From the NCBI GenBank assembly GCA_029834535.1, contig JAQMWT010000671.1, forward strand, positions 248,001 through 312,000: a stretch of DNA of 64,000 nt, written 5' to 3'. This DNA comes from Chrysophaeum taylorii (Eukaryota; Sar; Pelagophyceae; Pelagomonadales; Pelagomonadaceae). Below, in pieces: positions 1 to 64,000 of the stretch (position 1 is the first letter of the stretch; every line of letters starts with the position of its first letter). Under the pieces are notes generated by a model. It was not told the DNA's origin. It made no database searches and saw nothing but the letters and a program-made list of their open reading frames with translations. The translations under genes and the position numbers were made by a program.

Positions 1-769
1 TCACTTCACCGAAATTTTGTGTCCAAAACCCACCTCCTCAGATTCCTTCACTTTTTGGCTGACGGCCTGACCTTGACCCCGTCTTATGAGCGAAGTGGAG
101 CCGCGCTAGCTGGAGGGGGGAATATGTTGATGATTAGGAGGAAACGCGGAACAGAATGAGGAGCACACAAAGAAAGAAACAGCCGATATATATCGATGCT
201 GACGTCGAACACGCCCGGCAAAAAAAAACTGGATGATAAACCAGGGAAACGTGTTGCTCGGCGCGGACGAGACGGACAAAGTTGCCCTACTGCGCACGAA
301 GAAGAATTTCATTGCGGCGGCCCGGATCAAGCATAGCGACCTCGGACACCACGAGACCGAGTTAAAAAACGCCCGAAGGCAGTGACAGGGCGCGGCAGGG
401 ACCGGCGCAGGCTTTTTTTTCAAAAAAAAAAGAAATGACGCTCACTCAATGCCTGCTTTAATAAAAAAAAATAATCTTGTTCATAACGACCAGCCTTAGT
501 ACCGCCGCCCACAACGCATTATTAATCAGCCGAAGAGGCGTCGTCCTCGACGTCGTCCTTGGATAGCATCCGACGGACAGCGGCGCGGGCCGATGACAGT
601 TCCGAGACCGGCTCGTTCTCCCGAGGCCTCGGCGATCGCGGGCAGCTAAAAGAGGCGACGATCCAGTCGATGTGTCCGTCCTAAACGAAGATTCCCAAAA
701 AATCGCTCCAGTAGTTGAAGTCTCTCTCTCTCTTTTGAATCTCTCTCTCCTCTTCGCAGAACTCTCCGG
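1..769. other. gene-free stretch at window start
   Basis: I see no supportable gene here. There is a 105-codon minus frame (106-423) with no recognisable motif, a CT-rich tract just ahead of the next ORF (about 720-755) and short poly-A runs. The CT-rich tract could be a pyrimidine-rich 5' leader of the ORF at 770, which is inference only. Confidence 0.4.
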
Positions 770-1267
770 ATGAGTTGGAAAAAACTTGGGAGCAAGCTAA
801 GCAACACGGCCAAAGGGGTCGGCCGCGGTGTCAGTGACGCGGCGAAGGACGCTGGCCGAGAAACCAGCAACGCGGCCAAAGGCGTCGGCCGCGGTGTCAG
901 TGACGCGGCCAAAGATGCGGTGAAAGGGGTGCAGAAGCTCGGCGAGCACACGGTTGGCGGCATTGACGCGATGAAGCGGCTTGTCACTGGCGAAAGTGCT
1001 TGGTCTCCGAAGGCCGTCGCGGAAGCATTTGAGAAGGCGGGGGGAGACATTGGACGGGAGTGGAATCAGTTGGACCATGATCAAAAGATGTTTATCGTGG
1101 CTGCAATGATCGTCGCCGGTGGTTATTTTCTATATACGTCCGGCGTTGCTCTTGAATTTGCGCTACAGGTCCAGGCCGGCGGGCAGACCATCACAATTCC
1201 AATCTTCAACACGGAAACAGGACATCTTGTGTCTCGCCGCGGGCGAGACGGCTGCGAATTCGTTTGA
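770..1267 (+). CDS. small membrane protein with 22-residue amphipathic repeats
   Basis: The ORF opens with a genuine ATG and encodes 165 residues. Residues about 11-54 are two near-identical 22-residue repeats (S-N-x-A-K-G-V-G-R-G-V-S-D-A-A-K-D-A...), visible at DNA level as a 66-bp period starting near 808 and 874. The pattern is Ala/Lys/Asp-rich and amphipathic, like LEA-type or bacterial membrane-associated helices. A single hydrophobic segment follows at about residues 106-130. The 3' part overlaps the DUF2778 frame (1119-1760) in another phase, and how the two frames relate is unresolved. Function is unknown. It may be the membrane-anchored N-terminal region belonging with the downstream domain, or an independent small protein. 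Confidence 0.4.
   Translation: MSWKKLGSKLSNTAKGVGRGVSDAAKDAGRETSNAAKGVGRGVSDAAKDAVKGVQKLGEHTVGGIDAMKRLVTGESAWSPKAVAEAFEKAGGDIGREWNQLDHDQKMFIVAAMIVAGGYFLYTSGVALEFALQVQAGGQTITIPIFNTETGHLVSRRGRDGCEFV
801..917 (+). repeat. 66-bp period tandem repeat inside ORF
   Basis: Two copies of a 66-bp unit (22 codons) start near 808 and 874 and share long identical blocks such as ggtgtcagtgacgcgg. The second copy differs from the first by only a few bases across the shared core, which suggests recent internal duplication or gene conversion. Confidence 0.8.
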
Positions 1268-1760
1268 GACGAGAGACTTGACGTCGGCGGAGGACGGAGA
1301 GGAAGCGGATCCCCTTGAGCACACGCACCCTCCACCTCCCAGGCCGCCACCGCCCCCTTCCAGGAGCTGGACATTTTCGCATAGCAAGGGGATGCTGGAG
1401 CTGCGAGCGAATGGAGCCATCGAAGTGAAGCAGGTCGGCGCGTACTCGGGCAAAGGCAAATACGCGAACAAGACCGAGAGTCTCAAAAATTTGGGACCGA
1501 TTCCACGAGGATATTATGTGGTCGAGAAGATATTCGCCACGCACAAGGATCGGGTGGACGCTGGCTACACGAAAAAATTGGGTGACCAAGTCATCCATCT
1601 CAAGCCAGATGCTTCCACGAACGTGTACGGCCGCGGCGACTTCCGCGTTCACGGCGACAACTCGAAGGGCGATCGGTCGGCTTCGAATGGATGCATCATC
1701 GCCGCTCCTGGTATCCGCCGCAAGTTCGAGCTTGGCGATCGCATCCTCGTCACGGATTAA
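1119..1760 (+). CDS. DUF2778/Tlde1-like L,D-transpeptidase-type domain
   Basis: This open frame encodes a Pro-rich linker (about residues 72-84) followed by a compact domain of about 125 residues to the stop. The domain shows the hallmarks of DUF2778 (Tlde1-type) proteins: a G-P-I-P-x-G-x-Y segment, then H-G-D-N-S with S-x-S-N-G-C-I about ten residues later. These match the conserved His and the catalytic Cys of that L,D-transpeptidase-like fold. In bacteria the family includes type VI secretion effectors that act on peptidoglycan, so presence in a eukaryotic genome suggests transfer from bacteria. No ATG lies ahead of the domain in this frame. The frame overlaps the ORF at 770-1267, and whether the locus is spliced, intact or a relic cannot be decided from sequence alone. 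Confidence 0.5.
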   Translation: MVIFYIRPALLLNLRYRSRPAGRPSQFQSSTRKQDILCLAAGETAANSFETRDLTSAEDGEEADPLEHTHPPPPRPPPPPSRSWTFSHSKGMLELRANGAIEVKQVGAYSGKGKYANKTESLKNLGPIPRGYYVVEKIFATHKDRVDAGYTKKLGDQVIHLKPDASTNVYGRGDFRVHGDNSKGDRSASNGCIIAAPGIRRKFELGDRILVTD

Positions 1761-2520
1761 AGAACTCAAGAAAAGAGCCAACTCTCACAGAGACGCGGAC
1801 GTGCCTTCAATAAATCCACTCCGAGCTCAAGCTTCTTCCTCTTTATTGTACTCTAGAGCTCTTCTACTCCCTGCTAGCTCGTTCTCTTTCTCGCTCCCTC
1901 TTCGCCTTTTCCTTCATCTCCCCTTCCGGTTTCCGCTAGCCGGCTCTATTCGCTTTTATACCACTCCTCCCATCACACTATCACACCTAGGTATCTCTCT
2001 CCCTCTAGAGTTATGCGGTGTAACTCCGAGTTTTGGCCCCGCAACGCAGCAGCACCAAGACCGACTGGAGAGAGAGACCCGGCGGATTTTAGTGGAGTCT
2101 ATCCAGTGCCTTGCGAAGGTCCACCGTCTACAAGAAGCAGCTCATAACACGGATATCACAGCTCCGGAAGCCGAAAGCCCGGAAGCGGGCAGCGAAAGAG
2201 TGTTGGGGTTAGGCTTCCGAAATTTCGTTCCGGAATATCCGATATGTTCCGGAAAGAGCTTCTGACGCGATGATGCGTTGCCTTCTTCCATATGCTTCGA
2301 GACGAACCGTTTCTGATCTTGAGCCAAAGGCCCTGTGCCCTTGATGCGTGATTTACGATGTATTTATAAATGATTTCTTCTAGTGACGTCATGGCCCCGC
2401 TTCACCTCCTCACACTCCAGTACCGCGCTCAAATCTCGTCGCCCTCGCCGAGTTTTCGGATTCTAACAACTGCAAGAGAAGCACACCAATGACCCCGACC
2501 TCGCGCGCGCCATGTATGTA

Positions 2521-2556
<36 letters not shown>

Positions 2557-2730
2557 CAAGGAGCTTAAAAAATCAAACTCGGTCGACGCCCAGTACTACT
2601 ACTACCTCCGCGATCTCCTCGGCTGCCTACTGATCGTCCTAAAAAAAAAAATGCTGCTGCTGCGGCTGCTTAGCCTTGAGGGACTCGCTCCCTCGACATG
2701 TTGTATGGAGAGAAGTTGCTTTCCGCCACA
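1761..2730. other. gene-free stretch with a tetranucleotide array
   Basis: No gene is supported between the DUF2778 frame and the ATRX-like stop codon. The stretch holds pyrimidine-rich sequence at 1830-1960, a (TGTC) array at 2521-2556 and a poly-A run near 2641. The ORFs here show no family motifs. Confidence 0.5.
2521..2556 (+). repeat. (TGTC)9 microsatellite
   Basis: Nine uninterrupted TGTC units. The reverse-complement motif (GACA) forms another array at 52461-52501, and short CTGT runs occur near 33405. Confidence 0.95.
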
Positions 2731-5700
2731 TCATGAAGTAGTAATATGATGGGAGGAGATATCCATGGTGGATAAGAGGGCGGCGGCGGCGGGTGGTATG
2801 TTCATCGGTGGCTGGTGGGCGGCCGCTTGGCGGATCGCGGCGGCGGCCTCTTGGGCCCGCGTTGGGAGGCCCTGCTTCTCGCGGTCGTACTCGTCCATCG
2901 CCTCCTCGAACTCGGCCTCGTCGAGCTTCTCGTCGGCGTTCTCTCTGTAGAAGGTGTCGGTGACGGTGGTCTCGACAATCTTGTCCTTGTGACGCGCGAG
3001 AGTCCCGTGCAAGACGGGGTCTTCTTGGACGTGGTCGAGGCAAACGTCGATATTATCGTCGTCCAAGGTGGCTAGATTTTCCAAATCTTCTGCGGCCCAC
3101 ATCCGCTCGTAGGCGCCGTCGTCGACGCATCTGAGGGACAAGTGGTCCTTTTGCATCGCGCGCTTGTAGACCGTGTGTTCGAAGCCCTGCATCACGAGGC
3201 GGTAAATAAAAACCTTCTTTTTTTGTCCGTAGCGGAAACAGCGGCAGAGGGCCTGCTTGTCGATGGCGGGGTTCCAGGAGGAGTCGAACAAAACGACGCG
3301 GTTCGCCGAGACGAGGTTAATGCCCATGTTTCCCGCCTTGGTGGACAACAAAAAGACGCGCGCTTTACTCCCGGATTCGAAAGCTTCGACGCGACGCTGG
3401 CGTTCGGTAGATCCCGTCCCGCCGTCGATGCGGAGAATGTCCGCGTTCATCGTCCACCGGCGCGAGTCCGTGGAGCCGAGGTCTCGCCTCTTGTCGCACC
3501 ACGCGTCCGTCCTCAGGACGCGTTCGATGTAGTCGAGGGTCGGGATAGATTGGCTGAATACGACGACCTTGTCGTCGACGACCATCGACCTCGCGATGAT
3601 ATCGAACAAAATCGACATTTTCGACGAGAGTCGGACCGTGTCCTCGACGGGCGGGTCGACGGCGTACTCGGCGCGCATCATCGCCGCGACTTCGTCGTGC
3701 CAGTTCCACGGCTTGGCCGGCTCGGCGAGAGGCGCGTCTTCTTCCTCCTCGAGAGAACGAGACCCTTCCGACGACGACGACGACGACGACGACGATTCCA
3801 GCTCGACGACCTCCTCCTCCTCGTCGTCTCCGCGTTTTTTCTTTTTCTTTTTCTTCTTCAACTCGAGCGGGTTCGACACCAGGAGGAGATTGCTGGTGAG
3901 CGCGGCAATCGAATCGGTCGCGGCAATAAGAGGCGGTGCCGCCGCTCGCCCGGAGGCGGCGGCGGTCGAAGAAGAAGAAGAAGAAGAAGAAAAAGAAGAA
4001 GAAGAATTATTGCCGACGTGAGTCAGCGGATGGTTCCCCAACTTCAAGAGGGGCTGGTGCGCCAAGAGGGCGTTGAGGGCGACGGCCCCGGCAACGAATC
4101 CCGCGTAGAGGCGGCGCTGGACCGAGGTGAGCTTCGCCACGACCAGGTACTCGGTCTTGTCTATCTCCTGCGCGAGGAGCGCCTGGTCCTTCCTCAGCAC
4201 GAAATCTCGTATTTTCGTCCCGAGAACGTAGACCCTCTTTTGCATCTTCTTGACGTCGGTCTTGGAGGAGTCGACGCACATGCCGTTCTTTATGGGATCC
4301 TCGAAGTTCTTTTTGAACTCGGCCCTCGTCCCGAGGACGGTCCCTCGAACGAAAGTTATCATCGAGTGGTACTCCATCAAGTTGTTCTGGAGGGGCGTGC
4401 CGGTCAAAGCGACGCGTCTGCGCGTCCGAATCCCGGCGAAGGCCTTGAACCGTTTGTTGTTTGGGTTTTTTACGAGGTGGGCCTCGTCGAGGACCAGGAC
4501 GTCCGGGCCCGGATCCTGGAGCGCCTTCCTCGCCTCGACGACGAACGAGTCCTCGCCCTTTTCGTCGTCGTCGTCGTCGTCGACGAGTAAAGATTCGAGA
4601 GGCTTGCCGCCGTAGGTGACCATTTTCATTCCATCCAATTGGCTGACGTCGCGGGTCGCGTTCCAGCAGAAGGCCTTGGGGCACGCGTAGGTCGCGCGCT
4701 GGTACGAGATGACGCCGCCGACCAGCAAATCCGCCCTCACGTCGGGCCGTCCGACGACGGAAATCACGTTTCGACCCGGAACGAGGGCGCCGCGCGCCGC
4801 GAGCTGGTCGAGGCTCTCGCTCTTCTTCTTCTTCTTTTTCTGACGAGGAGGATTATCTTTGGCGGTGGTGGTGGTGGTGCAGACCATCTTCTGGTACGAG
4901 TCGTAGCTCACGACCAAGACGCCGCCGCGCAACGACCACGCTCGTAACTGTCCAAGTCTGTCGCGTCTCGAGTCGAAAACCCTCACGCGCTTGAGCAAGG
5001 CGGAGTCAGAATCGCACCATTTCGCGAATTCGGCTTCCCAGTTACGGACCACGTTCGCGGGCGCGACGACGAGCGCGGTCTTGATTTGGGTCTTGGCGCG
5101 ACCGTGGTTGAAGAGCGCCGCGAGGTACGCGATCGTCGTGAGCGACTTTCCGAGACCCATCGAGTAAGCCAAAACGCAGCCCAACGGAATCGGGTCCTCG
5201 CAGCCCGTCGGGTACTTGTCGAGCTGGTCGACGCTCTCGATCGTCTGCTCGAAGATGAAGCGGGCGCCCTCGATTTGGTGGGCTTTGAGCACGCCGCCGC
5301 ACAGGTACGACGGCAGGTACACCGTTTCTGCCTCGGTTTCGCCGTCGTTCAGCGCGACGCGCTCGACGTCCGACGAGGAGGAACGACCTACTGCTGCTGC
5401 CTCGACGACGGGCGAGCGCGGCGGGCTACTCGTTGCTGCTGCTGCCTCGAGCGACGCGCGCGACGACAGCCTCTCTTTGCGCGCCTTGATCCGGTCTCTC
5501 TTCTCCTGCTCGAGCTTGGTCGCTTCCTGCGTCTCCGCGCTCAGGTCGTTTTCGTCCAAGACGTCTCCGATGTCCTTGCGCTTGGGGACCTTCAGGTTGG
5601 TCAGCCGCGTCGGCGACGACCCCGAGGACAACTTCTTCTTCTTACTCCTCTTCGAGGAGGAGGAGGAGGAGGAGGAGGAGGATAAACAACACTTACCACT

Positions 5701-7557
5701 CCTACCGCGGTCGTCGTCTTCGCTGTCGACGCATATCGGCTCCTCTCGCGACCGTCCGGTTCCAGCGGTGGTGGTGGTCCTGGCGCCGGCCCGGTGTTTT
5801 CGTTCTTCTTGTTGTTGTTGGTAGTGGTGGTGGTGGTGGTGCCCCCGCACGAAGTCCTCGGGGTCGTGCCGCGGCAGCTCGAAGTAGGTCTTGTCGCCCT
5901 CGCGCAGCGGCAAGAGCACGTAGGCCTCGATCGGGTGGTGGCGCGCGTCGCGCGCGCTCGAGAGACCCCCAAACCTGACGGCCGCCGCTCGCGTTATCAC
6001 CGTAGACTCGCCCGCCCCCAGGTCCTTCGAATCCACCACCACCTGCGTCTTTGCCCGTTCGCACCGCGTCAGCTCGATGCCATCCGGCACGCGTCTCAGG
6101 ACTGCGAGCTCGCGAGATATTTTCTTGTTAAGCGGGCCGCACACCGCGACGTGCCCCGCCTCGTCCTCGTTCTTCTGCCGCCCGATCGTCGCCGGACACC
6201 GGATGAGGTGCTGCGCGCGCTCGGCCGGCAGGTAGATCATGCCGTCGGCATCCTGGCCTACGATCCACGCGCGTCGTCGTCCTCCGCGCTCCCACACGGG
6301 AGCGCGACGCGGCGTCGTCGAATGCACCTCGACCACCTCGACCTCGGGCGACGACGAAAGGGGGCCCGACGATGACACAACCTCTTTGCGACGAGATACC
6401 TCCTTGTTGTCGCGGGATCGCTTCCTTTTGACTGCAACCACCTCCTCTTCCTCGTGCCGGCGCACGACCTTAGCCTTTTGCTCGCGACGCTTCTCGTTTT
6501 CCTCGATAAGTTTCCGTTCCGCGGGATCCTTTATCTCTCGAGCCCAATTCTCGTCCAACTCGTCGATTTCCTCGGCCTGCTCGCGCACTCTTTCGTCCTG
6601 AATACTCTCGAGGGTCGCGCTATACACGGCCTCGTACTCGCTCCCGAGTTCCTTTTTCCGGCGCTCGTCGAAGCCCGTCGCCCCCACCGTCTCGCCGACC
6701 AGCGCCATCGCCCCGCCTCGGCTCCTCTTCAGCTTCATCGGCCGCTTCGCCTGGTTCTCCGCCTCGGCGGCCTCCACCCAGGCCCGTGCCTCGGCGTCCT
6801 CGGGAGCCTCGTACGATACTTCCTCGTCGTCGAGGTCCTCGCCCGATCCGCGCGCGCACGCCCTCACGACTCCTCTCTTCCGCGACGCGAGCTTTGGCGC
6901 CTTGGCCCACGCCGTCGACAGCGTCGTACCGCCGGCCGCGTTCGCCGCCTCCAACGCCATATAAAACATCGCCAAATCCACGCCGGCGGCCTCGGCCCGC
7001 TCCTGCGCGGCTGCGTGCTCGCGCTCGAGCAGCTCGAGCTTGCGCTCGAGCAGCCTCAGACACTCGTCCAACTCGTCGTCGATCGCCTCCTCGTCCTCTA
7101 TCTCCGCCGCGATCCCCAAGCGCAGCCGCTCCACCATCTCCGGCTCGAGCTTCTCCTGGGTTTCGGCGAGCTCGGACTCGAACCGCAACAACCGAGCAGC
7201 TTCGTCGGGATCCGCGTCGGGGGGGGGGGGAAATCCTCCGCCGCCGCCCGCGGGCTCGCACGCCGGACACTCCCGCCACTCCTCGGATGCGTCGGCGCGT
7301 TCCACGTACGAGCTCCCCAGGTGCCTCGAGAGGCAATCCCGGCACCAGTTCCGCCCGCACCCATCGCACACCAACAGCTCCCCGCCGTCCCCGCACCACG
7401 CGCAACACTCTTCCCCATCGCATTCCTCGAGCGCTTCGAGGCAGAGCCCGCACACCGCTCTTCCCGGCACCACCGGGTGCTCGTGGCTCGTCAGAACCCT
7501 CGAACTCTCCACGCCGCACACCGTGCAGCACGCGGTGATGATCACTTCCTCTTCCAT
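2731..7557 (-). CDS. ATRX: ATRX-like SNF2 chromatin remodeller with ADD and FHA-like domains
   Basis: A single 1608-residue frame. Residues about 9-104 form a Cys-rich ADD-type module with a GATA-like finger and a PHD-like finger (C-A-W-C-G-D-G-G, C-D-G-C-G). A coiled coil follows at about 125-190. Residues 425-545 look FHA-like: T-I-G-R, then I-S-R-E-L, then a V-R-F-G strand. An I-C-V-D-S-E-D-D-D motif near 608-616 resembles a SUMO-interacting motif. The SNF2 engine follows, with M-G-L-G-K-S at 800-805, D-E-A-H at 1024-1027, T-G-T-P-L-Q-N-N, and motif VI C-F-R-Y-G-Q-K-K near 1440. Known ATRX proteins deposit H3.3 and silence repeats. The long Ser, Lys, Asp and His runs come from trinucleotide repeats. 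The start is the first ATG (7557); upstream in-frame sequence offers only TTG. FHA is not a usual ATRX domain, so that part is the least certain. Confidence 0.9.
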   Translation of the reverse strand: MEEEVIITACCTVCGVESSRVLTSHEHPVVPGRAVCGLCLEALEECDGEECCAWCGDGGELLVCDGCGRNWCRDCLSRHLGSSYVERADASEEWRECPACEPAGGGGGFPPPPDADPDEAARLLRFESELAETQEKLEPEMVERLRLGIAAEIEDEEAIDDELDECLRLLERKLELLEREHAAAQERAEAAGVDLAMFYMALEAANAAGGTTLSTAWAKAPKLASRKRGVVRACARGSGEDLDDEEVSYEAPEDAEARAWVEAAEAENQAKRPMKLKRSRGGAMALVGETVGATGFDERRKKELGSEYEAVYSATLESIQDERVREQAEEIDELDENWAREIKDPAERKLIEENEKRREQKAKVVRRHEEEEVVAVKRKRSRDNKEVSRRKEVVSSSGPLSSSPEVEVVEVHSTTPRRAPVWERGGRRRAWIVGQDADGMIYLPAERAQHLIRCPATIGRQKNEDEAGHVAVCGPLNKKISRELAVLRRVPDGIELTRCERAKTQVVVDSKDLGAGESTVITRAAAVRFGGLSSARDARHHPIEAYVLLPLREGDKTYFELPRHDPEDFVRGHHHHHHYQQQQEERKHRAGARTTTTAGTGRSREEPICVDSEDDDRGRSGKCCLSSSSSSSSSSKRSKKKKLSSGSSPTRLTNLKVPKRKDIGDVLDENDLSAETQEATKLEQEKRDRIKARKERLSSRASLEAAAATSSPPRSPVVEAAAVGRSSSSDVERVALNDGETEAETVYLPSYLCGGVLKAHQIEGARFIFEQTIESVDQLDKYPTGCEDPIPLGCVLAYSMGLGKSLTTIAYLAALFNHGRAKTQIKTALVVAPANVVRNWEAEFAKWCDSDSALLKRVRVFDSRRDRLGQLRAWSLRGGVLVVSYDSYQKMVCTTTTTAKDNPPRQKKKKKKSESLDQLAARGALVPGRNVISVVGRPDVRADLLVGGVISYQRATYACPKAFCWNATRDVSQLDGMKMVTYGGKPLESLLVDDDDDDEKGEDSFVVEARKALQDPGPDVLVLDEAHLVKNPNNKRFKAFAGIRTRRRVALTGTPLQNNLMEYHSMITFVRGTVLGTRAEFKKNFEDPIKNGMCVDSSKTDVKKMQKRVYVLGTKIRDFVLRKDQALLAQEIDKTEYLVVAKLTSVQRRLYAGFVAGAVALNALLAHQPLLKLGNHPLTHVGNNSSSSFSSSSSSSSTAAASGRAAAPPLIAATDSIAALTSNLLLVSNPLELKKKKKKKKRGDDEEEEVVELESSSSSSSSSEGSRSLEEEEDAPLAEPAKPWNWHDEVAAMMRAEYAVDPPVEDTVRLSSKMSILFDIIARSMVVDDKVVVFSQSIPTLDYIERVLRTDAWCDKRRDLGSTDSRRWTMNADILRIDGGTGSTERQRRVEAFESGSKARVFLLSTKAGNMGINLVSANRVVLFDSSWNPAIDKQALCRCFRYGQKKKVFIYRLVMQGFEHTVYKRAMQKDHLSLRCVDDGAYERMWAAEDLENLATLDDDNIDVCLDHVQEDPVLHGTLARHKDKIVETTVTDTFYRENADEKLDEAEFEEAMDEYDREKQGLPTRAQEAAAAIRQAAAHQPPMNIPPAAAALLSTMDISSHHITTS

Positions 7558-7983
7558 CAATCATCAACCGTTGCTTGGGTGCTTTTCATCACACACCAGA
7601 GCTTGCTACTTTTTCAGTGTGAATTCAAAAAAGCGCGGCGGCGGCGGCGGTAAAAAATAAAAAGCCTTCTTGGGGGGTGTGGGCTGTTTCGGTGAGTGAG
7701 TGGATTGTTTACGTCGATCCACCAACTTGAAAAAAGAATCACGTTGACTGACGTCCCGTCCGTCCTCTTATTTATCTATCTATGGCCGCCCTCTTGACGC
7801 CGGCGACGTGCCCGAGGGCGGTGAGGGTGCAGCGCGCCCAGGACATTGGCGATTTCCCACTCGCGGCACCTACGTGTTGGCGAACTTGGCTTGAACCCCC
7901 CCGCATTGATGGCACGTTAGCGCACCCATCATCTACGTGCGCCCCAATAAACCAGCGTTCTGGCTCTCTGCCTTACGATGTTA

Positions 7984-8016
7984 TAACTAACTAACTAACT
8001 AACTTCAGACCTCTCC
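7984..8016 (+). repeat. (TAAC) run with a shared 3' tail
   Basis: Four to five TAAC units are followed by ttcagacctctc. The same combination, actaactaac plus the ttcagacctctc tail, recurs at about 53713-53737, so the block is shared by more than a simple microsatellite would explain. Confidence 0.6.
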
Positions 8017-8019
8017 CGA

Positions 8020-8345
8020 GCATGGGAGCCAGGCCGGACCGACAGGAGCCAGTCCGGAATCACGGGCCTGTAGACGAGGAGCGCCGAAAGGTCGGTCGGC
8101 GGAGAGTGACCATCAAGCTTGTCGCCATGCGACGAGGAGATCGCGATATCACTGACAACCAACTCGTCGATAACCTTCCGTCTTCGCCCCCCGGCCATAC
8201 ACCGTCCCACTGCGAACGTTCCGGCTGCCAACCGGCCCGCCCGGGAGGCGAATAGGTGCCAACCTACGCCGGGAGGGCGGATGCCCTCGCAAGGCTCAGG
8301 ATTCATGAGGCACCGTCCTCCATCGCAACCGCAGTCGGCGATCAG
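8020..8345 (+). repeat. dispersed repeat, copy 1
   Basis: This segment is similar to the reverse complement of 58762-59050. The clearest block is tgcgaacgttccggct followed by ccaaccggcccgcccgg and ccaacctacgccggga. Weaker similarity runs both sides, including cgcaaggc-cagg and gtcctc-atcgcaacc. The copies differ by substitutions and a gap of about a dozen bases, so they are old. It could be a non-autonomous element or a duplicated regulatory or RNA sequence. Confidence 0.65.
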
Positions 8346-8453
8346 GGTAAGGGACATTACAAGCCACCCAAACACACGGGTTGTTTGTTGTTGTTTGGAG
8401 AGGGTTATTATTAAAAGATTGGCAATAAGAAGAGGTCGGGGGCGTCGAAAGGG

Positions 8454-8478
8454 TTATTATTATTATTATTATTATTAT
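8454..8478 (+). repeat. (TTA) microsatellite at a start codon
   Basis: Eight TTA units end in TTATG, so the array directly abuts the ATG of the p24 gene at 8477. Length changes would alter the 5' UTR but not the protein. Confidence 0.9.
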
Positions 8479-9079
8479 GCTCCGCCTCGTCTCGCTCTGC
8501 CGCCTCGTTGGCGCCATGTTCCTCGTTCTCGAGGACAAGAGCGAGTGCTTCAACGTCGAGCAGCCCGTCGAAACGCGAATGAAGGTGCGCTACGAAATCC
8601 CCTCGCTCGAAAAATTGACCCCGAGCGAGACGAAGAACGGGGTCAAGGTTGCTCTCACCGACAGAAGAAGCGAGACGGTCTTCTTTTCCAAGACGATCGC
8701 CGACCACGCGGGGGAACTCGAGCTCGTCACGCAAGCCGCCAGCCCCCACCAGCTCTGCTTCAAGGCCACGCGCGGACCACTCAGATTCGACATCGACATC
8801 GACGTCGGTTTCCCGGACAAATACTACGACGACCTCGTCGCTGATCACAAAATGGACAAGCTGCAGATCGAAGTTGTCAAACTCAATGACGAACTCGCCG
8901 AGATATTGAGCGAAGCGGACTACATGAAGGACAAGGAAGTCAAGTTTCACAAGAAATCCGAGAGAGTTAACTTGGCCGCTATATGGTGGCCCGTCCTTCA
9001 GCTCGCCATCCTTGTTGTCACCGCCCTCTTTGGGGTTAAAAATCTCAAGCACTTCTTCTCCGCCAAGTCCCTCTACTAG
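8477..9079 (+). CDS. p24/TMED family cargo receptor
   Basis: A 200-residue type I membrane protein with the p24 (emp24/GP25L/TMED) layout. Residues 1-13 are a short signal peptide. A GOLD domain spans about 17-110, with the paired cysteines at C24 (S-E-C-F) and C94 (Q-L-C-F). A coiled coil lies at about 125-165, a transmembrane helix at about 168-187 and a short cytosolic tail holds a di-Phe motif (H-F-F). Family members cycle between ER and Golgi, binding COPI and COPII coats and loading secretory cargo. The tail ends K-S-L-Y rather than with a classical KKxx signal. The first ATG is preferred because it supplies the signal peptide; the Met at 14 would start inside the mature domain. The gene shares its upstream region with the ATRX-like gene. 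Confidence 0.9.
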   Translation: MLRLVSLCRLVGAMFLVLEDKSECFNVEQPVETRMKVRYEIPSLEKLTPSETKNGVKVALTDRRSETVFFSKTIADHAGELELVTQAASPHQLCFKATRGPLRFDIDIDVGFPDKYYDDLVADHKMDKLQIEVVKLNDELAEILSEADYMKDKEVKFHKKSERVNLAAIWWPVLQLAILVVTALFGVKNLKHFFSAKSLY

Positions 9080-10464
9080 TATTTTGTGGGTTTTTTATCG
9101 TTTTCGAATTCCATTGTGATGAGCTTCGGGTGTTTTACTTGGTGGCCGAATCAACAACCAGCTCGGGGCGTGAGTTTACGTTCGGCTTTTTTTTTTATAT
9201 GAAGGCACGTTGTTGTTATCTTCGGTATGGGGGCATCTTTTCCTATTAGAACCAGGTGGTGGTGTCTCCGAGCAATTTGGTGTTGCCGCTGCCTTGCTGC
9301 ATATAACAAGAACTGTGGTCACGTGGACGAAAGACCTAGTCTGGAGGATTGCATTCCAAGACATCTTCTCAGGATCCTCCTCCTCTTCCTCCTCACGTGT
9401 CGGCGGCCGTCGACACGCACGCTCGGGGAGAAAGTCGTGGCAACAAAACGAACGATGGCAGCGTCACAAAAAGCAATGCCATTATGTCGACATAAGATTA
9501 TGACGGGGCCATGGATCCCAAGATGGTGATTGTGGGCGCCGCCGCCGCCGCCGACCCTGCTACACACACTAATAACCAAGGAAATATTGTGTACGGTTAT
9601 TTTAACTATACAAGGGTCGGTTTGAATGTGATGGACCTTCTCTGTTCCACTAGTGGCATCACACGACAATTTAATTATTTCGACGACTGATGGTGTGTGT
9701 TGTGACGGACAAAACACATTTCACAGCCAAGTGTGAAAACTCGACTTGGAGCGCCAGATGCGATGAGGTGAACGGGCATCACGGGAGGCAGCTGTTGCGA
9801 GGCAGGTTGCTCTTCGTCGCGGCTACAAGTAATGTAGGATGTGCATCACATCCGTAGTGCTAAAAAAAAAACCGTTGAGTCAAAATCTCGCACCACCACA
9901 AGAACGAATCACCAAGATAATAACCCCCAGTCGCTTACCAATACCGAGAACCAAGGCAGCTAGCTCCATACGGGATACAAACGCGGTCCGGCCACCATAG
10001 CTTTACAATTCTCGAAACCTTCGGCAGTACGGCGTGCTACATATGATCATCGACGATTAGCAGATCATGAGGTTGCACGCGCGTCCGTGCAGACAACAAG
10101 TTCCCAGGAAAAAAAAAGAACGGACTGTGTCTCATGTTGTTTGTCCCCAGGACGCTTGAGACGACGCTTGCTTATCATCATTTCTTGCCTGCTATATTCA
10201 TTCGACGACTTCGGCGTGTTCGTCGGGTCACCGTTCTCTAGCTTTCTGCGCTTCTTGACGCACGCAGACTCGTCCAAAATTAAGGCCGCCGAGGCGGCCT
10301 CGACTCCAGGGCCGTCCTCCTCGCCTAGGGGAGAAGAAGCCACACAAACAGCGATTATATTAGCCCTGAAAAGAAAAGATTGTGATTCTCTTCGCCCCAG
10401 AGACCAAGGTAGGTCGACTGGTACGAGATCAAGGATCTCCACGCCGCCACATCACCAAACGTAA
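9080..10464. other. gene-free stretch
   Basis: Convergent space between the p24 gene (+) and the SLC49-like transporter (-). Several short ORFs on both strands show no family motifs, and I found no tRNA-like or repeat structure beyond small poly-A and poly-T runs. The 3' UTRs of both neighbours probably lie in its ends. Confidence 0.5.
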
Positions 10465-11745
10465 TTAGACGACGCGCTGTTGTGTTTCGGCCTCCAGGCG
10501 ACGGTAGGGCCCTCGGTAGAGGAGGAGAAGGGCGAGGCAGCACGCGAAGACGCAGATGATGAACGTCGTTGTCGGGGGAGGGGGTGTCCCCGAGAGGGGG
10601 TGTCGGAGAAAATGGTCCGCGGGGTGGCAACGGTCGGCACGCAGGAGGGCAAGGAAAACGTAGGTGACGGGGATCGAGAGGAGATTTCCGCCCACGAAGA
10701 GGAGACTCGTGGATATTTCGGGAGGGGTGGGGTGGAGGCACTCGACGGCCGTCTCGATAAGAGTGAAAGCTGTGGCAACGAGAGAGGCGCCGAGGAGGCC
10801 AAAGGAGAGGAAGAGGAGAAGAGCGTTGCGGGGCCTCGTCGCCCCCGCAAGAACGAGGGTTGCGACCATGTCGAAGAGGCCGAGGCCCTTCAAGAGCGGT
10901 CTGTAGGCACGCGTCGAGTCGAGCGAAAGTGCGGCGAAGAGCGACGCGGGGGCGCCGGCGAGGACGAACGTCGCTGCGAAGAAGCCGACTTCCGTCGCGC
11001 TGTAGCCGCACCGATGGAGCCACTGCGACGCCAGCGAGAGGACCGTGTTGAAGACCGAGAGGCCGAGCCAAAACGTGAGAGCCAAAATTCTAAATTCGAC
11101 GTCGTCGAGCGCGCGTCGCCACGCAGAAAACAGGTCCGTTGGCCCGCGCGGGGGGAGCCGATTTTCAAATCTCGCGTACACCCACACCGCCGTCGCGACG
11201 ACGGGCGCAAGATACGCCACAGAGAGCGCGAAAATTCCTGATCTTTCGACGACGATTGGCGCCAACGCTTCGCCTATCGCTTGGCCGAGGATGTCGCCCA
11301 GCAGCCCCACCGTCGAGGCGGTCTCCCTCTCGGCGACGGGGAACCACTCGTTCCCGAGCGTTACGGGATTGTTCACGACGTGCGGTTGCCCGAGACCGCA
11401 CAGCGTCTGCCCGCACAGCACGATCGCGAACCCGACTCTGCCGCCGACTGCCGCGCCCGCGCATCGCAGCAGGCCGCCAATCACCATGAGCCAACACGTC
11501 TCGACCAACGCGCCGCGCAGTCCGCCGCGACCCAGCGCCCTCGACGCGACCCAGCTCCCGACCAAGCTGAGCGCCGGATACACGGTCGCCGTCAACGTCA
11601 CGGCGGTTTGGGAAACGTCCAGCGCATCGCCCGTGCGGGACGGCACTGTCGCGTACATCACCCACCCCATGTGGGAGCACACTGTGAGCGACACGAGCAT
11701 GCCGAGATGCTCCCACCGTCGAGGATCCCCCTTGGCTTCATCCAT
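10465..11745 (-). CDS. SLC49/FLVCR-like major facilitator transporter
   Basis: A 426-residue protein with about 12 hydrophobic helices arranged as in the major facilitator superfamily. Two stretches point to the SLC49 group (FLVCR, DIRC2 and relatives). One is G-L-G-Q-P-H-V-V-N-N at 117-126, matching the family's A-x-x-Q-P-F-x-x-N. The other is E-W-F-P-V-A-E-R-E-T-A at 133-143, matching W-F-x-x-x-E-R-x-x-A. Known members move haem, choline or pyridoxine-type solutes, and the substrate here cannot be read from sequence. The start is a genuine ATG. The C-terminal tail after the last helix is short and basic. No introns are evident. The gene is divergent from the HAD phosphatase gene across about 0.9 kb. 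Confidence 0.82.
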   Translation of the reverse strand: MDEAKGDPRRWEHLGMLVSLTVCSHMGWVMYATVPSRTGDALDVSQTAVTLTATVYPALSLVGSWVASRALGRGGLRGALVETCWLMVIGGLLRCAGAAVGGRVGFAIVLCGQTLCGLGQPHVVNNPVTLGNEWFPVAERETASTVGLLGDILGQAIGEALAPIVVERSGIFALSVAYLAPVVATAVWVYARFENRLPPRGPTDLFSAWRRALDDVEFRILALTFWLGLSVFNTVLSLASQWLHRCGYSATEVGFFAATFVLAGAPASLFAALSLDSTRAYRPLLKGLGLFDMVATLVLAGATRPRNALLLFLSFGLLGASLVATAFTLIETAVECLHPTPPEISTSLLFVGGNLLSIPVTYVFLALLRADRCHPADHFLRHPLSGTPPPPTTTFIICVFACCLALLLLYRGPYRRLEAETQQRVV

Positions 11746-12678
11746 GCTCTTCGGGTTGGCTCTTGTGGTGAGGGAATCGTGTATCGATCAATATCCGGGT
11801 AGCAAGCAGGGTTATTAATTATTATGATGAGGGCCAAAAAAAAGTCGAGCAAGTTGTGGTGCTGCGGGCAGGCCTCGACAATCAATGCCGCGCAGGTTTT
11901 GAACAAGTGGCTCTCTATCAAACGGCGAGACAGTGTGTTTTCACCGTCGTCACGGTTTCGTCCCCACTCGCTCGTGGCGATAGCAAACTGGATCCACCCG
12001 CGAATTGGAGCCGCCGAACAGCCGCCATCATCTGCTGCGAGCGAAGAAAGAATACACTCGTGTTGATTCCTTCCGCCTGAAAAGCCAGCAACCCGTCGAG
12101 GTTGTTGAGCGACTCGGCAACACAAGGGCTTCTTTGCACAAACAAATTTCGAGCGAGCGAGCGAGCGAGAGAGAGACGATCTAACGGCTCGACCTTGTCG
12201 TCGCGTAAATTTACCCCTCGGCGCAACCTGGAGCAACGCGTCTGTTCACGCAATATAACAGCGGGGTTGGTATATTAGTATGCGTGGCGGGTGCTGTTTG
12301 TCGCCGTGAAGTCCATAAGAAACGCTTTCAAGAGCCTTCGAATCGACCGTGACATTCCTTCTACTCAGAACCTCGCCCATGACTTCGCCGTCGACGCACC
12401 CTCGCGGCCGGAGTTCGAGAAATCGCTGGCTCGGAGAAGTGTGTTCGTCTAGCCGGCCCGGCCGGGAGGGGCGGGGGAAACGGGTATCCGCTGCACCTTC
12501 CTTTTTGCCCGCCACCACCCCGTCCCCGCACCTTTTCCTCGCTCCCGGCACCTCCCCCGTCCCCGCACTTTCCCCGGGGGATGCATTTTTCTTGCTGCGG
12601 TTTTAAAAGCTCCCTACTCGTTCATTATTTCGTTGCGTGACGCAGGCAGAAACGGTCCAACGGATCAGAAATAAAATT
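11746..12678. other. intergenic region between divergent genes
   Basis: This stretch separates the SLC49-like gene (-) and the HAD gene (+) and must hold both promoters. I see a gagcgagcgagcgagagaga run near 12152-12175 and C-rich sequence at 12450-12590. No supportable gene is present. Confidence 0.45.
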
Positions 12679-13407
12679 ATGCGCGTGGCGGCGACGTGGG
12701 CTCCAGAGATCCGCGCCGTCATCTTCGACATCGACGACACGTTGTACCCCGCGTCGTGCGGGTTCTCGGCGCATCGGAACAGCGGTCCGATAGTCGGTCG
12801 TTTCATGTGCGAACGGCTCGGCTTCGATTCCGTCGAAGAAGCTCTAGCCGTTCGCACGGAGTACTTTCGGCGATACCATTCGACGCTCAAAGGGCTCACC
12901 GTTGCGACCAAAGAGGGGAAGCTTCCACGACCGTTCGTCGAGCGCGAGCTGGGTGAGTTCTGGGCCGAAAATTGCGACTTTTCGATGCTCAAGCCAACGA
13001 GTTTCGCCGCCGATTTCGAGGAACTTTCAAAGCAAAAAGTTTTTTTCACCAACTCGCCGCGCGCCTACGGGCTTCGGTGCCTCGACGCCCTGGGTCTCCA
13101 GGGGGAACTGTTTGCGGTGGAGGACGTCATGCCCCACTGCAAGCCCGAGGCCGAAGCCTTTCACGCCGTCCTCCGAGCGATCGGCCGCGAGCCGGCGGAG
13201 TGCTTGATGGTCGAAGATTCGATGAGAAACATACGCGCGTGCCACGCGCTCGGGATGCGGACGTGCCTCGTCCAGGAAACGAGCGCCAACGTTGCGGGCG
13301 AAGCGGGGTTGTTGGGCGACATGGCCGTCGCCGAAGACCCGGCCGTCGACGCCGTCGTGACCAACGCGACCGAAATCCGCCGCCTTCTTCCGGGGCTCTG
13401 GGGGTAG
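12679..13407 (+). CDS. HAD-family pyrimidine 5'-nucleotidase-like phosphatase
   Basis: A 242-residue single-domain protein. HAD motif I is F-D-I-D-D-T-L-Y-P with D17 and D19 as nucleophile and acid/base. The helical cap carries an R-x-x-Y-F-R-R-Y segment followed by L-K-G-L, as in the SDT1/PHM8 and plant pyrimidine nucleotidase group. Motif II is F-F-T-N-S-P, motif III is the Lys of C-K-P-E, and motif IV is M-V-E-D-S. Characterised relatives dephosphorylate UMP, CMP or lysophosphatidate, and substrate choice cannot be told here. I start at the ATG at 12679, because the frame farther upstream offers only a GTG and motif I already lies close to the N terminus. Confidence 0.85.
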   Translation: MRVAATWAPEIRAVIFDIDDTLYPASCGFSAHRNSGPIVGRFMCERLGFDSVEEALAVRTEYFRRYHSTLKGLTVATKEGKLPRPFVERELGEFWAENCDFSMLKPTSFAADFEELSKQKVFFTNSPRAYGLRCLDALGLQGELFAVEDVMPHCKPEAEAFHAVLRAIGREPAECLMVEDSMRNIRACHALGMRTCLVQETSANVAGEAGLLGDMAVAEDPAVDAVVTNATEIRRLLPGLWG

Positions 13408-15020
13408 AGAGGGTTATTAATTAATAAAGGGTAAAAACAAAAAAAAATGGGGTCGTCGCGATTAGAGACATTGACTTAAATGGGTTCATTTTAACTTAAT
13501 TTGATTCATAGCCTATGACATAGGGGCTTAATTCAGAAACTTTGTTAGATGTGACTTAAGTAGAGCAACTTTTTGTCGTAGATAGAGCAATGATGACGTA
13601 GTTACATCGATTTTTTGTGCTTAGTTAGAACCATTTAGTTGGTGCATGATACTCACCCTTAAGTTGATTCTAACTTCGTTTTGCGATGCATCAAATTGAG
13701 CTAAATAGGTCACAGTTGAGTCGTTGTTGTCTGGGTTCGCAGCGGGGTGGCTGTGAGTACCTTGTTCGTGACTTCGGTCTCGGTCTTCTTCTTGCGGTTG
13801 CCTCCTGGCTGGCCCTCGATGGATGCTAGGACGGCGTCCTTGAGAATACTTTCAATATGCCTGGCCGTATAGTTGGACTTGGCCTGGGTGGCCGTTGGCA
13901 CGAAATCCCCAGAATTGCAGGTACGGCGGCCGTGAACGTGCCGGCGGGGCCGTCACACCCGCGTGGCACCTGGAAGACGCGTAAGAACTCGCAGCCTTTG
14001 ACCTTGCAGACAAGTTCCATCCGCCGCTTTGTGGACCTAGAGCTCTCGAGAAGGTGGCCGTCTTTCTCGGCTTCCTCCAGGACGTTTAACTGAAAGTCCT
14101 ACTTTGATTTGAAGCCATTCCCCACGGTCACCTCGTGGGCGATCTCCCTCAGATGAGCCAATTTCCGCGGCTCGCGGCCTTCGAAGTGTCGGTGCAGTCG
14201 CGAGACTTGCCTGTCCTCCTAACGGGCCTTTTCCTCGGGTCTTCATTCACCGCCTTCTCGAACGCTAGCTGAATATCGTCTTCGTCGCTGTCCCGAACTC
14301 CATCGTAGATCCGAGAGACTCCCGCCGTACCTCCAAGGCCCTCCCACACTCCCCGACATGTCAGCCTCGCGAAGAGGCTACCGTTGTCTCGCGTGTCGAC
14401 TTCCTGCATCCTTACTACTAATACAACATGTACTATGTAGGAGCGTTGGTCATTCTTCCACACGGGTGTCATTCAGGGTTAGTGCGTAGTGCCGCTCATC
14501 GTCGTCCCAAAAAGACTATGCGAAGAACACGACATTCTCGTAGTATCCCGCACGAATCGCGAGTCCATCGAATAAGCCCGCGCGCAGTACGGACATCTCC
14601 TGCGCGGGCGCCTCAAGAAAACGTCGGAGATCCCCTCGGAACCGAAGGGAGAGCCACCACCCGAAGACCTATAATAACAAGCGCGCGTGGGCGGCCTAGC
14701 GAGTTTAGTGCATAACTTCTGTGACCGCGCCGTGCAGCTTTTGGGGCGGCACGGTTTCACCGTGCCGTGCGGATGTGACGGGTGGCACGGCACGGAAACT
14801 GGCGTGCGGATTATTTAGGTGCACGTCCCAATGCTCCAGCTTAGTTTGAACCACTTGGGCCTAGTTTGATATATCATTTGAAACAAACAAAGCCAACGAG
14901 ACGTTGCCTGCCCCAACTAAGTCATGGTGAAGCTCTAATCAATCAAACCACGGAATATAGTTGGATCTAACTAATCAGCCCTTGCCCTAATTGCGATTTT
15001 CCCAAAAGAAAAAGTCAGAG
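13408..15020. other. AT-richer gene-free stretch, possible transposon relic
   Basis: The flanks (13440-13730 and 14800-15000) are distinctly AT-richer than their neighbours and share a ttagtt-gaacca motif (near 13620 and 14840). The GC-richer core holds minus-strand frames that look like broken coding sequence (13710-14472). No intact gene is present. Confidence 0.4.
13700..14472 (-). pseudogene. possible decayed DNA-transposon (MULE-like?) N-terminal region
   Basis: Minus-strand frames in different phases encode, in order: an acidic segment near 14250-14300; a Cys-bearing segment C-K-V-K-G-C-E-F near 14010; and K-S-N-Y-T-A-R-H-I-E-S-I-L-K-D near 13850. That succession, a Zn-binding C-x4-C unit followed by a Y-T-A-x-x-I helix, recalls the N-terminal domain of Mutator-like transposases and FAR1-type proteins. 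No DDE catalytic core is visible. The frame changes repeatedly, so it is not an active gene. Assignment is weak; it could equally be a decayed host zinc-finger gene. Confidence 0.2.
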
Positions 15021-16352
15021 ATGAACACGCTGACGACGGGGTTCACGGGTGGTCTCGGCGGGAGCAACAACACGGCCCTGACGATAAAGTCGTCGCCGCC
15101 GAAGACGGCCGCCGTGGCGACGCGGCTGGGGGTCCAGGTGGGGACGCTGACGAAGCGGAACGAGCAACACCAGTGGCAGCGGCGGTACTGCGCTCTCGTC
15201 CCGCAGACGCTCTTGTATTACTTTGACAACGAGTACTCGGAGAGCGCGCGGGGGATCATCGACCTCGAGTACTACACGGACGTCGAGATCGTCGCGAAGA
15301 ACACGATCCGCCTGTCGACGCCGCCCGATATTCCGCTGCGGAGTTTTTTCTTCCGAGCAGATAGCGAGGAGCAGTGCGCGGCGTGGACGGCCGCGTTGAC
15401 GCGCGAGCGGTACTTCGTGGTCGCCGACGAGCGCGACGCCTACCAAAAGCTCCAGACGGAGTTCCAGATGGAGTCGTCGGCGACGGCCGAGAAGGTGGAG
15501 AAGATGCGCGCCGAGGCGGAAGGGCTACGGAGCTCGGTAGCTGCGAGCGAACTTCGCCGCCAGCACGCCCTCTCGACGCTCCGGACCCTCGCGGTGTCGA
15601 TGGGTCTCTCGGGGGACGCGGCGGCTTCGTTGGGCGACGCCAAGGACGCCGTGCGCGAGGTCGCGCACCGCTTACACTACCATATGCGCCGCGGCTCGCA
15701 CCTCGAAGGAGCCATCGAGGCGTTGCGCGACGAGCACGTCAAGAACAAAGGCGGTTCCTCGGCCTCGAGGGTTAGGGAAATGGACGAGCTCCGCGAACGC
15801 CTCGCGGCAGTGCGACGCGCCAGAGAGAGGGAAGCGACCGCGCGCGCCGCGCTGCGCTCGGAGAAGCAAACGCTCAAATCGCGCCTCGACGAGCTCCAGC
15901 ACCGCGTCGAGGTCGCGGCCAAGACGAGGTTAAAACTCGAGACCAAGGCTGCCGACTTGGCCGATCAAAAGAAACTCCTTGTCCGCGAAGTCAAGGCGAC
16001 CCGAAAGGCGATCGCCAGGCTTGACGCCGACGATCGCCGCGCCGGCCGCCACCTCCGCGACCTCGCCCTCCTTCGCGTCGGCTTAAGCCGCGACGGCAGC
16101 ACGAGTACGAGCCAAGACAGCTCCATGGGGGACCTCGCCACTTCTTCCTCTGACGCCTCTTCCATCTGCAACCTCGACGACGACCTCCCCTCCCCCCAAA
16201 TCCACCAGCCCAGACCTCGCCCCAAGTCACCCCCCCCCAAGTCACCCAGAAAGCCCGCGGGTACCCCATTTGTCCTCATATGTCGCCGCTGTGGCGGCAC
16301 CGTCGAGGGCCCAAAGCTCTCCACCTGCAAGTGCCTCGAGCCTCTCATCTGA
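15021..16352 (+). CDS. PH-domain coiled-coil protein with C-terminal Cys motif
   Basis: A 443-residue protein. Residues about 36-128 form a pleckstrin-homology domain: G-V-Q-V-G-T-L-T-K-R, then W-Q-R-R-Y-C-A-L, L-L-Y-Y-F and the invariant C-terminal helix Trp in C-A-A-W-T-A-A-L. A long charged coiled coil follows (about 135-345), then a Ser-rich and Pro-rich linker. The last 25 residues hold C-R-R-C-G-G and C-K-C, which could bind a metal. PH domains commonly bind phosphoinositides, so a membrane-recruited adaptor is a reasonable guess but only inference. The start is the ATG at 15021; the ten codons upstream in frame begin with TTG. Confidence 0.82.
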   Translation: MNTLTTGFTGGLGGSNNTALTIKSSPPKTAAVATRLGVQVGTLTKRNEQHQWQRRYCALVPQTLLYYFDNEYSESARGIIDLEYYTDVEIVAKNTIRLSTPPDIPLRSFFFRADSEEQCAAWTAALTRERYFVVADERDAYQKLQTEFQMESSATAEKVEKMRAEAEGLRSSVAASELRRQHALSTLRTLAVSMGLSGDAAASLGDAKDAVREVAHRLHYHMRRGSHLEGAIEALRDEHVKNKGGSSASRVREMDELRERLAAVRRAREREATARAALRSEKQTLKSRLDELQHRVEVAAKTRLKLETKAADLADQKKLLVREVKATRKAIARLDADDRRAGRHLRDLALLRVGLSRDGSTSTSQDSSMGDLATSSSDASSICNLDDDLPSPQIHQPRPRPKSPPPKSPRKPAGTPFVLICRRCGGTVEGPKLSTCKCLEPLI

Positions 16353-17502
16353 CTGCCTGATAAGAACAATCGATCGATCTTTTATTTTCGGCCGGCCGCC
16401 GCCCCTGCCGCTGTTGTTAATATAACTTATCTAAGGCAACAACGCCGAGGTTTTTCAAAAATAGCAGCCTCCTTCCTTCCTTCCTCGGACATTGACGATG
16501 AGCCCCATTTTTTTTTTTTTTTTAGAGAGAGAGAGCCACTTTATATAGGTGAAGTGCTCAGAAGTCCGTCCACGGCGGCGACTCGGAAGCGGCGGTGGTT
16601 GGTTCCAAGACGCTGCTGCTATGAAGAAAGACACGAAAAACGACGTGTTTTCGGCTCGCTCCAGATGGTCGCATCGACATTCTTCCGAACAAACACCAAA
16701 CAAGCTGCTCTCGTTTGTTGTTCGGGACGTGGCGGCCAAATGTCGTCGCTTTCGTTCGCACCCCGTACGAATGGGAAATGCCGCCGCCATCTGCCGTTCG
16801 ACTTGGCCGTACGTTTGCTCCCCGTCCAGTGCTTACGCATCGGCGCATGCCGTCGACCCGAGGCAATCAATTCCTGGTACGGCCTCTACATCCCCGGTCC
16901 CGAGCCCGACGACGTCTAGCACCTCGCCACGGCTTTTTTGTTGTCAGCTCTCTCTGGAGGCTTTGGCTCGGGACCTGTTTTGACTCGGGACCTGCGACCG
17001 CCTCGGCCGCTGGAATCTCGAGGCTGGCGAACGCGCCTTGATCGCGCACGTCACGAAGTGGCAGCAGCCTCATGGCTAACAACGCCGCTTCCTTCCCCGT
17101 CTGCCTTTTGAAAATAGCACGAATATATCAGCAGCCTCTCCGCGGCGCACGCTTCCTTCCCGACGTGATGATTCATAACGCCGAAAGAAGAAATGTGGCC
17201 TTCCGTCGAGATGACTTTCGCGGCGGTGGGGAGGGGTGAGGAGCAGGTGGGTTGGCAAGCGCAGGCGGGCGCACACGAGGACACGAGGGGAGCGTAGGCG
17301 CGGGATAGTGGCGGAGCGCCACGTGAGCCTACGGTATGCTGCAAAGCACTCGCAGCGATATGATCAACGGCGAGCACGCGAAGCGAAAAAAAGGCAATTC
17401 GAGGAAATCGAAATAGTAAAAGGCAGGCTTCGAAGTACGCGGCACGTGCTCAGGAGCGAAGAAAGCCCCGCACGACGGCGCTTGTTCAAAGAGCTTACTT
17501 AT
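16353..17502. other. gene-free stretch between convergent genes
   Basis: Convergent intergenic space between the PH gene (+) and the ZNG1-type gene (-). It contains a short CTTC run near 16470-16485, a poly-T tract near 16508-16523 and scattered ORFs without motifs. Confidence 0.5.
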
Positions 17503-19095
17503 TTATTCCTGCGGGCCGCCTTCCTCGGCGAGAGCATCTTCTTTATCATCGGACTCGTCGGCATCGCGACGAGGCAGCTCGCATTCGTCGTTGTGCTCGT
17601 GGTCGTGGTCTTGCTTGCGCCGTAGAACGACGCTCGAGTTGGGAAACACCTCGAATGGGTCCTCCAGCGATTCCATGTTGCCTGACTCGATGTCAGTTGC
17701 GAGTTGCTCGAGTTCGGCGCTGGTCATAAGCAGCGACTCCAGATCGTCTTTGAGGACGTCGTGCTTTAGATCCTGGCCCACAAATGTTAGCTTCTGGCTG
17801 GCCGGTTTAGACCCATCGAGGAGCCCCACGGGCTCGAAGGTTAGGATGGAACCGGCCTGCTGCCACTGGACGACGTGTTTTCCGCGTTCTTCGCCGGCAA
17901 TCCAGATGAAGCCCTTGCTTCGGAACAGGTTCCCGTAGTGCTCCAGGCGCGTCTTACGCTCATCAAAATCACACTGCATGTTCTCATCGTCTTCATTGTC
18001 GTCTTCTTCAACGTCATCCTCAACCTCCTCGGCCACCTCATCATCCTCAACATCCTCGCCGTCCTCGTCGTCGCCCAGAACGACCTGCTTCAGCGCGAAG
18101 TACTTTAGAAACCACTCGTACAATCGCTTTGGATGGAACGGCCGATCCGCTGTCCAGAAGAACCCGCTCACCCCGTACTCCAGAGTCTCGGGCACGTGCT
18201 TCACACCGCTCTTTATGTCCTTCATCCAGTTGTTGACACCCTCGGCGAACTCGCGGCTGAAATTCCCAGTGCGCAGGATGTTCGAAATCGGCGCACGGGC
18301 GTTCTGGGTACCGATCACCTGCGCCCGCGGATTGATCTTCTTCACGATCGTCGCCAGTCGCGCCTCGTTCTCCGAGCGCTCCTGCTTGGACTTGCCCAGC
18401 AGGTCCACCTTGTTCAGCAGTACCACGTTCGCGAATTCTAGCTGCGCGAACAGCAACGCGGCAATGTCCTGCTGCCCCTCGGCGCTCGTGTCTGCCGTTG
18501 GGTCGAGCTTGTCGATCGTTTCCAACGATTCCATATGCTGTTCCACCATCGACGCATCGATCACCGTCACGCAGTTGTCTAGTGGCGCTTCCTTCTGCAG
18601 CTCGTCGTTCCCATCCTCTAAATTCACGAAGAACGTCTCTGCTACTTGCATCGGCTCCGCGATCCCGCTGCTCTCGATCAGCACCGCGTCGAAGTCGCCC
18701 GACCGCGCCAGCTCGCGCAGCTGCACCAATAGATCTTCACGCAGCGTGCAGCAGATGCATCCGTTCGCCATCTCCACTAGCTTCTCCTCCTGCTTCAAGA
18801 GCTTCGACCCCTCCAGCGCCATCGCGTCTAGGTTCACTTCCGTGATCTCGTTCATGATTACCGCCACGCGAAGCCCCTCCTTGTTCTGCAGGATGTGTCT
18901 CATCAGGCTCGTCTTGCCGCTGCCCAAGAACCCCGACAGCAGCGTCACGGGCATCGCCTTCGTCGCTTTTTCCTCACCAACCCCGGCTCGCGATCCTGGA
19001 AAACTCAAGGCTTTCAGATCCTTCGCGAGTATCGAGCTTCCCGAGGGCGCCGGCTCTTCCACCTTGCCAGCAATCGCGCTCTGGCTTGCTTGCAT
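17503..19095 (-). CDS. ZNG1: ZNG1/CBWD-type COG0523 zinc-transferase GTPase
   Basis: A 530-residue G3E-family GTPase of the COG0523 group. The P-loop G-F-L-G-S-G-K-T lies at 55-62. The metal-binding motif G-C-I-C-C-T-L-R lies at about 112-119. An E-S-S-G switch segment and N-K-V-D base-recognition motif follow, and the C-terminal CobW domain holds an F-W-x-A-D-R-P-F-H-like stretch (F-F-W-T-A-D-R-P-F-H). Acidic runs at about 350-380 and a C-terminal H-D-H-E-H-N-D-E-C tract could bind zinc. Eukaryotic ZNG1 hands zinc to methionine aminopeptidase, and the family resemblance supports a zinc-chaperone role. The start is the ATG at 19095, since the frame upstream has only GTG. A decayed, more bacterial-looking relative lies about 1.4 kb away on the other strand. 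Confidence 0.88.
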   Translation of the reverse strand: MQASQSAIAGKVEEPAPSGSSILAKDLKALSFPGSRAGVGEEKATKAMPVTLLSGFLGSGKTSLMRHILQNKEGLRVAVIMNEITEVNLDAMALEGSKLLKQEEKLVEMANGCICCTLREDLLVQLRELARSGDFDAVLIESSGIAEPMQVAETFFVNLEDGNDELQKEAPLDNCVTVIDASMVEQHMESLETIDKLDPTADTSAEGQQDIAALLFAQLEFANVVLLNKVDLLGKSKQERSENEARLATIVKKINPRAQVIGTQNARAPISNILRTGNFSREFAEGVNNWMKDIKSGVKHVPETLEYGVSGFFWTADRPFHPKRLYEWFLKYFALKQVVLGDDEDGEDVEDDEVAEEVEDDVEEDDNEDDENMQCDFDERKTRLEHYGNLFRSKGFIWIAGEERGKHVVQWQQAGSILTFEPVGLLDGSKPASQKLTFVGQDLKHDVLKDDLESLLMTSAELEQLATDIESGNMESLEDPFEVFPNSSVVLRRKQDHDHEHNDECELPRRDADESDDKEDALAEEGGPQE

Positions 19096-20409
19096 GCTCG
19101 CCAACAAAAATATCTGCACACTTCGTCAAGAGTTCTCTCGCTCGGGTAAGACTTATTACGGTCCTCCTCTCCTAGACCGCTCCCTGCTCATTTATTGCTC
19201 GTGTTCCTGGAATCATGGAAACCTACAATTCCTATATTCACGGAAGAAGACACTAATATGCTCCCCACACACACCCCCCTCTTAACAGTCGACATTTAAA
19301 GACACTAATATGTCTTTAAATGACTGCTAAGAGGGGGGTGTGTGTGGGGAGCATGAAGGATGTGGGGTCTTTAAATGTCGACTGCTAAGAGGGGGGTGTG
19401 TGTGGGGAGCATGAAGGATGTGGGGTCTTTAAATGTCGACTGCTAAGAGGGGGGTGTGTGTGGGGAGCTAATATGTCTTTAAATGTCGACTGCTAAGAGG
19501 GGGGTGTGTGTGGGGAGCATGAAGGATGTGGGTGGCTAATATGTCTTTAAATGTCGACTGCTAAGAGGGGGGGGTGTGTGTGGGGAGCATGAAGGATGTG
19601 GGTGGGTTTGTGGGGTATGAGGGATGTGCCTGACGGGCGGAGATAAGTACGCGGGACCTAGTCGGGGTCATCGCCGAGGCGAGGGGCAGGCGAAGAGAGG
19701 ACGGGCCCCGCCCGTAGGTCGTACGCATGCTGCCGCCGGACGTATGTGCGACGAAGGGTGACGTCCTGCTGGGATCGGGCGGCCTGGGCGGGGTTCCCCG
19801 AGGCGGCGACATGGGTGAGGGCGGTGAGGGCACAGCGAGCCCGGCCTAATGCCAATATGTCTTCCTGCTATAGCAGAGGCTCGCCTGTGCCGCCAGCAAC
19901 AGGGAACAGTGAGCCGCAAGTGCAAAGTTCCCGAGGATGACAAGAAGAAGTTTGCTCTCCCGCGGGCCTATGTCTGCAGTGCGGGGGACGTTCCGGCCTA
20001 GGCGTAGAGCTGGCTGCTCGAAGGTGCGCACACGCGTGTTGTTGACGGCGTCGGCCGAGGGCGAGGAGGAATGGGCGGCGGTGCTGCGGTACAGCGGTGC
20101 CGTGGACGCTGGTGCTGCGGAAGCGCGCGGTGGCGCTGGTAGCAATCGTGGACCCGGCGCCGCTGGACCCCGATGTGCGCCTCGACAAAGAGCTGGCGTC
20201 GCCGCGCTCGGGACTAGGCAAGCCCCTGATGTGGACGCTGCAAAGCTGACGATTGGCTGCCGCGCGGTGACGCTGGGGGTGGCTGGCGTTCTGGCGCCGC
20301 TCTCGCTCAAGGTCGCGTTCGACTTGACCGGTGACCGGCCCCAGGCGCTAGCTGGCCTGCGTCGTCTACCTCGACCTGGCGCTGGCACCGTCCGTGGTCA
20401 ACGGGTTGC
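19096..20409. other. upstream region of ZNG1-like gene with minisatellite
   Basis: This contains the ZNG1-like promoter (19096-19250), the G-rich minisatellite (19258-19605) and GC-rich sequence. The segment 19795-19843 resembles 7795-7840. The 177-codon frame at 19937-20470 shows no recognisable domain. Confidence 0.4.
19258..19605 (+). repeat. G-rich minisatellite: five direct units plus one inverted unit
   Basis: Units of 50-68 bp begin with tctttaaatg at about 19312, 19368, 19426, 19476 and 19544. Each continues gtcgactgctaagagggggg, then a TG-rich run and ggggagc. Ahead of them lies an inverted copy (19258-19305). It can pair with the first direct unit (19310-19352) to form a hairpin with arms of over 40 bp. 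Each unit carries several G-runs, so quadruplex folding is plausible. Unit lengths differ through optional catgaaggatgtgggg and ctaatatg pieces. Confidence 0.9.
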
Positions 20410-22190
20410 TTGTGGGCCGCGTGGCGATTCCGGCGGACGCGACCCTCGCCGACGATACGCAGCTCGCTAAACGCAGCTACGCCCTCCGCCACGTCTTCCC
20501 TGCGGACTGCGACCTGGGCGCCGCCGCTGCCGACGACACCTCGCTCGCATGGTCGCGCTGACGCCGGCCGCCGACTCATTCGTCTGCGACGACCAGGGCC
20601 AGCGGCTCTGGTTTGGCCGTCTCGATGCCGAGATGTCCCGCGTCACCAAGCAGCACGAGCTCCACGTCCACGACGCCACCGCGGTCCTTATGGCGTACGT
20701 CGACGCGAGCGTCGAACCCACCGTCAACTCCCTCTCGCCGCGCGCCGGTGCCTCGCGCGGCAGCCGCTGCGTGCTCTGCCAGTCGCACGACTGGGCTGGC
20801 ATGCGCGTGCGTGCCGGCCGTCGAGTCCGACAACGCGGTCGACGTGACCGAGGGCCTGAGAGCCTCTGCGACGCGGTGCGCCGTCGACGAGTCGAAGTTC
20901 TCCCCTGGACAAGGTTGCGCCAATGATGCAGTACCACACGCAGGGCTGACGACGGTACACTTCTTCGAGGCTCGGGATCCGCCGCCCGACGTGCCCCTCG
21001 AGGAAAACCGACCTCTCCGACGACAACGATGTCTACTACTACTGGTAGGATCATGAGCAGGAGCCGGCCCGCGTCGATGAGCCGACGCGCCTCTTCCTCG
21101 CCGCCACCGGCGCTGTGTTGCACGCCGGCGCTGCCGCCGGCCTGGTCCAGCGCAAATGGGTCGGCGTCTTCGGCCGTGGCCATTAAGAGGTAGAGCCCGC
21201 GCCCAAGCAGCTGCCGTTCACCGTGCTGTCGGGCTTTTTGGGCGCCGGCAAGACGACGCACATGCAGCGCGTGTTCCAGCCCCAGAAGGTCCTGCGCGTC
21301 ACGGTCATCGTCAACGACATGCCCGCGGTGAACGTCGACGGCGCCCTGCTCCGTGCCGCGGACGTTGTGCAAAAAAAGGAGCACATGATCGAGTTGACGA
21401 GCACCGTGTCTGCTGCGCGCTGAGCGAGGACCTGCTGACAACGCTGCGTGACCTTGCGGACCGGCGCCAATTCGACTGCGTTCTCGTCGAGTCCTCAGGC
21501 AACCTCGGAGCAGCTGTCAATGGCAAAAAACTTTACCTTCGAGGATGGCGACGGCGTCTCGCCGGTCTTCAACCTCGACATCATTATCATCGTCGTCGAC
21601 GCGTCGACCTTTGGTGCCGAGCTCGCTAACTTCGTCTTCTGCCACCGGTCCCCGCTGCACCTGAGCTGCCAACGCCTCGACGCTTGGGCCGCCGGCGCCG
21701 TCGTCCTGCCAAGGGCTGGCACGTCCCGTGATTGGGACCAAGAGTGCGTCATATCCCTCGCCGGCCGTATCGCTTCGCTCCTGCTGCACCCCTCTGGTGG
21801 GTATCGGTCGACCGCGCAGAGTGGCCGACAGGCCGACGCCATCGCGCCACTCTGGTGCGAGGGCCAGGACGACTGCCAGAACGAGCTCGTCGTCATCGGT
21901 TGCACCATGGCAACCACGCCACCGTCATCGCCGCCCTCGAGGCCTGCCTCCTCCATGCAGGCGAAGCCACCCTCCTTCGAGGACCCCTTCCTCGCCCACT
22001 GGCTCTTCCTCGAGGCCGCCGCCGACGCGGGCAACGACCACGGCCACAACCACGACTGGCTAGCGTGTCCGTTGACGCCGCGGGCGATGGAGCGGCGCGC
22101 CGGCGTCTTGAACATCTTTGGCGTCTTGGGCCGGAGCGCCTCGAAACTCGGCTTATCGGCGACGCCGCGCTCTCCAATCCACCGAAAACC
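20410..22190 (+). pseudogene. decayed second COG0523 GTPase gene of bacterial type
   Basis: Pieces of a CobW-domain GTPase appear in order but in changing frames. L-S-G-F-L-G-A-G-K-T-T-H is at about 21223-21258. V-I-V-N-D-M and V-N-V-D-G follow. V-C-C-A-L-S-E-D-L-L sits near 21408-21440 and V-L-V-E-S-S-G near 21482-21502. F-T-F-E-D-G-D-G with V-V-D-A-S-T-F-G lies at 21530-21620. Q-N-E-L-V-V-I-G is near 21880, with D-P-F-L-A-H-W near 21980 and an H-G-H-N-H run near 22040. In-frame stops lie at 21046 (TAG) and 21184 (TAA), and the frame shifts near 21005, 21405, 21500 and 21880. An N-terminal extension (about 20430-21180) also reads as decayed protein. The order and motifs match bacterial zinc-associated COG0523 proteins better than the eukaryotic ZNG1 next door, so a transferred gene that later decayed is likely. 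Confidence 0.7.
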
Positions 22191-23557
22191 TAATCCCACC
22201 GAAAACCTCCTTCATACCGAACATGAAAGAATCAATCCCCTGAACAATCGCTGGAGATTTCGTATCGTGCCTACGGGAAGAGCTGCGCGGCTCAATTCCT
22301 ATAGAAAAAATCGAAGCGCGTGGACGACGAGCGAAATACATAAAAAGCACCAGCTCGGTGTCTTCTTCCAAAGAGAGCTAGCACCGGCGCCGCGCGGTCA
22401 GCAGACAGCTTCCGGAAGAAGATGTTCGGCGACGAGGTGAATTGCGCCGAGCGTCTACTGTTGGAAAGTTTTCTTCATCACTTCGCAAAGTGGATATATC
22501 CGACTCGCGAAATGGAAATCGCCGATGATACTGAAACATGTAGAGCTCGCGACGCATTAGTAGAACGACAGATGCTATTTGCCAGAAAAAGTCAAATGGA
22601 AGGATCAATTTCGTCACTCATCGCAGCGCGATTTAGCCGTAAAGTGAAAGGTTCGTGTTGCAGCTCGCGCTGTAGGGCAGCAGCATTCACGCGCGTGCGG
22701 CACATCCCGACTCCAGAGACAACCGCAATGGGAATGGCTTTCGGGACAACCACGTAGTAGGATCCCAGTTAAGAGACAAATCATAGGGAAGAACACGAAA
22801 TGGTCGCACAGTCTTCAAAGGGGTCTGGTCGCCACCCCCTAAGCTACTACCAATAAGCGCGGTGTGCTAATCAAGCTGGGCACGAGCATTCGCGCGGCGT
22901 TGACGGGCGACGACTTCCGCGTCGTGGAGAGCGACCGATGAGGCCCCCCTGAGTTCACGCACCTTTGAGAGGTGGTCAACACCCAGGGAGTGCACCATGA
23001 GGGAGAGAGATCCTCGCGTGATAAGGCATCATCGAGAACGGCAGTCACACGTTGTTTGAGGGCGCGCCGTTAGGTTCGATGATGCAGCTAGCAGAAATAG
23101 ATGATCCTGGTAGATTTCCATATCACAACATCCCGCAGATTATTCATTTACCCCAAGGACGGCACACTCCAATGTTTCGAGTTGTTGGACGGCGGCCCGT
23201 CTCCAGTCAATGGGGTATTGGCCAGCAAGAACACTCTCGCGAACGAGAGTGGACGCAACAACACCGAGCCACGAAAAAGTCGTCCACAAGACTTGTTGGA
23301 GATTTTTTTTTTTTTTTCCGGCGGCGGCGGCGGCGGCGGCGGCGGTGGAAGTCGGGTCGTTGTGACCGCGGGTGCACACCCACCCACCCACCCACTTCTT
23401 AGGGTGTACTCGTGACGCATACATCCATTTAAGAAAGACCTTGTGGCAAACGACGACGACAAGAAGAAAGCAAGACGGTTTGACGTCACGGCAGTCGTAA
23501 GCAGATCTATTTTTGTGGCAGCAAAACCTGTCTGTCTTGCGTTTGTTGAGGCGTACG
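22191..23557. other. gene-free stretch with poly-T/(CGG) tract
   Basis: Short plus-strand frames (22422-22757 and pieces at 22855-23160) look vaguely protein-like but match nothing I know. A poly-T run (23303-23317) abuts a (CGG) array (23318-23346), and a CCCA run lies near 23381-23394. The promoter of the first channel gene should lie at the 3' end. Confidence 0.45.
23303..23346 (+). repeat. poly-T joined to (CGG)n
   Basis: About fifteen T residues are followed directly by nine CGG units. It is about 210 bp upstream of the first channel gene's preferred start and may lie in its promoter or 5' UTR. Confidence 0.9.
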
Positions 23558-25159
23558 ATGGTGAGGCGTCGTCGTCGGGCGTTGGTCGTGTTGGCGGCCG
23601 TCGCGGCCGAGAGCGAATGCGAATGCAGGTGGAAGACGGGCAGAGGATGCGGCGCGAGCGGGCTTGAGCTCGAAGCGACTTTGCTCCGCGACTACGACCT
23701 GACCGTGAGGCCGGAAGTTTCGAAACGCAATTCTTTGGACGCCCCCCCCGATAACGTGACGATCGAGCTGTCAATGCTGTCGTTCGCGATCAACGAGATC
23801 GATCAGACGTTGACGGCACGAGGATACTTTCGATTGTTCTGGCACGATGATCGCCTCGCGCACGAAAGCCCTTGGGCCGACGACCGGTGCGCGCCGGGAT
23901 CGACGGAACGCGCTTGGAGTCTCAGCAACCAGTCATCGATCTGGCGGCCCGACATATATTCGGAAAACTTCCGCCAATCCAACGTCAGGCCCGAGGACAC
24001 GGCGTCCCTGACTTGGATCTACCCCGACGGCATGGTTTTTACTTCGCGATACATAAACGCGGTGTTCGAATGCAGCTTCAAGGCCCGACAATTGCCGTTC
24101 GACTCGCACACCTGTTCGGTCGAAATCGGCTCGTACAGCTTGACCAAAGACGACCTGATCTTGACAGCCCTCGGCGACGGCATCCCGTACGAAATCGCTC
24201 GCGGCAACAGCATCTGGCAGCTGGACAAGACGTCGGCGACGAACGTCGACTACACGTACCCCGCCGGCGTCTGGTCCTACGCGATATTGCAGATCCACGT
24301 GACGCGCCGGTCCAAGTACCATATCAACTACTCGATGATCCCGGCTCTTATATTCCTCGCGATCGTCTACTGCGGCTTCTTCGTCGACAGGGCGTCCGCT
24401 CCCGCGCGCGTCGGCGTCTCGATCACCTCTGTCCTGATCCTCCGACTCCTCCTCAACGCGGTCTTTTCCCAGATGGAGACGGTCAGCTACGAGATATACA
24501 TTACCCAGTTCCTCCAGATCTCGCTCATCTACGGCTGCCTCTCCGTCTTCCAGTACGCTCTCGTCCAGCACTACATGCACGAGGAGGAAATCGCCGCCTC
24601 GCGACGCCGCACCCTCGAAAAGCTGCAGGCCCGCGTCAACACGCGCATAGAGAAGAGCATCGAGATGCACATCAAAGAATCCAAGGGCAGCGACGACATC
24701 TTCCAGGAGGTCGCGATCGTCGACGATACCGACGACGACTACCTCTGGGATCCCCCGGGTCCCTGCAACCCGATCTGGGAGCGCGACATGCACAGCATGA
24801 AGGCGCTTTTTGACCGATTCGACTCGGACGGCAGCGGCACCATCGAAGCCCTCGAGGTCTCGAACCTACTCCGATACTACGGTCTCTTCGTTGACGTCGA
24901 ACACGCCAGCGACCTCATTCTAAACTGGCTCTTCATCAACAAGTACCCAATCCCACAAGACATAGCCAACGTCAGCCTCAACTTCCCCCAGTTCCAGGAT
25001 TTCCTCGTCAACTACCCAAAATACTCCCTCGGCGAGGCCGACACAAAAAACTTCTTCTTCCAACCGCGCTCCCTCCAGTGCGACGTCGTCTGCAGGTACT
25101 TCTGGTTCCCCGCCATCGGCCTCACGTACCTCGTCCACTGGATCTTTTGGTTTGGATGA
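23558..25159 (+). CDS. Cys-loop ligand-gated ion channel with EF-hand in the M3-M4 loop (paralog 1)
   Basis: A 533-residue pentameric ligand-gated channel subunit. A signal peptide covers about 1-17. The extracellular domain shows W-R-P-D-I-Y-S-E-N, Y-P-D-G-M-V and a canonical Cys-loop (C172 to C186, 13 residues between, with P-F-D). M1 is about 258-278. M2 begins at P-A-R-V-G (282-286) and runs V-S-I-T-S-V-L-I-L-R. M3 is about 313-337 and M4 about 514-532. The long cytosolic M3-M4 loop carries a helix-loop-helix with a canonical EF-hand calcium loop (D422-S-D-G-S-G-T-I-E-A-L-E433), then a second, degenerate EF-like helix pair. The PAR motif at the M1-M2 turn is typical of anion-selective members, and an Arg within M2 (12') is unusual. 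I start at this ATG because the upstream in-frame extension has only TTG and this Met gives the signal peptide. Confidence 0.9.
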   Translation: MVRRRRRALVVLAAVAAESECECRWKTGRGCGASGLELEATLLRDYDLTVRPEVSKRNSLDAPPDNVTIELSMLSFAINEIDQTLTARGYFRLFWHDDRLAHESPWADDRCAPGSTERAWSLSNQSSIWRPDIYSENFRQSNVRPEDTASLTWIYPDGMVFTSRYINAVFECSFKARQLPFDSHTCSVEIGSYSLTKDDLILTALGDGIPYEIARGNSIWQLDKTSATNVDYTYPAGVWSYAILQIHVTRRSKYHINYSMIPALIFLAIVYCGFFVDRASAPARVGVSITSVLILRLLLNAVFSQMETVSYEIYITQFLQISLIYGCLSVFQYALVQHYMHEEEIAASRRRTLEKLQARVNTRIEKSIEMHIKESKGSDDIFQEVAIVDDTDDDYLWDPPGPCNPIWERDMHSMKALFDRFDSDGSGTIEALEVSNLLRYYGLFVDVEHASDLILNWLFINKYPIPQDIANVSLNFPQFQDFLVNYPKYSLGEADTKNFFFQPRSLQCDVVCRYFWFPAIGLTYLVHWIFWFG

Positions 25160-25434
25160 TGATGAACTCCTTTTTCTCCTTCCTTCCACCTCGGGACCTT
25201 TTTAAACAACAATCCTACTACTTTTTACAGGACTACGCCCGCTTATTATTAGCAGTCAGTGAACCAACCAACCTCTCTTCGCGGCGAGTTATCTGTATTT
25301 TGGGATCGGAATCGGTTCAGGGTCGTCGTCGAGATTGATCTTGAAAGTTGTTTGATCAAATAATTATTATTATTTTAAGTATTTGAAGAAGTTCTCTTCT
25401 ATCCTCCTCACTATTGATTTATTTGATTTTTTCT

Positions 25435-25435
25435 A

Positions 25436-25467
<32 letters not shown>
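25435..25467 (+). repeat. (ATA) microsatellite
   Basis: Eleven ATA units, about 280 bp downstream of the first channel gene's stop codon. Confidence 0.9.
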
Positions 25468-25468
<1 letters not shown>

Positions 25469-26727
25469 CATCGATAAGAAGAAGAAGTTTTGATCATTAT
25501 TGTCATCAAACTCTTGGAACAATATATGATATGAAAAAACTTGGTCAGTCAATCACTCACTCAAAAGTTTCTCTGAGCCCGACCACCACTTCAGTTGTTG
25601 ATCATCATCTGACACAAAGCTTGGTCAACAAGTTTGATCACTAACACATGGATCAAACTTTAGCTCTGACAATCAAAATCTTATCTTCATTAAGAGGCAT
25701 CGTCAATGAGGTGACGTCTGAGCGCTAGTTGATGCGAAAGTGCTAAAAGAGTACGAGCACCTACGCAGATCTATCCTGCAGCATGGCGCGGTACACGCAC
25801 GGCTTGGGCACATGACCGACCGCCTACTTAGAAGGACATCATCCTAAGACAGCGCTTCGGCGATACGCGAAGAGGTTGTCCTGAGGGCAGCGATGGCTTG
25901 GCTTGGTTAAGCTGGACCCATGCTCGCACCATACATCGTAGGAGCATCCCAAACTGCAACTCACCATGGCACTGTTGCCATGGTCGTTCGCCATTCTTCG
26001 CCAACGGGCGGACACCAGAGGTTCATGGTCTGCGTGAGACCGATCACTCCTCCATTCTGGCTCTGTCACTTTCTGGATCCTAGAATCCGAGAGGGAGAGC
26101 GTCTTTGCGAATCGACATCAAGAGCGCGCAATTCGACAACCTCAAGCAACTGCCGAGGCAACGCTCATGGTGCAGCCTCGCATCGTTCTCCCACACCTGC
26201 GCTAGACGGTACGTCGCCACGCTCGCAGTTCAGGTGGGTGCCCTTCAACGTCGCGTACCCGATCCGGAGTTAGGTGTCCACCAGCTGGGACGTGGGACCG
26301 CAACGCGAACACGCGCCGTTATGCCCATATTAGCAACTCGCAAGACCGGAACTGAGCACCTACTTATCCTCCTCATGAAGCACCTCGCCCCCCCCCGCAA
26401 GATCTGCCGCAGCACCGTCGTGCACCGCACGAGGACGTCGGCAAACCCCAACCCCTGCTTCCCCCCCACACCCCATGGGTGGGGCTGGGCCCCCGAACCC
26501 CCTCCCCTTGTTTGGTCTCCCGAGCCGCGGCATCTCAACCGCGAAAGAAAGTCAACCACCTCACTCAGGAAGATCGCGGACATCTATAGCTCCAACCCTG
26601 GCGGCTTGCGTCAACGTCCTTCACTCACCCCAGTTCTCCTTTCCGCTCGACGCTCGGACCCCCGCCAATCTAGGCGAAAGAAAGCTTCGAGTTTGCTCCC
26701 TGTCATTAATCCGAGTCTCTAATACAA

Positions 26728-26975
26728 CAAGTTTGACGTGCTTGTCCGAAGTTTGATCACGCCAAGTGTAGTGGGGGGTTTTTGATCACAATGCTATATA
26801 TTTGACCACAAAGCGGCAAGTTTGATTGCGAAGTCACAAGTTTGATTACGAAGAATTTTTTGATCACAAATTTACAAGTTTGATGATCACAAAGCTGCAA
26901 CTTTGATCACAAAGTTTGATCACCATGTTACAAGTCTTTTGGTCACAAAGCTACCATATTTGACCATATTCGCGC
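26728..26975 (+). repeat. degenerate minisatellite built on caagtttgatcacaaagct
   Basis: About a dozen irregular copies of a unit near 20 bp, with the core aagtttgatcacaaag. Related words occur singly at 25590-25660. The copies have drifted strongly and spacing varies, so the array is old. No coding potential is visible. Confidence 0.7.
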
Positions 26976-28689
26976 ATCACACATGCGACAACGCTCGCAG
27001 ACAAAAAATTCTCAAACAATGCCTGCACAAGACACCGCTGATATCGCGTTGTTTCGCCGCCCAAGAGCACATTCAGATGCACCCGAGTTCGATGCTCTCG
27101 ACAGATTCCAGCGAATGAATGATCCTGGTTCGTCACATGGTGCCTTTGGCGGATGACGTTGTTGTGGATGTTTATCAAACGCTTCTGCCGATTAGAGCCG
27201 CCTGACTTGCCCTCCATGGAGCCCTTCATGAGGACCATCACGGCCTCGCGAAAGTGCTCCGTGCGCTTGGTGCCCAATGGATATCTCAAGCCGCTTGTTG
27301 TTTCTCATGAACTAACGTGCCGTGCCGAGCATATACGAAAAGCCTTTCCACCCCCTGCATCATATACCCACTCAACAACACACATTTTTTTTTTGTAGAG
27401 ATGCGAGGTAGCAGGCACGGAGCTGAGGGAAGAGAGTCGCCGGCGAAGGAATGGGGCCTGTTCTCTCCAGTAGAACGCGGGTTTGTCAAGGAACTTGTGT
27501 GGCCCCGAACGATGGCAGACATTGCAGTCCAGCCCCTGCCATCGTATCATACTCCCGTATCTTAGATGAGTGTTCGCAAACGTTGGAAGTCCCTAAGAAT
27601 ATGCGAAAACCACGCAACGTGACGGTACGCGTGACAGTTTGCACCCTCTCTTGACTTTAAGTTCAAAGCTCTTGAACGCGAGAGCTTGATCCCCAGCAGA
27701 AGTCTCGACGCCATAAAAGCCGCTTGCTTGAAACAAATCAGCGCGATGTGTAGAAAAAGCGATGAAATGTTTGTGGGCCTTCGAACGAGCGGATACGAAC
27801 TTGGCGCACGTCACGAAAAAGTCAACATTGTGGTCCACGCGCGTGTTTGGCGGTTGATGATGACGCACAAAATGATTAACATCGGCAAATCGTGGCCGAT
27901 CGGAATCTCGGTCGCTTGCAGTCTGGTCGCAAGTTCCTCGTACATTTCCGTTTTCGCGCGGTGGATGATTTCTCCGTGTGTCTCAGCACAGATTTGTCTT
28001 CCATTCGCCACAAGATTGAGTGCAATCAAACTCTAGTGACGAACACAATTCGAATGGTAGTTGCAGCATATCAAAGAAGAGGCATAAATGATGGCAAAAG
28101 CCAGCACGTAATTCTTTGCGCCAGATGTGATCCGTTTGCCATCGCGGATGTCCAGCCAGTACACGAAATCAGTCATGATATTGGTTTCCAGCAAACGTGT
28201 CCACATCGCGTTTGCTACGCACGTGCGATTGACACCTGGGCACTCGACGTGCTCGGCGTCATTGGGTGGTGGGTCTCCCTCGTGCTCGACGTCGATAGAA
28301 GGCTCACCCTCCATCTCCTGCCCCTGGTGATGTCACGACGTGCTTAGGTGCAGCAACCTCTGCACACGCGGATACGGCCTTGGACCTCGACAACTCGATG
28401 GACGCCGACCGACCTTGTGGCGAAGGACTTCGTGTCGCCACACAACACCTCCACCAAGCGAGACCACGAAAGGGGGGGAGAGGTAATGAAAGAAAGGTAA
28501 GGCTCGTAGCATCAGCACTTTTGCCACAGAAGTTCCCTCGTGTCGACGCAGCAGGTAATACAGAACTCTGAACAAAGCGAGAAGATATCTGAACACATGA
28601 TTGAAAAGAATGCGACAGTGACATGCGCGGTCTCATAAAACTCTGATGAATCCAACTCGTTACGATCCGTTCTTTGATTTTTGCCCCCA

Positions 28690-29370
28690 GCGTCCTTTGC
28701 AACGAAGACGGTGACAGCTAGCGGCTGGTTCGCGTGCAACTTGACGTCGCAGAAAATGAGGGCAGTTGTCATCCGCGTATGCACAGCGTCGGAGGGAAGC
28801 CGCCGCCACGGCAGCAGTGAATTGGAGATTTAGGGATTCAATGGAGCGCACTAAGATGTCCAGATCCCGCGAGTTTCAGAGGGCGACACAATACCTATTT
28901 GTCGGTGCTGCGGTCGACGACGCATACGAATGCCGGCGCTGCAGTCGACGCAGTATTGGACTTGTAGTAGCAGTAATGCGATGCTTTCGTGTTTCCGCAC
29001 ACAGTACGCACACTCTTGAATCGAGGCAAAGACTTGTTCACTCCAAGAACAGTATCGGTCCCTATCTCCTCGACGCGAGCTCAGCTCGTGCCGAAGCGAC
29101 CAACGTCGAGAGGGGGAAAGTTGGATACTTCCGCAACCTCCTGGCTCCAGTATTCGCGGCGACCCCCTTTGACGTTCTGGAGCGTCATGTATATAAAAAA
29201 ATCAAAGACTCTGAAGATCTCACCCTTCGTTGCAGCCCGATTTCCCTCCTCATTACGGCCGCCGTCGCCGCCGCGACCATGGTGTCCATTGTCTGCCTCG
29301 GGTACATGAGGGTGAAGTAATCCATCGGCGACTGAACGTTTCCGAAGTTAAAACCCCACAACGGCTGCAT
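28690..29370 (-). pseudogene. possible decayed DNA transposon (PiggyBac-like?)
   Basis: Minus-strand frames encode S-P-M-D-Y-F-T-L-M-Y-P near 29320. Then follows R-R-E-Y-W-S-Q-E near 29160 and G-R-F-G-T-S near 29100, with a stop codon between the last piece and V-E-E-I-G. The spacing of a P-x-x-Y-F segment, a D/E-Y-W-S segment and an R-F-x-x-I-like segment recalls the N-terminal part of PiggyBac-type transposases. No DDD catalytic motif was found and the frames break repeatedly. The assignment is speculative. Confidence 0.2.
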
Positions 29371-30709
29371 TGACCATCGATGCGCAATGCTTCAGTCCTC
29401 CCGCACGCACCAGGCTGCTGCCCGGAACGTCCTTTACCCGTCCTCAACGACGACGATGTTGCCTCCATTTTGCGCACAGCAAAGGGTCTCGTCCACTGAC
29501 TCCTCGACTTCGTCATCATCATCGCCGCCACTCCAATATTCTCCTGAGCACGTTCGCAACCTTGGAGCAGCAGCATCCGCGGTGTGATCTCCATCGTGAA
29601 AAAAAGTGGAGTCGCCGACGGTCCACTCGACAATTCAGCAAACCCTTTCGTTGCAAACCCGGAGGAATCCATGTCAGTAACATCTCATCACAACCGCCCC
29701 AGGGCCTTCAAAATCCCCGCCTTCCGCGTTGATATTTCCGGCGCATGACCCGGGTCGCGTCTGTCCGGCGGGTCCTTCGCCGTCTTCGAGGGATGAAAAA
29801 AAACTCGGCGGCCTCGGCAGCTAGCGACAAGCGGAGAAATTTGCGAACATGTACAGATCGCGCTCTTTCTAACGGTACCACAAACGCCCACGCGGCGTTT
29901 GCACTCAGCTCGGGAGAGAGAGAGATTTTCGAACAAAGTGTTCGATATCTCGAACGTAATTCCGTCGTGCGCAGATTATGGGGCCAATTAACACTTCTTT
30001 TTCTCGTTACGACCTCTCGAGATAGATGGCCCGACCTCGGCGCGCCGGGTGGTCGGTCTGTCTCAATGAACGGTAGAGTCCAAATATGCTGACTACAACT
30101 CAAACAATTTTGCTGGCGACCGCGGCTTCTTCTTCTTCTTCTTCTTCTTCAGGATTGCGTGTGCAGTTCGACCGTCATCGGCCCTATTTTTTTCATGGTA
30201 GCGCTCATCAACACACTTTCATAAAATTATCCGACGGAGTCAGATTATTATCGAGCAACGTTCGAACTGAGAATACATTATGCTATGGCCCCACTCCGAA
30301 CCGCGTTCTTTCAATGACTTGGGTGAAAGAAAACACGGCAATTTAACTTCTGATTTGAAGTAATAATATCCCGTGTTCCAATTTTTGATTGTACGCATTC
30401 ATGATATCGCAGTTTAAACCCAACGCCGTCAGAAAGCGTGGTGCTTTTTTAGCTAACGGCGTCAGGTATGGTTGCTTGATGTGTATGCTACAAGTGATAT
30501 GATAGGTAATGATTACGACTTACGACTTTTCTTCGCGCACGACGGAGGGCGCACTAATTTTGAGAATACGTCGCCGCGGAAACGCGTCGCGGAAATATCA
30601 ACGGCGGCGTCGGGCTTATGTATGCAGTCTCACGCTTTTTCTCAACCGCATCCTCGCCCAAGGTGGCTCTCGAAGTTCATATCCCGACTTTACCTTTATG
30701 CGCTCAGGT

Positions 30710-30732
30710 ATGAATGAATGAATGAATGAATA
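30710..30732 (+). repeat. (TGAA) microsatellite
   Basis: Five to six TGAA units; a further tgaatgaag lies a few bases on. Confidence 0.9.
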
Positions 30733-30759
30733 GCTGAATGAAGAAAAAATGAATATTGC

Positions 30760-30767
<8 letters not shown>

Positions 30768-30790
<23 letters not shown>

Positions 30791-30791
30791 C
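30768..30791 (+). repeat. (GTC)8 microsatellite
   Basis: Eight GTC units in gene-free DNA, about 700 bp upstream of the second channel gene. Confidence 0.9.
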
Positions 30792-31490
30792 AGGCGTGGC
30801 CCCAAGAAACTTCGATGTGCAGTCAGCTTAGAACAGGTTCATCATGGGACCGCAGGGCTTCAACGCCGGTGGCCAGCAACAGAAGGTTGGCCAGCATGGA
30901 TCACTTTTTAGACCGGTGCCATTCCTATGCATGAGACGCGATCTGAGTCAATCATCGAGCCTGGCAGTCATAGATTTGCCTCCATGAGAATGGAGCTGTC
31001 CAAGGCGCTTTCGACCAAACGTCACAGCAAAGCTAATTTTTCCCAGCCGCTGAACGAGCATCTGCGGCCTCGAGGCAACAACTCGCGGCGTTGCTCGCGC
31101 ATCGCAGCGACGGACGAAAAGCTGAGATTTTAACCGCGGGAAGAAGAGAGTGCACCGGAGTACGTGTCTTCTTCTTCACGATTGCGGACACGACGGCGAT
31201 CTCCTTGGCCGTGTCGACGATGTCCCAGCTGCAGAATTAATAATCCGAAAGGCCATTTTTTTTTAAAGTCAGTCAGAAGGGAGGTTGTTTTTTTTTTTTT
31301 GAATTTTGATTTCATGGCTGCTGGGCGCCTGTCCCAATACCCCCGTCGAATTCCTGGTATGATGCTTGTTGTTACTAAAATGAATGGATGTATTTCCCTA
31401 ATACGTAATGAGATCGAGATTCTTTTCTTCGGAGGACCAGAGACGCCATCCATCCACATAAGGTGTCGAGGTCGATTGACAGAGGAGGAG

Positions 31491-33134
31491 ATGAAGGTGT
31501 TGGTGGTGTGGGTGGCCATTGCGTTCGCCGACGAGGCTTCCTTTAGCGCGTGCAGATGGCAGACGACGGTGGGAAACCAGAGCGTGTGGACGGTGAGCAG
31601 CAATGAGCTCGAAGAGGCGTTGCTGGGTGATGGGTACGACAAGAGCGTGCGTCCGGGCGTCGCCGCGACGAAGGAAATCGACGCTCCCACCGAAAACGTG
31701 TCGGTCCATATGCATTTGCTGTCGTTTGCGATCGACGAGATAGACCAGACGATGACGGCCCGAGGATACTTCCGGTGGTTCTGGCGCGACCAGCGGCTCG
31801 CGTACGAGAGTCCGTGGGAATATCCCGGAGCGTGCGAGGAGCCCGAGCAAGTGTGGAACCTGAGTCCCGAGCGCGAGATCTGGCGACCAGATTTGTACGC
31901 GGAGAACTACCGGGAGTCAAATATTTTAGACGAGGAGACGGGGAAGCTGACGTGGATATACCCCGACGGTTCGGTGTTCTACTCGCGGTATCTCAACGCC
32001 GTGTTCGAATGCAAAATCAAGGCCCAGAAGATGCCGTTTGACTCGCACGTTTGTTCGATCGACGTGAGCTCGTACTCTTACTCGGCGACGCACGTGCGCA
32101 TCACGGCCGAGGAAAACGGAATAGACCCCGACTCTACTCGAAGCAACGCCATCTGGGAGTTGGATAGGACCTCGGCACGAAGCGAGCTGCGGTATTATCA
32201 CGACTCGGTGTGGCCCTTTGTGACGCTGAGGATCCACATCACCAGGCGATCCAAGTACCACAAGATATACTCGATGGTGCCCGCGGCGATATTCCTCGCG
32301 ATCGTATACGCGGGATTTTTCATCGACCGAACCTCCGCGCCGGCCCGCGTTGGGATTTCTGTGACCTCGGTCTTGATTCTGCGGTTGCTTTTGAACTCGG
32401 TGTTCGCCGGGATGGAAACCGTCAGCTACGAGATCTACCTGACACAATTCTTGACGATAGCGCTCGTCTTCGGGTGCGTCTCGGTGGGTCAATACGGCGT
32501 CGTCCAGTACTACATGCACGAAGAACAAAGGGCGGTGTCGCGACGATGGACCCTCGAAAAGCTCAAGGGCCGCACCAACACGCGCATGGAGAGCGTCAGG
32601 TCGCGACGCCCAAAGTCGCGGCCGCCGCCGAAGCGCAGCTCTTCTTCCAACGAAGAAACGAAGAACGACGACCCGCCCGCGACGACGACGGACGACGCCG
32701 ACGACCAATGCTGGGACAACAAATATCTCCCGAGTCCCCGCAACCCCATATGGGACCGCGACGTCGAGTACATGAAAGCTCTCTTCGACCGGTTCGACTC
32801 GGACGACAGCGGCCGGATCGAAGCCCGCGAAGCTTCGAACGTTCTCAGGTACTACGGCGTCTTCGTCGACACGAATCACGCCCGGGACCTCATTCTCAAC
32901 TGGCGCTTTATGAACAAACTCCAGATTCCCGTAGACCACCGCAACGTTAGCCTCAATTTCGCCCAGTTCCAGGACTTCCTCTCTAACTACGAAAACTATT
33001 CCCTCGGCGAGGCCGATACCAAGAAGTTCTTGTTCCAACCTCGCTCCCTTCAGTGCGACGTCGTCTGCCGGTACTGCTGGTTTCCCGTCGTCGTGATAAC
33101 CTACCTCCTCCACTGGGTCGCCTGGTTTCGATGA
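31491..33134 (+). CDS. Cys-loop ligand-gated ion channel with EF-hand in the M3-M4 loop (paralog 2)
   Basis: A 547-residue paralog of the channel at 23558, collinear along its whole length. A signal peptide covers about 1-14. The Cys-loop runs C174 to C188, again with 13 residues between and M-P-F-D-S-H. The M2 start is S-A-P-A-R-V-G (PAR at 284-286), with the same Arg at 12'. The M3-M4 loop is longer than in paralog 1 and holds Arg/Pro/Ser-rich and Asp-rich linkers. Its EF-hand loop is D436-S-D-D-S-G-R-I-E-A-R-E447, where Asp replaces Gly at position 4 and Gly stays at position 6. The C-terminal C-D-V-V-C-R-Y-x-W-F-P leads into M4. I start at the ATG that gives a signal peptide and aligns with paralog 1, although the frame is open for another 109 codons upstream. 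Tandem duplication of an ancestral channel gene is the simplest origin. Confidence 0.9.
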   Translation: MKVLVVWVAIAFADEASFSACRWQTTVGNQSVWTVSSNELEEALLGDGYDKSVRPGVAATKEIDAPTENVSVHMHLLSFAIDEIDQTMTARGYFRWFWRDQRLAYESPWEYPGACEEPEQVWNLSPEREIWRPDLYAENYRESNILDEETGKLTWIYPDGSVFYSRYLNAVFECKIKAQKMPFDSHVCSIDVSSYSYSATHVRITAEENGIDPDSTRSNAIWELDRTSARSELRYYHDSVWPFVTLRIHITRRSKYHKIYSMVPAAIFLAIVYAGFFIDRTSAPARVGISVTSVLILRLLLNSVFAGMETVSYEIYLTQFLTIALVFGCVSVGQYGVVQYYMHEEQRAVSRRWTLEKLKGRTNTRMESVRSRRPKSRPPPKRSSSSNEETKNDDPPATTTDDADDQCWDNKYLPSPRNPIWDRDVEYMKALFDRFDSDDSGRIEAREASNVLRYYGVFVDTNHARDLILNWRFMNKLQIPVDHRNVSLNFAQFQDFLSNYENYSLGEADTKKFLFQPRSLQCDVVCRYCWFPVVVITYLLHWVAWFR

Positions 33135-33512
33135 TGTTCTTCGTGATGGAGGCGCGAGACACCCCCTGCACTCAAAATAAAATCAGGCGAGGGGGATGGA
33201 TGGCTTTTTTCTTTCCCGAACGTCGTAGTAGGGTGGGAATTCAACGGCCGACGACGGTTGCGAAGAGAGGCTGTCACAAGCTGGTGGAAACGACGCAAGC
33301 GCACGTCGTCGAGAGTCGGAGCGCAACGGCCGCAATTTCCTGGCCCACCTCCGTGTACGTCCCTCATCTTCCATATTTTCTTTTTTTTTGTGTAGTAATA
33401 ATAATAAGTCTGTCTGTCTGTCTTTAAAAAGATATGTCGGCGCCCGAACTCTCAAAATTTTAGTACCGAGTGCCACCACGACGACAGCAGCGTTCAGGCG
33501 CCCACCCGGGCC
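33135..33512. other. short intergenic region with a (CTGT) run
   Basis: Space between the second channel gene and the LRR-like gene. It carries a poly-T and (AAT)/(CTGT) stretch at about 33378-33424. No gene is seen. Confidence 0.5.
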
Positions 33513-34102
33513 ATGGCGAGTCTGACGACGACTCTCGACGACGACGCTCGGCCTTTGCGTCCCGGAACCAACTCGCTGCCGCTCAGCATCCAAGCCGCGA
33601 TCGACCAGCTCGCCGGCAGATACGGCGTCAAGCCCAAGTGGCTCAACCTCGACGGCGAGCTCAACAATGTCCAGTACGTCTCCCGATAATCGTGGGGTGT
33701 TGAGATTGCGTGCGCAGGTCAATCCGCGCGCTCGACGATGCGATGCGCCACCAGCATCCGGCCCCGACCGTCGAATGCTTGTCGATGCGCTACTGCAGCC
33801 TTGGCGACGACGATACAGCCCACGCCGTCGCCAACATGATCGCCGCCAACAATTCGATCGAGGTCCTTTACATCCACCTCTCGACAATCTCCGACAAAGC
33901 AAAGGACGCGCTCTCCACAGCCTGGAGAGCACACGGTCAGATGCACCGCATCACCAACTGCGGCATGACCTTCAATCGCAAACTCGACCTTGCCTACCTC
34001 TCCAATCGCCAACGATTCGTTCCTGCCTGGGCCCTCGCGCCGCGAGCCAAGCCCAAGAAGAAGAAGAAGAAGAAAGGTGGCAAGGGAAAGAAAAAAAAAT
34101 GA
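33513..34102 (+). CDS. small LRR-like protein, two exons
   Basis: Exon 1 is 33513-33673 and exon 2 is 33718-34102, giving 181 residues. The intron is 44 nt (33674-33717), begins gtacgt and ends gcgcag. Removing it keeps frame and joins N-N-V-Q to S-I-R-A-L, and without splicing exon 1 stops within four codons. The start ATG sits in a good context (gggccATGG). The middle of the protein (about 70-145) reads like RNI-type leucine-rich repeats: L-S-M-R-Y-C-S-L-G-D-D-D-T-A, then A-N-N-S-I-E-V-L-Y-I-H-L-S-T-I-S-D-K-A. The C terminus is a Lys/Gly-rich tail, which could be a nuclear or RNA-binding signal. The specific function is unknown. Confidence 0.72.
33674..33717 (+). other. 44-nt spliceosomal intron
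   Basis: The 5' site is CA|GTACGT and the 3' site is GCGTGCGCAG|G. It contains an in-frame TAA if retained. This is the only convincing intron in the window and shows that very short introns are spliced in this genome. Confidence 0.75.
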
Positions 34103-35135
34103 CGATCCTGCTCATCTAAACAAAAATTCCTTGTCTCCCTCCTCCTGTGACCCCGTTGTGTTTTTGCTTCCCCGTCCTTTATGCCTGCCTGCCTGCCTGC
34201 CTACTCGCGCGCGATCTCGCGCGCGCGCGACACTCGCGGCGCCTGTGCCTTTGAAGAAGAAGGAGGAGGCTGGCTTTTCGTTGGAGAAACGCTGCCAGGA
34301 ATAGGAGGAAGAAGCAGGCGACGGTATCAGCCGTGCGCCGAACCGCACCGCCAACCGACGTGTCGGCTGCGCATGATGCGATACCCGCGCATACTGCTGC
34401 TGCTTTCGATCAGGTCGCTCCCCCCCCCCAACACCCGGCGCAGGAACTTGCGGCGGTTCGTACTGAAAATGAATGCGGCACTGGTTCGCGAGGAGATACG
34501 CGGTCTCCCCCACAGCCTCGCCGTGCGCGACCTTTCCGCTGGTACACTCCTACAATCACTCCCCTGGACGTCCCTACGATCTAGTCGGTCAACACTCATA
34601 CTGTCGCGAAGTTGTCTGGAGAACTCTTCGTTTGGCGACCACACATTGTTCTTTATTACTCGCAACCCTCGCCATTGTGATGGCGCTGCTGCTAATAAGC
34701 TCTCTACGAGACCTGCGAAGAGTACGCGTGACCAACGGAGTCGTTGGCTTCTTATTACTTTGTCTGTCACGGTTTGAGTGGTACCCACGGAGTTTCAACG
34801 ATCGCAGATATTATTGAATCCGAACCTCGGCCTCGCTGTGGGGGCTTGCATGTTGAGCGCGCGTCCGGGTCATCCGCTCCTGAGAGCGGCTTGTCTGTCT
34901 GTGGTCGCCTTTTTCGGGGCTCAAATTGGTGGGAAGCGGGAGCCATCATGTCATGCTGTCTCAGAGTCTAGTAGGTGTATACCGCGCGGCGGCGGCGCCG
35001 CACACATAGAAAGAAAGAAAGAAAGAAAGAAAAAAAGGCTGCTGCTGCACCACCATATCGCGACGCCACCCACTTCACGCTTACCCTAATTTTCGGTGGC
35101 GTTAAAAAAGTAGTCAAGAAGTCGTCTCTTCTCGG
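34103..35135. other. gene-free stretch
   Basis: No supportable gene. It contains a (TGCC) run (34182-34202), a CG-dinucleotide-rich patch (cgcgcgcgatctcgcgcgcgcg) near 34206-34230 and an (AAAG) run (35008-35032). Confidence 0.5.
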
Positions 35136-38100
35136 ATGTTGTTGTTGGCGGCGATATTGATCGGGTGTGCGTCTTGTGAGGAGATCGTGGGAATCGTGTC
35201 AACGGAGGCCGGGGTCGAACGGGGTGCGACCGTCCGGGAACTCGCTGCGTACGAAGCGTACAATGAGGGCGTCGCCCTGTCGGCGCGCGACGTTGTGATG
35301 GCGATCGCGAAATTCGAGGAGGCGATTCGCATCAAGCCCGACCTGCCCGAGGCGCGGATCAACGCGGGTAATTTGCTCGCGGGGCTCGGGCGGACCGACG
35401 AGGCCGAGGCGATGTACGCGGCAGCGTTGGAATGTGCGGATCATCCGGTCATCCGGGCGCAGGCGTCGTCGAACCTCGGACTCAGTCTGCACAAGCGTTC
35501 CAAGGTGGGCCTGGGGATGCTGGAGGAGGCCGAGGCGCACTTGAAGCGCGCGATCGAGCTGGCTCCGGACTTTGTAGACGCGCGCTTCAACTACGCCACG
35601 CTGTTGCAGGACCTCGGTCGGGTCGACGAGGCCGAGCGAACGTACGAGAAGGTACTCGAGCTTGCGCCGGAACACGAGAACGCGCGCCTCAACCTCGCCA
35701 ACGTGTATTTTGGTCGTGGCGAGACCTCGAGGGCCGCGACCCTCCAAGCGACCCTTGCGAACGACGAGGCAGTTTCGGCAAAAACGCGTCTCAACGCTCT
35801 CAACAACCTCGGTCAGACGCTGCGCGACGCCAACGAACACAGGAGAGCCGAGGTCGCCTTTCGTCGAGCCGCAGAGCTTGCGCCCGACGATGCGACCACG
35901 CTCGCGAACCTCGCCACGGCGCGCCGCACGCTGTGCGACTGGTCGACTCGCGAGCGAGATCATCTCGCGTCGCTCGCGGCGCCGGGTGGGGTTATGCCCT
36001 ACGACGCGCTCATGATCGGGGAGGCGTCGGCCGAACAGATCCGCGACCTGACCAAGGCGCACGTCGAGAAGAAGTTCGGGCGACCAAACGTTGTTCCTCG
36101 GAGAAGGAGGACGACGCCGCGGCCATCGCGTCTGGTCGTCGGGTACTTGAGTTTCGACTTGCGCGAACACCCGATGGGGTACCTGACGAGGCGGCTCGTG
36201 TCGCAACCGGGCGCCGTCGCTCTCTCGTACGGCGAGGACGACGGCTCCGAGTTGCGGCGGCGAGCCGAGCGGAACATGGTCGACATTGCCAACGCCTCGC
36301 TCGGCGAGGCTTCCGAGCGCATGCGCGCGGTCGACGTCGTCGTCGACCTCATGGCCCACACGCGAGGGGCGCGCTTGGAGCTCGGCGCAGTCGCCGACGC
36401 TCCCCTCGTGTTGAGCTACTTGGGCTACCCCGGCACGGCCGGCGGCCGGCACTACGACTTTTCGATCGTCGACGCCGTCGTCGCGCCGCCCGAACGCGCG
36501 AGTCGCCATTTTGCCGAACCGCTCGTCGTGCTCCCGCACAGCTACCAGGCCAACGACTACGCCGACGACTTTAGCATGCCGTCGTCACAGGACCCACAGG
36601 AAGCCCAGCGGTTGTGCAACTACAACAACGTCGACAAGTTCGAGCCGGTTTCGTGGGGGCTGTGGATGAACGTGCTGCGGCGGAACCCGCGGGCGACGCT
36701 GACGCTGCTGCGGCCCAAGAGCGCGGGGATCATGGAAACGCTCGCGGCGGAGGCTGCGGCGCGCGGCGTGAGCCCTCGGCGGATTGTGTGGTCGCCGCGC
36801 GTTCCGAAGCGCGAGCACCTCGAGCGCCTCGCGACGGAGTGCGACGCGTTTCTCGACAATCTCGTTTACGGCGCGCACACGACCGCCTCGGACGCGCTCT
36901 GGGCCGGGGTTCCCGTGCTCACCCTTCGCGGCTATGGCGACGGCCGCTTTGCGAGCCGCGTCGGCGCGTCGCTGCTGGGGGCGGCGGGCCTCGAGGCGCT
37001 CGACTCGCTCAAGGACTTTGAGACGGAGGCCGCGCGCCAGAAAGAAGACTACTGGGCTCCGCTCAAGCGCGCGACCCTGGCCGCCTCGATGCGCGGGCCA
37101 CTCTTCGACGCGCGCCGGACGGCCCGGGACCTCGACCGCGCCTACCATGCCGCCTACGAGCTCGCGCACTTTGGTCTTTGGCGGGGCCACGTCGTGCTCG
37201 CGCCGCAGACGAACCCGTCGCGCGCGCGGCGCGATTGCACGCTCCGGTCAATCCTCCGCGCGCTCGGCGCTCGCGACCCGCCTTGCGAAGACGACGACGA
37301 TGGCGATCATCATGACTTGGCCACCGCACTCTCGGCGGCGCGGCGCCTCGCTGCCGCGTTTCCGCGCGACCCGGACGCGCGACACGCGCTCGGGCTGGCG
37401 CTGCACGCTTCGGGCTCGGACGCCGCGGCTTCGCGCGAGCTCGAGGCCGCGTGCCGGCTCGCGCCCGACGTCGCGCACTTGTGGTCAAACCTCGGACACG
37501 TACGGCGCGCTGCCGGGTCATATTTCGAGGCAGCCGCGGCCTTTCTCGCCGCGGGCGCTCGCGACGACCTCCGCGAAACGCTGCGCGCGGCCACAAAAAA
37601 CAGGAACGCGACGACGACGCAAACTAGTAGCGTCGTCGTCGTCGAGGCCGCGTTCGTGGCGTCGACGCTATTCCCCACCGAGCCCGACCTCAAGCTCCAG
37701 CTCGGAGCGGCGCTGGACGACGTCGGCGACGCGCGCGGCGCTCTCGAGGAGTGGCTCTCCGCCGTGCGCGAGCGCCACGAGAAAAGAAGAGGCGGCCGCG
37801 TCTCGGAGGTGGCTATTGTGTGCGACGAGTACGGGCAATCGTGGTGGCCCGGGTGGGGCCCCGGATCGCTGGACAGCGGGGGTCTCGGAGGGTCGGAAGA
37901 ATCGGTGGTCTTTCTCGCGCGAGAGCTCGCGCGCCTCGGGTACCAAAAGATCGACGTATTTCTCGAGAATCCGCCCCCCGAGGATGTCGGCGACGACGAG
38001 CAAGTTCCGGGCTCGTTGGTGTGGTGGCCCCTCGACGCCTACGAGAGCGCCGACGTCCTCGTCGCGTGGCGCTACCACATCACCGCGGCCCTCCCCGCGC

Positions 38101-38936
38101 GACGCAAGTTCGTCTGGCTCCAGGACGTTCCGTCCTACGCCTCCTGGACTCCCGACTTTATCCGCGGCCTCGACGCCGTCTTCACGCTCTCGGCCTTCCA
38201 CACGCGCACGCTCCCCTTTGCCGCGCGGGCCAAATCTGTCGTCTCGCCCAACGGGATCGACCCAAACTACCTCCGCGACGGCCCCAACGATCCCGCAGTC
38301 TTTGCCTACGGCTCGGCGCCAAACCGCGGCCTCTACGACCTCCTCCGCGTCTGGCCAAACATCCGCGCGGCCGTCCCGAACGCGACTCTGGTTGTCTACT
38401 ACGGCTTCTCCGCGAGCTTCCTCAAGTGGGGAAAGGCCCACATCCCCGCCTTTGGAGTATGGCGCGCTCAGGTCGAGGCCTTGCTCCGCCAGGACGGCGT
38501 CCACTACGTCGGCATGGTCGACCACGACACCTTGGCGCGGGGCTACGCGCGCGCTGGCTTTCTCTTGTACCCGACAACCTATCCCGAAACGGGCTGCGTC
38601 ACCGTCATGAAGGCCATGGCGATGGGCGCCATCCCCGTCACCTCCCGCTACGCCGACTCCGTGGTCCCCGAGCTCACCGTCCACTTCGACCTCGGCCCCA
38701 CCGCCCCGCGGACGGCACCGCCCGAGGCCTCTATCACCCCGGCGGACTTCTCCGACCCCGCGTGGATGGCCGACTTTGCCGACGCCGCAATCGCCGCGGC
38801 GCGCGCCGGGTTAAAAGGGCACCTCGACGCCCACCGCGTCGCCATGAAGTCCTACGCGCGCTCGCGCTTCCTCTGGAGACATGTCGCTTCCACCTGGGCC
38901 GCCACCTTCTCATCATCATCATCATCATCATCTTAG
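35136..38936 (+). CDS. secreted TPR-GT41 (OGT-like) fused to TPR-GT4-like glycosyltransferase
   Basis: A 1266-residue single frame. Residues 1-14 look like a signal peptide. TPR repeats fill about 45-265. A GT41 (O-GlcNAc transferase/SPINDLY-type) catalytic region covers about 330-680. It shows D-L-R-E-H-P-M-G-Y-L (active-site-type His near 345), L-S-Y-L-G-Y-P-G-T-A-G-G near 426-437 and the UDP-site-like G-A-H-T-T-A-S-D-A-L-W-A-G near 579-591. Further TPR-like helices follow (about 725-890). A second enzyme module (about 890-1240) resembles family GT4: S-G-G-L-G-G-S-E-E-S at 914-923, S-P-N-G-I-D near 1037, and Y-P-T-T-Y-P-E-T-G-C near 1145-1154. Known OGT is cytosolic or nuclear, whereas a signal peptide predicts secretory-pathway action. 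Two transferases in one chain could build a two-sugar unit, which is inference. The Ser run before the stop comes from a (TCA) array. Confidence 0.85.
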   Translation: MLLLAAILIGCASCEEIVGIVSTEAGVERGATVRELAAYEAYNEGVALSARDVVMAIAKFEEAIRIKPDLPEARINAGNLLAGLGRTDEAEAMYAAALECADHPVIRAQASSNLGLSLHKRSKVGLGMLEEAEAHLKRAIELAPDFVDARFNYATLLQDLGRVDEAERTYEKVLELAPEHENARLNLANVYFGRGETSRAATLQATLANDEAVSAKTRLNALNNLGQTLRDANEHRRAEVAFRRAAELAPDDATTLANLATARRTLCDWSTRERDHLASLAAPGGVMPYDALMIGEASAEQIRDLTKAHVEKKFGRPNVVPRRRRTTPRPSRLVVGYLSFDLREHPMGYLTRRLVSQPGAVALSYGEDDGSELRRRAERNMVDIANASLGEASERMRAVDVVVDLMAHTRGARLELGAVADAPLVLSYLGYPGTAGGRHYDFSIVDAVVAPPERASRHFAEPLVVLPHSYQANDYADDFSMPSSQDPQEAQRLCNYNNVDKFEPVSWGLWMNVLRRNPRATLTLLRPKSAGIMETLAAEAAARGVSPRRIVWSPRVPKREHLERLATECDAFLDNLVYGAHTTASDALWAGVPVLTLRGYGDGRFASRVGASLLGAAGLEALDSLKDFETEAARQKEDYWAPLKRATLAASMRGPLFDARRTARDLDRAYHAAYELAHFGLWRGHVVLAPQTNPSRARRDCTLRSILRALGARDPPCEDDDDGDHHDLATALSAARRLAAAFPRDPDARHALGLALHASGSDAAASRELEAACRLAPDVAHLWSNLGHVRRAAGSYFEAAAAFLAAGARDDLRETLRAATKNRNATTTQTSSVVVVEAAFVASTLFPTEPDLKLQLGAALDDVGDARGALEEWLSAVRERHEKRRGGRVSEVAIVCDEYGQSWWPGWGPGSLDSGGLGGSEESVVFLARELARLGYQKIDVFLENPPPEDVGDDEQVPGSLVWWPLDAYESADVLVAWRYHITAALPARRKFVWLQDVPSYASWTPDFIRGLDAVFTLSAFHTRTLPFAARAKSVVSPNGIDPNYLRDGPNDPAVFAYGSAPNRGLYDLLRVWPNIRAAVPNATLVVYYGFSASFLKWGKAHIPAFGVWRAQVEALLRQDGVHYVGMVDHDTLARGYARAGFLLYPTTYPETGCVTVMKAMAMGAIPVTSRYADSVVPELTVHFDLGPTAPRTAPPEASITPADFSDPAWMADFADAAIAAARAGLKGHLDAHRVAMKSYARSRFLWRHVASTWAATFSSSSSSSS

Positions 38937-38971
38937 GAGGGAGGGAGGGAGGGAGGGAGAGAGGGAGAGAG
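38936..38971 (+). repeat. (GGGA) array just after a stop codon
   Basis: GGGA/GAGA units start at the stop codon of the double glycosyltransferase and follow a (TCA) array inside the coding end (about 38911-38934). Two different microsatellites thus meet at the 3' end of the gene. Confidence 0.85.
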
Positions 38972-40271
38972 GACCTTGTTTGCAGCGTTCTCGGGGTTGT
39001 AGATTAAAAAGCCGCGGCGGCGGCGGCGGGGTGTCTTGCCGTCTTCCAGCCAACCTCGGAGTTCCAACCCACCGCAAAGCGCAAGGTCGGGCCAAGATGC
39101 GCCCGGCACGCTGCGAGCCGTGGTACTTATTTCTCGAGGCGCCCAGCGCGAGCCCCGCCAGCAGTGCGCCCTAATTATGCGCCGACGATTGGCGCTGCGA
39201 ATGGGCCCTCCCTCCATCCGGGACGCACGCAAGCGACGCCGTTCCTCCCCAGACGGCAGTAGGCAAGCGCAATATCCAAGGCACCAAAAAGTATACCTAC
39301 TACTACAGTTTGTGCAACATCTTTGCAAACTGTGGGATTTAGTGACGTCGTTGTTGTTCCCGTCTGCAAAGCAGACTTCGCGACAACTGTGGTGGAAAAG
39401 CCGTGGTTCGCGCTCTTGCTGTCGGCGCGAATGGCCTCTGGGGACGCAGGAGAGTGGGTGCGAAGAACACGCCTTCATGGCGCGTTTCAGCCGAAAAGGG
39501 GCGATCCGGTGCCTGGAATTAGTCGGTATCGAGCGGACATCTCGTAACAGTCGAAACAACGCGGCAAGTATTATTATATCTGTCTGGAGGTCTGGAAGAG
39601 GCGCACCGGCGACCGGGAGTCGACGAGGAGGAAAGTGGGCACCTACTACTCAACGCTCGAAGAAGCCGTCGCCGCCGTCAGGGTGAAAGTTCGGAGGAGC
39701 CGAGGACTTACGCCAGACGGCCGCGAGGTATCCGACGCAAGTCACGTCGAGAGCAACGTGGTTGAAGACAGAGGCGCGCAGCCTCCAGCGAAGACGCCAC
39801 TCCTAGTGGGTTGCAGAAGTCTCATCATCGCCCATCAAACCCGAATGATAAGCACGAGGCGAACGCATTGGCGTCGAAGAAGACGGAAATGGACGGAACT
39901 CACTTCGAGCACGCTAGAATCGAACGCCAGGCCGAGCGCCTCGAGTACACATGTCACCGCACCATCGACGCGTCTGTTCTTTCTCGCGCAGAGACTCGCG
40001 AACACGGTGATTTTCGTTCGACTAGTTTTAGTACTAGCCGCACCTCGCCACAGGGTCGTTGCGTATTCAGGCATAGTCTATAATTTGGCGAGTGCGGGTC
40101 GGCCTGGAGGCACGCGTACCTTCGCGCAACCCCCCAGGCCTCCCTCTCGGCACCCCGGGTCGAGAGTCCGCGTTGACTCTGTCAATTCCGGTCGGTCGGT
40201 TTTTTTTTATGGTCGAATCTGCTGCTGGTGCTTAGTACTAAAACCGCAATGATACAGAAAAGGTGGCAAGC
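38972..40271. other. gene-free stretch
   Basis: Open frames on both strands (e.g. 39036-39686 and 39635-40252, plus) carry no recognisable motif and look like chance ORFs of GC-rich DNA. The promoter of the IF-2 gene should lie near the 3' end. Confidence 0.45.
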
Positions 40272-40785
40272 ATGATGATACCGCGGACTCTCGCGATGGC
40301 CCGCGGCGTGGGTCGCAGGAACGCAGGGAGCGCTTTGAGCGTGGTGCGGGAGGTGGGGGAAGGAGGTCGGCAAGGGGAGGAGAGTGTCGTCGGGGGGAGA
40401 AAAGAGGTGTCTTCGGAGCGTGTTTCGCTGAGCCGGAAGGAGTGGTACAAGGTGGTCAAGTCCGAGATGGAGGCCGAGGGGGCGCGGCTGGCGGCGCGTC
40501 GCGCGAGGAAGGCGAGGTCTTCGCGGATGGGTCCGCTGGATTCCGTAAGACGAAAGGTCGAGGCTCGAAGAGACGCCGCGAAAGCGTTGGATTCCAACAA
40601 CAACAACAACAACGACGACGACGACGACGAGGCCGCTGCCGCTGCCGCGAGAGATTTGTCGTCGTCGTCGTCGTCGGACGAGTACGCGAGGCGTGGGGTG
40701 TGGTTGACCGAAGAAGAGGTCGAGGAGCGGTCGGGTCCGTTGTCTGGCGTGGTGCGTCGAGTCGAGGCGCGGCGCGGCGCGTTCG

Positions 40786-40817
<32 letters not shown>

Positions 40818-42773
40818 CGGCAGCAGGCCGAGGAGGAGGAGGAGGAGGAGGAGAGCAAGCGGTGGAAGAAGCACCAGCACGGATCGACGGCGCATCATCC
40901 TCCGAGCAGCAAACGGAGTGCCAAGACGACGAAGAAGAAGGGCGGTACCGTAGCCGAGCTCAAGGCGAGCGGGTCGACGGTGACGGTGGGTCGGCTCGGC
41001 GCGGCGCTGGGAACGGGGTCCGAGTCGATCTGCGCGACGCTCCAGGCGCTGGGGGAGTCGGTGCCGAAGATCGAGGCGACGAAACACGCCATAGAGCTCG
41101 AGGTCGCCGAGCTGGTCGCCGAGGCGCTCGGGGTGTCGCTGCGGATCGCGAGCCGAGGACGGGACGAGGTCGCGGCGACGTCCGAAGTTTCGGCCGCCGC
41201 CCTCGAGGCGGAAGCCGACGCGGTGCTCGAGGTGGCCCGGCCCCCGCGGCCGCCCGTGGACGGCGATGCCTGGATGTTACTGCCGCACCGGCCGCCGATC
41301 GTCGGGGTTGTCGGCCACGTCGACCACGGCAAGACGACGCTCCTGGACGCGCTCCGCGGGGCGTCGTCGAGCGAGGAGGCGGGGGGTATCACCCAGCGGC
41401 TCGCGGCTTTCGAAGTCCGAGGCGCCACCTTCGTCGACACTCCCGGGCACGCGGCCTTCCGGGCGATGAGGCAGAGCACCGCCCGAGCCTTGGACGTGGC
41501 GCTGGTGGTGGTCGCGGCCGACGACGGCGTCAAACCCCAGACCCTCGAGGCCCTGAGTCTAGCGCGCGACCGCGGGGCCGCCGTCGTCTTCGCGCTCACC
41601 AAAGCCGACAAGTTCGAGAATCGTCTCGAGGCCGCGCAGCTCCGCGTGCGCGGCGAGCTCGCCGCGGCCGGGTTCGCGACGGAGGACGACGGCGGCGACG
41701 CCCCGATGGTCCCGGTCTCGGCGCCGCTCGGCCTCGGCCTCGACGAACTCCGCGAGACGCTCGCGGCGCACGCCGAAGTCCTCGATCTGCGCGCCGATCC
41801 CTCTGCGCGCGCCGAGGGCGTCGTCCAGGACGTCGTCTTCGACAGACATCTAGGGACGTGCGCGGACGCGGTGGTGACGTGGGGAACGCTGAGGACTGGG
41901 GACCGGATCGTCGTCGGCGCCGCTTCCGGCAAGATCCGCCGCCTCGATCCGCCCGAGGCCGGTCCGTCGCGCCCGTGCCGCGTCGTCGCCCGCCTCGAGG
42001 GGGACTTCGCCGCGGGCGACACCCTCTTGGTCGTGCCGGACGAGAAGACGGCCAAGCGAATAGCGAAAGCGAGACTGCGAGCCAGAAACAAAGTTGTCGA
42101 ACCGGCGTCGATTCCGTCGGACGATAAGATCCACGTCCCGCTCGTCGTCAAGGTCGAGTCGAACGGCGAAATCGACGCCGTCGAAGCCCTCCTCGCGTCC
42201 GTGCCGACCTCCAAGGTGAGGATCGAAGTTATCGGCGGCGTGGGCCTCGGTACCATCGGCCGCCACGACGTAGACCTCGCCGCCACCCTCGGCGCCCCCA
42301 TCTTCGCCTGGTCGGTCGGCGTTTCCGGTCCCGACGTCCGGGAGGCCGCGCGCCGCGCCAAGGTCGACCTCCGTCGACACTCGGTCATATACTCGCTCCT
42401 CGACGATATCAAAGCCCACGCGGCGTCCAGGCTCCCCCCCGTCTCGGTGACTAAAGTGACCGGGAAGCTCGAGGTCCTCCGGGTCTTTCCGCTCTCGAGC
42501 GGCGACCGCGTCGCCGGCTGCCGGGTCTCCGACGGCACCATCCACAGGTCAGACCCCCTCCGCCTCGTCCGGGACGGCGACGTCCTCCACTCGGACCTCC
42601 GAGGCGCCGCGACCCTCAAACGCTTCAAGGACGACGTGACCCAGGTCCAAAAAGGCCTCGAGTGCGGCCTCGGCCCCCACTCCCCCGACATGGCCGCCAT
42701 GCTCCAGCCCGGCGACCTCATCGAGGCCTTCCAGGTGGTCGAGGAGCCGGCCTCCGTCGACGATCTCGAGTGA
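40272..42773 (+). CDS. organellar translation initiation factor IF-2
   Basis: A bacterial-type IF-2 of 833 residues. The N terminus is Arg-rich (M-M-I-P-R-T-L-A-M-A-R-G-V-G-R-R), like a mitochondrial presequence. A low-complexity region (about 105-200) holds Asn, Asp, Ala, Ser, Gln and Glu runs from trinucleotide repeats. The GTPase core has G1 G-H-V-D-H-G-K-T (348-355), G2 G-G-I-T-Q-R, G3 D-T-P-G-H and G5 V-S-A. Its G4 reads T-K-A-D where IF-2 normally has N-K-x-D. Domains II to IV follow, with the usual G-T-L-R-T-G-D and V-K-V-E-S-N-G-E segments. It would place initiator tRNA on organelle ribosomes, and mitochondrion is favoured over plastid only by the presequence. The start is the ATG at 40272; the frame upstream begins with GTG. 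The stop lies 1 nt from that of the opposing gene. Confidence 0.88.
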
Positions 42774-42774
42774 C

Positions 42775-43839
42775 CTACTTACTAGAACGCGCCGATGATG
42801 ATCCTAGATGATACCTCACCTTCTGCACCGCGCGGGGAACGCCGCCGCCGCCGCCGCTGCTGCTGCTGCGCCCGGGGTGGTGGTGGTGGTGGTGGTGGTG
42901 GTGGTGGTGGTGGGGGTGGTTCCCCCCCAGCGCGGCTAGCCGGTGCCTGGCCGCCAGGTTCTGGTGGTGCCGGCTGGGGTGTTTCGTTTCAGTTTCAGTT
43001 TCAGTTTCGCGGTGGACGACGATCATCTTTTTTTTGTTCATTTCACCAAGCCCACGCCGCCGCCGCCGCCTCGGCTGCGCGAGGTCCGGCGTGCGACTTT
43101 CTTGACTTTGACTTTGACTTTGACCCCCCTCCGCACCGCAGCTCGGAGCTCGGGCGACCTCGTCGTCAACAACGCCCTCGACAACCACCGGAGGGAGCAG
43201 CAGCTGGCGAGGCATCATCGGGTCTTTGGTGTCATTGGTGTCTTTGGGGGGGAACATGATCTTCCCGAGTTTGACGAGAAGATCGATGTCGAGGGGCGGG
43301 TACCCCGAAAAGGGTCTGATACTATCCTCCTTGGCGTCGGCGACGCTCTGCCAATAAAACTCCTCGAGGGCAGCCATCTCGCCAACCTCGGGTTCCCCCG
43401 CCAGGCGCGTCTTGAGCCAGGCCTCCTCAGCCGTACTCACCCCTCTTACCCCGGCCTTCCTGAGCTTGAGTTCCTTCTTCGCCGCCTTGAGCTGTTTGCG
43501 CAGCCAGACCCGATCGTCGTTGACAGACCCAAGGCGCCTCGTCAAGTACGCCTTGTCCTTCTCCATCGCAGCGATCTGCGCCGTCAAGCTTGCCGCCTCG
43601 TCGCGGTACCACGCGGTCGACTTTTCGAGCTCCTGAATCTGATCGTCCTCGAGCACGCTCTTCTGCGCCTCCTTCAGCGTCTCCTTCAGTTCTTCCATTT
43701 CCTTGTGAACCTCCACCATGTGCGCTCGGTATGCTTGGAGAAACTCCGCCTCCGCCTTGGACAGGCACGAGCTCACCGACACCTGGAACCCCTCCATCAC
43801 CTCCTTGAGCTCGGCGTACTGTTCTCGAACCTTCTCCAT
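42775..43839 (-). CDS. coiled-coil protein with poly-His tail
   Basis: A 354-residue protein. The first about 150 residues are a dense heptad coiled coil including F-L-Q-A-Y-R-A-H-M-V-E-V and D-R-V-W-L-R-K-Q-L-K-A-A-K-K, a style seen in ciliary coiled-coil proteins. A conserved-looking middle follows (P-P-L-D-I-D-L-L-V-K-L-G-K). The C-terminal third is low complexity: a (TE) run, Arg run, and twelve His in a row encoded by a (GGT) array on the plus strand (about 42879-42920). I start at the ATG at 43839 because the frame upstream offers only GTG, though an upstream exon cannot be excluded. The partner is unknown; a ciliary or centriolar role is a guess. Its stop is 1 nt away from the IF-2 stop on the other strand. 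Confidence 0.7.
   Translation of the reverse strand: MEKVREQYAELKEVMEGFQVSVSSCLSKAEAEFLQAYRAHMVEVHKEMEELKETLKEAQKSVLEDDQIQELEKSTAWYRDEAASLTAQIAAMEKDKAYLTRRLGSVNDDRVWLRKQLKAAKKELKLRKAGVRGVSTAEEAWLKTRLAGEPEVGEMAALEEFYWQSVADAKEDSIRPFSGYPPLDIDLLVKLGKIMFPPKDTNDTKDPMMPRQLLLPPVVVEGVVDDEVARAPSCGAEGGQSQSQSQESRTPDLAQPRRRRRRGLGEMNKKKMIVVHRETETETETKHPSRHHQNLAARHRLAALGGNHPHHHHHHHHHHHHPGRSSSSGGGGGVPRAVQKVRYHLGSSSARSSK
42879..42920 (+). repeat. (GGT) array encoding poly-His on the minus strand
   Basis: About 12 GGT units, in frame with the minus-strand coiled-coil gene where they read as CAC/His. Slippage would change the His count without breaking the frame. Confidence 0.9.
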
Positions 43840-43952
43840 CGGCGTTATGCTTCGATCGATAATAGCCCTCTTCTCCACAAGACTTATTATTATTCATGTA
43901 GCACCAACAAGTCGGTGCAAAATGCTACAGTAAAAAAAAAATTGCATCGCTC

Positions 43953-43990
43953 AACGAACGAACGAACGAACGAACGAACGAACGAACGAA
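43953..43990 (+). repeat. (AACG) microsatellite
   Basis: About nine AACG units, 110 bp upstream of the coiled-coil gene's start codon, probably in its promoter region. Confidence 0.9.
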
Positions 43991-44755
43991 GTTTATTCAT
44001 GATGGACAAGTTGTTTCTGACCGCCGGAGGTGGTGGTGGTGGTGGTCTTTCGTCGTCATCGACGCGTCCAACTTGCGCTTTCGGTGACTCGACTCGCTCG
44101 TGGGGACGAGATCGGACCATCTTGAGACTTGGCGGGGGGGGCCTCTCATTCATGCTTGTATGCGGTGGGAAAACATCTTCTTCTGCGAATCGAGATTCGC
44201 GTTATTGGCGTGCGCGGCGGAGTTCAGTCACACGACGACTACTTGTTCCTGGTGAGTGATCCACGCGTTGATCGCGCTCGCGCTCTCTCTTCACCAAGTT
44301 CGGCACCGACCCTGCCAAGCTCCTTCGACTAAGATCAGATAATCAACGCGGCCGTGATCATAGACCTGTCCGAGATATCATCATATTGTCGAAAAGAATA
44401 AGAAGATAGAAATTGCGTCGTTCTCTGATGAAGGCCTCGCAGATTGACGGTGTCGCTTTTGGGTTGTTGCACTCTGCGCCACCTTTTCGTGTCAACAAAC
44501 ATCCTGTGTGTGGTCAGGGACTCTCATCTCATATGGGTTGTATTATTTTCGAACAACTCCTCTCAACGCCTCGTCGTTCCAATGTACACAAGAATATTCT
44601 TTGCTGTTGCATCCAGGTATGTTTGAAGTGAGGCTATGTGGTTCTTCCACACGACAACCATCTTTTTGCTCAGCTCATTCATTTGCTGCTGCAAAGTCAC
44701 TCGCTACTCGCTGGTGCCAGATTGTGAACTCATTCGCAGCGAAAATCCGATGAAC

Positions 44756-44784
44756 GTCGTCGTCGTCGTCGTCGTCGTCGTCGT
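44756..44784 (+). repeat. (GTC) microsatellite
   Basis: Nine to ten GTC units in gene-free DNA. Confidence 0.9.
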
Positions 44785-45644
44785 TACAACACCTGTGGCA
44801 GGCAACCTAAGTAAGGATTAGGTGCGGATATATATTCCTTACCGGATAGGCCAAGAAGTCAATCTCTTTCGACAATCACACACTGCGCGACAGGCATATG
44901 GTCATTACGACGCAGAGCACTAGTAGTAGACACTCTGCTGGCATCCATGCTGGAGTTTATGATGCTCACACAACGCACAACACGTTACAGTCCGCGTTAC
45001 TTTCGTGTCCACAACACGTGGTTTCAGGTAGTAGTATATCTTTAATTTTAAACCGACAACAACAACCACCTGATTTTGCTGCTAAGGTTGTAGCCAATCA
45101 AAACGCGTCTAGCGACAGGTTTGCGGGGCACAAATTCGCGTTTGGAAACGGACGTTGGGGGCGCTTTGCTGCTGACGACCCAGAAAAAAAGCTCTTGCAA
45201 AGCACAACGTGTGCGGACCTTTCTTTACCTCCTCCAGGCAGAAGTGCAGGAATCGAGGTGTAAGAAGCCCGCTTTTTTTTTTTTTTTCCGGGATCTAAAA
45301 AAATCTTGTAATATTTACTTTTTTTGAATGTTCGCGCATATACGGAGGCCGGCGATTTTTCGTTGTTGGGCGGCTAGTAAATTAGGGTTTCGGAAGCTAG
45401 TTTTCAACCACCCTCCCTAAAAAGAACTTTTGGGCGAACGCTGTTCCCACCACCGAAGGCGCGGTGCGTCGCAGAAAAAAAGTAAAAATATTATTCGGTG
45501 CTTTGCAAGGCCAAGTTCTATCTACTTGGCTACTAGGTCGCTGTCGTTGGCTGCCTACCTACATGACGCGGCACGACAGGACAGCACACGAAATAGAATC
45601 AGAAGAAGCGAACACACAACCCCAGGGAGGGCGTAAAAATCAAG

Positions 45645-47360
45645 CTAGGAGTACTCTTCGTCGTAATCGTCTTCGTCGACGCCGTCGTAGGGCTCGTCGT
45701 CGAGGATCTCCTGGTCGTCGTCGTCGTCGTCGTCGTCGACCTCGGCCGGGGCGTCGTCTCGAAGAGCGGTCGTCTTCGTCTCCTTGGGCGCGGCGTGGTC
45801 GCGGTCGCGCGTGGATGGATCTCGCGCGACGAGGCGCGCGCGGTCCTCTTCGTTGTTGGTGACGCGGGAACCCACGAGCTGGCGGTTGTCGGCGCGGTCC
45901 GGCTCGTCGTCGCCGAAGATTCCGGCGAGAGCCGCGTAATTTATTTTTCTCGAAAATCGTTTTCTCTCGCACACGTCGATCAAGGCCTCTTTCGCCGTCC
46001 GATCTTGTTTTTTCTTCTTTGTTTTTTTCTTCGGTCTGGAAGACGCATCCTGTGGCGCTTCGCCGCTCGCCTCGGCTCGCGCGCGCGCGAGCCGGTCCCT
46101 CTCGTCGCGCGCGGCGAGGTAGTCCTTGTTGGTCTCCGTCCACAACTCGCTCTTCTTGGCGACCTCGGCCTCGGTGAGGATGAATCCTTCGATGTCCTCG
46201 TCCTTGACGTCCTCGAACTCGTCATCCGACGTAGTATCGAGCGCGGGCCTCTTGCGACTGGCGTTAGGTCGCGGCTGCTCGACGATTTGTTGCCGACCCG
46301 CTTGGTCGGCCTCGAGCATAAGTCGAATTTCGTCGTAAAGCTTGGCGCGGGCTCGCGAGTATTCGACGTGTCGCTCGCAGCTCCGGTGGTGGCTCTTCCC
46401 GCCGGGAGGCAACGGGACGATCGACCAGCTCCCCTCGAGGAGAAGCTGTCGCTGCTGAAACGACGGCGGATTCTCTTCGGTGTCCATCGCCTCGGAGCGC
46501 TCCGTAAAGTCGCTCAGACTCAGCTGCGCGGCCGGCGTTCGCTGGAAGTCGGCGAGCCGCTTGGTGACCGTCATCCCGCAGACCTTCAACGCCCGCACAA
46601 CGTCGTCCTGGCACCGGTCGAAGCCGTGGGCGCGCGCGCCGATGAGGAGCGCCGCCGCGCATACGCCCGCGGGCCGCCGGCCCGTCTCTATCCAGTCGCG
46701 CTTCATGCGCTGGACAACCCGCAACGCTGTCGACGCGACGGCCGGGGCCTTGTCGCCGAGCTCGAGTTTGGCGGCGAACCGGTGGATGTAGAGCGAGGGA
46801 TCGATCAACGGCAGTTCGAGGTTGAGCAGTCGTCGGAACTTGAGAAACGTGGAACCCAGCGAGTACACGTTCACCTGCAACACGTCCGAGAAGTCGATCA
46901 GCATGTGGGCCGACTTTTCGCGACGGCACATCACGTACAAGCACGCGCACGCGACGTGGAGGGATTTTCGGCCCTGGTTGAAGTTGCGTTGCGCGGCCAT
47001 CGAGAACAGCCTCTGCGCTCCGTCCACGAAAAAGGCTCCCAGACGCAGGCTCGAGGCTACCTGCGCGATCTTGCGCCGGCCCGTCGCGAGCGTCGTTTCC
47101 CGCGAGCTCCGGAGGAACCCGAACCGCTTTCCCTTCCCAAATCCACCCATCCCGCCGCCGCCGCCGTAGGGTTTCGTGCAGGACGCCGACACGAACTGAC
47201 CCACCACCGAGGAGGCACCCCCGGCGTTCTCGCTGAACTCGATCGAGCTCACGATCGCCGACTCCTCGCACACGGTCCCGCACACGACGCACACGGCATC
47301 ACCGCTCGCTTCGCTAAAGTCGATCTCTGTCGACCCACAAGAAGGATTCACGCATCTCAT
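45645..47360 (-). CDS. BRF1: TFIIIB subunit BRF1
   Basis: A 571-residue protein. The N terminus is a TFIIB-type zinc ribbon with C3, C8, C24 and C27. Two cyclin folds follow (about 90-275), including V-Y-S-L-G-S-T-F-L-K-F-R-R-L and the typical D-P-S-L-Y-I-H-R-F-A segment. A BRF-specific TBP-contact region sits at about 388-420 (E-D-I-E-G-F-I-L-T-E-A-E-V-x-x-K, then W-T-E-T-N-K-D-Y-L), followed near 475 by K-I-N-Y-A-A-L. The tail is strongly acidic from GAC/GAG repeats. BRF1 joins TBP and BDP1 to recruit RNA polymerase III at tRNA and 5S genes. A Gly-rich insert lies between ribbon and first cyclin fold. The gene is head-to-head with the TBCC-domain gene, 156 bp apart. Confidence 0.92.
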   Translation of the reverse strand: MRCVNPSCGSTEIDFSEASGDAVCVVCGTVCEESAIVSSIEFSENAGGASSVVGQFVSASCTKPYGGGGGMGGFGKGKRFGFLRSSRETTLATGRRKIAQVASSLRLGAFFVDGAQRLFSMAAQRNFNQGRKSLHVACACLYVMCRREKSAHMLIDFSDVLQVNVYSLGSTFLKFRRLLNLELPLIDPSLYIHRFAAKLELGDKAPAVASTALRVVQRMKRDWIETGRRPAGVCAAALLIGARAHGFDRCQDDVVRALKVCGMTVTKRLADFQRTPAAQLSLSDFTERSEAMDTEENPPSFQQRQLLLEGSWSIVPLPPGGKSHHRSCERHVEYSRARAKLYDEIRLMLEADQAGRQQIVEQPRPNASRKRPALDTTSDDEFEDVKDEDIEGFILTEAEVAKKSELWTETNKDYLAARDERDRLARARAEASGEAPQDASSRPKKKTKKKKQDRTAKEALIDVCERKRFSRKINYAALAGIFGDDEPDRADNRQLVGSRVTNNEEDRARLVARDPSTRDRDHAAPKETKTTALRDDAPAEVDDDDDDDDQEILDDEPYDGVDEDDYDEEYS

Positions 47361-47516
47361 CGTCTCTCCTTCCTTCCTTCCTTTCCGTTTAAAACTAAAC
47401 CCTCTAGTTTAATTAAAACCCTCCTATCACATTATTAACGCCGCCGCCGCCGCCTTCTTCTTCTTCTTCTTCTTCGCCGCCGCCGCCGCCGAAAAAGAGT
47501 AGGTAGGCAGGTCGGA
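47361..47516. promoter_or_regulatory. compact divergent promoter region with symmetric (GCC)5(TTC)7(GCC)5 tract
   Basis: Only 156 bp separate the start codons of BRF1 (-) and the TBCC-domain gene (+), so both promoters must overlap here. A CTTC run lies at 47368-47383. The segment 47440-47490 is five GCC, seven TTC and five GCC units. The role as a bidirectional promoter is inferred from layout. Confidence 0.6.
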
Positions 47517-48365
47517 ATGGCCAAGGTGTTCGTCGCGAGCGATGGAACGGAATTTCGCGACCGCAAGTCGTGGAAGAAGTACGAATTCGAGACGAACTAC
47601 ACGTTCAAGAATCAGAAGGAGTCCAAACTTGAGAAGACGAGCATCGGGGGCCAGCCCTTCGACCTCGCCGACCTCCAAGCCTGCGAGGTCGTCCTCGCGG
47701 ACCACACCGACCAGATTCAGATCGACAACCTGACCAAGTGCCGCGTCTTTATCGGAGCCTGCGCCGAGTCGGTCTTCGTCAGAAACTGCGACGACTGCAT
47801 ATTTTACGTCGCGTGCAAACAGCTTCGCACGCGGGACTCGAAACGCTGCGCCTTTTCGCTCTATTCCCAGACCGAGCCTATTATCGAGACCAGCACCGAG
47901 ATGGTCTTCGCGCCTTTTAACGGGGGCTACCCAGACCAAGCCGACCACATGAAAAAGGCCAACCTCGACCCAGCCACAAATTTCTGGTGGGGAGTCTACG
48001 ATTTCAACGATCCCGACAAGACAAAAGGAAACTGGCGCTACGACCACCTCGACCCCTGGTTTCCGAGGGGCGACTGCGCCCAGGTCCCTGCCAAGACCAC
48101 CCCCGGCTCGGTCCCCCTCCCCTCGCAAAACAACACCACCCCCGCCGCCGCCAATGTTGCTGGTCCCGCGGCGGCGGCGGCGGCGGGAATGCTCAGCTTC
48201 GATTTGCGCACGACGCAGGAACAAGCCGAAGAGCTCGCCCAGCAGCAGCAGCAGCAGCAGCAGCAAACGACCCCGCCTCCCCTTCCCCCTAACACTTGCC
48301 CCGCCCCACCACAAGCAGAAGAAGATCAAGCCGTGGTCGACCCGCCGCCGCTCCCGCCACCATGA
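47517..48365 (+). CDS. TBCC/C-CAP domain protein, RP2-like
   Basis: A 282-residue protein. Residues about 30-165 form a C-CAP/TBCC right-handed beta-helix, with C-R-V-F-I-G-A-C, V-R-N-C-D-D-C, and Q-L-R-T-R-D-S at 102-108. R104 and R106 occupy the region of the catalytic arginine finger that tubulin cofactor C and RP2 use to stimulate GTP hydrolysis (in RP2, Q-x-R-x-R-D-C). The next residues, I-E-T-S-T-E-M-V-F-A-P-F, also fit the family. RP2 acts on ARL3 in ciliary lipid-protein trafficking, so a role with tubulin or an ARL GTPase is likely. The C-terminal third is low complexity (Ala7, Gln9, poly-Pro). No N-terminal acylation site is seen. The stop TGA overlaps the ATG of the next gene by the shared sequence ATGA. 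Confidence 0.82.
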   Translation: MAKVFVASDGTEFRDRKSWKKYEFETNYTFKNQKESKLEKTSIGGQPFDLADLQACEVVLADHTDQIQIDNLTKCRVFIGACAESVFVRNCDDCIFYVACKQLRTRDSKRCAFSLYSQTEPIIETSTEMVFAPFNGGYPDQADHMKKANLDPATNFWWGVYDFNDPDKTKGNWRYDHLDPWFPRGDCAQVPAKTTPGSVPLPSQNNTTPAAANVAGPAAAAAAGMLSFDLRTTQEQAEELAQQQQQQQQQTTPPPLPPNTCPAPPQAEEDQAVVDPPPLPPP

Positions 48366-50074
48366 CGAGGAGTGCCGAAGAAGAAGAAAAAGAATACGAA
48401 TATGGGGCTTCGCAGCCGCGGATCCCCAAGTTTCGGCTGCAGTGGGAGCTGCTCGAGGAGACCGCGAGGGTCCCGCCCGAGGGTTGGGTGGAATGGGCGG
48501 ACAAGAAGGTACCCGTCGAGGAGGCCGCCGCGAGCCCCGGCGGCGCGCCGTACGTGTTCCGGCGCGGCGCGTGCGATGTGGAGGGTCTTTGCGCGGCCAT
48601 CGCGACCCCCGAGGACGACGTGTGGTCGGAGGATTTCGCTCGAAGGCGGAACGTTTTGATCGAGCGACCGTCTCACGACGCCTGGGGCATTCGGAAGCTG
48701 TGCTTCGCGTTCTGCGACGACTTTCTCGAGCGCGCGTACCGGTTCCCTTTGTGGTTCGCGTGGCACGACTTGTTGGAGCCGTGCTTCGCGTGCTGCGGCG
48801 TAGCGCCCGAGTCGGTGGTCAGGTGTTTGTTGGCGTCGATGCCCCCGCGCACCGTGATTCCCCCGCACCACGACAGCGGCTACTGGGTCTCGCGGACGAA
48901 GCGCGTGCACCTCGCCATCCACACGAACGACAAGGTCGTGTTTCGGGTGGGAGCCACCGCCGCCGCGATGACGCGGTTTTCTTTTCCAAAGGGCGTCGCG
49001 ATCGAGCTCAACAACCAGGCCAAGCACTACGTCGCGAACCTCCACGGGGACGAATACCGGACGCACCTCATCTTCGATTACGTCGAAGAAGACACAGAAC
49101 CACCCCCGATCCTCGAGGTCGCCGCGGGCGAAAAGCTCGCGCAGACGCGACGGACTATAGCGTTGACGAGCGAGCGCGGTTCGGGTCCCCTCGCGCCGCA
49201 CTGGTTGATCATCGGCGCGCAGAAGGCCGGGACGACCTCGATGTACGAGTACCTTCACAAGCACCCTTTGGTGATCAGGGGCAAGCGCCGGGAGTCCCAC
49301 TTTCTCGACTGGCGGTGGCCGTCGTCCGAGCCGACGGCGACGCGATGGCACGAGACTTACTTCGATGTCGAACGACACGCGAATCATCCAAGTCTCAGAG
49401 CAGGCGACTCGACGCCCTCCTACCTCCTCGCGTCCCACCTCGCCATACCCCGGCTCAAAGCCCTCGGTCTCAACGTCCCGATGATTGTGATGCTGCGCGA
49501 TCCCGTCGAACGCGCCGCTTCCCACTTCGCGATGGTCGTCGATCCCGAGGCAACCCCCGCGCAGCGTCGAGCTCGAGGCGACGCGTGGCTCGGAAAAACC
49601 ATCCGCGATGTCGCTCTCGCCGAACTCGGCGATCTCGTGACTGCGGGTCTTTTGGTGCCGCGCGGTAATTCTCGTAACCTCGACGACCCTTACGACCTCG
49701 ACGCGTCCAAGCTCCCCGACGTTCTCGCGACTCTCCCGAATACCCACGGCGCGCACTCTTTGTTGTTGAGGGGCCTCTACGCGCTCCAACTTGGCCCCTG
49801 GCTCCGCGCCTTTCCGCGCAAACTTTTCTTCTTCGCGAGATGCGAGGACCTCGCCGACCCCTCCACCGCCTGCGACGTCGTCCTTCGAGCCCAGGCCCAC
49901 GTCGGCCTGCGCGAATTTCCCATCCACCCGCGAGACGCTATACCCTACAACGCCAGGCCCCGCGACCCCCTCGATCCCACCATCCAAGCCCACCTCCGAG
50001 CCTTCTACGCGCCCTTCAACGCTGACCTCTATGCCCTCCTCGACTGGCATCAACGAGACCTCCACTGGCCTTAA
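48362..50074 (+). CDS. fusion: aspartyl-hydroxylase-like 2OG dioxygenase + heparan-type sulfotransferase
   Basis: A 570-residue two-domain protein. The N-terminal half resembles the aspartyl/asparaginyl beta-hydroxylase group: I-P-P-H-H-D-S-G-Y-W at 166-175 supplies the H-x-D iron ligands, and H222 (A-K-H-Y-V-A-N) is the likely distal His. The later R-T-H-L-I-F-D-Y fits 2-oxoglutarate binding. The C-terminal half is a P-loop sulfotransferase: the 5'-phosphosulfate loop I-I-G-A-Q-K-A-G-T-T-S (283-293) and the 3'-phosphate motif L-R-D-P-V-E-R-A-A-S-H-F (378-389). Such sulfotransferases use PAPS, often in the Golgi, but no signal peptide or anchor is visible here. I start at the ATG in accATGA because it has a good context and the frame upstream lacks an ATG. 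That ATG overlaps the stop of the preceding gene. A single enzyme that hydroxylates then sulfates a substrate is an attractive inference. Confidence 0.83.
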   Translation: MTRSAEEEEKEYEYGASQPRIPKFRLQWELLEETARVPPEGWVEWADKKVPVEEAAASPGGAPYVFRRGACDVEGLCAAIATPEDDVWSEDFARRRNVLIERPSHDAWGIRKLCFAFCDDFLERAYRFPLWFAWHDLLEPCFACCGVAPESVVRCLLASMPPRTVIPPHHDSGYWVSRTKRVHLAIHTNDKVVFRVGATAAAMTRFSFPKGVAIELNNQAKHYVANLHGDEYRTHLIFDYVEEDTEPPPILEVAAGEKLAQTRRTIALTSERGSGPLAPHWLIIGAQKAGTTSMYEYLHKHPLVIRGKRRESHFLDWRWPSSEPTATRWHETYFDVERHANHPSLRAGDSTPSYLLASHLAIPRLKALGLNVPMIVMLRDPVERAASHFAMVVDPEATPAQRRARGDAWLGKTIRDVALAELGDLVTAGLLVPRGNSRNLDDPYDLDASKLPDVLATLPNTHGAHSLLLRGLYALQLGPWLRAFPRKLFFFARCEDLADPSTACDVVLRAQAHVGLREFPIHPRDAIPYNARPRDPLDPTIQAHLRAFYAPFNADLYALLDWHQRDLHWP

Positions 50075-50199
50075 TTTATTAAAGAAAGAAGGGGTCGGAT
50101 AAGGAACGCGACGCGACGCGGGGGTCCCGCGCCGGCCCGATTTTATACAGGAAAGTCGGTAACTACGGAGAATCTTATCTTTCTTTTAGTGAAAGGCGG

Positions 50200-52171
50200 C
50201 TCGATCATCCAACCTCGGGGGAAGACCCTACCCGAGAGAACCTCGACGCGCGGCAATGCTCAACCTTGGCCTCGAGCTCGTGAACGCTCATGTGCGTCGA
50301 CTTCGACACGCTGGGTCGTCGCAGTCCCAACAGCTCCGACAACAAAAAACGCCTCGGCGAGTGAGTTGGTCTTTTGATCTGTTCGTAGACGTAATACTTG
50401 AGGTGAGGAATTCGACGTTGGAACAACCAAAACACGGCCGATCGTCGGGTCCTTGCCCGATGTTTAGGAATCGGTTTTGAGCTCGCCCATGCTTTCGACA
50501 TACCTCTCGATGTTCGCCTCGAGGACGTGTTCGTTTCGACCGCTCGGCGTCGCTCGGGAGCTGCCCCTGCTTAAGTGCCGCGTCGAGTCGCTTCTTGACT
50601 GTGTCCTCCCGACATGGGCCTGATCGCGAACGACGACAGGCTTTGCTTTCGTGGCCTCCAGGGCCTAGTCGTTCATCTGGCGCTCGAGGGCATCTCTCTC
50701 GACGGCCGCGACGGCGCTCCATCGCCTCCCCGGAGCCTCGCAGTTCTGCCGAACACGACGAGCCGCCTCCATCAACGCATGGTCTTGGGCACTGGATCAT
50801 TGGAGTCAGTTGGAGCGTAGAGCCGCGGCCGCGACGGATCGTGGACTGGTCGTCGACGACTTACGCCGATCCAGCTCGGATCTCGAGGAACCGGGGGTAC
50901 GTAGCGATCTCGACGTCCAAGGCCTCGTATTCGGCGACGAGCTCGGGATTATCCCGGCAGACTCTCTCAAGGAGGCCGGCCGGAGCTCGAGCGACCGTCG
51001 CGACGTCGGCTCCGTAGCGCTCCTGGTAACGCGCTCGCACGGGACGTCACTCGGCCGCTCCGGGGCGGCGACCGCCTCGACGACCGAGGCCAGGACCTCG
51101 GGAATTTTCGGAGAATCCGGCACAATCCGAAGAGTTTCGTACGCAGCGCCCCGAGCTTCGAGTGCCCTCGCGGGGTACCCACGCTTCTGCGTTATGCGCC
51201 TCGAGGCCCGCGACCCGCTCGATCTCCTCCTCCTTGGCCCTCGGGAACCGCGACCTCGATCTCCACTGGTTAACGGCGGCGTATTTGTCCTCGAGTTGTC
51301 GCACGTCCCGATATTTTTTTTTCTTCAAGCGGTTCCTCGTCCGCGACTCGGCCACCGCAGCCTGTCTTACCGCCTCCTTCGACTGGGCCTTGGTCGCGTC
51401 GAGCTCGCCTATTGAGTGCAGCGCCTTCGCGGCATATATCGCGGTCGTACTGCTTCTCCCTCGCGGCAAAAACTAGGCCCTCGTTACGGGTCGTTCGCTC
51501 CTCGCGACGCGCGGCATCCGGAACCTCGTCCTCAAGCCGCCCCGCCTCGGCCATGACCAACTCCGTCTCGTCGCAGGCCTGCTTCCGTATGCGCTCGGCT
51601 GCGGTAGCGCGCCCTTCTCGCGCCGCCGTCTTGAGGGTCTGGTTGTCTCTAAGCGCGAGCGATCGCCCAAGGTAGCGACAACAGTTCTGAGAACTCTCTT
51701 TGAGCACACGAACTATAATCGGCCGAAGGGGCGGTCGACTCGTCGCTCGGATCGCCCAAGGTAGCGACAACAGTTCTGAGAACTCTCTTTGAGCACACGA
51801 ACTATAATCGGCCGAAGGGGCGGTCGACTCGTCGCTCGGATCGCCCGACGCGGGACGCGCTTCTCCGCGTCGCGCCCGCCACGATGCCCTCGAGCCCGAC
51901 GCCGACGGTCTGGATATGATCGTCTCGACCCGAAATAAAAGTCCCGGCGTCGGCGTTTTAGTGCATGCTCTGGACAGCACCTCGTTGGACATTCCGCCCC
52001 GCCCGACGATAAGTCCTGGACGCCCTCGACCGACTCGCCAGGACGAATCGTCGTCTGAAAAAAGTGCCGCGCGAGAGCGTCGTCCAAGATCCGACGACGG
52101 ATGAATGCTCGCATCTGTTTCTCGATCGATTCTTGGGCGCCAGATTCCCTCCAACACTCCGTCGACCACAC
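50200..52171 (-). pseudogene. frame-disrupted coiled-coil gene
   Basis: Minus-strand frames carry protein-like charged helices in different phases. Examples are R-A-F-I-R-R-R-I-L-D-D-A-L-A-R-H-F-F (near 52100), R-N-R-L-K-K-K-K-Y-R-D-V-R-Q-L-E-D-K-Y-A-A-V-N (near 51310), E-V-L-A-S-V-V-E-A-V near 51090 and N-P-E-L-V-A-E-Y-E-A-L-D near 50940. An exact 89-bp tandem duplication (51661-51838) changes the frame. No single frame spans the region and splice sites are not obvious, so decay is favoured over a multi-intron gene. I do not recognise the family. Codon style matches host genes. Confidence 0.35.
51661..51846. repeat. exact 89-bp tandem direct repeat
   Basis: Two identical 89-bp units (51661-51749 and 51750-51838) are followed by the first eight bases of a third (gatcgccc). 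Identity is complete as far as I can compare by eye, so the duplication is recent. Because 89 is not divisible by 3, it shifts the frame of any protein reading through it. Confidence 0.92.
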
Positions 52172-52238
52172 ATTAATTAAACCGGACCGGCATATTTATT
52201 TATGCACAAGATTCGTTCGAGATCCAGGGATGCCCCCC

Positions 52239-52283
52239 TTAATTAATTAATTAATTAATTAATCAATCAATCAATCAATCAAT
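52239..52283 (+). repeat. compound (TTAA)n(AATC)n microsatellite
   Basis: Six TTAA units change into about six AATC units by a single-base difference, which suggests one array arose from a mutated unit of the other. Confidence 0.9.
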
Positions 52284-52458
52284 CCGAAAACATATTATTA
52301 TTCACGCAACGTGCGCACTCGCCATCAACCAAATTCGTCGCGCTGTTCGCGCCTGCCGACAGGCAGGCTCCTTCGCCCGTTGGGCTTTCGTCTGCAGCCC
52401 GGGGGGTCCGTCCGTGTGGTTTCCGGATGGGTGCGAAAAAAACGCCCCCGGGCATGTT

Positions 52459-52460
<2 letters not shown>

Positions 52461-52500
<40 letters not shown>

Positions 52501-52501
52501 G
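52461..52501 (+). repeat. (GACA)10 microsatellite
   Basis: Ten GACA units; the reverse-complement motif of the (TGTC) array at 2521-2556. Confidence 0.95.
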
Positions 52502-52606
52502 CTTCTACCGTGCTGCTGCTGCTCGGAGGTGTTGGTGCGTTGTGGGAACATAGGGGGGGCCTAGTTTTAAGCTTTTTTCTCCGACCCTATTATTGTAAGG
52601 TTGTTG

Positions 52607-53488
52607 ATGGTATTCTGCCTCGTCTTGGGCATCGCCAGTACGGTGCAATCGACGCATTACCGGCCGCGGGAGAGTCAGCTCTTCGAAGCCAGCCCCGTCG
52701 CGGGCACGACAGTGCGCGTCGCGAACGTTGGTCTTGGCTCGACCGGAACGCACCTTCCGTACGAAATCGCTTGCCTCGCCGGAATACCCTCCTGCCATTA
52801 CTTTTCCTGCTGCCACGTCGGCGAAACGGCAAGGAAGTCCCACGACCGAATGATCCTCTGGTTCTGGCGCGTCGTCGGCTGCGCGAAGGGCTGGCGCTGC
52901 CACGCGACAGAGATTCTCGACGACCTCAGAACAAATCTTCGCGGCGTTCTGGCGAGCGGCATCCGCACGCTCCACGACATGCCGTACCCGCTCCTCGCCT
53001 CGGAGCTCGCCGCCCTCGGCGTGCGCCTGATGCAGACGACGCGCGAGCCCGCGGCTTGGGCTGAGAAACGGCGAGACAGAGCGTGCCTCCCGGATCCAAT
53101 CTGTCGACGGTCGACGGGGCCTCACTTCGACCTCGTCGACTGCCTCGCATCGCACTCGATCGTCGCCGACGCGATTATCCCATATTTGCACGTCCAAAAT
53201 TTGGAGAAAAAGTTAGCCGCGCATCAGGCTTGGGTTCCCTCGCTCGTTCCTCCAGAGGACTTTTTCCACCTCTGCGCCTGGGACGACGATGTCCAGGACC
53301 GCATCCTCGACGCAGCCGCCTTCCTCAAAGCCAACTCTTCCGACCCCCGCGACCTCTATGACGCCAGGGCGGCGCTCCGCCACCTCCCGTTTGATTCTGT
53401 GTACAACCGATCGCGCCACGCAACCTCGGCTTCCCGTCCCGGCCGGTCCTCCGACTCACTGCGACACCAATCATCATCTCTACCCTGA
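52607..53488 (+). CDS. secreted Cys-rich sulfotransferase-like protein (paralog 1)
   Basis: A 293-residue protein with an N-terminal signal peptide or anchor (M-V-F-C-L-V-L-G-I-A). V-G-L-G-S-T-G-T-H (about 41-49) sits after a beta-strand, like the phosphosulfate loop of GxGxTGT-type sulfotransferases. L-H-D-M-P-Y-P-L-L near 122-130 resembles the family's D-x-P segment. Q-T-T-R-E-P-A-A-W (143-151) resembles the conserved T-x-R-x-P-x-x-W. The paralog at 60302 shares these plus P-S-C-H-x-F-x-C-C-H-V-G, P-D-P-x-C-R and L-C-A-W-D-x-D-V-Q, so conserved cysteines are a family mark. A canonical Lys in the loop is missing. Sulfotransferase activity is inferred, and it may be a distinct subfamily. The start is the ATG at 52607; the frame upstream begins with TTG. 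Confidence 0.72.
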   Translation: MVFCLVLGIASTVQSTHYRPRESQLFEASPVAGTTVRVANVGLGSTGTHLPYEIACLAGIPSCHYFSCCHVGETARKSHDRMILWFWRVVGCAKGWRCHATEILDDLRTNLRGVLASGIRTLHDMPYPLLASELAALGVRLMQTTREPAAWAEKRRDRACLPDPICRRSTGPHFDLVDCLASHSIVADAIIPYLHVQNLEKKLAAHQAWVPSLVPPEDFFHLCAWDDDVQDRILDAAAFLKANSSDPRDLYDARAALRHLPFDSVYNRSRHATSASRPGRSSDSLRHQSSSLP

Positions 53489-55800
53489 CCGTTGCTGCTG
53501 CAGTGCAGCGTTGTACCACCACGACGCTTCGACGAGAGAGAGTTTTTTTCTTTTGTCTGAGGGGCAGGACGGACGGACGGACGGACGGACGGACGGACGG
53601 ACGGACGGACGGACGGACGGACGGACGGACTTAGGTTTGTTGTTCTCATGCGCTGCGCGGGGGGGGACATATTGTTACCCGCGTCTTTTCTTCCGAGAAG
53701 GGACTCAATAACTAAACTAACTAACTTCAGACCTCTCAAGGGACTCAATTCGACGTATTTTCTGAGTCCATCCGTCCGTCCTTTTTTCAAGAGCTGTTCA
53801 TTAAATTGTTGTAAGAGGGCGGGAACAGCCGCAGGGCGAGCCAGTGGCAGCCACGCGGTCCTCACCACCCATACAGTGGGACCGACCGACGGACGGACGG
53901 ACTACCCTAGGACTCGTAGAAGGCTTTGTTGGTGCCTCGCCCAAATAAATTTGTGGGTCTTGCGCCGGCGATGCTTGATTTGGGTGCTTTCAACAGAGAG
54001 AGACGATGCCCGGGAGCGTCGAAGTTTGGGAGGGAGGGGGCTCTGGAAGCCATACCACCGAGATGGCCATGGATGGGTGGACTTGGAGCTGGCGGGCGCA
54101 AAATTAACGCAGGGGATGAGTCCACGCCGCGCAGCACGAGGTAGACATGAAGCGTCGAAAAATTTCCCGCCAGGCACGTAAAAGTACCCAGCCTCGCTGT
54201 CGGCGCCGCCTCGTCGTCGGCAGCGCCGGAATCGTGCTTGCCGGCGGCCTACGGCTTGTCTCGAGTGTTGGAGCAGGCGTCGGAGGTTGGAGCCGCGATT
54301 CGTCGACGTGGAACCGAGCCTTCTTGGGGTTTTTTTTTGGTTGCTCTGGTGCGCGGTGCGGCCAAGGATGAAGGACTTTAGCCGGTCCATCTACCAGTTA
54401 TTGGAAATCCTCCCGTGTGGCACCCTCTAGAACTCCCAACTCCCGAACGTTTCCTCGTTCGATTTCATGTCTTCTTTACGAGTATTTTCGGTGCCGTAGC
54501 GAGAGTCCTTGTAGTGCGCTCGACTCCTTGCAGTGCGCTCGACTCTCTTGTCCACCTTGATGGTGGCTACAACGGTGACAACTATGCGTTCTTTCTTCCT
54601 TCATTGTCCGGACGAGCAGAATGCCTCGTTTTCCCAACAACGGGTGCGTCGAAAGAACGGCGCAAGCCCATCGCACTCGAGCAACGGTCGTGCCTGGCTA
54701 CTGCCGAAATTTCTTGGCGCCGATGGTTGGATGGACAACGGGATGGTGCCCGACTACTTAAATTCCGATGTATAGAATGTGCCTGGACCCACTACACCAG
54801 GACGCTGCTGCCGTCGGACCTCGAGTGTGACAAAACATCTTCAATCTTGTTGTTGTAAAATATTGGTTTTCCCAAAACGACAATGGACCGGCAAAAGCCT
54901 GTCAAAACGAGTGTGGAGCAAGCGTGGAAAAAGGATGGAAGCACGGTTCTTCTATTGACGCAACGCGCCAACTTCGCTTGTGATGGGAGTCCAGGAGAGG
55001 TGTCATCCAGCATCACAGAGCTGGCGGTGCGAATCGTCGAGGAAGAAGACGATTCATCTCGGATTTTTTTTACTAGCCTTGTGGTGCTCGAGATAGGTGT
55101 TGAGGCTCTCATCGACAGATGAAATCCTCGTCAGGTCGATGATGACCTCGAGAAGATAGTCTAGGGGGAGAACCTCCCTGCGGTCGACGTTCGTCGAGTG
55201 AAGCCGCTGGTCCGTGGTCCCCACTTCTATCACTTTCGGTGAAAAAATTCGCGCGAAGTACCGTCGCTCGAAATCAAATCTCTCAAAGCTTAGTTAACAA
55301 GGTCGAGAAGAGAAATGAAGGTGTTCCAGCAAACTTGCGAGAACTTGAACAGCGAACTGAAATAGGTCTTCAAGCTGGCTTTTGGGAAGCAAATCTGGAT
55401 GTCACAGCAGGACACCAGGTCGGTCTGCACATCACGGCTTTGACTAGTTGCGCATTTTGAATCAACCCAAGCTCGCGAGCGCAGTGACAATGTCGCCGTC
55501 GCAGACTGGATCTCGAGTGCGAGCAACCGAGCCTTGAGGAATGATATATATGGCTCATTCGGCTGGGATCGAAGGAGCATGCCCAGCTGATCGTGCGATA
55601 AATGACGAGACTGGCCCATGCACCCATATACAGTAACAGCAAACGTGCAGCGTTCCAGCTGTCATCGAGACGGCGGTCGCGTCAAAGGCAACGAAACCTG
55701 ATCTGAGCGCAGTAACGAGGACGACTTTGGAACAATCGACACTGATCAGGACTCCGCGGCTGTACTCAACGCCTCAACGGACTTGGCCGCCTAGCCCATA
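53489..55800. other. gene-free stretch, part 1 of the 53.5-60.3 kb gap
   Basis: It contains a (GGAC) array (53567-53630), a shared actaactaac-ttcagacctctc block (53713-53737) and a second short GGAC run near 53884-53903. The frames on both strands have no recognised motifs. Confidence 0.5.
53567..53630 (+). repeat. (GGAC)16 microsatellite
   Basis: Sixteen uninterrupted GGAC units, the longest perfect tetranucleotide array in the window, 79 bp after the stop codon of the sulfotransferase-like gene. Confidence 0.95.
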
Positions 55801-58369
55801 TATCGCTTGCGCGAGCACGAGGAACCGTCACGCGCGCTGGACGACAGTAACGGCTTACTCTGCAAAAATTCGCGGTATGACGGGCGCGACCAGCCTGGTG
55901 CTCGAACAGAGGGTGGTCTTGCTATAGCCTTTCAGAGATATCGGCGTTCTCGCGAGACAGAATTCGTCGAATACGTATTCGCGCACAGGCTTCGTTCCAT
56001 CGTCACGTCGTCAGAAACACCAAAGTTTTTGCTCCGGACGCCTATCCTAGTGCTGTCGTCTAAGACCACCATCATGCCGTAATCCTGTGCTCCGAGGACT
56101 TGTCTATGAAACGCTGCCTGTGCAGAGAAAGCAGCTCCTACTCCGAGTCATCAAAACAGTACATACACTTTCCGAGGCATGTCCCAGCGCACGCTTGACG
56201 TCGACACAATAGTGCACGTGCTCACCTTTCACAGGGTACACGGTGCGCAAATCGATGATACCAAGACCTCGCTTACAATATCGGCATTTCGAAGAAGCCG
56301 TCCACCTTCACATCGCATGTGGCACGCGCCCAAGGATCACTCAGGATCTCATACGCATTGTTGAGCTTCGCCGCCACCTGCGCGCGCACGACGAGCTTGC
56401 GGCAAGCTCGTCTCATCTCTGCGTACGCCGCCAAGCGGTGCAAGAAACATCAATTATTATTATTATTATTATGGTTACAGCAACTCCCAGGCTCAGAGAG
56501 TCAGAATGGATGATCGCGCAAAGGAAGAGAAACACGAAAGAAGAGAAGGCCAAAGACGACCGCAAAGGAAGGCGATGGAGCAAAATCGAAAATAGCAGAG
56601 CAGACGGGAGAAACCCGAATGAGGCGGCAACGCAGTGAGACGTGTGGTGAGAAGGACAAAATGGGCGCATGGTAGGATGAAGTGCAAGAGAGGCGTAGAC
56701 GGAGGAGACAACAAAAGGAGCGCAGAGGAGCGCACGGTGGGATGAGGCGCAAGATAGGCGTAAAACAGAGGGGACAGCAAAATGAGCGTAGAGCATATAG
56801 ATCGGGAAGGGACCAGAACGAGTGTTTGGGGTAGAGAGATGGGACTGGTTCAGAGGCAGGGCCGCCGCGACCGCCGTCGCCGCCAATACCACCCACGTTA
56901 TGGGGCAATCCAAGTCCGCCGCTAGTACTCAGGCGGGAGAGTGATCCCGCTCAGCGCAGGTTGAACGCATGTGGTGGAAAGAGGAAAGAGAACCCACAGC
57001 ACCGAACTGCACACACGGAGCAGGAGATGGGGCAATACACGGAGACCGTCTGTACGAAGGCGGGAGTGAAATCCCGCTCAGCGCAAGTTGTTGAAACAGA
57101 ACTAGAGGCCAAAACGCAAACCGCAAACGGCTAGGTACGACTGGCACGATGTCGTCGATGAAGTGCCCAGCGGCACACGAAACATCAATTACTCTCGATC
57201 TTGATCAACCAGACGGTGTTCTCGTCGAACTCTTCGATCAGCTTGTAGTTGGGCACATCGAAGTGTCCCGAGCTTGCCATGTCGTTCTTCATGTCCTGGG
57301 CGATACCCTGCCCTCAACGCTGTTGTGGCATTACTCTGGAGCCTTCTGGTTAAATAGCCTCCGTGTTGGCGTCGTCTTCTGAAAACCCGGCGCATGTCAT
57401 CGTGCGAAAGAGCGCTTCTTTCTTCTGTGTTGCCGCGCGCTCAGCGGGTTAAACCCTCTGCACGATCACAGTTGTCGTCTTGAATCGCAGTGGCCTCAAT
57501 GGCGGCATTTTTTTTGCCGCACTTCCCGAGGACCTCGCCGCCGCCATTCGGTACTGCGCGTTTGCGTCAGCAGATGAACAACGGCGTTGTGGGGCAATGG
57601 CGCGGTAGCGCTCATCGTGATCAGCGTTTCGAGAGAATATCGGATTCGACGCCACGTCTCTCCATTTTCTATGTGTTTCGCTCCGCTTGAACGCCCTCAT
57701 TTGTTATTCTCTTGAGTGGTCTATTGAGCACACGCAAAAAAATGCCTTACCTCGCAGGCTTGTGTGTCGGTCAGTGCTGTTTGCGCTGTCGCCAACCCCA
57801 AGAGAGCGCGCGACAACTGTATTGGTGGTCTTCGCAATTACATTTTTCGTGGCAGACGAATTGTCTGGTGGCGGAGAGCATGAGAGCACGCGTCAAGGCT
57901 CGAGAGCTACTGTCGAGCAGCATACGCGTTCCAGATATGTGATCACATCGCGTGCGTCGGGCGCGCGGCGTTCGGTGCCAAGCGGGCTAACAACGAGAAC
58001 AAGATGTCTGTCGATAACTCCCTCCTTCCAGCAGACAAGAGAGACCATGCGCGCAGACAGAACAGTGGCAAAAAAATGTTGCAATATCGCACGACGATTA
58101 GCCATGCCCCGCTATTCGCGAAACAAGTGAGGTGTGCAGCAGATGGGGCTCGGAATGGCGTTCTTGGACTGCTCGCGTGCGCAACGCACATAACCCAGCG
58201 GTGTCCTGCCTACCAACGACAACAACAATCGTGTTTTTCGCGAATAAACACCAGAAAGAACACCAGAGTGACGTTATTATTTCGCGCGACGCGTGCTGGC
58301 CCCTCGGTAGCGCGCGACCCACACGTCAATTTCGTCGATGGACAAAAAAGCTCACGGACACTTTATTCG

Positions 58370-58570
58370 CATCCGTAGCGTGTCCGGATCATCCGCGTCC
58401 GCGTATTGTCTGCATCTGCTCGTGGCGTGGTTATCCGCATGTGCAGCGTATCCGCATCCGCTGGTCGTCCGCGTATTATCTTCATAAGCTCGTGGCGGGG
58501 TATCCAAATATGGATCCGCGGCGTGTCCGCACCTGCTACGAGTTGCGTCTGCACTCCACATCCGCACTCG
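58370..58570 (+). repeat. degenerate repeat built on gtccgcgtatt-tctgcat-agctcgtggcg
   Basis: Two to three imperfect copies of a unit near 70 bp start around 58396 and 58466, each holding gtccgcgtatt and gctcgtggcg, with tatccgcatccg words between. It is old and of unknown role. Confidence 0.55.
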
Positions 58571-58761
58571 TAGGAAGGACGTCCGTAGCTGGCGTCTATC
58601 TGGCTGTGTCTGCGTTTGTCCGCGTTTCAAGGCACATTCGCGCCCGCGGCTGATTCGAGTCTGTAGGGTGTTGCAGGGAATAAATAAATGACAACTTCAA
58701 ATCAATGCCGCTCTTGCCACAAAGCGGCCAATTTCGCGACATAGTTTGCGCTCGTCCGTTT

Positions 58762-59050
58762 ATAATTGTTGATTGTGTGGTTGCGATTAATTGAGGACTG
58801 TGCCTTATATATAACCTGCGCCTTGCGACGGAATCGGTCGTCCCGGCGTAGGTTGGTACCGGGCGGGCCGGTTGGAAGCCGGAACGTTCGCAGTGGGGCG
58901 GGGGGGTGTAGGAAGCAGACGGGATTTAATTTGCAGTCAAATCGCGGTCTCCGCGTCATACAAGGACAGGCCCGATTATCACTTTTCACAGACTTTCCTC
59001 TAAAGAAACCGCGTCCCCCGTCTGAACCCTGTGTAATTCTGATCCCGCGC
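58762..59050 (-). repeat. dispersed repeat, copy 2
   Basis: Reverse-complement relative of 8020-8345, best conserved around 58842-58903. It lacks about a dozen bases present in copy 1. Confidence 0.65.
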
Positions 59051-60024
59051 GCTTCGGCGTTGGGATGAGCCCTACCACCATATGCACTCGACTGGCCTAT
59101 AGTAAATAAGTTGAGATGAGAACGTGCGTTCTTGCTTCATCCGTCTTCCCCTCTGCGCGCATGTCCTTTGTATTATTGGTGCTTCCTTGTTTCCTTGCGC
59201 TGATCCATTCTGGCTCTTTGAGCCTGGGAGTTGCATACCATAGTAATAATAAGCTAGGTCAATAGTTCGCTTTCGTCCGTTTATTTTTCATGGCACGCGA
59301 TCTTTCAAGAAGCCCGACGGCTTTGGAGAGCGGAATGGGGCTCAAGCCTGCGACATGGGCAGATGAGAGGCGGCGACGAACAGAAAAAGGAGGCAGCAAC
59401 AAGGACAGAGCACGATGCAGAGATTGAGAGGCCGAGAAGAAGAACGAGATGGTCTTAAACCATGGGGAGGGGAGTTGGGGAGCGGAGGGCCATAGAAACG
59501 GAAATAAGAGGCGGCGAAAAGAACAACAGAGGCGTCGTCAAGTGTCGAACGAGAGGACGTCCGGTGGAGGAGGTGCGAGGACTACAAACGCAATCTGATG
59601 ATTTTTCGACGCCGGACTCGGATTGTCGCGATTGCTCGGCATTGGCGCAAGACGACGCTTTTTTTAGTCACAACGCCCAATGCCTGGTGACGTGTGCGTA
59701 GCCCTTGCTCTCAACAAGCACGGTCGCGGTCGGGAATTTCTGACGGATCGCCGCATATTTTATATTGAGACGCGAACTCTGCACCGACGATGAACTGCTG
59801 CTACGTAACCTGAAGGCGCCCGGAGTTGGCCAGTTCGATTTCGCGTTTCTTTATGTTGATTGTCACTTTCTGTAGACGACGCCCATTTTCAACCATACTT
59901 CCTCCGCAGTGCCTCCGCGCGTGTCTGTCTGGCCTGTCTGGTCTGTCTGTCCGTGCGAAGTATCTGCCTGCATCTGCTGGCGGCTACCCACATCCGCTGG
60001 CTATCCACTCGATCCGCTGGATGT

Positions 60025-60048
60025 CCTTCCTTCCTTCCTTCCTTCCTT
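60025..60048 (+). repeat. (CTTC)6 microsatellite
   Basis: Six CTTC-type units; shorter runs of the same motif occur near 16470 and 47368. Confidence 0.9.
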
Positions 60049-60301
60049 GGTCGCTCGGAGTCGTCGCAATCCATTATTAGCCAATAATCTTTCGTTCGTC
60101 CTGAAGAAGAAATTATTAGTATTCGGTTTCTTAAGAACGCTCTGCACATTAATAATATTTTGGGAGGAGTTGATACAATCGTACTACTACAAGAGGATAC
60201 ATACTCCTCGACAGTTAGATACTAGAGTGGCGGATAGACTCTAGAATGGTCCGGAAAACCAAGAAAAGTTCGCCGCAAGCCGCACACCAACGGACGGCGC
60301 T

Positions 60302-61207
60302 ATGTTGATTTTGTTCTTCTGGTGGTGGTGGTGGTCCGCCGAGTGTCGCGTCCTGGAGCAGACGAGCCTTTGCTCGAGCGGTGTGTCGCGAAGGCGGGTG
60401 GCACCAAGGCGAATTCGGCTGGTGTCGACGGTAAAGACGAGCGTCCGCGTGGTGAATATCGGACTGGGCACGACGGCGACGCACCTTTCGTACGCTGTCG
60501 CCTGCCGCGCAAGAATTCCGTCGTGCCACTTTTTCGTGTGCTGTCACGTCGGAAAGGCGGCCAAGGCGGCCCACGGTAGAGCCGTCCAGTGGTTTTGGCG
60601 ATGGGTCCGGTGCGTGCGCGAGCGAACGTGCGGTAGTCGCGTCGTCGGCGAGCTGAGAGAAGCACTCGGCGACGTTCTGTCGAGCGGAGTCCAGAGTCTC
60701 CACGACTCGCCGTACGCCTTCCTCGCGACCGAGTTCGCCGCGCTCGGCGTGCGGTTCGTGCAGACAAGGCGTCAGTCCCGGGAATGGGTCGAGCGGAGAA
60801 GGACTCAAGTTCCTTTTTTGCCGGATCCCGTGTGTAGAGCTCCAGCGTCGGGTGGGTCCTTCGACTTTATGGACTGCGTCGCCGCGCGGGGGAACAACGT
60901 CTCCGACGCCTTTGAGCTCAGCACGGCCGTGGCTGACCTCGAGGCCAGATTCGTCGCCCACCAGACCTACGTCGCATCGCTCGTCGACGAGGCTGACCTC
61001 TTCCAGCTCTGCGCCTGGGACGAAGACGTCCAGACCCACCTCCTCGACGCGGCGGCCTTTATGAAAGCGGCATCTTCGGCGGAGTCCGACATCCGCCGAG
61101 CGACGGTGTCCCTCGCCAACGTCTCCTTCGACGATCTCTACTCTCCCCGGAGGCGCCGCCCGGGCCGACGGAGGAAGCGAAAACAGCGAGAAACCCGGCG
61201 GCCCTAA
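60302..61207 (+). CDS. secreted Cys-rich sulfotransferase-like protein (paralog 2)
   Basis: A 301-residue paralog of the protein at 52607. The N terminus is hydrophobic with five Trp in a row, encoded by a TGG repeat. N-I-G-L-G-T-T-A-T-H (52-61) is the counterpart of the phosphosulfate-loop-like segment but has Ala where paralog 1 has the second Gly. P-S-C-H-F-F-V-C-C-H-V-G, L-H-D-S-P-Y-A-F-L, P-D-P-V-C-R and L-C-A-W-D-E-D-V-Q are conserved. The T-x-R-x-P-x-x-W motif is degraded to T-R-R-Q-S-R-E-W. The C terminus is a very basic tail (R-R-R-R-P-G-R-R-R-K-R-K). The altered loop raises the possibility that this copy binds but does not catalyse. Genuine ATG start; upstream ATG codons are not in frame. 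Confidence 0.7.
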   Translation: MLILFFWWWWWSAECRVLEQTSLCSSGVSRRRVAPRRIRLVSTVKTSVRVVNIGLGTTATHLSYAVACRARIPSCHFFVCCHVGKAAKAAHGRAVQWFWRWVRCVRERTCGSRVVGELREALGDVLSSGVQSLHDSPYAFLATEFAALGVRFVQTRRQSREWVERRRTQVPFLPDPVCRAPASGGSFDFMDCVAARGNNVSDAFELSTAVADLEARFVAHQTYVASLVDEADLFQLCAWDEDVQTHLLDAAAFMKAASSAESDIRRATVSLANVSFDDLYSPRRRRPGRRRKRKQRETRRP

Positions 61208-61735
61208 AAACGCCGGTGTCGGGGGGTTGAGGAGTAGTAAACTCCTCAAAGCGAACGTGCGCTGATCAAAAAAGCAGCTTAGATTGGCGGGGGTGAGAGC
61301 GTCGAGCTGGAAGGGGAATGGGTGGAGGCGTAAAGGGGGCGGCGTGGCGCCGCCGGGGGAAAACGGCGGCCGAGAGACGTAGGGGCCGCTGTTGGCGTTT
61401 CTTCTGTAAGCGTCTTGGCGCGTTTCCTGAATGAAGTGCGCCTGTGCGCAATGCCGTTGTTGTGGGGGGGGTGGCTGCACCGCCTTCGACATACTGGAGA
61501 GGCCTCTCTCTGCTAGAAGGAGACGAGACCACGCTCACGGTGGTGCACCGTGATAGATGGATGGAGAGACGCTGGTTGAGGCGCGTTGTCTGAGCCGCCG
61601 TGCTGCCGCGAGGGAAGGAGCACCCTCCGTCTCGTCTCGGGGGGTTAAAGAGATTTTTGGTCAGAGGTCGAGGGCTGCGGCCGCCGGGGGGGTTTAGGAG
61701 TAAACTCAATTGGCGGGGGGTTATTTTTTTAGATT
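61208..61735. other. intergenic region between sulfotransferase-type genes
   Basis: No gene is seen. It is GC-rich, and the ggggttgaggagtagtaaactc near 61223 is echoed by gtttaggagtaaactc near 61690. Confidence 0.5.
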
Positions 61736-62881
61736 ATGTTGTGGTGGTTACTGATGGTTGTGTCGTCGTCTCAACAGCGGGGCGAGGTGGCGGTACGGCG
61801 ACGGCAACAACAACTTAGGAATCGGATCCGGTGGGAGAAACGGGTTGTTGCCGAGCACCTCGCCATGTCTCAGACGGCCGAGTCGGGCTTGGAACAAGCC
61901 GAAAACCTTGCGCGGTCTGGGCGCGCATCGGCGTTCCGGTTCGGGACGGTCCCGAAGGGACCCCGCGTCAACTTCGCGCCGGGCGAATTCCGCGCCGCCG
62001 CCCGCCACCTGTTCTTCGACCGCAAGCACAAGATCGTGTTGTGCGCGATCCCCAAGGTCGCCTGCACCGAGTTGATCAAGCTCGTCTACAGACTCTCCGG
62101 CGACGGCGCGTGGCGGTCCGAGCCGCATTTCCGAAACGACGCGCCGACCCTCGACAAGCTCGGGATGCGAGAGGCCTCGGCGGTGATGAACGATCCGACG
62201 TGGACCAAGGTCGTTTTTCTTAGAGATCCGTTGACGAGGCTCCTGTCGGCGTTCCTCGACAAATTTGTCGAGTCGCCGCGCCGCGGCCTCCACAGCAACT
62301 ACGGGATCAGGTTGTTCGGAAGAAGAATGGACTTCCGGAGGTTTGTGGAGGCCGTTGCCTCGAATCAGACTCGACGCGACGAGCCGTACGGTCTCCACCT
62401 CGGGACCAACGCGCACTGGAAGCCCCAGCGCTTTTCGTGTAGCTTGGAGAAGTTTGCGCACCACTTTCACTTCGTGGGGAGGTACGAAAACCTTAGGGAG
62501 CACTCGGAGAGCCTGCTCCGAGCGCTCGGGTTATGGGAGGATGTGGGAAAGACCGGCTGGGCTCCCCCGGTCCCGAACATCTCCCGCCCGCACCGCGACT
62601 CCCTCTTCGCCCGCGCGGCGGCCCACCGGACCGGCTCGGACCGACGCTTGGAAGACTACTATACCCCCGACCTCGAGCGAATGGCGAGGCAGGCCTACGC
62701 GATGGACTACGACTTCCTCGACGCCCTCGGGGCCGACGACCCCTCCGCGCCCCCCGTCTCGGGAGCTGACTGGGGGCCCCGCCGCCGCCTCCTCTGCGGT
62801 CTCGTCGACGATGGGACAACACCCTTTGGGCCCTACTGTACTACTACTGTGGAGGAGGAGGAGGGGGATTCGCAATCATAA
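61736..62881 (+). CDS. carbohydrate sulfotransferase, HNK-1/CHST8-14 type
   Basis: A 381-residue type II-like protein: a short hydrophobic N terminus (M-L-W-W-L-L-M-V-V) then a basic stem. The Sulfotransfer_2-type core shows C-A-I-P-K-V-A-C-T-E-L (103-113, 5'-phosphosulfate site), V-V-F-L-R-D-P-L-T-R-L-L-S-A-F (159-173, 3'-phosphate site) and V-G-R-Y-E-N-L (247-253). The spacing and sequence match Golgi enzymes such as HNK-1, chondroitin 4-O- and dermatan 4-O-sulfotransferases. It would move sulfate from PAPS onto a secreted glycan; the acceptor is unknown. The C terminus is acidic from GAG repeats. It follows the Cys-rich sulfotransferase-like gene on the same strand, 528 bp downstream. Confidence 0.87.
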   Translation: MLWWLLMVVSSSQQRGEVAVRRRQQQLRNRIRWEKRVVAEHLAMSQTAESGLEQAENLARSGRASAFRFGTVPKGPRVNFAPGEFRAAARHLFFDRKHKIVLCAIPKVACTELIKLVYRLSGDGAWRSEPHFRNDAPTLDKLGMREASAVMNDPTWTKVVFLRDPLTRLLSAFLDKFVESPRRGLHSNYGIRLFGRRMDFRRFVEAVASNQTRRDEPYGLHLGTNAHWKPQRFSCSLEKFAHHFHFVGRYENLREHSESLLRALGLWEDVGKTGWAPPVPNISRPHRDSLFARAAAHRTGSDRRLEDYYTPDLERMARQAYAMDYDFLDALGADDPSAPPVSGADWGPRRRLLCGLVDDGTTPFGPYCTTTVEEEEGDSQS

Positions 62882-62906
62882 ATTAATACATTATTAACGC
62901 CAAATT

Positions 62907-63047
62907 TAATAATAATAATAATAATAATAATACACATAATAATAAATAATACACATAATAATAACGTGGTGATTATTACTTATTTCTTTCTTCTTCTTTC
63001 CAACGGTCCTCAAAAAAGGCCTCGAGTAGTAGTAGTAGTAGTAGTAG
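62907..63047 (+). repeat. (AAT)n and (GTA)n microsatellites upstream of PTEN
   Basis: An (AAT) array (62907-62931) is followed by imperfect aataataaataatacacata repeats to about 62965. A (GTA) array lies at 63025-63047, about 50 bp before the PTEN start codon. Confidence 0.85.
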
Positions 63048-63098
63048 GACATTGGCGCTTCTTCCCGCAAAAAGCCCAGCCCAAGGAGAGAGGGACAT

Positions 63099-64000
63099 AT
63101 GGGCCTCCAGGAACGCGTCCGAGCGATGGTGTCGAAGAAGAAGCGGCGATTCCAGGAGGACGGGTTTGACCTGGATTTGACGTACGTGACTCCACGGATC
63201 ATCGCGATGGGTTTTCCCGCGAGCGACTTGGAGGGGGCGTACAGAAATAGCATCGACGACGTGCAGGCCTTCTTCGACTCGCACCACGGCGGGCACTACA
63301 GATTTTACAATCTGTGTTCCGAGAGGACATACCCGTCGGACCGGTTCCACGGCCAATTTGTGCGGTTTCCATTCGACGATCACAATCCGCCTCCTCTCGG
63401 GATGTTCTATTTCTTTTGTACGGACGTTGCCGAGTACCTCGCCGAGGCCGAGGAAAACGTGGTGGCGATCCACTGCAAGGCAGGCAAGGGCAGAACGGGG
63501 GTCATGATCTCAGCGTACTTGTTGTGGGCGCGGGAGTGGCGCACGCCCCGCGAGGCTATGCAGTTTTACGGTTTCGCCCGCACGAACAACCAAAAAGGAG
63601 TCACCATTCCGAGCCAGCGGCGCTTTGTCGAATACTTCGACCTCACCCTCCGCGAGAGTGACGACGGCGAAATCCGTTCCTCCTCCGAGGCGAAGGCCGC
63701 CGCCGCTCTTCGGGACGAGCCGCTCGACGACGACGACGACGACGACGACTCCTCTTTTCCGAGGACGCCGTGTCAGCTCGAAGACTCTGATTCGGAGGAC
63801 GAGAACCATCACTTCCATTCCGTCGGCATCCTCGCGCTCCCGTCCGGGACCGAGAACGACACGGCCGCCGCCGACGCCGTTCTCGAGTTGGAGGACGTGG
63901 AGACCGTCATGGACGGCCTAGCGCACCTCTGGCCGGACGAGTCTCGGAGGCCGCACCCGCGCAAAGCCCAGCGGCGCCTCAACCACGATTGGAACCGCCA
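63099..64000 (+). CDS. PTEN: PTEN phosphatase, 5' part (runs off the window)
   Basis: The frame is open from the ATG at 63099 to the window end, giving about 300 residues. The start includes the PIP2-binding N-terminal motif ([19 protein letters not shown]). This is followed by [22 protein letters not shown] and the active-site loop [12 protein letters not shown] (125-136, nucleophile C126). The [10 protein letters not shown] segment matches the TI loop. PTEN removes the 3-phosphate from PIP3, opposing PI3-kinase at the plasma membrane. After residue about 188, where animal PTEN enters its C2 domain, an acidic low-complexity insert begins (poly-Asp, S-E-D-E). No C2 domain has appeared by the window end. 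The ATG at 63126 is a possible alternative start but would cut the lipid-binding motif's lead-in. Confidence 0.93.

Follow-up and report, generated by a model that had tools for sequence, protein, structure and literature searches.

A predicted EF-hand pair in the M3-M4 loop of Cys-loop receptor subunits of probable anionic type from the alga Chrysophaeum taylorii

The 64,000-nucleotide stretch of Chrysophaeum taylorii DNA analysed here (the window) encodes two Cys-loop receptor subunits, proteins A and B, with an EF-hand module inserted between M3 and M4. With a probability of about 0.56, both are anionic subunits carrying an EF-hand pair with one canonical site, through which cytosolic Ca2+ is predicted to tune gating via the nearby M4. 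Profile search, conservation and structure prediction support this domain order in A and B, a Cys-loop receptor whose M3-M4 loop includes an EF-hand, and the observation of an EF-hand inside a Cys-loop receptor is confirmed.

Table 1. Position of the channel subunits and their parts in the window, with the basis of each assignment.
Feature	Residues	Positions	Strand	Basis
Protein A, Cys-loop receptor subunit	533 in total	23558..25159	+	single exon; open frame; Pfam domain matches
Protein A, Cys-loop CSFKARQLPFDSHTC	172-186	24071..24115	+	read directly in sequence
Protein A, M1-M3	252-333 (approximate)	24311..24556	+	aligned with B and, through B, with glycine receptor; APAR before M2
Protein A, EF-hand-pair module	400-498	24755..25051	+	EF-hand_6 on module alone; AF2; fold matches
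Protein A, canonical EF loop DSDGSGTIEALE	422-433	24821..24856	+	12-residue pattern
Protein A, M4	about 504-532	25067..25153	+	alignment with B
Protein B, Cys-loop receptor subunit	547 in total	31491..33134	+	single exon; open frame; Pfam domain matches
Protein B, Cys-loop CKIKAQKMPFDSHVC	174-188	32010..32054	+	sequence
Protein B, M1-M3	254-335 (approximate)	32250..32495	+	APAR motif included
Protein B, EF-hand-pair module	414-512	32730..33026	+	Pfam EF-hand_6 scans; module profile search
Protein B, canonical EF loop DSDDSGRIEARE	436-447	32796..32831	+	12-residue pattern
Protein B, M4	about 518-546	33042..33128	+	hydropathy window 522-540; helix 518-546 in low-confidence full-length model

Both subunits are encoded by uninterrupted, intron-free frames in the window sequence (Table 1); for protein B the ATG at 31491 was chosen as start, with further in-frame ATGs located upstream at 31314-31380. 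The hallmarks of pentameric channels named in the preliminary description are all present. The cysteines of the Cys-loop are spaced by 13 residues, the motif WRPD-[IL]-Y is found in A and B, and alignment places four transmembrane segments in each protein. The Pfam profiles Neur_chan_LBD (PF02931, cut-off 26 bits) and Neur_chan_memb (PF02932, cut-off 28.1 bits) match A with 79.6 and 32.8 bits and B with 101.8 and 41.9 bits, respectively. Hydropathy supports M4 in B and in the family member P0003 and misses it in A, where the value lies below 1.5.

Throughout the six family members the Pro and Asp of the F/YPxD loop, the Arg preceding M1 and the Pro within M1 are invariant (P182, D184, R252 and P264 in B). 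In the family alignment the Phe/Tyr in front of the F/YPxD proline is absent and replaced by Met, Leu or Val, and the M2-M3 proline is likewise absent, with Glu or Gln in its place; according to excerpts of PMC4795631 neither residue is universal in the superfamily, the M2-M3 proline being found in 88%. Before M2 all six proteins contain an invariant APAR, which aligns with APAR of the glycine receptor. Pro-Ala-Arg at the inner end of M2 is a signature of anion selectivity. This motif, in combination with the nearest PDB relatives by sequence among the matches listed (GABA-rho1 and glycine receptors), points to A and B being subunits of the anionic, glycine/GABA-receptor-like type. For protein B, none of the best-matching stretches (best 60 of 250 solved chains) extends beyond residue 357. 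A Foldseek search with a full-length model of low confidence (pLDDT 53) matched glycine, GABA-A and GluCl receptors, which agrees with the sequence search and is not independent proof of it. Moreover, an Arg in loop D is invariant in the six proteins and the aromatic residue of loop B is Tyr in four of them; by the chemistry of glycine and GABA receptors these residues suggest an amino-acid-type agonist. A and B share with glycine, GABA-A/rho and GluCl receptors the ligand-binding and transmembrane domains, the 13-residue Cys-loop, the APAR motif, the loop-D Arg and the best sequence and fold matches in the PDB, but differ from them in possessing an EF-hand module in the M3-M4 domain and in lacking the M2-M3 proline.

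The canonical 12-residue EF loops reported earlier between M3 and M4 were recovered in both proteins at the places described (Table 1). When the M3-M4 loops of A, B and P0003 were shuffled, 0.3-0.5% of the shuffled sequences contained the PROSITE-like pattern used. Scanned with the Pfam profile EF-hand_6, full-length A reaches 24.7 bits (E 1.6e-5) and full-length B 20.4 bits (E 3.7e-4), both short of the curated 25-bit cut-off; the module of A alone exceeds it with 27.9 bits. All six family modules match when scanned alone (E <= 0.1; best 2.2e-8); at full length P0004 and P0005 exceed the cut-off, with A, B, P0003 and P0006 below it. The refuting profile result named in the preliminary description did not appear: an EF-hand score exists in every isolated module, though A and B stay under the curated threshold as whole proteins. 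A profile search with the module retrieved troponin C with a whole-chain E-value of 7.2e-9, the best single stretch having 0.0034.

In an AF2 model of the isolated module of A (pLDDT 87.2), four main helices and two short strands form an EF-hand pair resembling a calmodulin lobe. Its fold matches are calmodulin, troponin and centrin; those with calmodulin and centrin cover about residues 1-89 of the module. A structure model had been named as a possible refutation, and in the model the isolated module folds as an EF-hand pair. In the register chosen here, positions 1, 3, 5 and 12 of the loop in the second half of the module are all non-acidic in both A and B, and Glu-12 is missing from the second loop of all six proteins; the earlier assignment of a degenerate partner behind the canonical loop holds for A and B. 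The pairing itself comes solely from the model, as the sequence profiles extend over little more than the first hand. Compared with the lobes of calmodulin, troponin C and centrin, the module of A and B has the same paired fold by prediction and a canonical loop, but is covalently part of a ligand-gated channel and has a degenerate second loop.

The scores below the curated cut-off in full-length A, B, P0003 and P0006 would be expected if the loop were a chance 12-residue match in an acidic, disordered region, or a segment removed by splicing. This explanation is barely credible in view of the rare matches in shuffled loops, the profile hits to all six modules with two passing at full length, the confident model of the pair, and a dN of 0.14 against a dS of 1.07 for the first EF-hand between A and B. 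A chance motif was rejected on the basis of the shuffles, the profile search and the structure model. Retention of an intron was judged unlikely, as all six proteins preserve this segment in the reading frame and read through the module without interruption.

Sequence identity in the module (0.55 and 0.50) is close to that of M1-M3 (0.57), as opposed to 0.13 in the linker ahead of it. The canonical loop occupies one aligned position in five of the six members, although the loops begin differently (DSDGSG, DSDDSG, DADRSG, DVDHSG and DFDHSG). P0006 is the exception, keeping the module with Glu-12 changed to Ser, so that calcium binding at this site may be lacking in at least one member. Such retention of the module despite a degraded loop, like the loss of Glu-12 from every second loop, would suit a purely structural fold that replaces part of the cytoplasmic domain and has lost calcium sensing in vivo. 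We regard this as improbable, because the canonical pattern persists in five of six proteins whose loop sequences differ, which is otherwise hard to explain and argues for selection for metal binding.

In A and B a long, variable linker lies between M3 and the module, and M4 follows the module after only about twenty residues; the distance to M4 is short in all six family members. At the entry to M4 all six carry the motif F-x-x-[QK]-P-[RT]-S-L-Q. From the position of the module beside M4 it can reasonably be inferred that calcium may gate or tune the pore. Cytosolic Ca2+ would be bound by the canonical loop of the first EF-hand and would alter how the module packs against or close to M4 and the inner mouth. 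Gating or desensitisation of the ligand-opened anion pore could be tuned as a result. In this way the channel might integrate an extracellular chemical with intracellular calcium.

Alternatively, the EF-hand pair could serve calcium-dependent docking or trafficking, binding a partner or itself and thereby affecting assembly, clustering or surface delivery with gating unchanged. The variable linker and the weak conservation of the 13 residues behind the module (identity 0.30) would suit such a freely moving unit. According to excerpts of PMC7105636, determinants of trafficking and targeting reside in the M3-M4 loop of animal nicotinic receptors, and a title cited there names the calcium sensor VILIP-1 as leading to upregulation of functional alpha4beta2 receptors. 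However, the short distance to M4 and the M4-entry motif shared by all six proteins hint at closer coupling, and we consider docking possible but rather unlikely. Tuning of gating through M4 remains the preferred reading.

The domain order extends beyond the two proteins of the window. A third paralog with the same order was found in the genome (70.8 Mb, 697 contigs), so that the two paralogs previously described are at least three; introns are disregarded by the search, which makes genome counts minimum values. The genome also contains a Rubisco large subunit on contig C697, with 7yk5 as its best PDB match; several of the top-ranking entries are diatom (red-type) enzymes, which would fit an ochrophyte alga. 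The proposed search for this architecture elsewhere yielded, in addition to the third paralog, three database proteins, P0004 and P0005 (source lgn) and P0006 (source ena). Two protein searches each scored the 7998 candidates with most shared words, and a search confined to 123 residues of P0004 evaluated 210 candidates without recovering even P0001, P0002 or P0006. The absence of further relatives means little, given so few scored candidates and the known relatives missed. Pattern scans based on the family alignment (A1) gave no confirmed member among 78 viral-contig and 222 prokaryotic genome-contig stretches.

TPC1 is a channel of 2x6-TM architecture and of another fold than Cys-loop channels. 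Like A and B it contains EF-hands, located between its two 6-TM domains in plants and diatoms, and in plant TPC1 the second EF-hand is required for Ca2+-dependent gating (excerpts of PMC11085791). Cys-loop channels in algae are already known, as anionic-type, cationic-type and Cys-less receptors of Aureococcus appear in the excerpts of Jaiteh et al. 2016 (PMC4795631), where the M3M4 region is treated as variable and gap-rich. The term 'EF-hand' occurs 0 times in the main text of that study, whose alignment dataset may include an unnoticed EF-hand member. Among the literature matches listed, which comprise titles, beginnings of abstracts and passages, no description of an EF-hand inside a Cys-loop receptor was found; within this partial coverage, the earlier view that described members are devoid of an EF-hand is not contradicted. 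A further-reaching proposal is that a separate algal lineage of Cys-loop receptors acts as a coincidence detector, in which an amino-acid-like ligand and cytosolic calcium, sensed by the fused EF-hand lobe beside M4, jointly govern the opening of an anion channel, whereas animals use separate calcium-sensor proteins; we put this forward tentatively and think it somewhat improbable.

No part of a Cys-loop receptor varies more than its cytoplasmic domain, and solved structures resolve only part of it. A folded, recognisable calcium sensor at this site, if the prediction is true, would give direct access to the way in which this domain acts on the pore through M4 and would supply a natural model for designing ligand-gated anion channels that calcium can tune. 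It would also mean that receptors of the neurotransmitter type became connected to calcium signalling in unicellular algae, which have no nervous system.

Identification of A and B as Cys-loop receptor subunits, as proposed in the preliminary description, is borne out by Pfam: the ligand-binding domain scores 79.6 bits in A and 101.8 in B (cut-off 26), the transmembrane domain 32.8 in A and 41.9 in B (cut-off 28.1). Both proteins share a Cys-loop with 13 residues between its cysteines, WRPD-[IL]-Y in loop A, the pre-M1 arginine, the M1 proline and, before M2, the motif APAR, as in glycine receptors. In the PDB, B retrieves the GABA-rho1 receptor as top match (107 bits, E 9.3e-30), followed by glycine and GABA-A receptor subunits among the best 60 of 250 matches. 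A and B share 59% identity, spanning 96% of B. The frame of B is open 5' of the chosen ATG (window 31134–31490, +; in-frame ATGs at 31314, 31359, 31362 and 31380), and therefore B may have a longer N terminus.

Positions of the receptor genes, their EF loops and further frames
Feature	Position	Strand	Details
A, 533 aa	window 23558–25159	+	uninterrupted frame
B, 547 aa	window 31491–33134	+	uninterrupted frame
EF loop of A, DSDGSGTIEALE	A residues 422–433		M3–M4 loop
EF loop of B, DSDDSGRIEARE	B residues 436–447		M3–M4 loop
P0003 (third paralog), loop DADRSGAIEPKE	G000:C671:190656-192515		same contig as A and B, about 80 kb upstream
CobW-family GTPase frame	window 17506–19125	−	172.6 bits
Short frame with P-loop GFLGAGKTT	window about 21187–21423	+	near CobW frame, opposite strand
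1276-codon frame	window 35106–38933	+	TPR repeats and glycosyl transferase family 41 (O-GlcNAc-transferase-like) domain
L019, open frame of 1534 codons	L019:1187-5791, contig C249	−	receptor-type transmembrane match PF02932

Elsewhere in the window, the short P-loop frame looks like a candidate second CobW-family member, and the 1276-codon frame also matches group-1 glycosyl transferases, more weakly, towards its C terminus.

The EF-hand loops claimed for A and B are located in their M3–M4 loops. In full-length scans with EF-hand_6 (curated cut-off 25 bits) A (24.7 bits), B (20.4), P0003 (24.2) and the database relative P0006 (14.3) stay below the cut-off, and two further database relatives, P0004 (27.8) and P0005 (27.9), exceed it. 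Scans restricted to the modules, i.e. the EF-hand-pair segments between M3 and M4 (97–101 residues), give a match to both EF-hand_6 and EF-hand_7 in all six at E ≤ 0.1 (EF-hand_6 in A, 27.9 bits). A six-module profile matched troponin C, centrins and calmodulins in the PDB (best 60 of 273 matches at E ≤ 0.01); the best whole-chain E value, 7.2e-9, is summed over several EF-hands of the chain, and the best single stretch (E 0.0034) corresponds to the first hand, profile positions 9–43. When the loops of A, B and P0003 were shuffled, the 12-residue EF loop pattern arose in 0.3–0.5% of cases.

The observation is confirmed and goes beyond the two paralogs initially described: the paralogs number at least three, and three relatives come from outside. 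P0003 and the three database proteins have the domain order of A and B; the module is present in all six family members found and a canonical EF loop in five (DVDHSG in P0004, DFDHSG in P0005). P0006 has lost Glu-12 and provides the best argument that the module is structural, its calcium binding since lost, which we consider quite improbable.

Three more loci in the genome with partial receptor matches (two on contig C544, one on C249) lack both the EF pattern and a Cys-loop of 13 residues. The PF02932 match of L019 scores 29.3 bits in a six-frame search (above cut-off) and 25.0 bits in a full-length scan (below), and the roughly one thousand residues after it have no Pfam match at E ≤ 0.1; L019 may be a fusion of a receptor-type channel with an unassigned domain. 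The adjoining frames L004 and L005 on C544, with ligand-binding-domain matches of 48.5 and 38.6 bits and no Pfam transmembrane match at E ≤ 1, are perhaps divergent Cys-less receptors.

Cys-loop receptors, anionic types in Aureococcus included, were reported from algae by Jaiteh et al. 2016 (PMC4795631), in whose main text the term 'EF-hand' is absent and the M3M4 region is handled as gap-rich. A survey of calcium channels in diatoms from 2024 (PMC11085791) records Cys-less receptors in these algae and mentions EF-hands for two-pore channels. In the literature searched, which covers few of the subscription papers, no Cys-loop receptor was found to be described with an EF-hand; within this literature the combination is new, algal Cys-loop receptors being already known.

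Judged from sequence, the module is a constrained domain inside an otherwise free M3–M4 loop, because of the identities and A–B substitution rates by segment. Mean pairwise identity among the six proteins is 0.55 in the first EF-hand and 0.50 in the second half of the module, compared with 0.57 for M1–M3 and 0.54 for M4. The extracellular domain reaches 0.39, the 13 residues that follow the module 0.30, and the linker that precedes it 0.13. Between A and B, dN and dS are 0.14 and 1.07 in the first EF-hand and 0.26 and 0.94 in the second half, dS values near or above 1 being close to saturation, 0.75 and 0.37 in the linker (35 codons), and 0.15 and 0.33 in the EF loop alone, whose 12 codons are too short to weigh.

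The topology of the receptor family places the module on the cytosolic side of the membrane. The linker between M3 and the module is long and variable, whereas the module's last helix is just some twenty residues away from M4, and F-x-x-[QK]-P-[RT]-S-L-Q is found at the start of M4 in all six members. According to PMC7105636, the cytoplasmic domain of animal receptors ends in the MA helix, which runs on into M4; the EF-hand pair would occupy a comparable place before M4. A putative calcium-switch function of the module is plausible, in which calcium bound by the module would alter gating or desensitisation via M4. Conservation of residues 504–516, between module and M4, is not borne out in the identity comparison of the six proteins, which slightly lowers the probability of the gating reading and slightly raises that of its rival, a calcium-dependent trafficking or docking unit. 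We rate an effect on gating or desensitisation slightly better than even (about 0.56), and the docking unit as rather unlikely. A putative coincidence detector, in which extracellular ligand and cytosolic calcium would together set the opening of the anion channel, is likewise rather unlikely, and slightly more so for the weak conservation of these residues.
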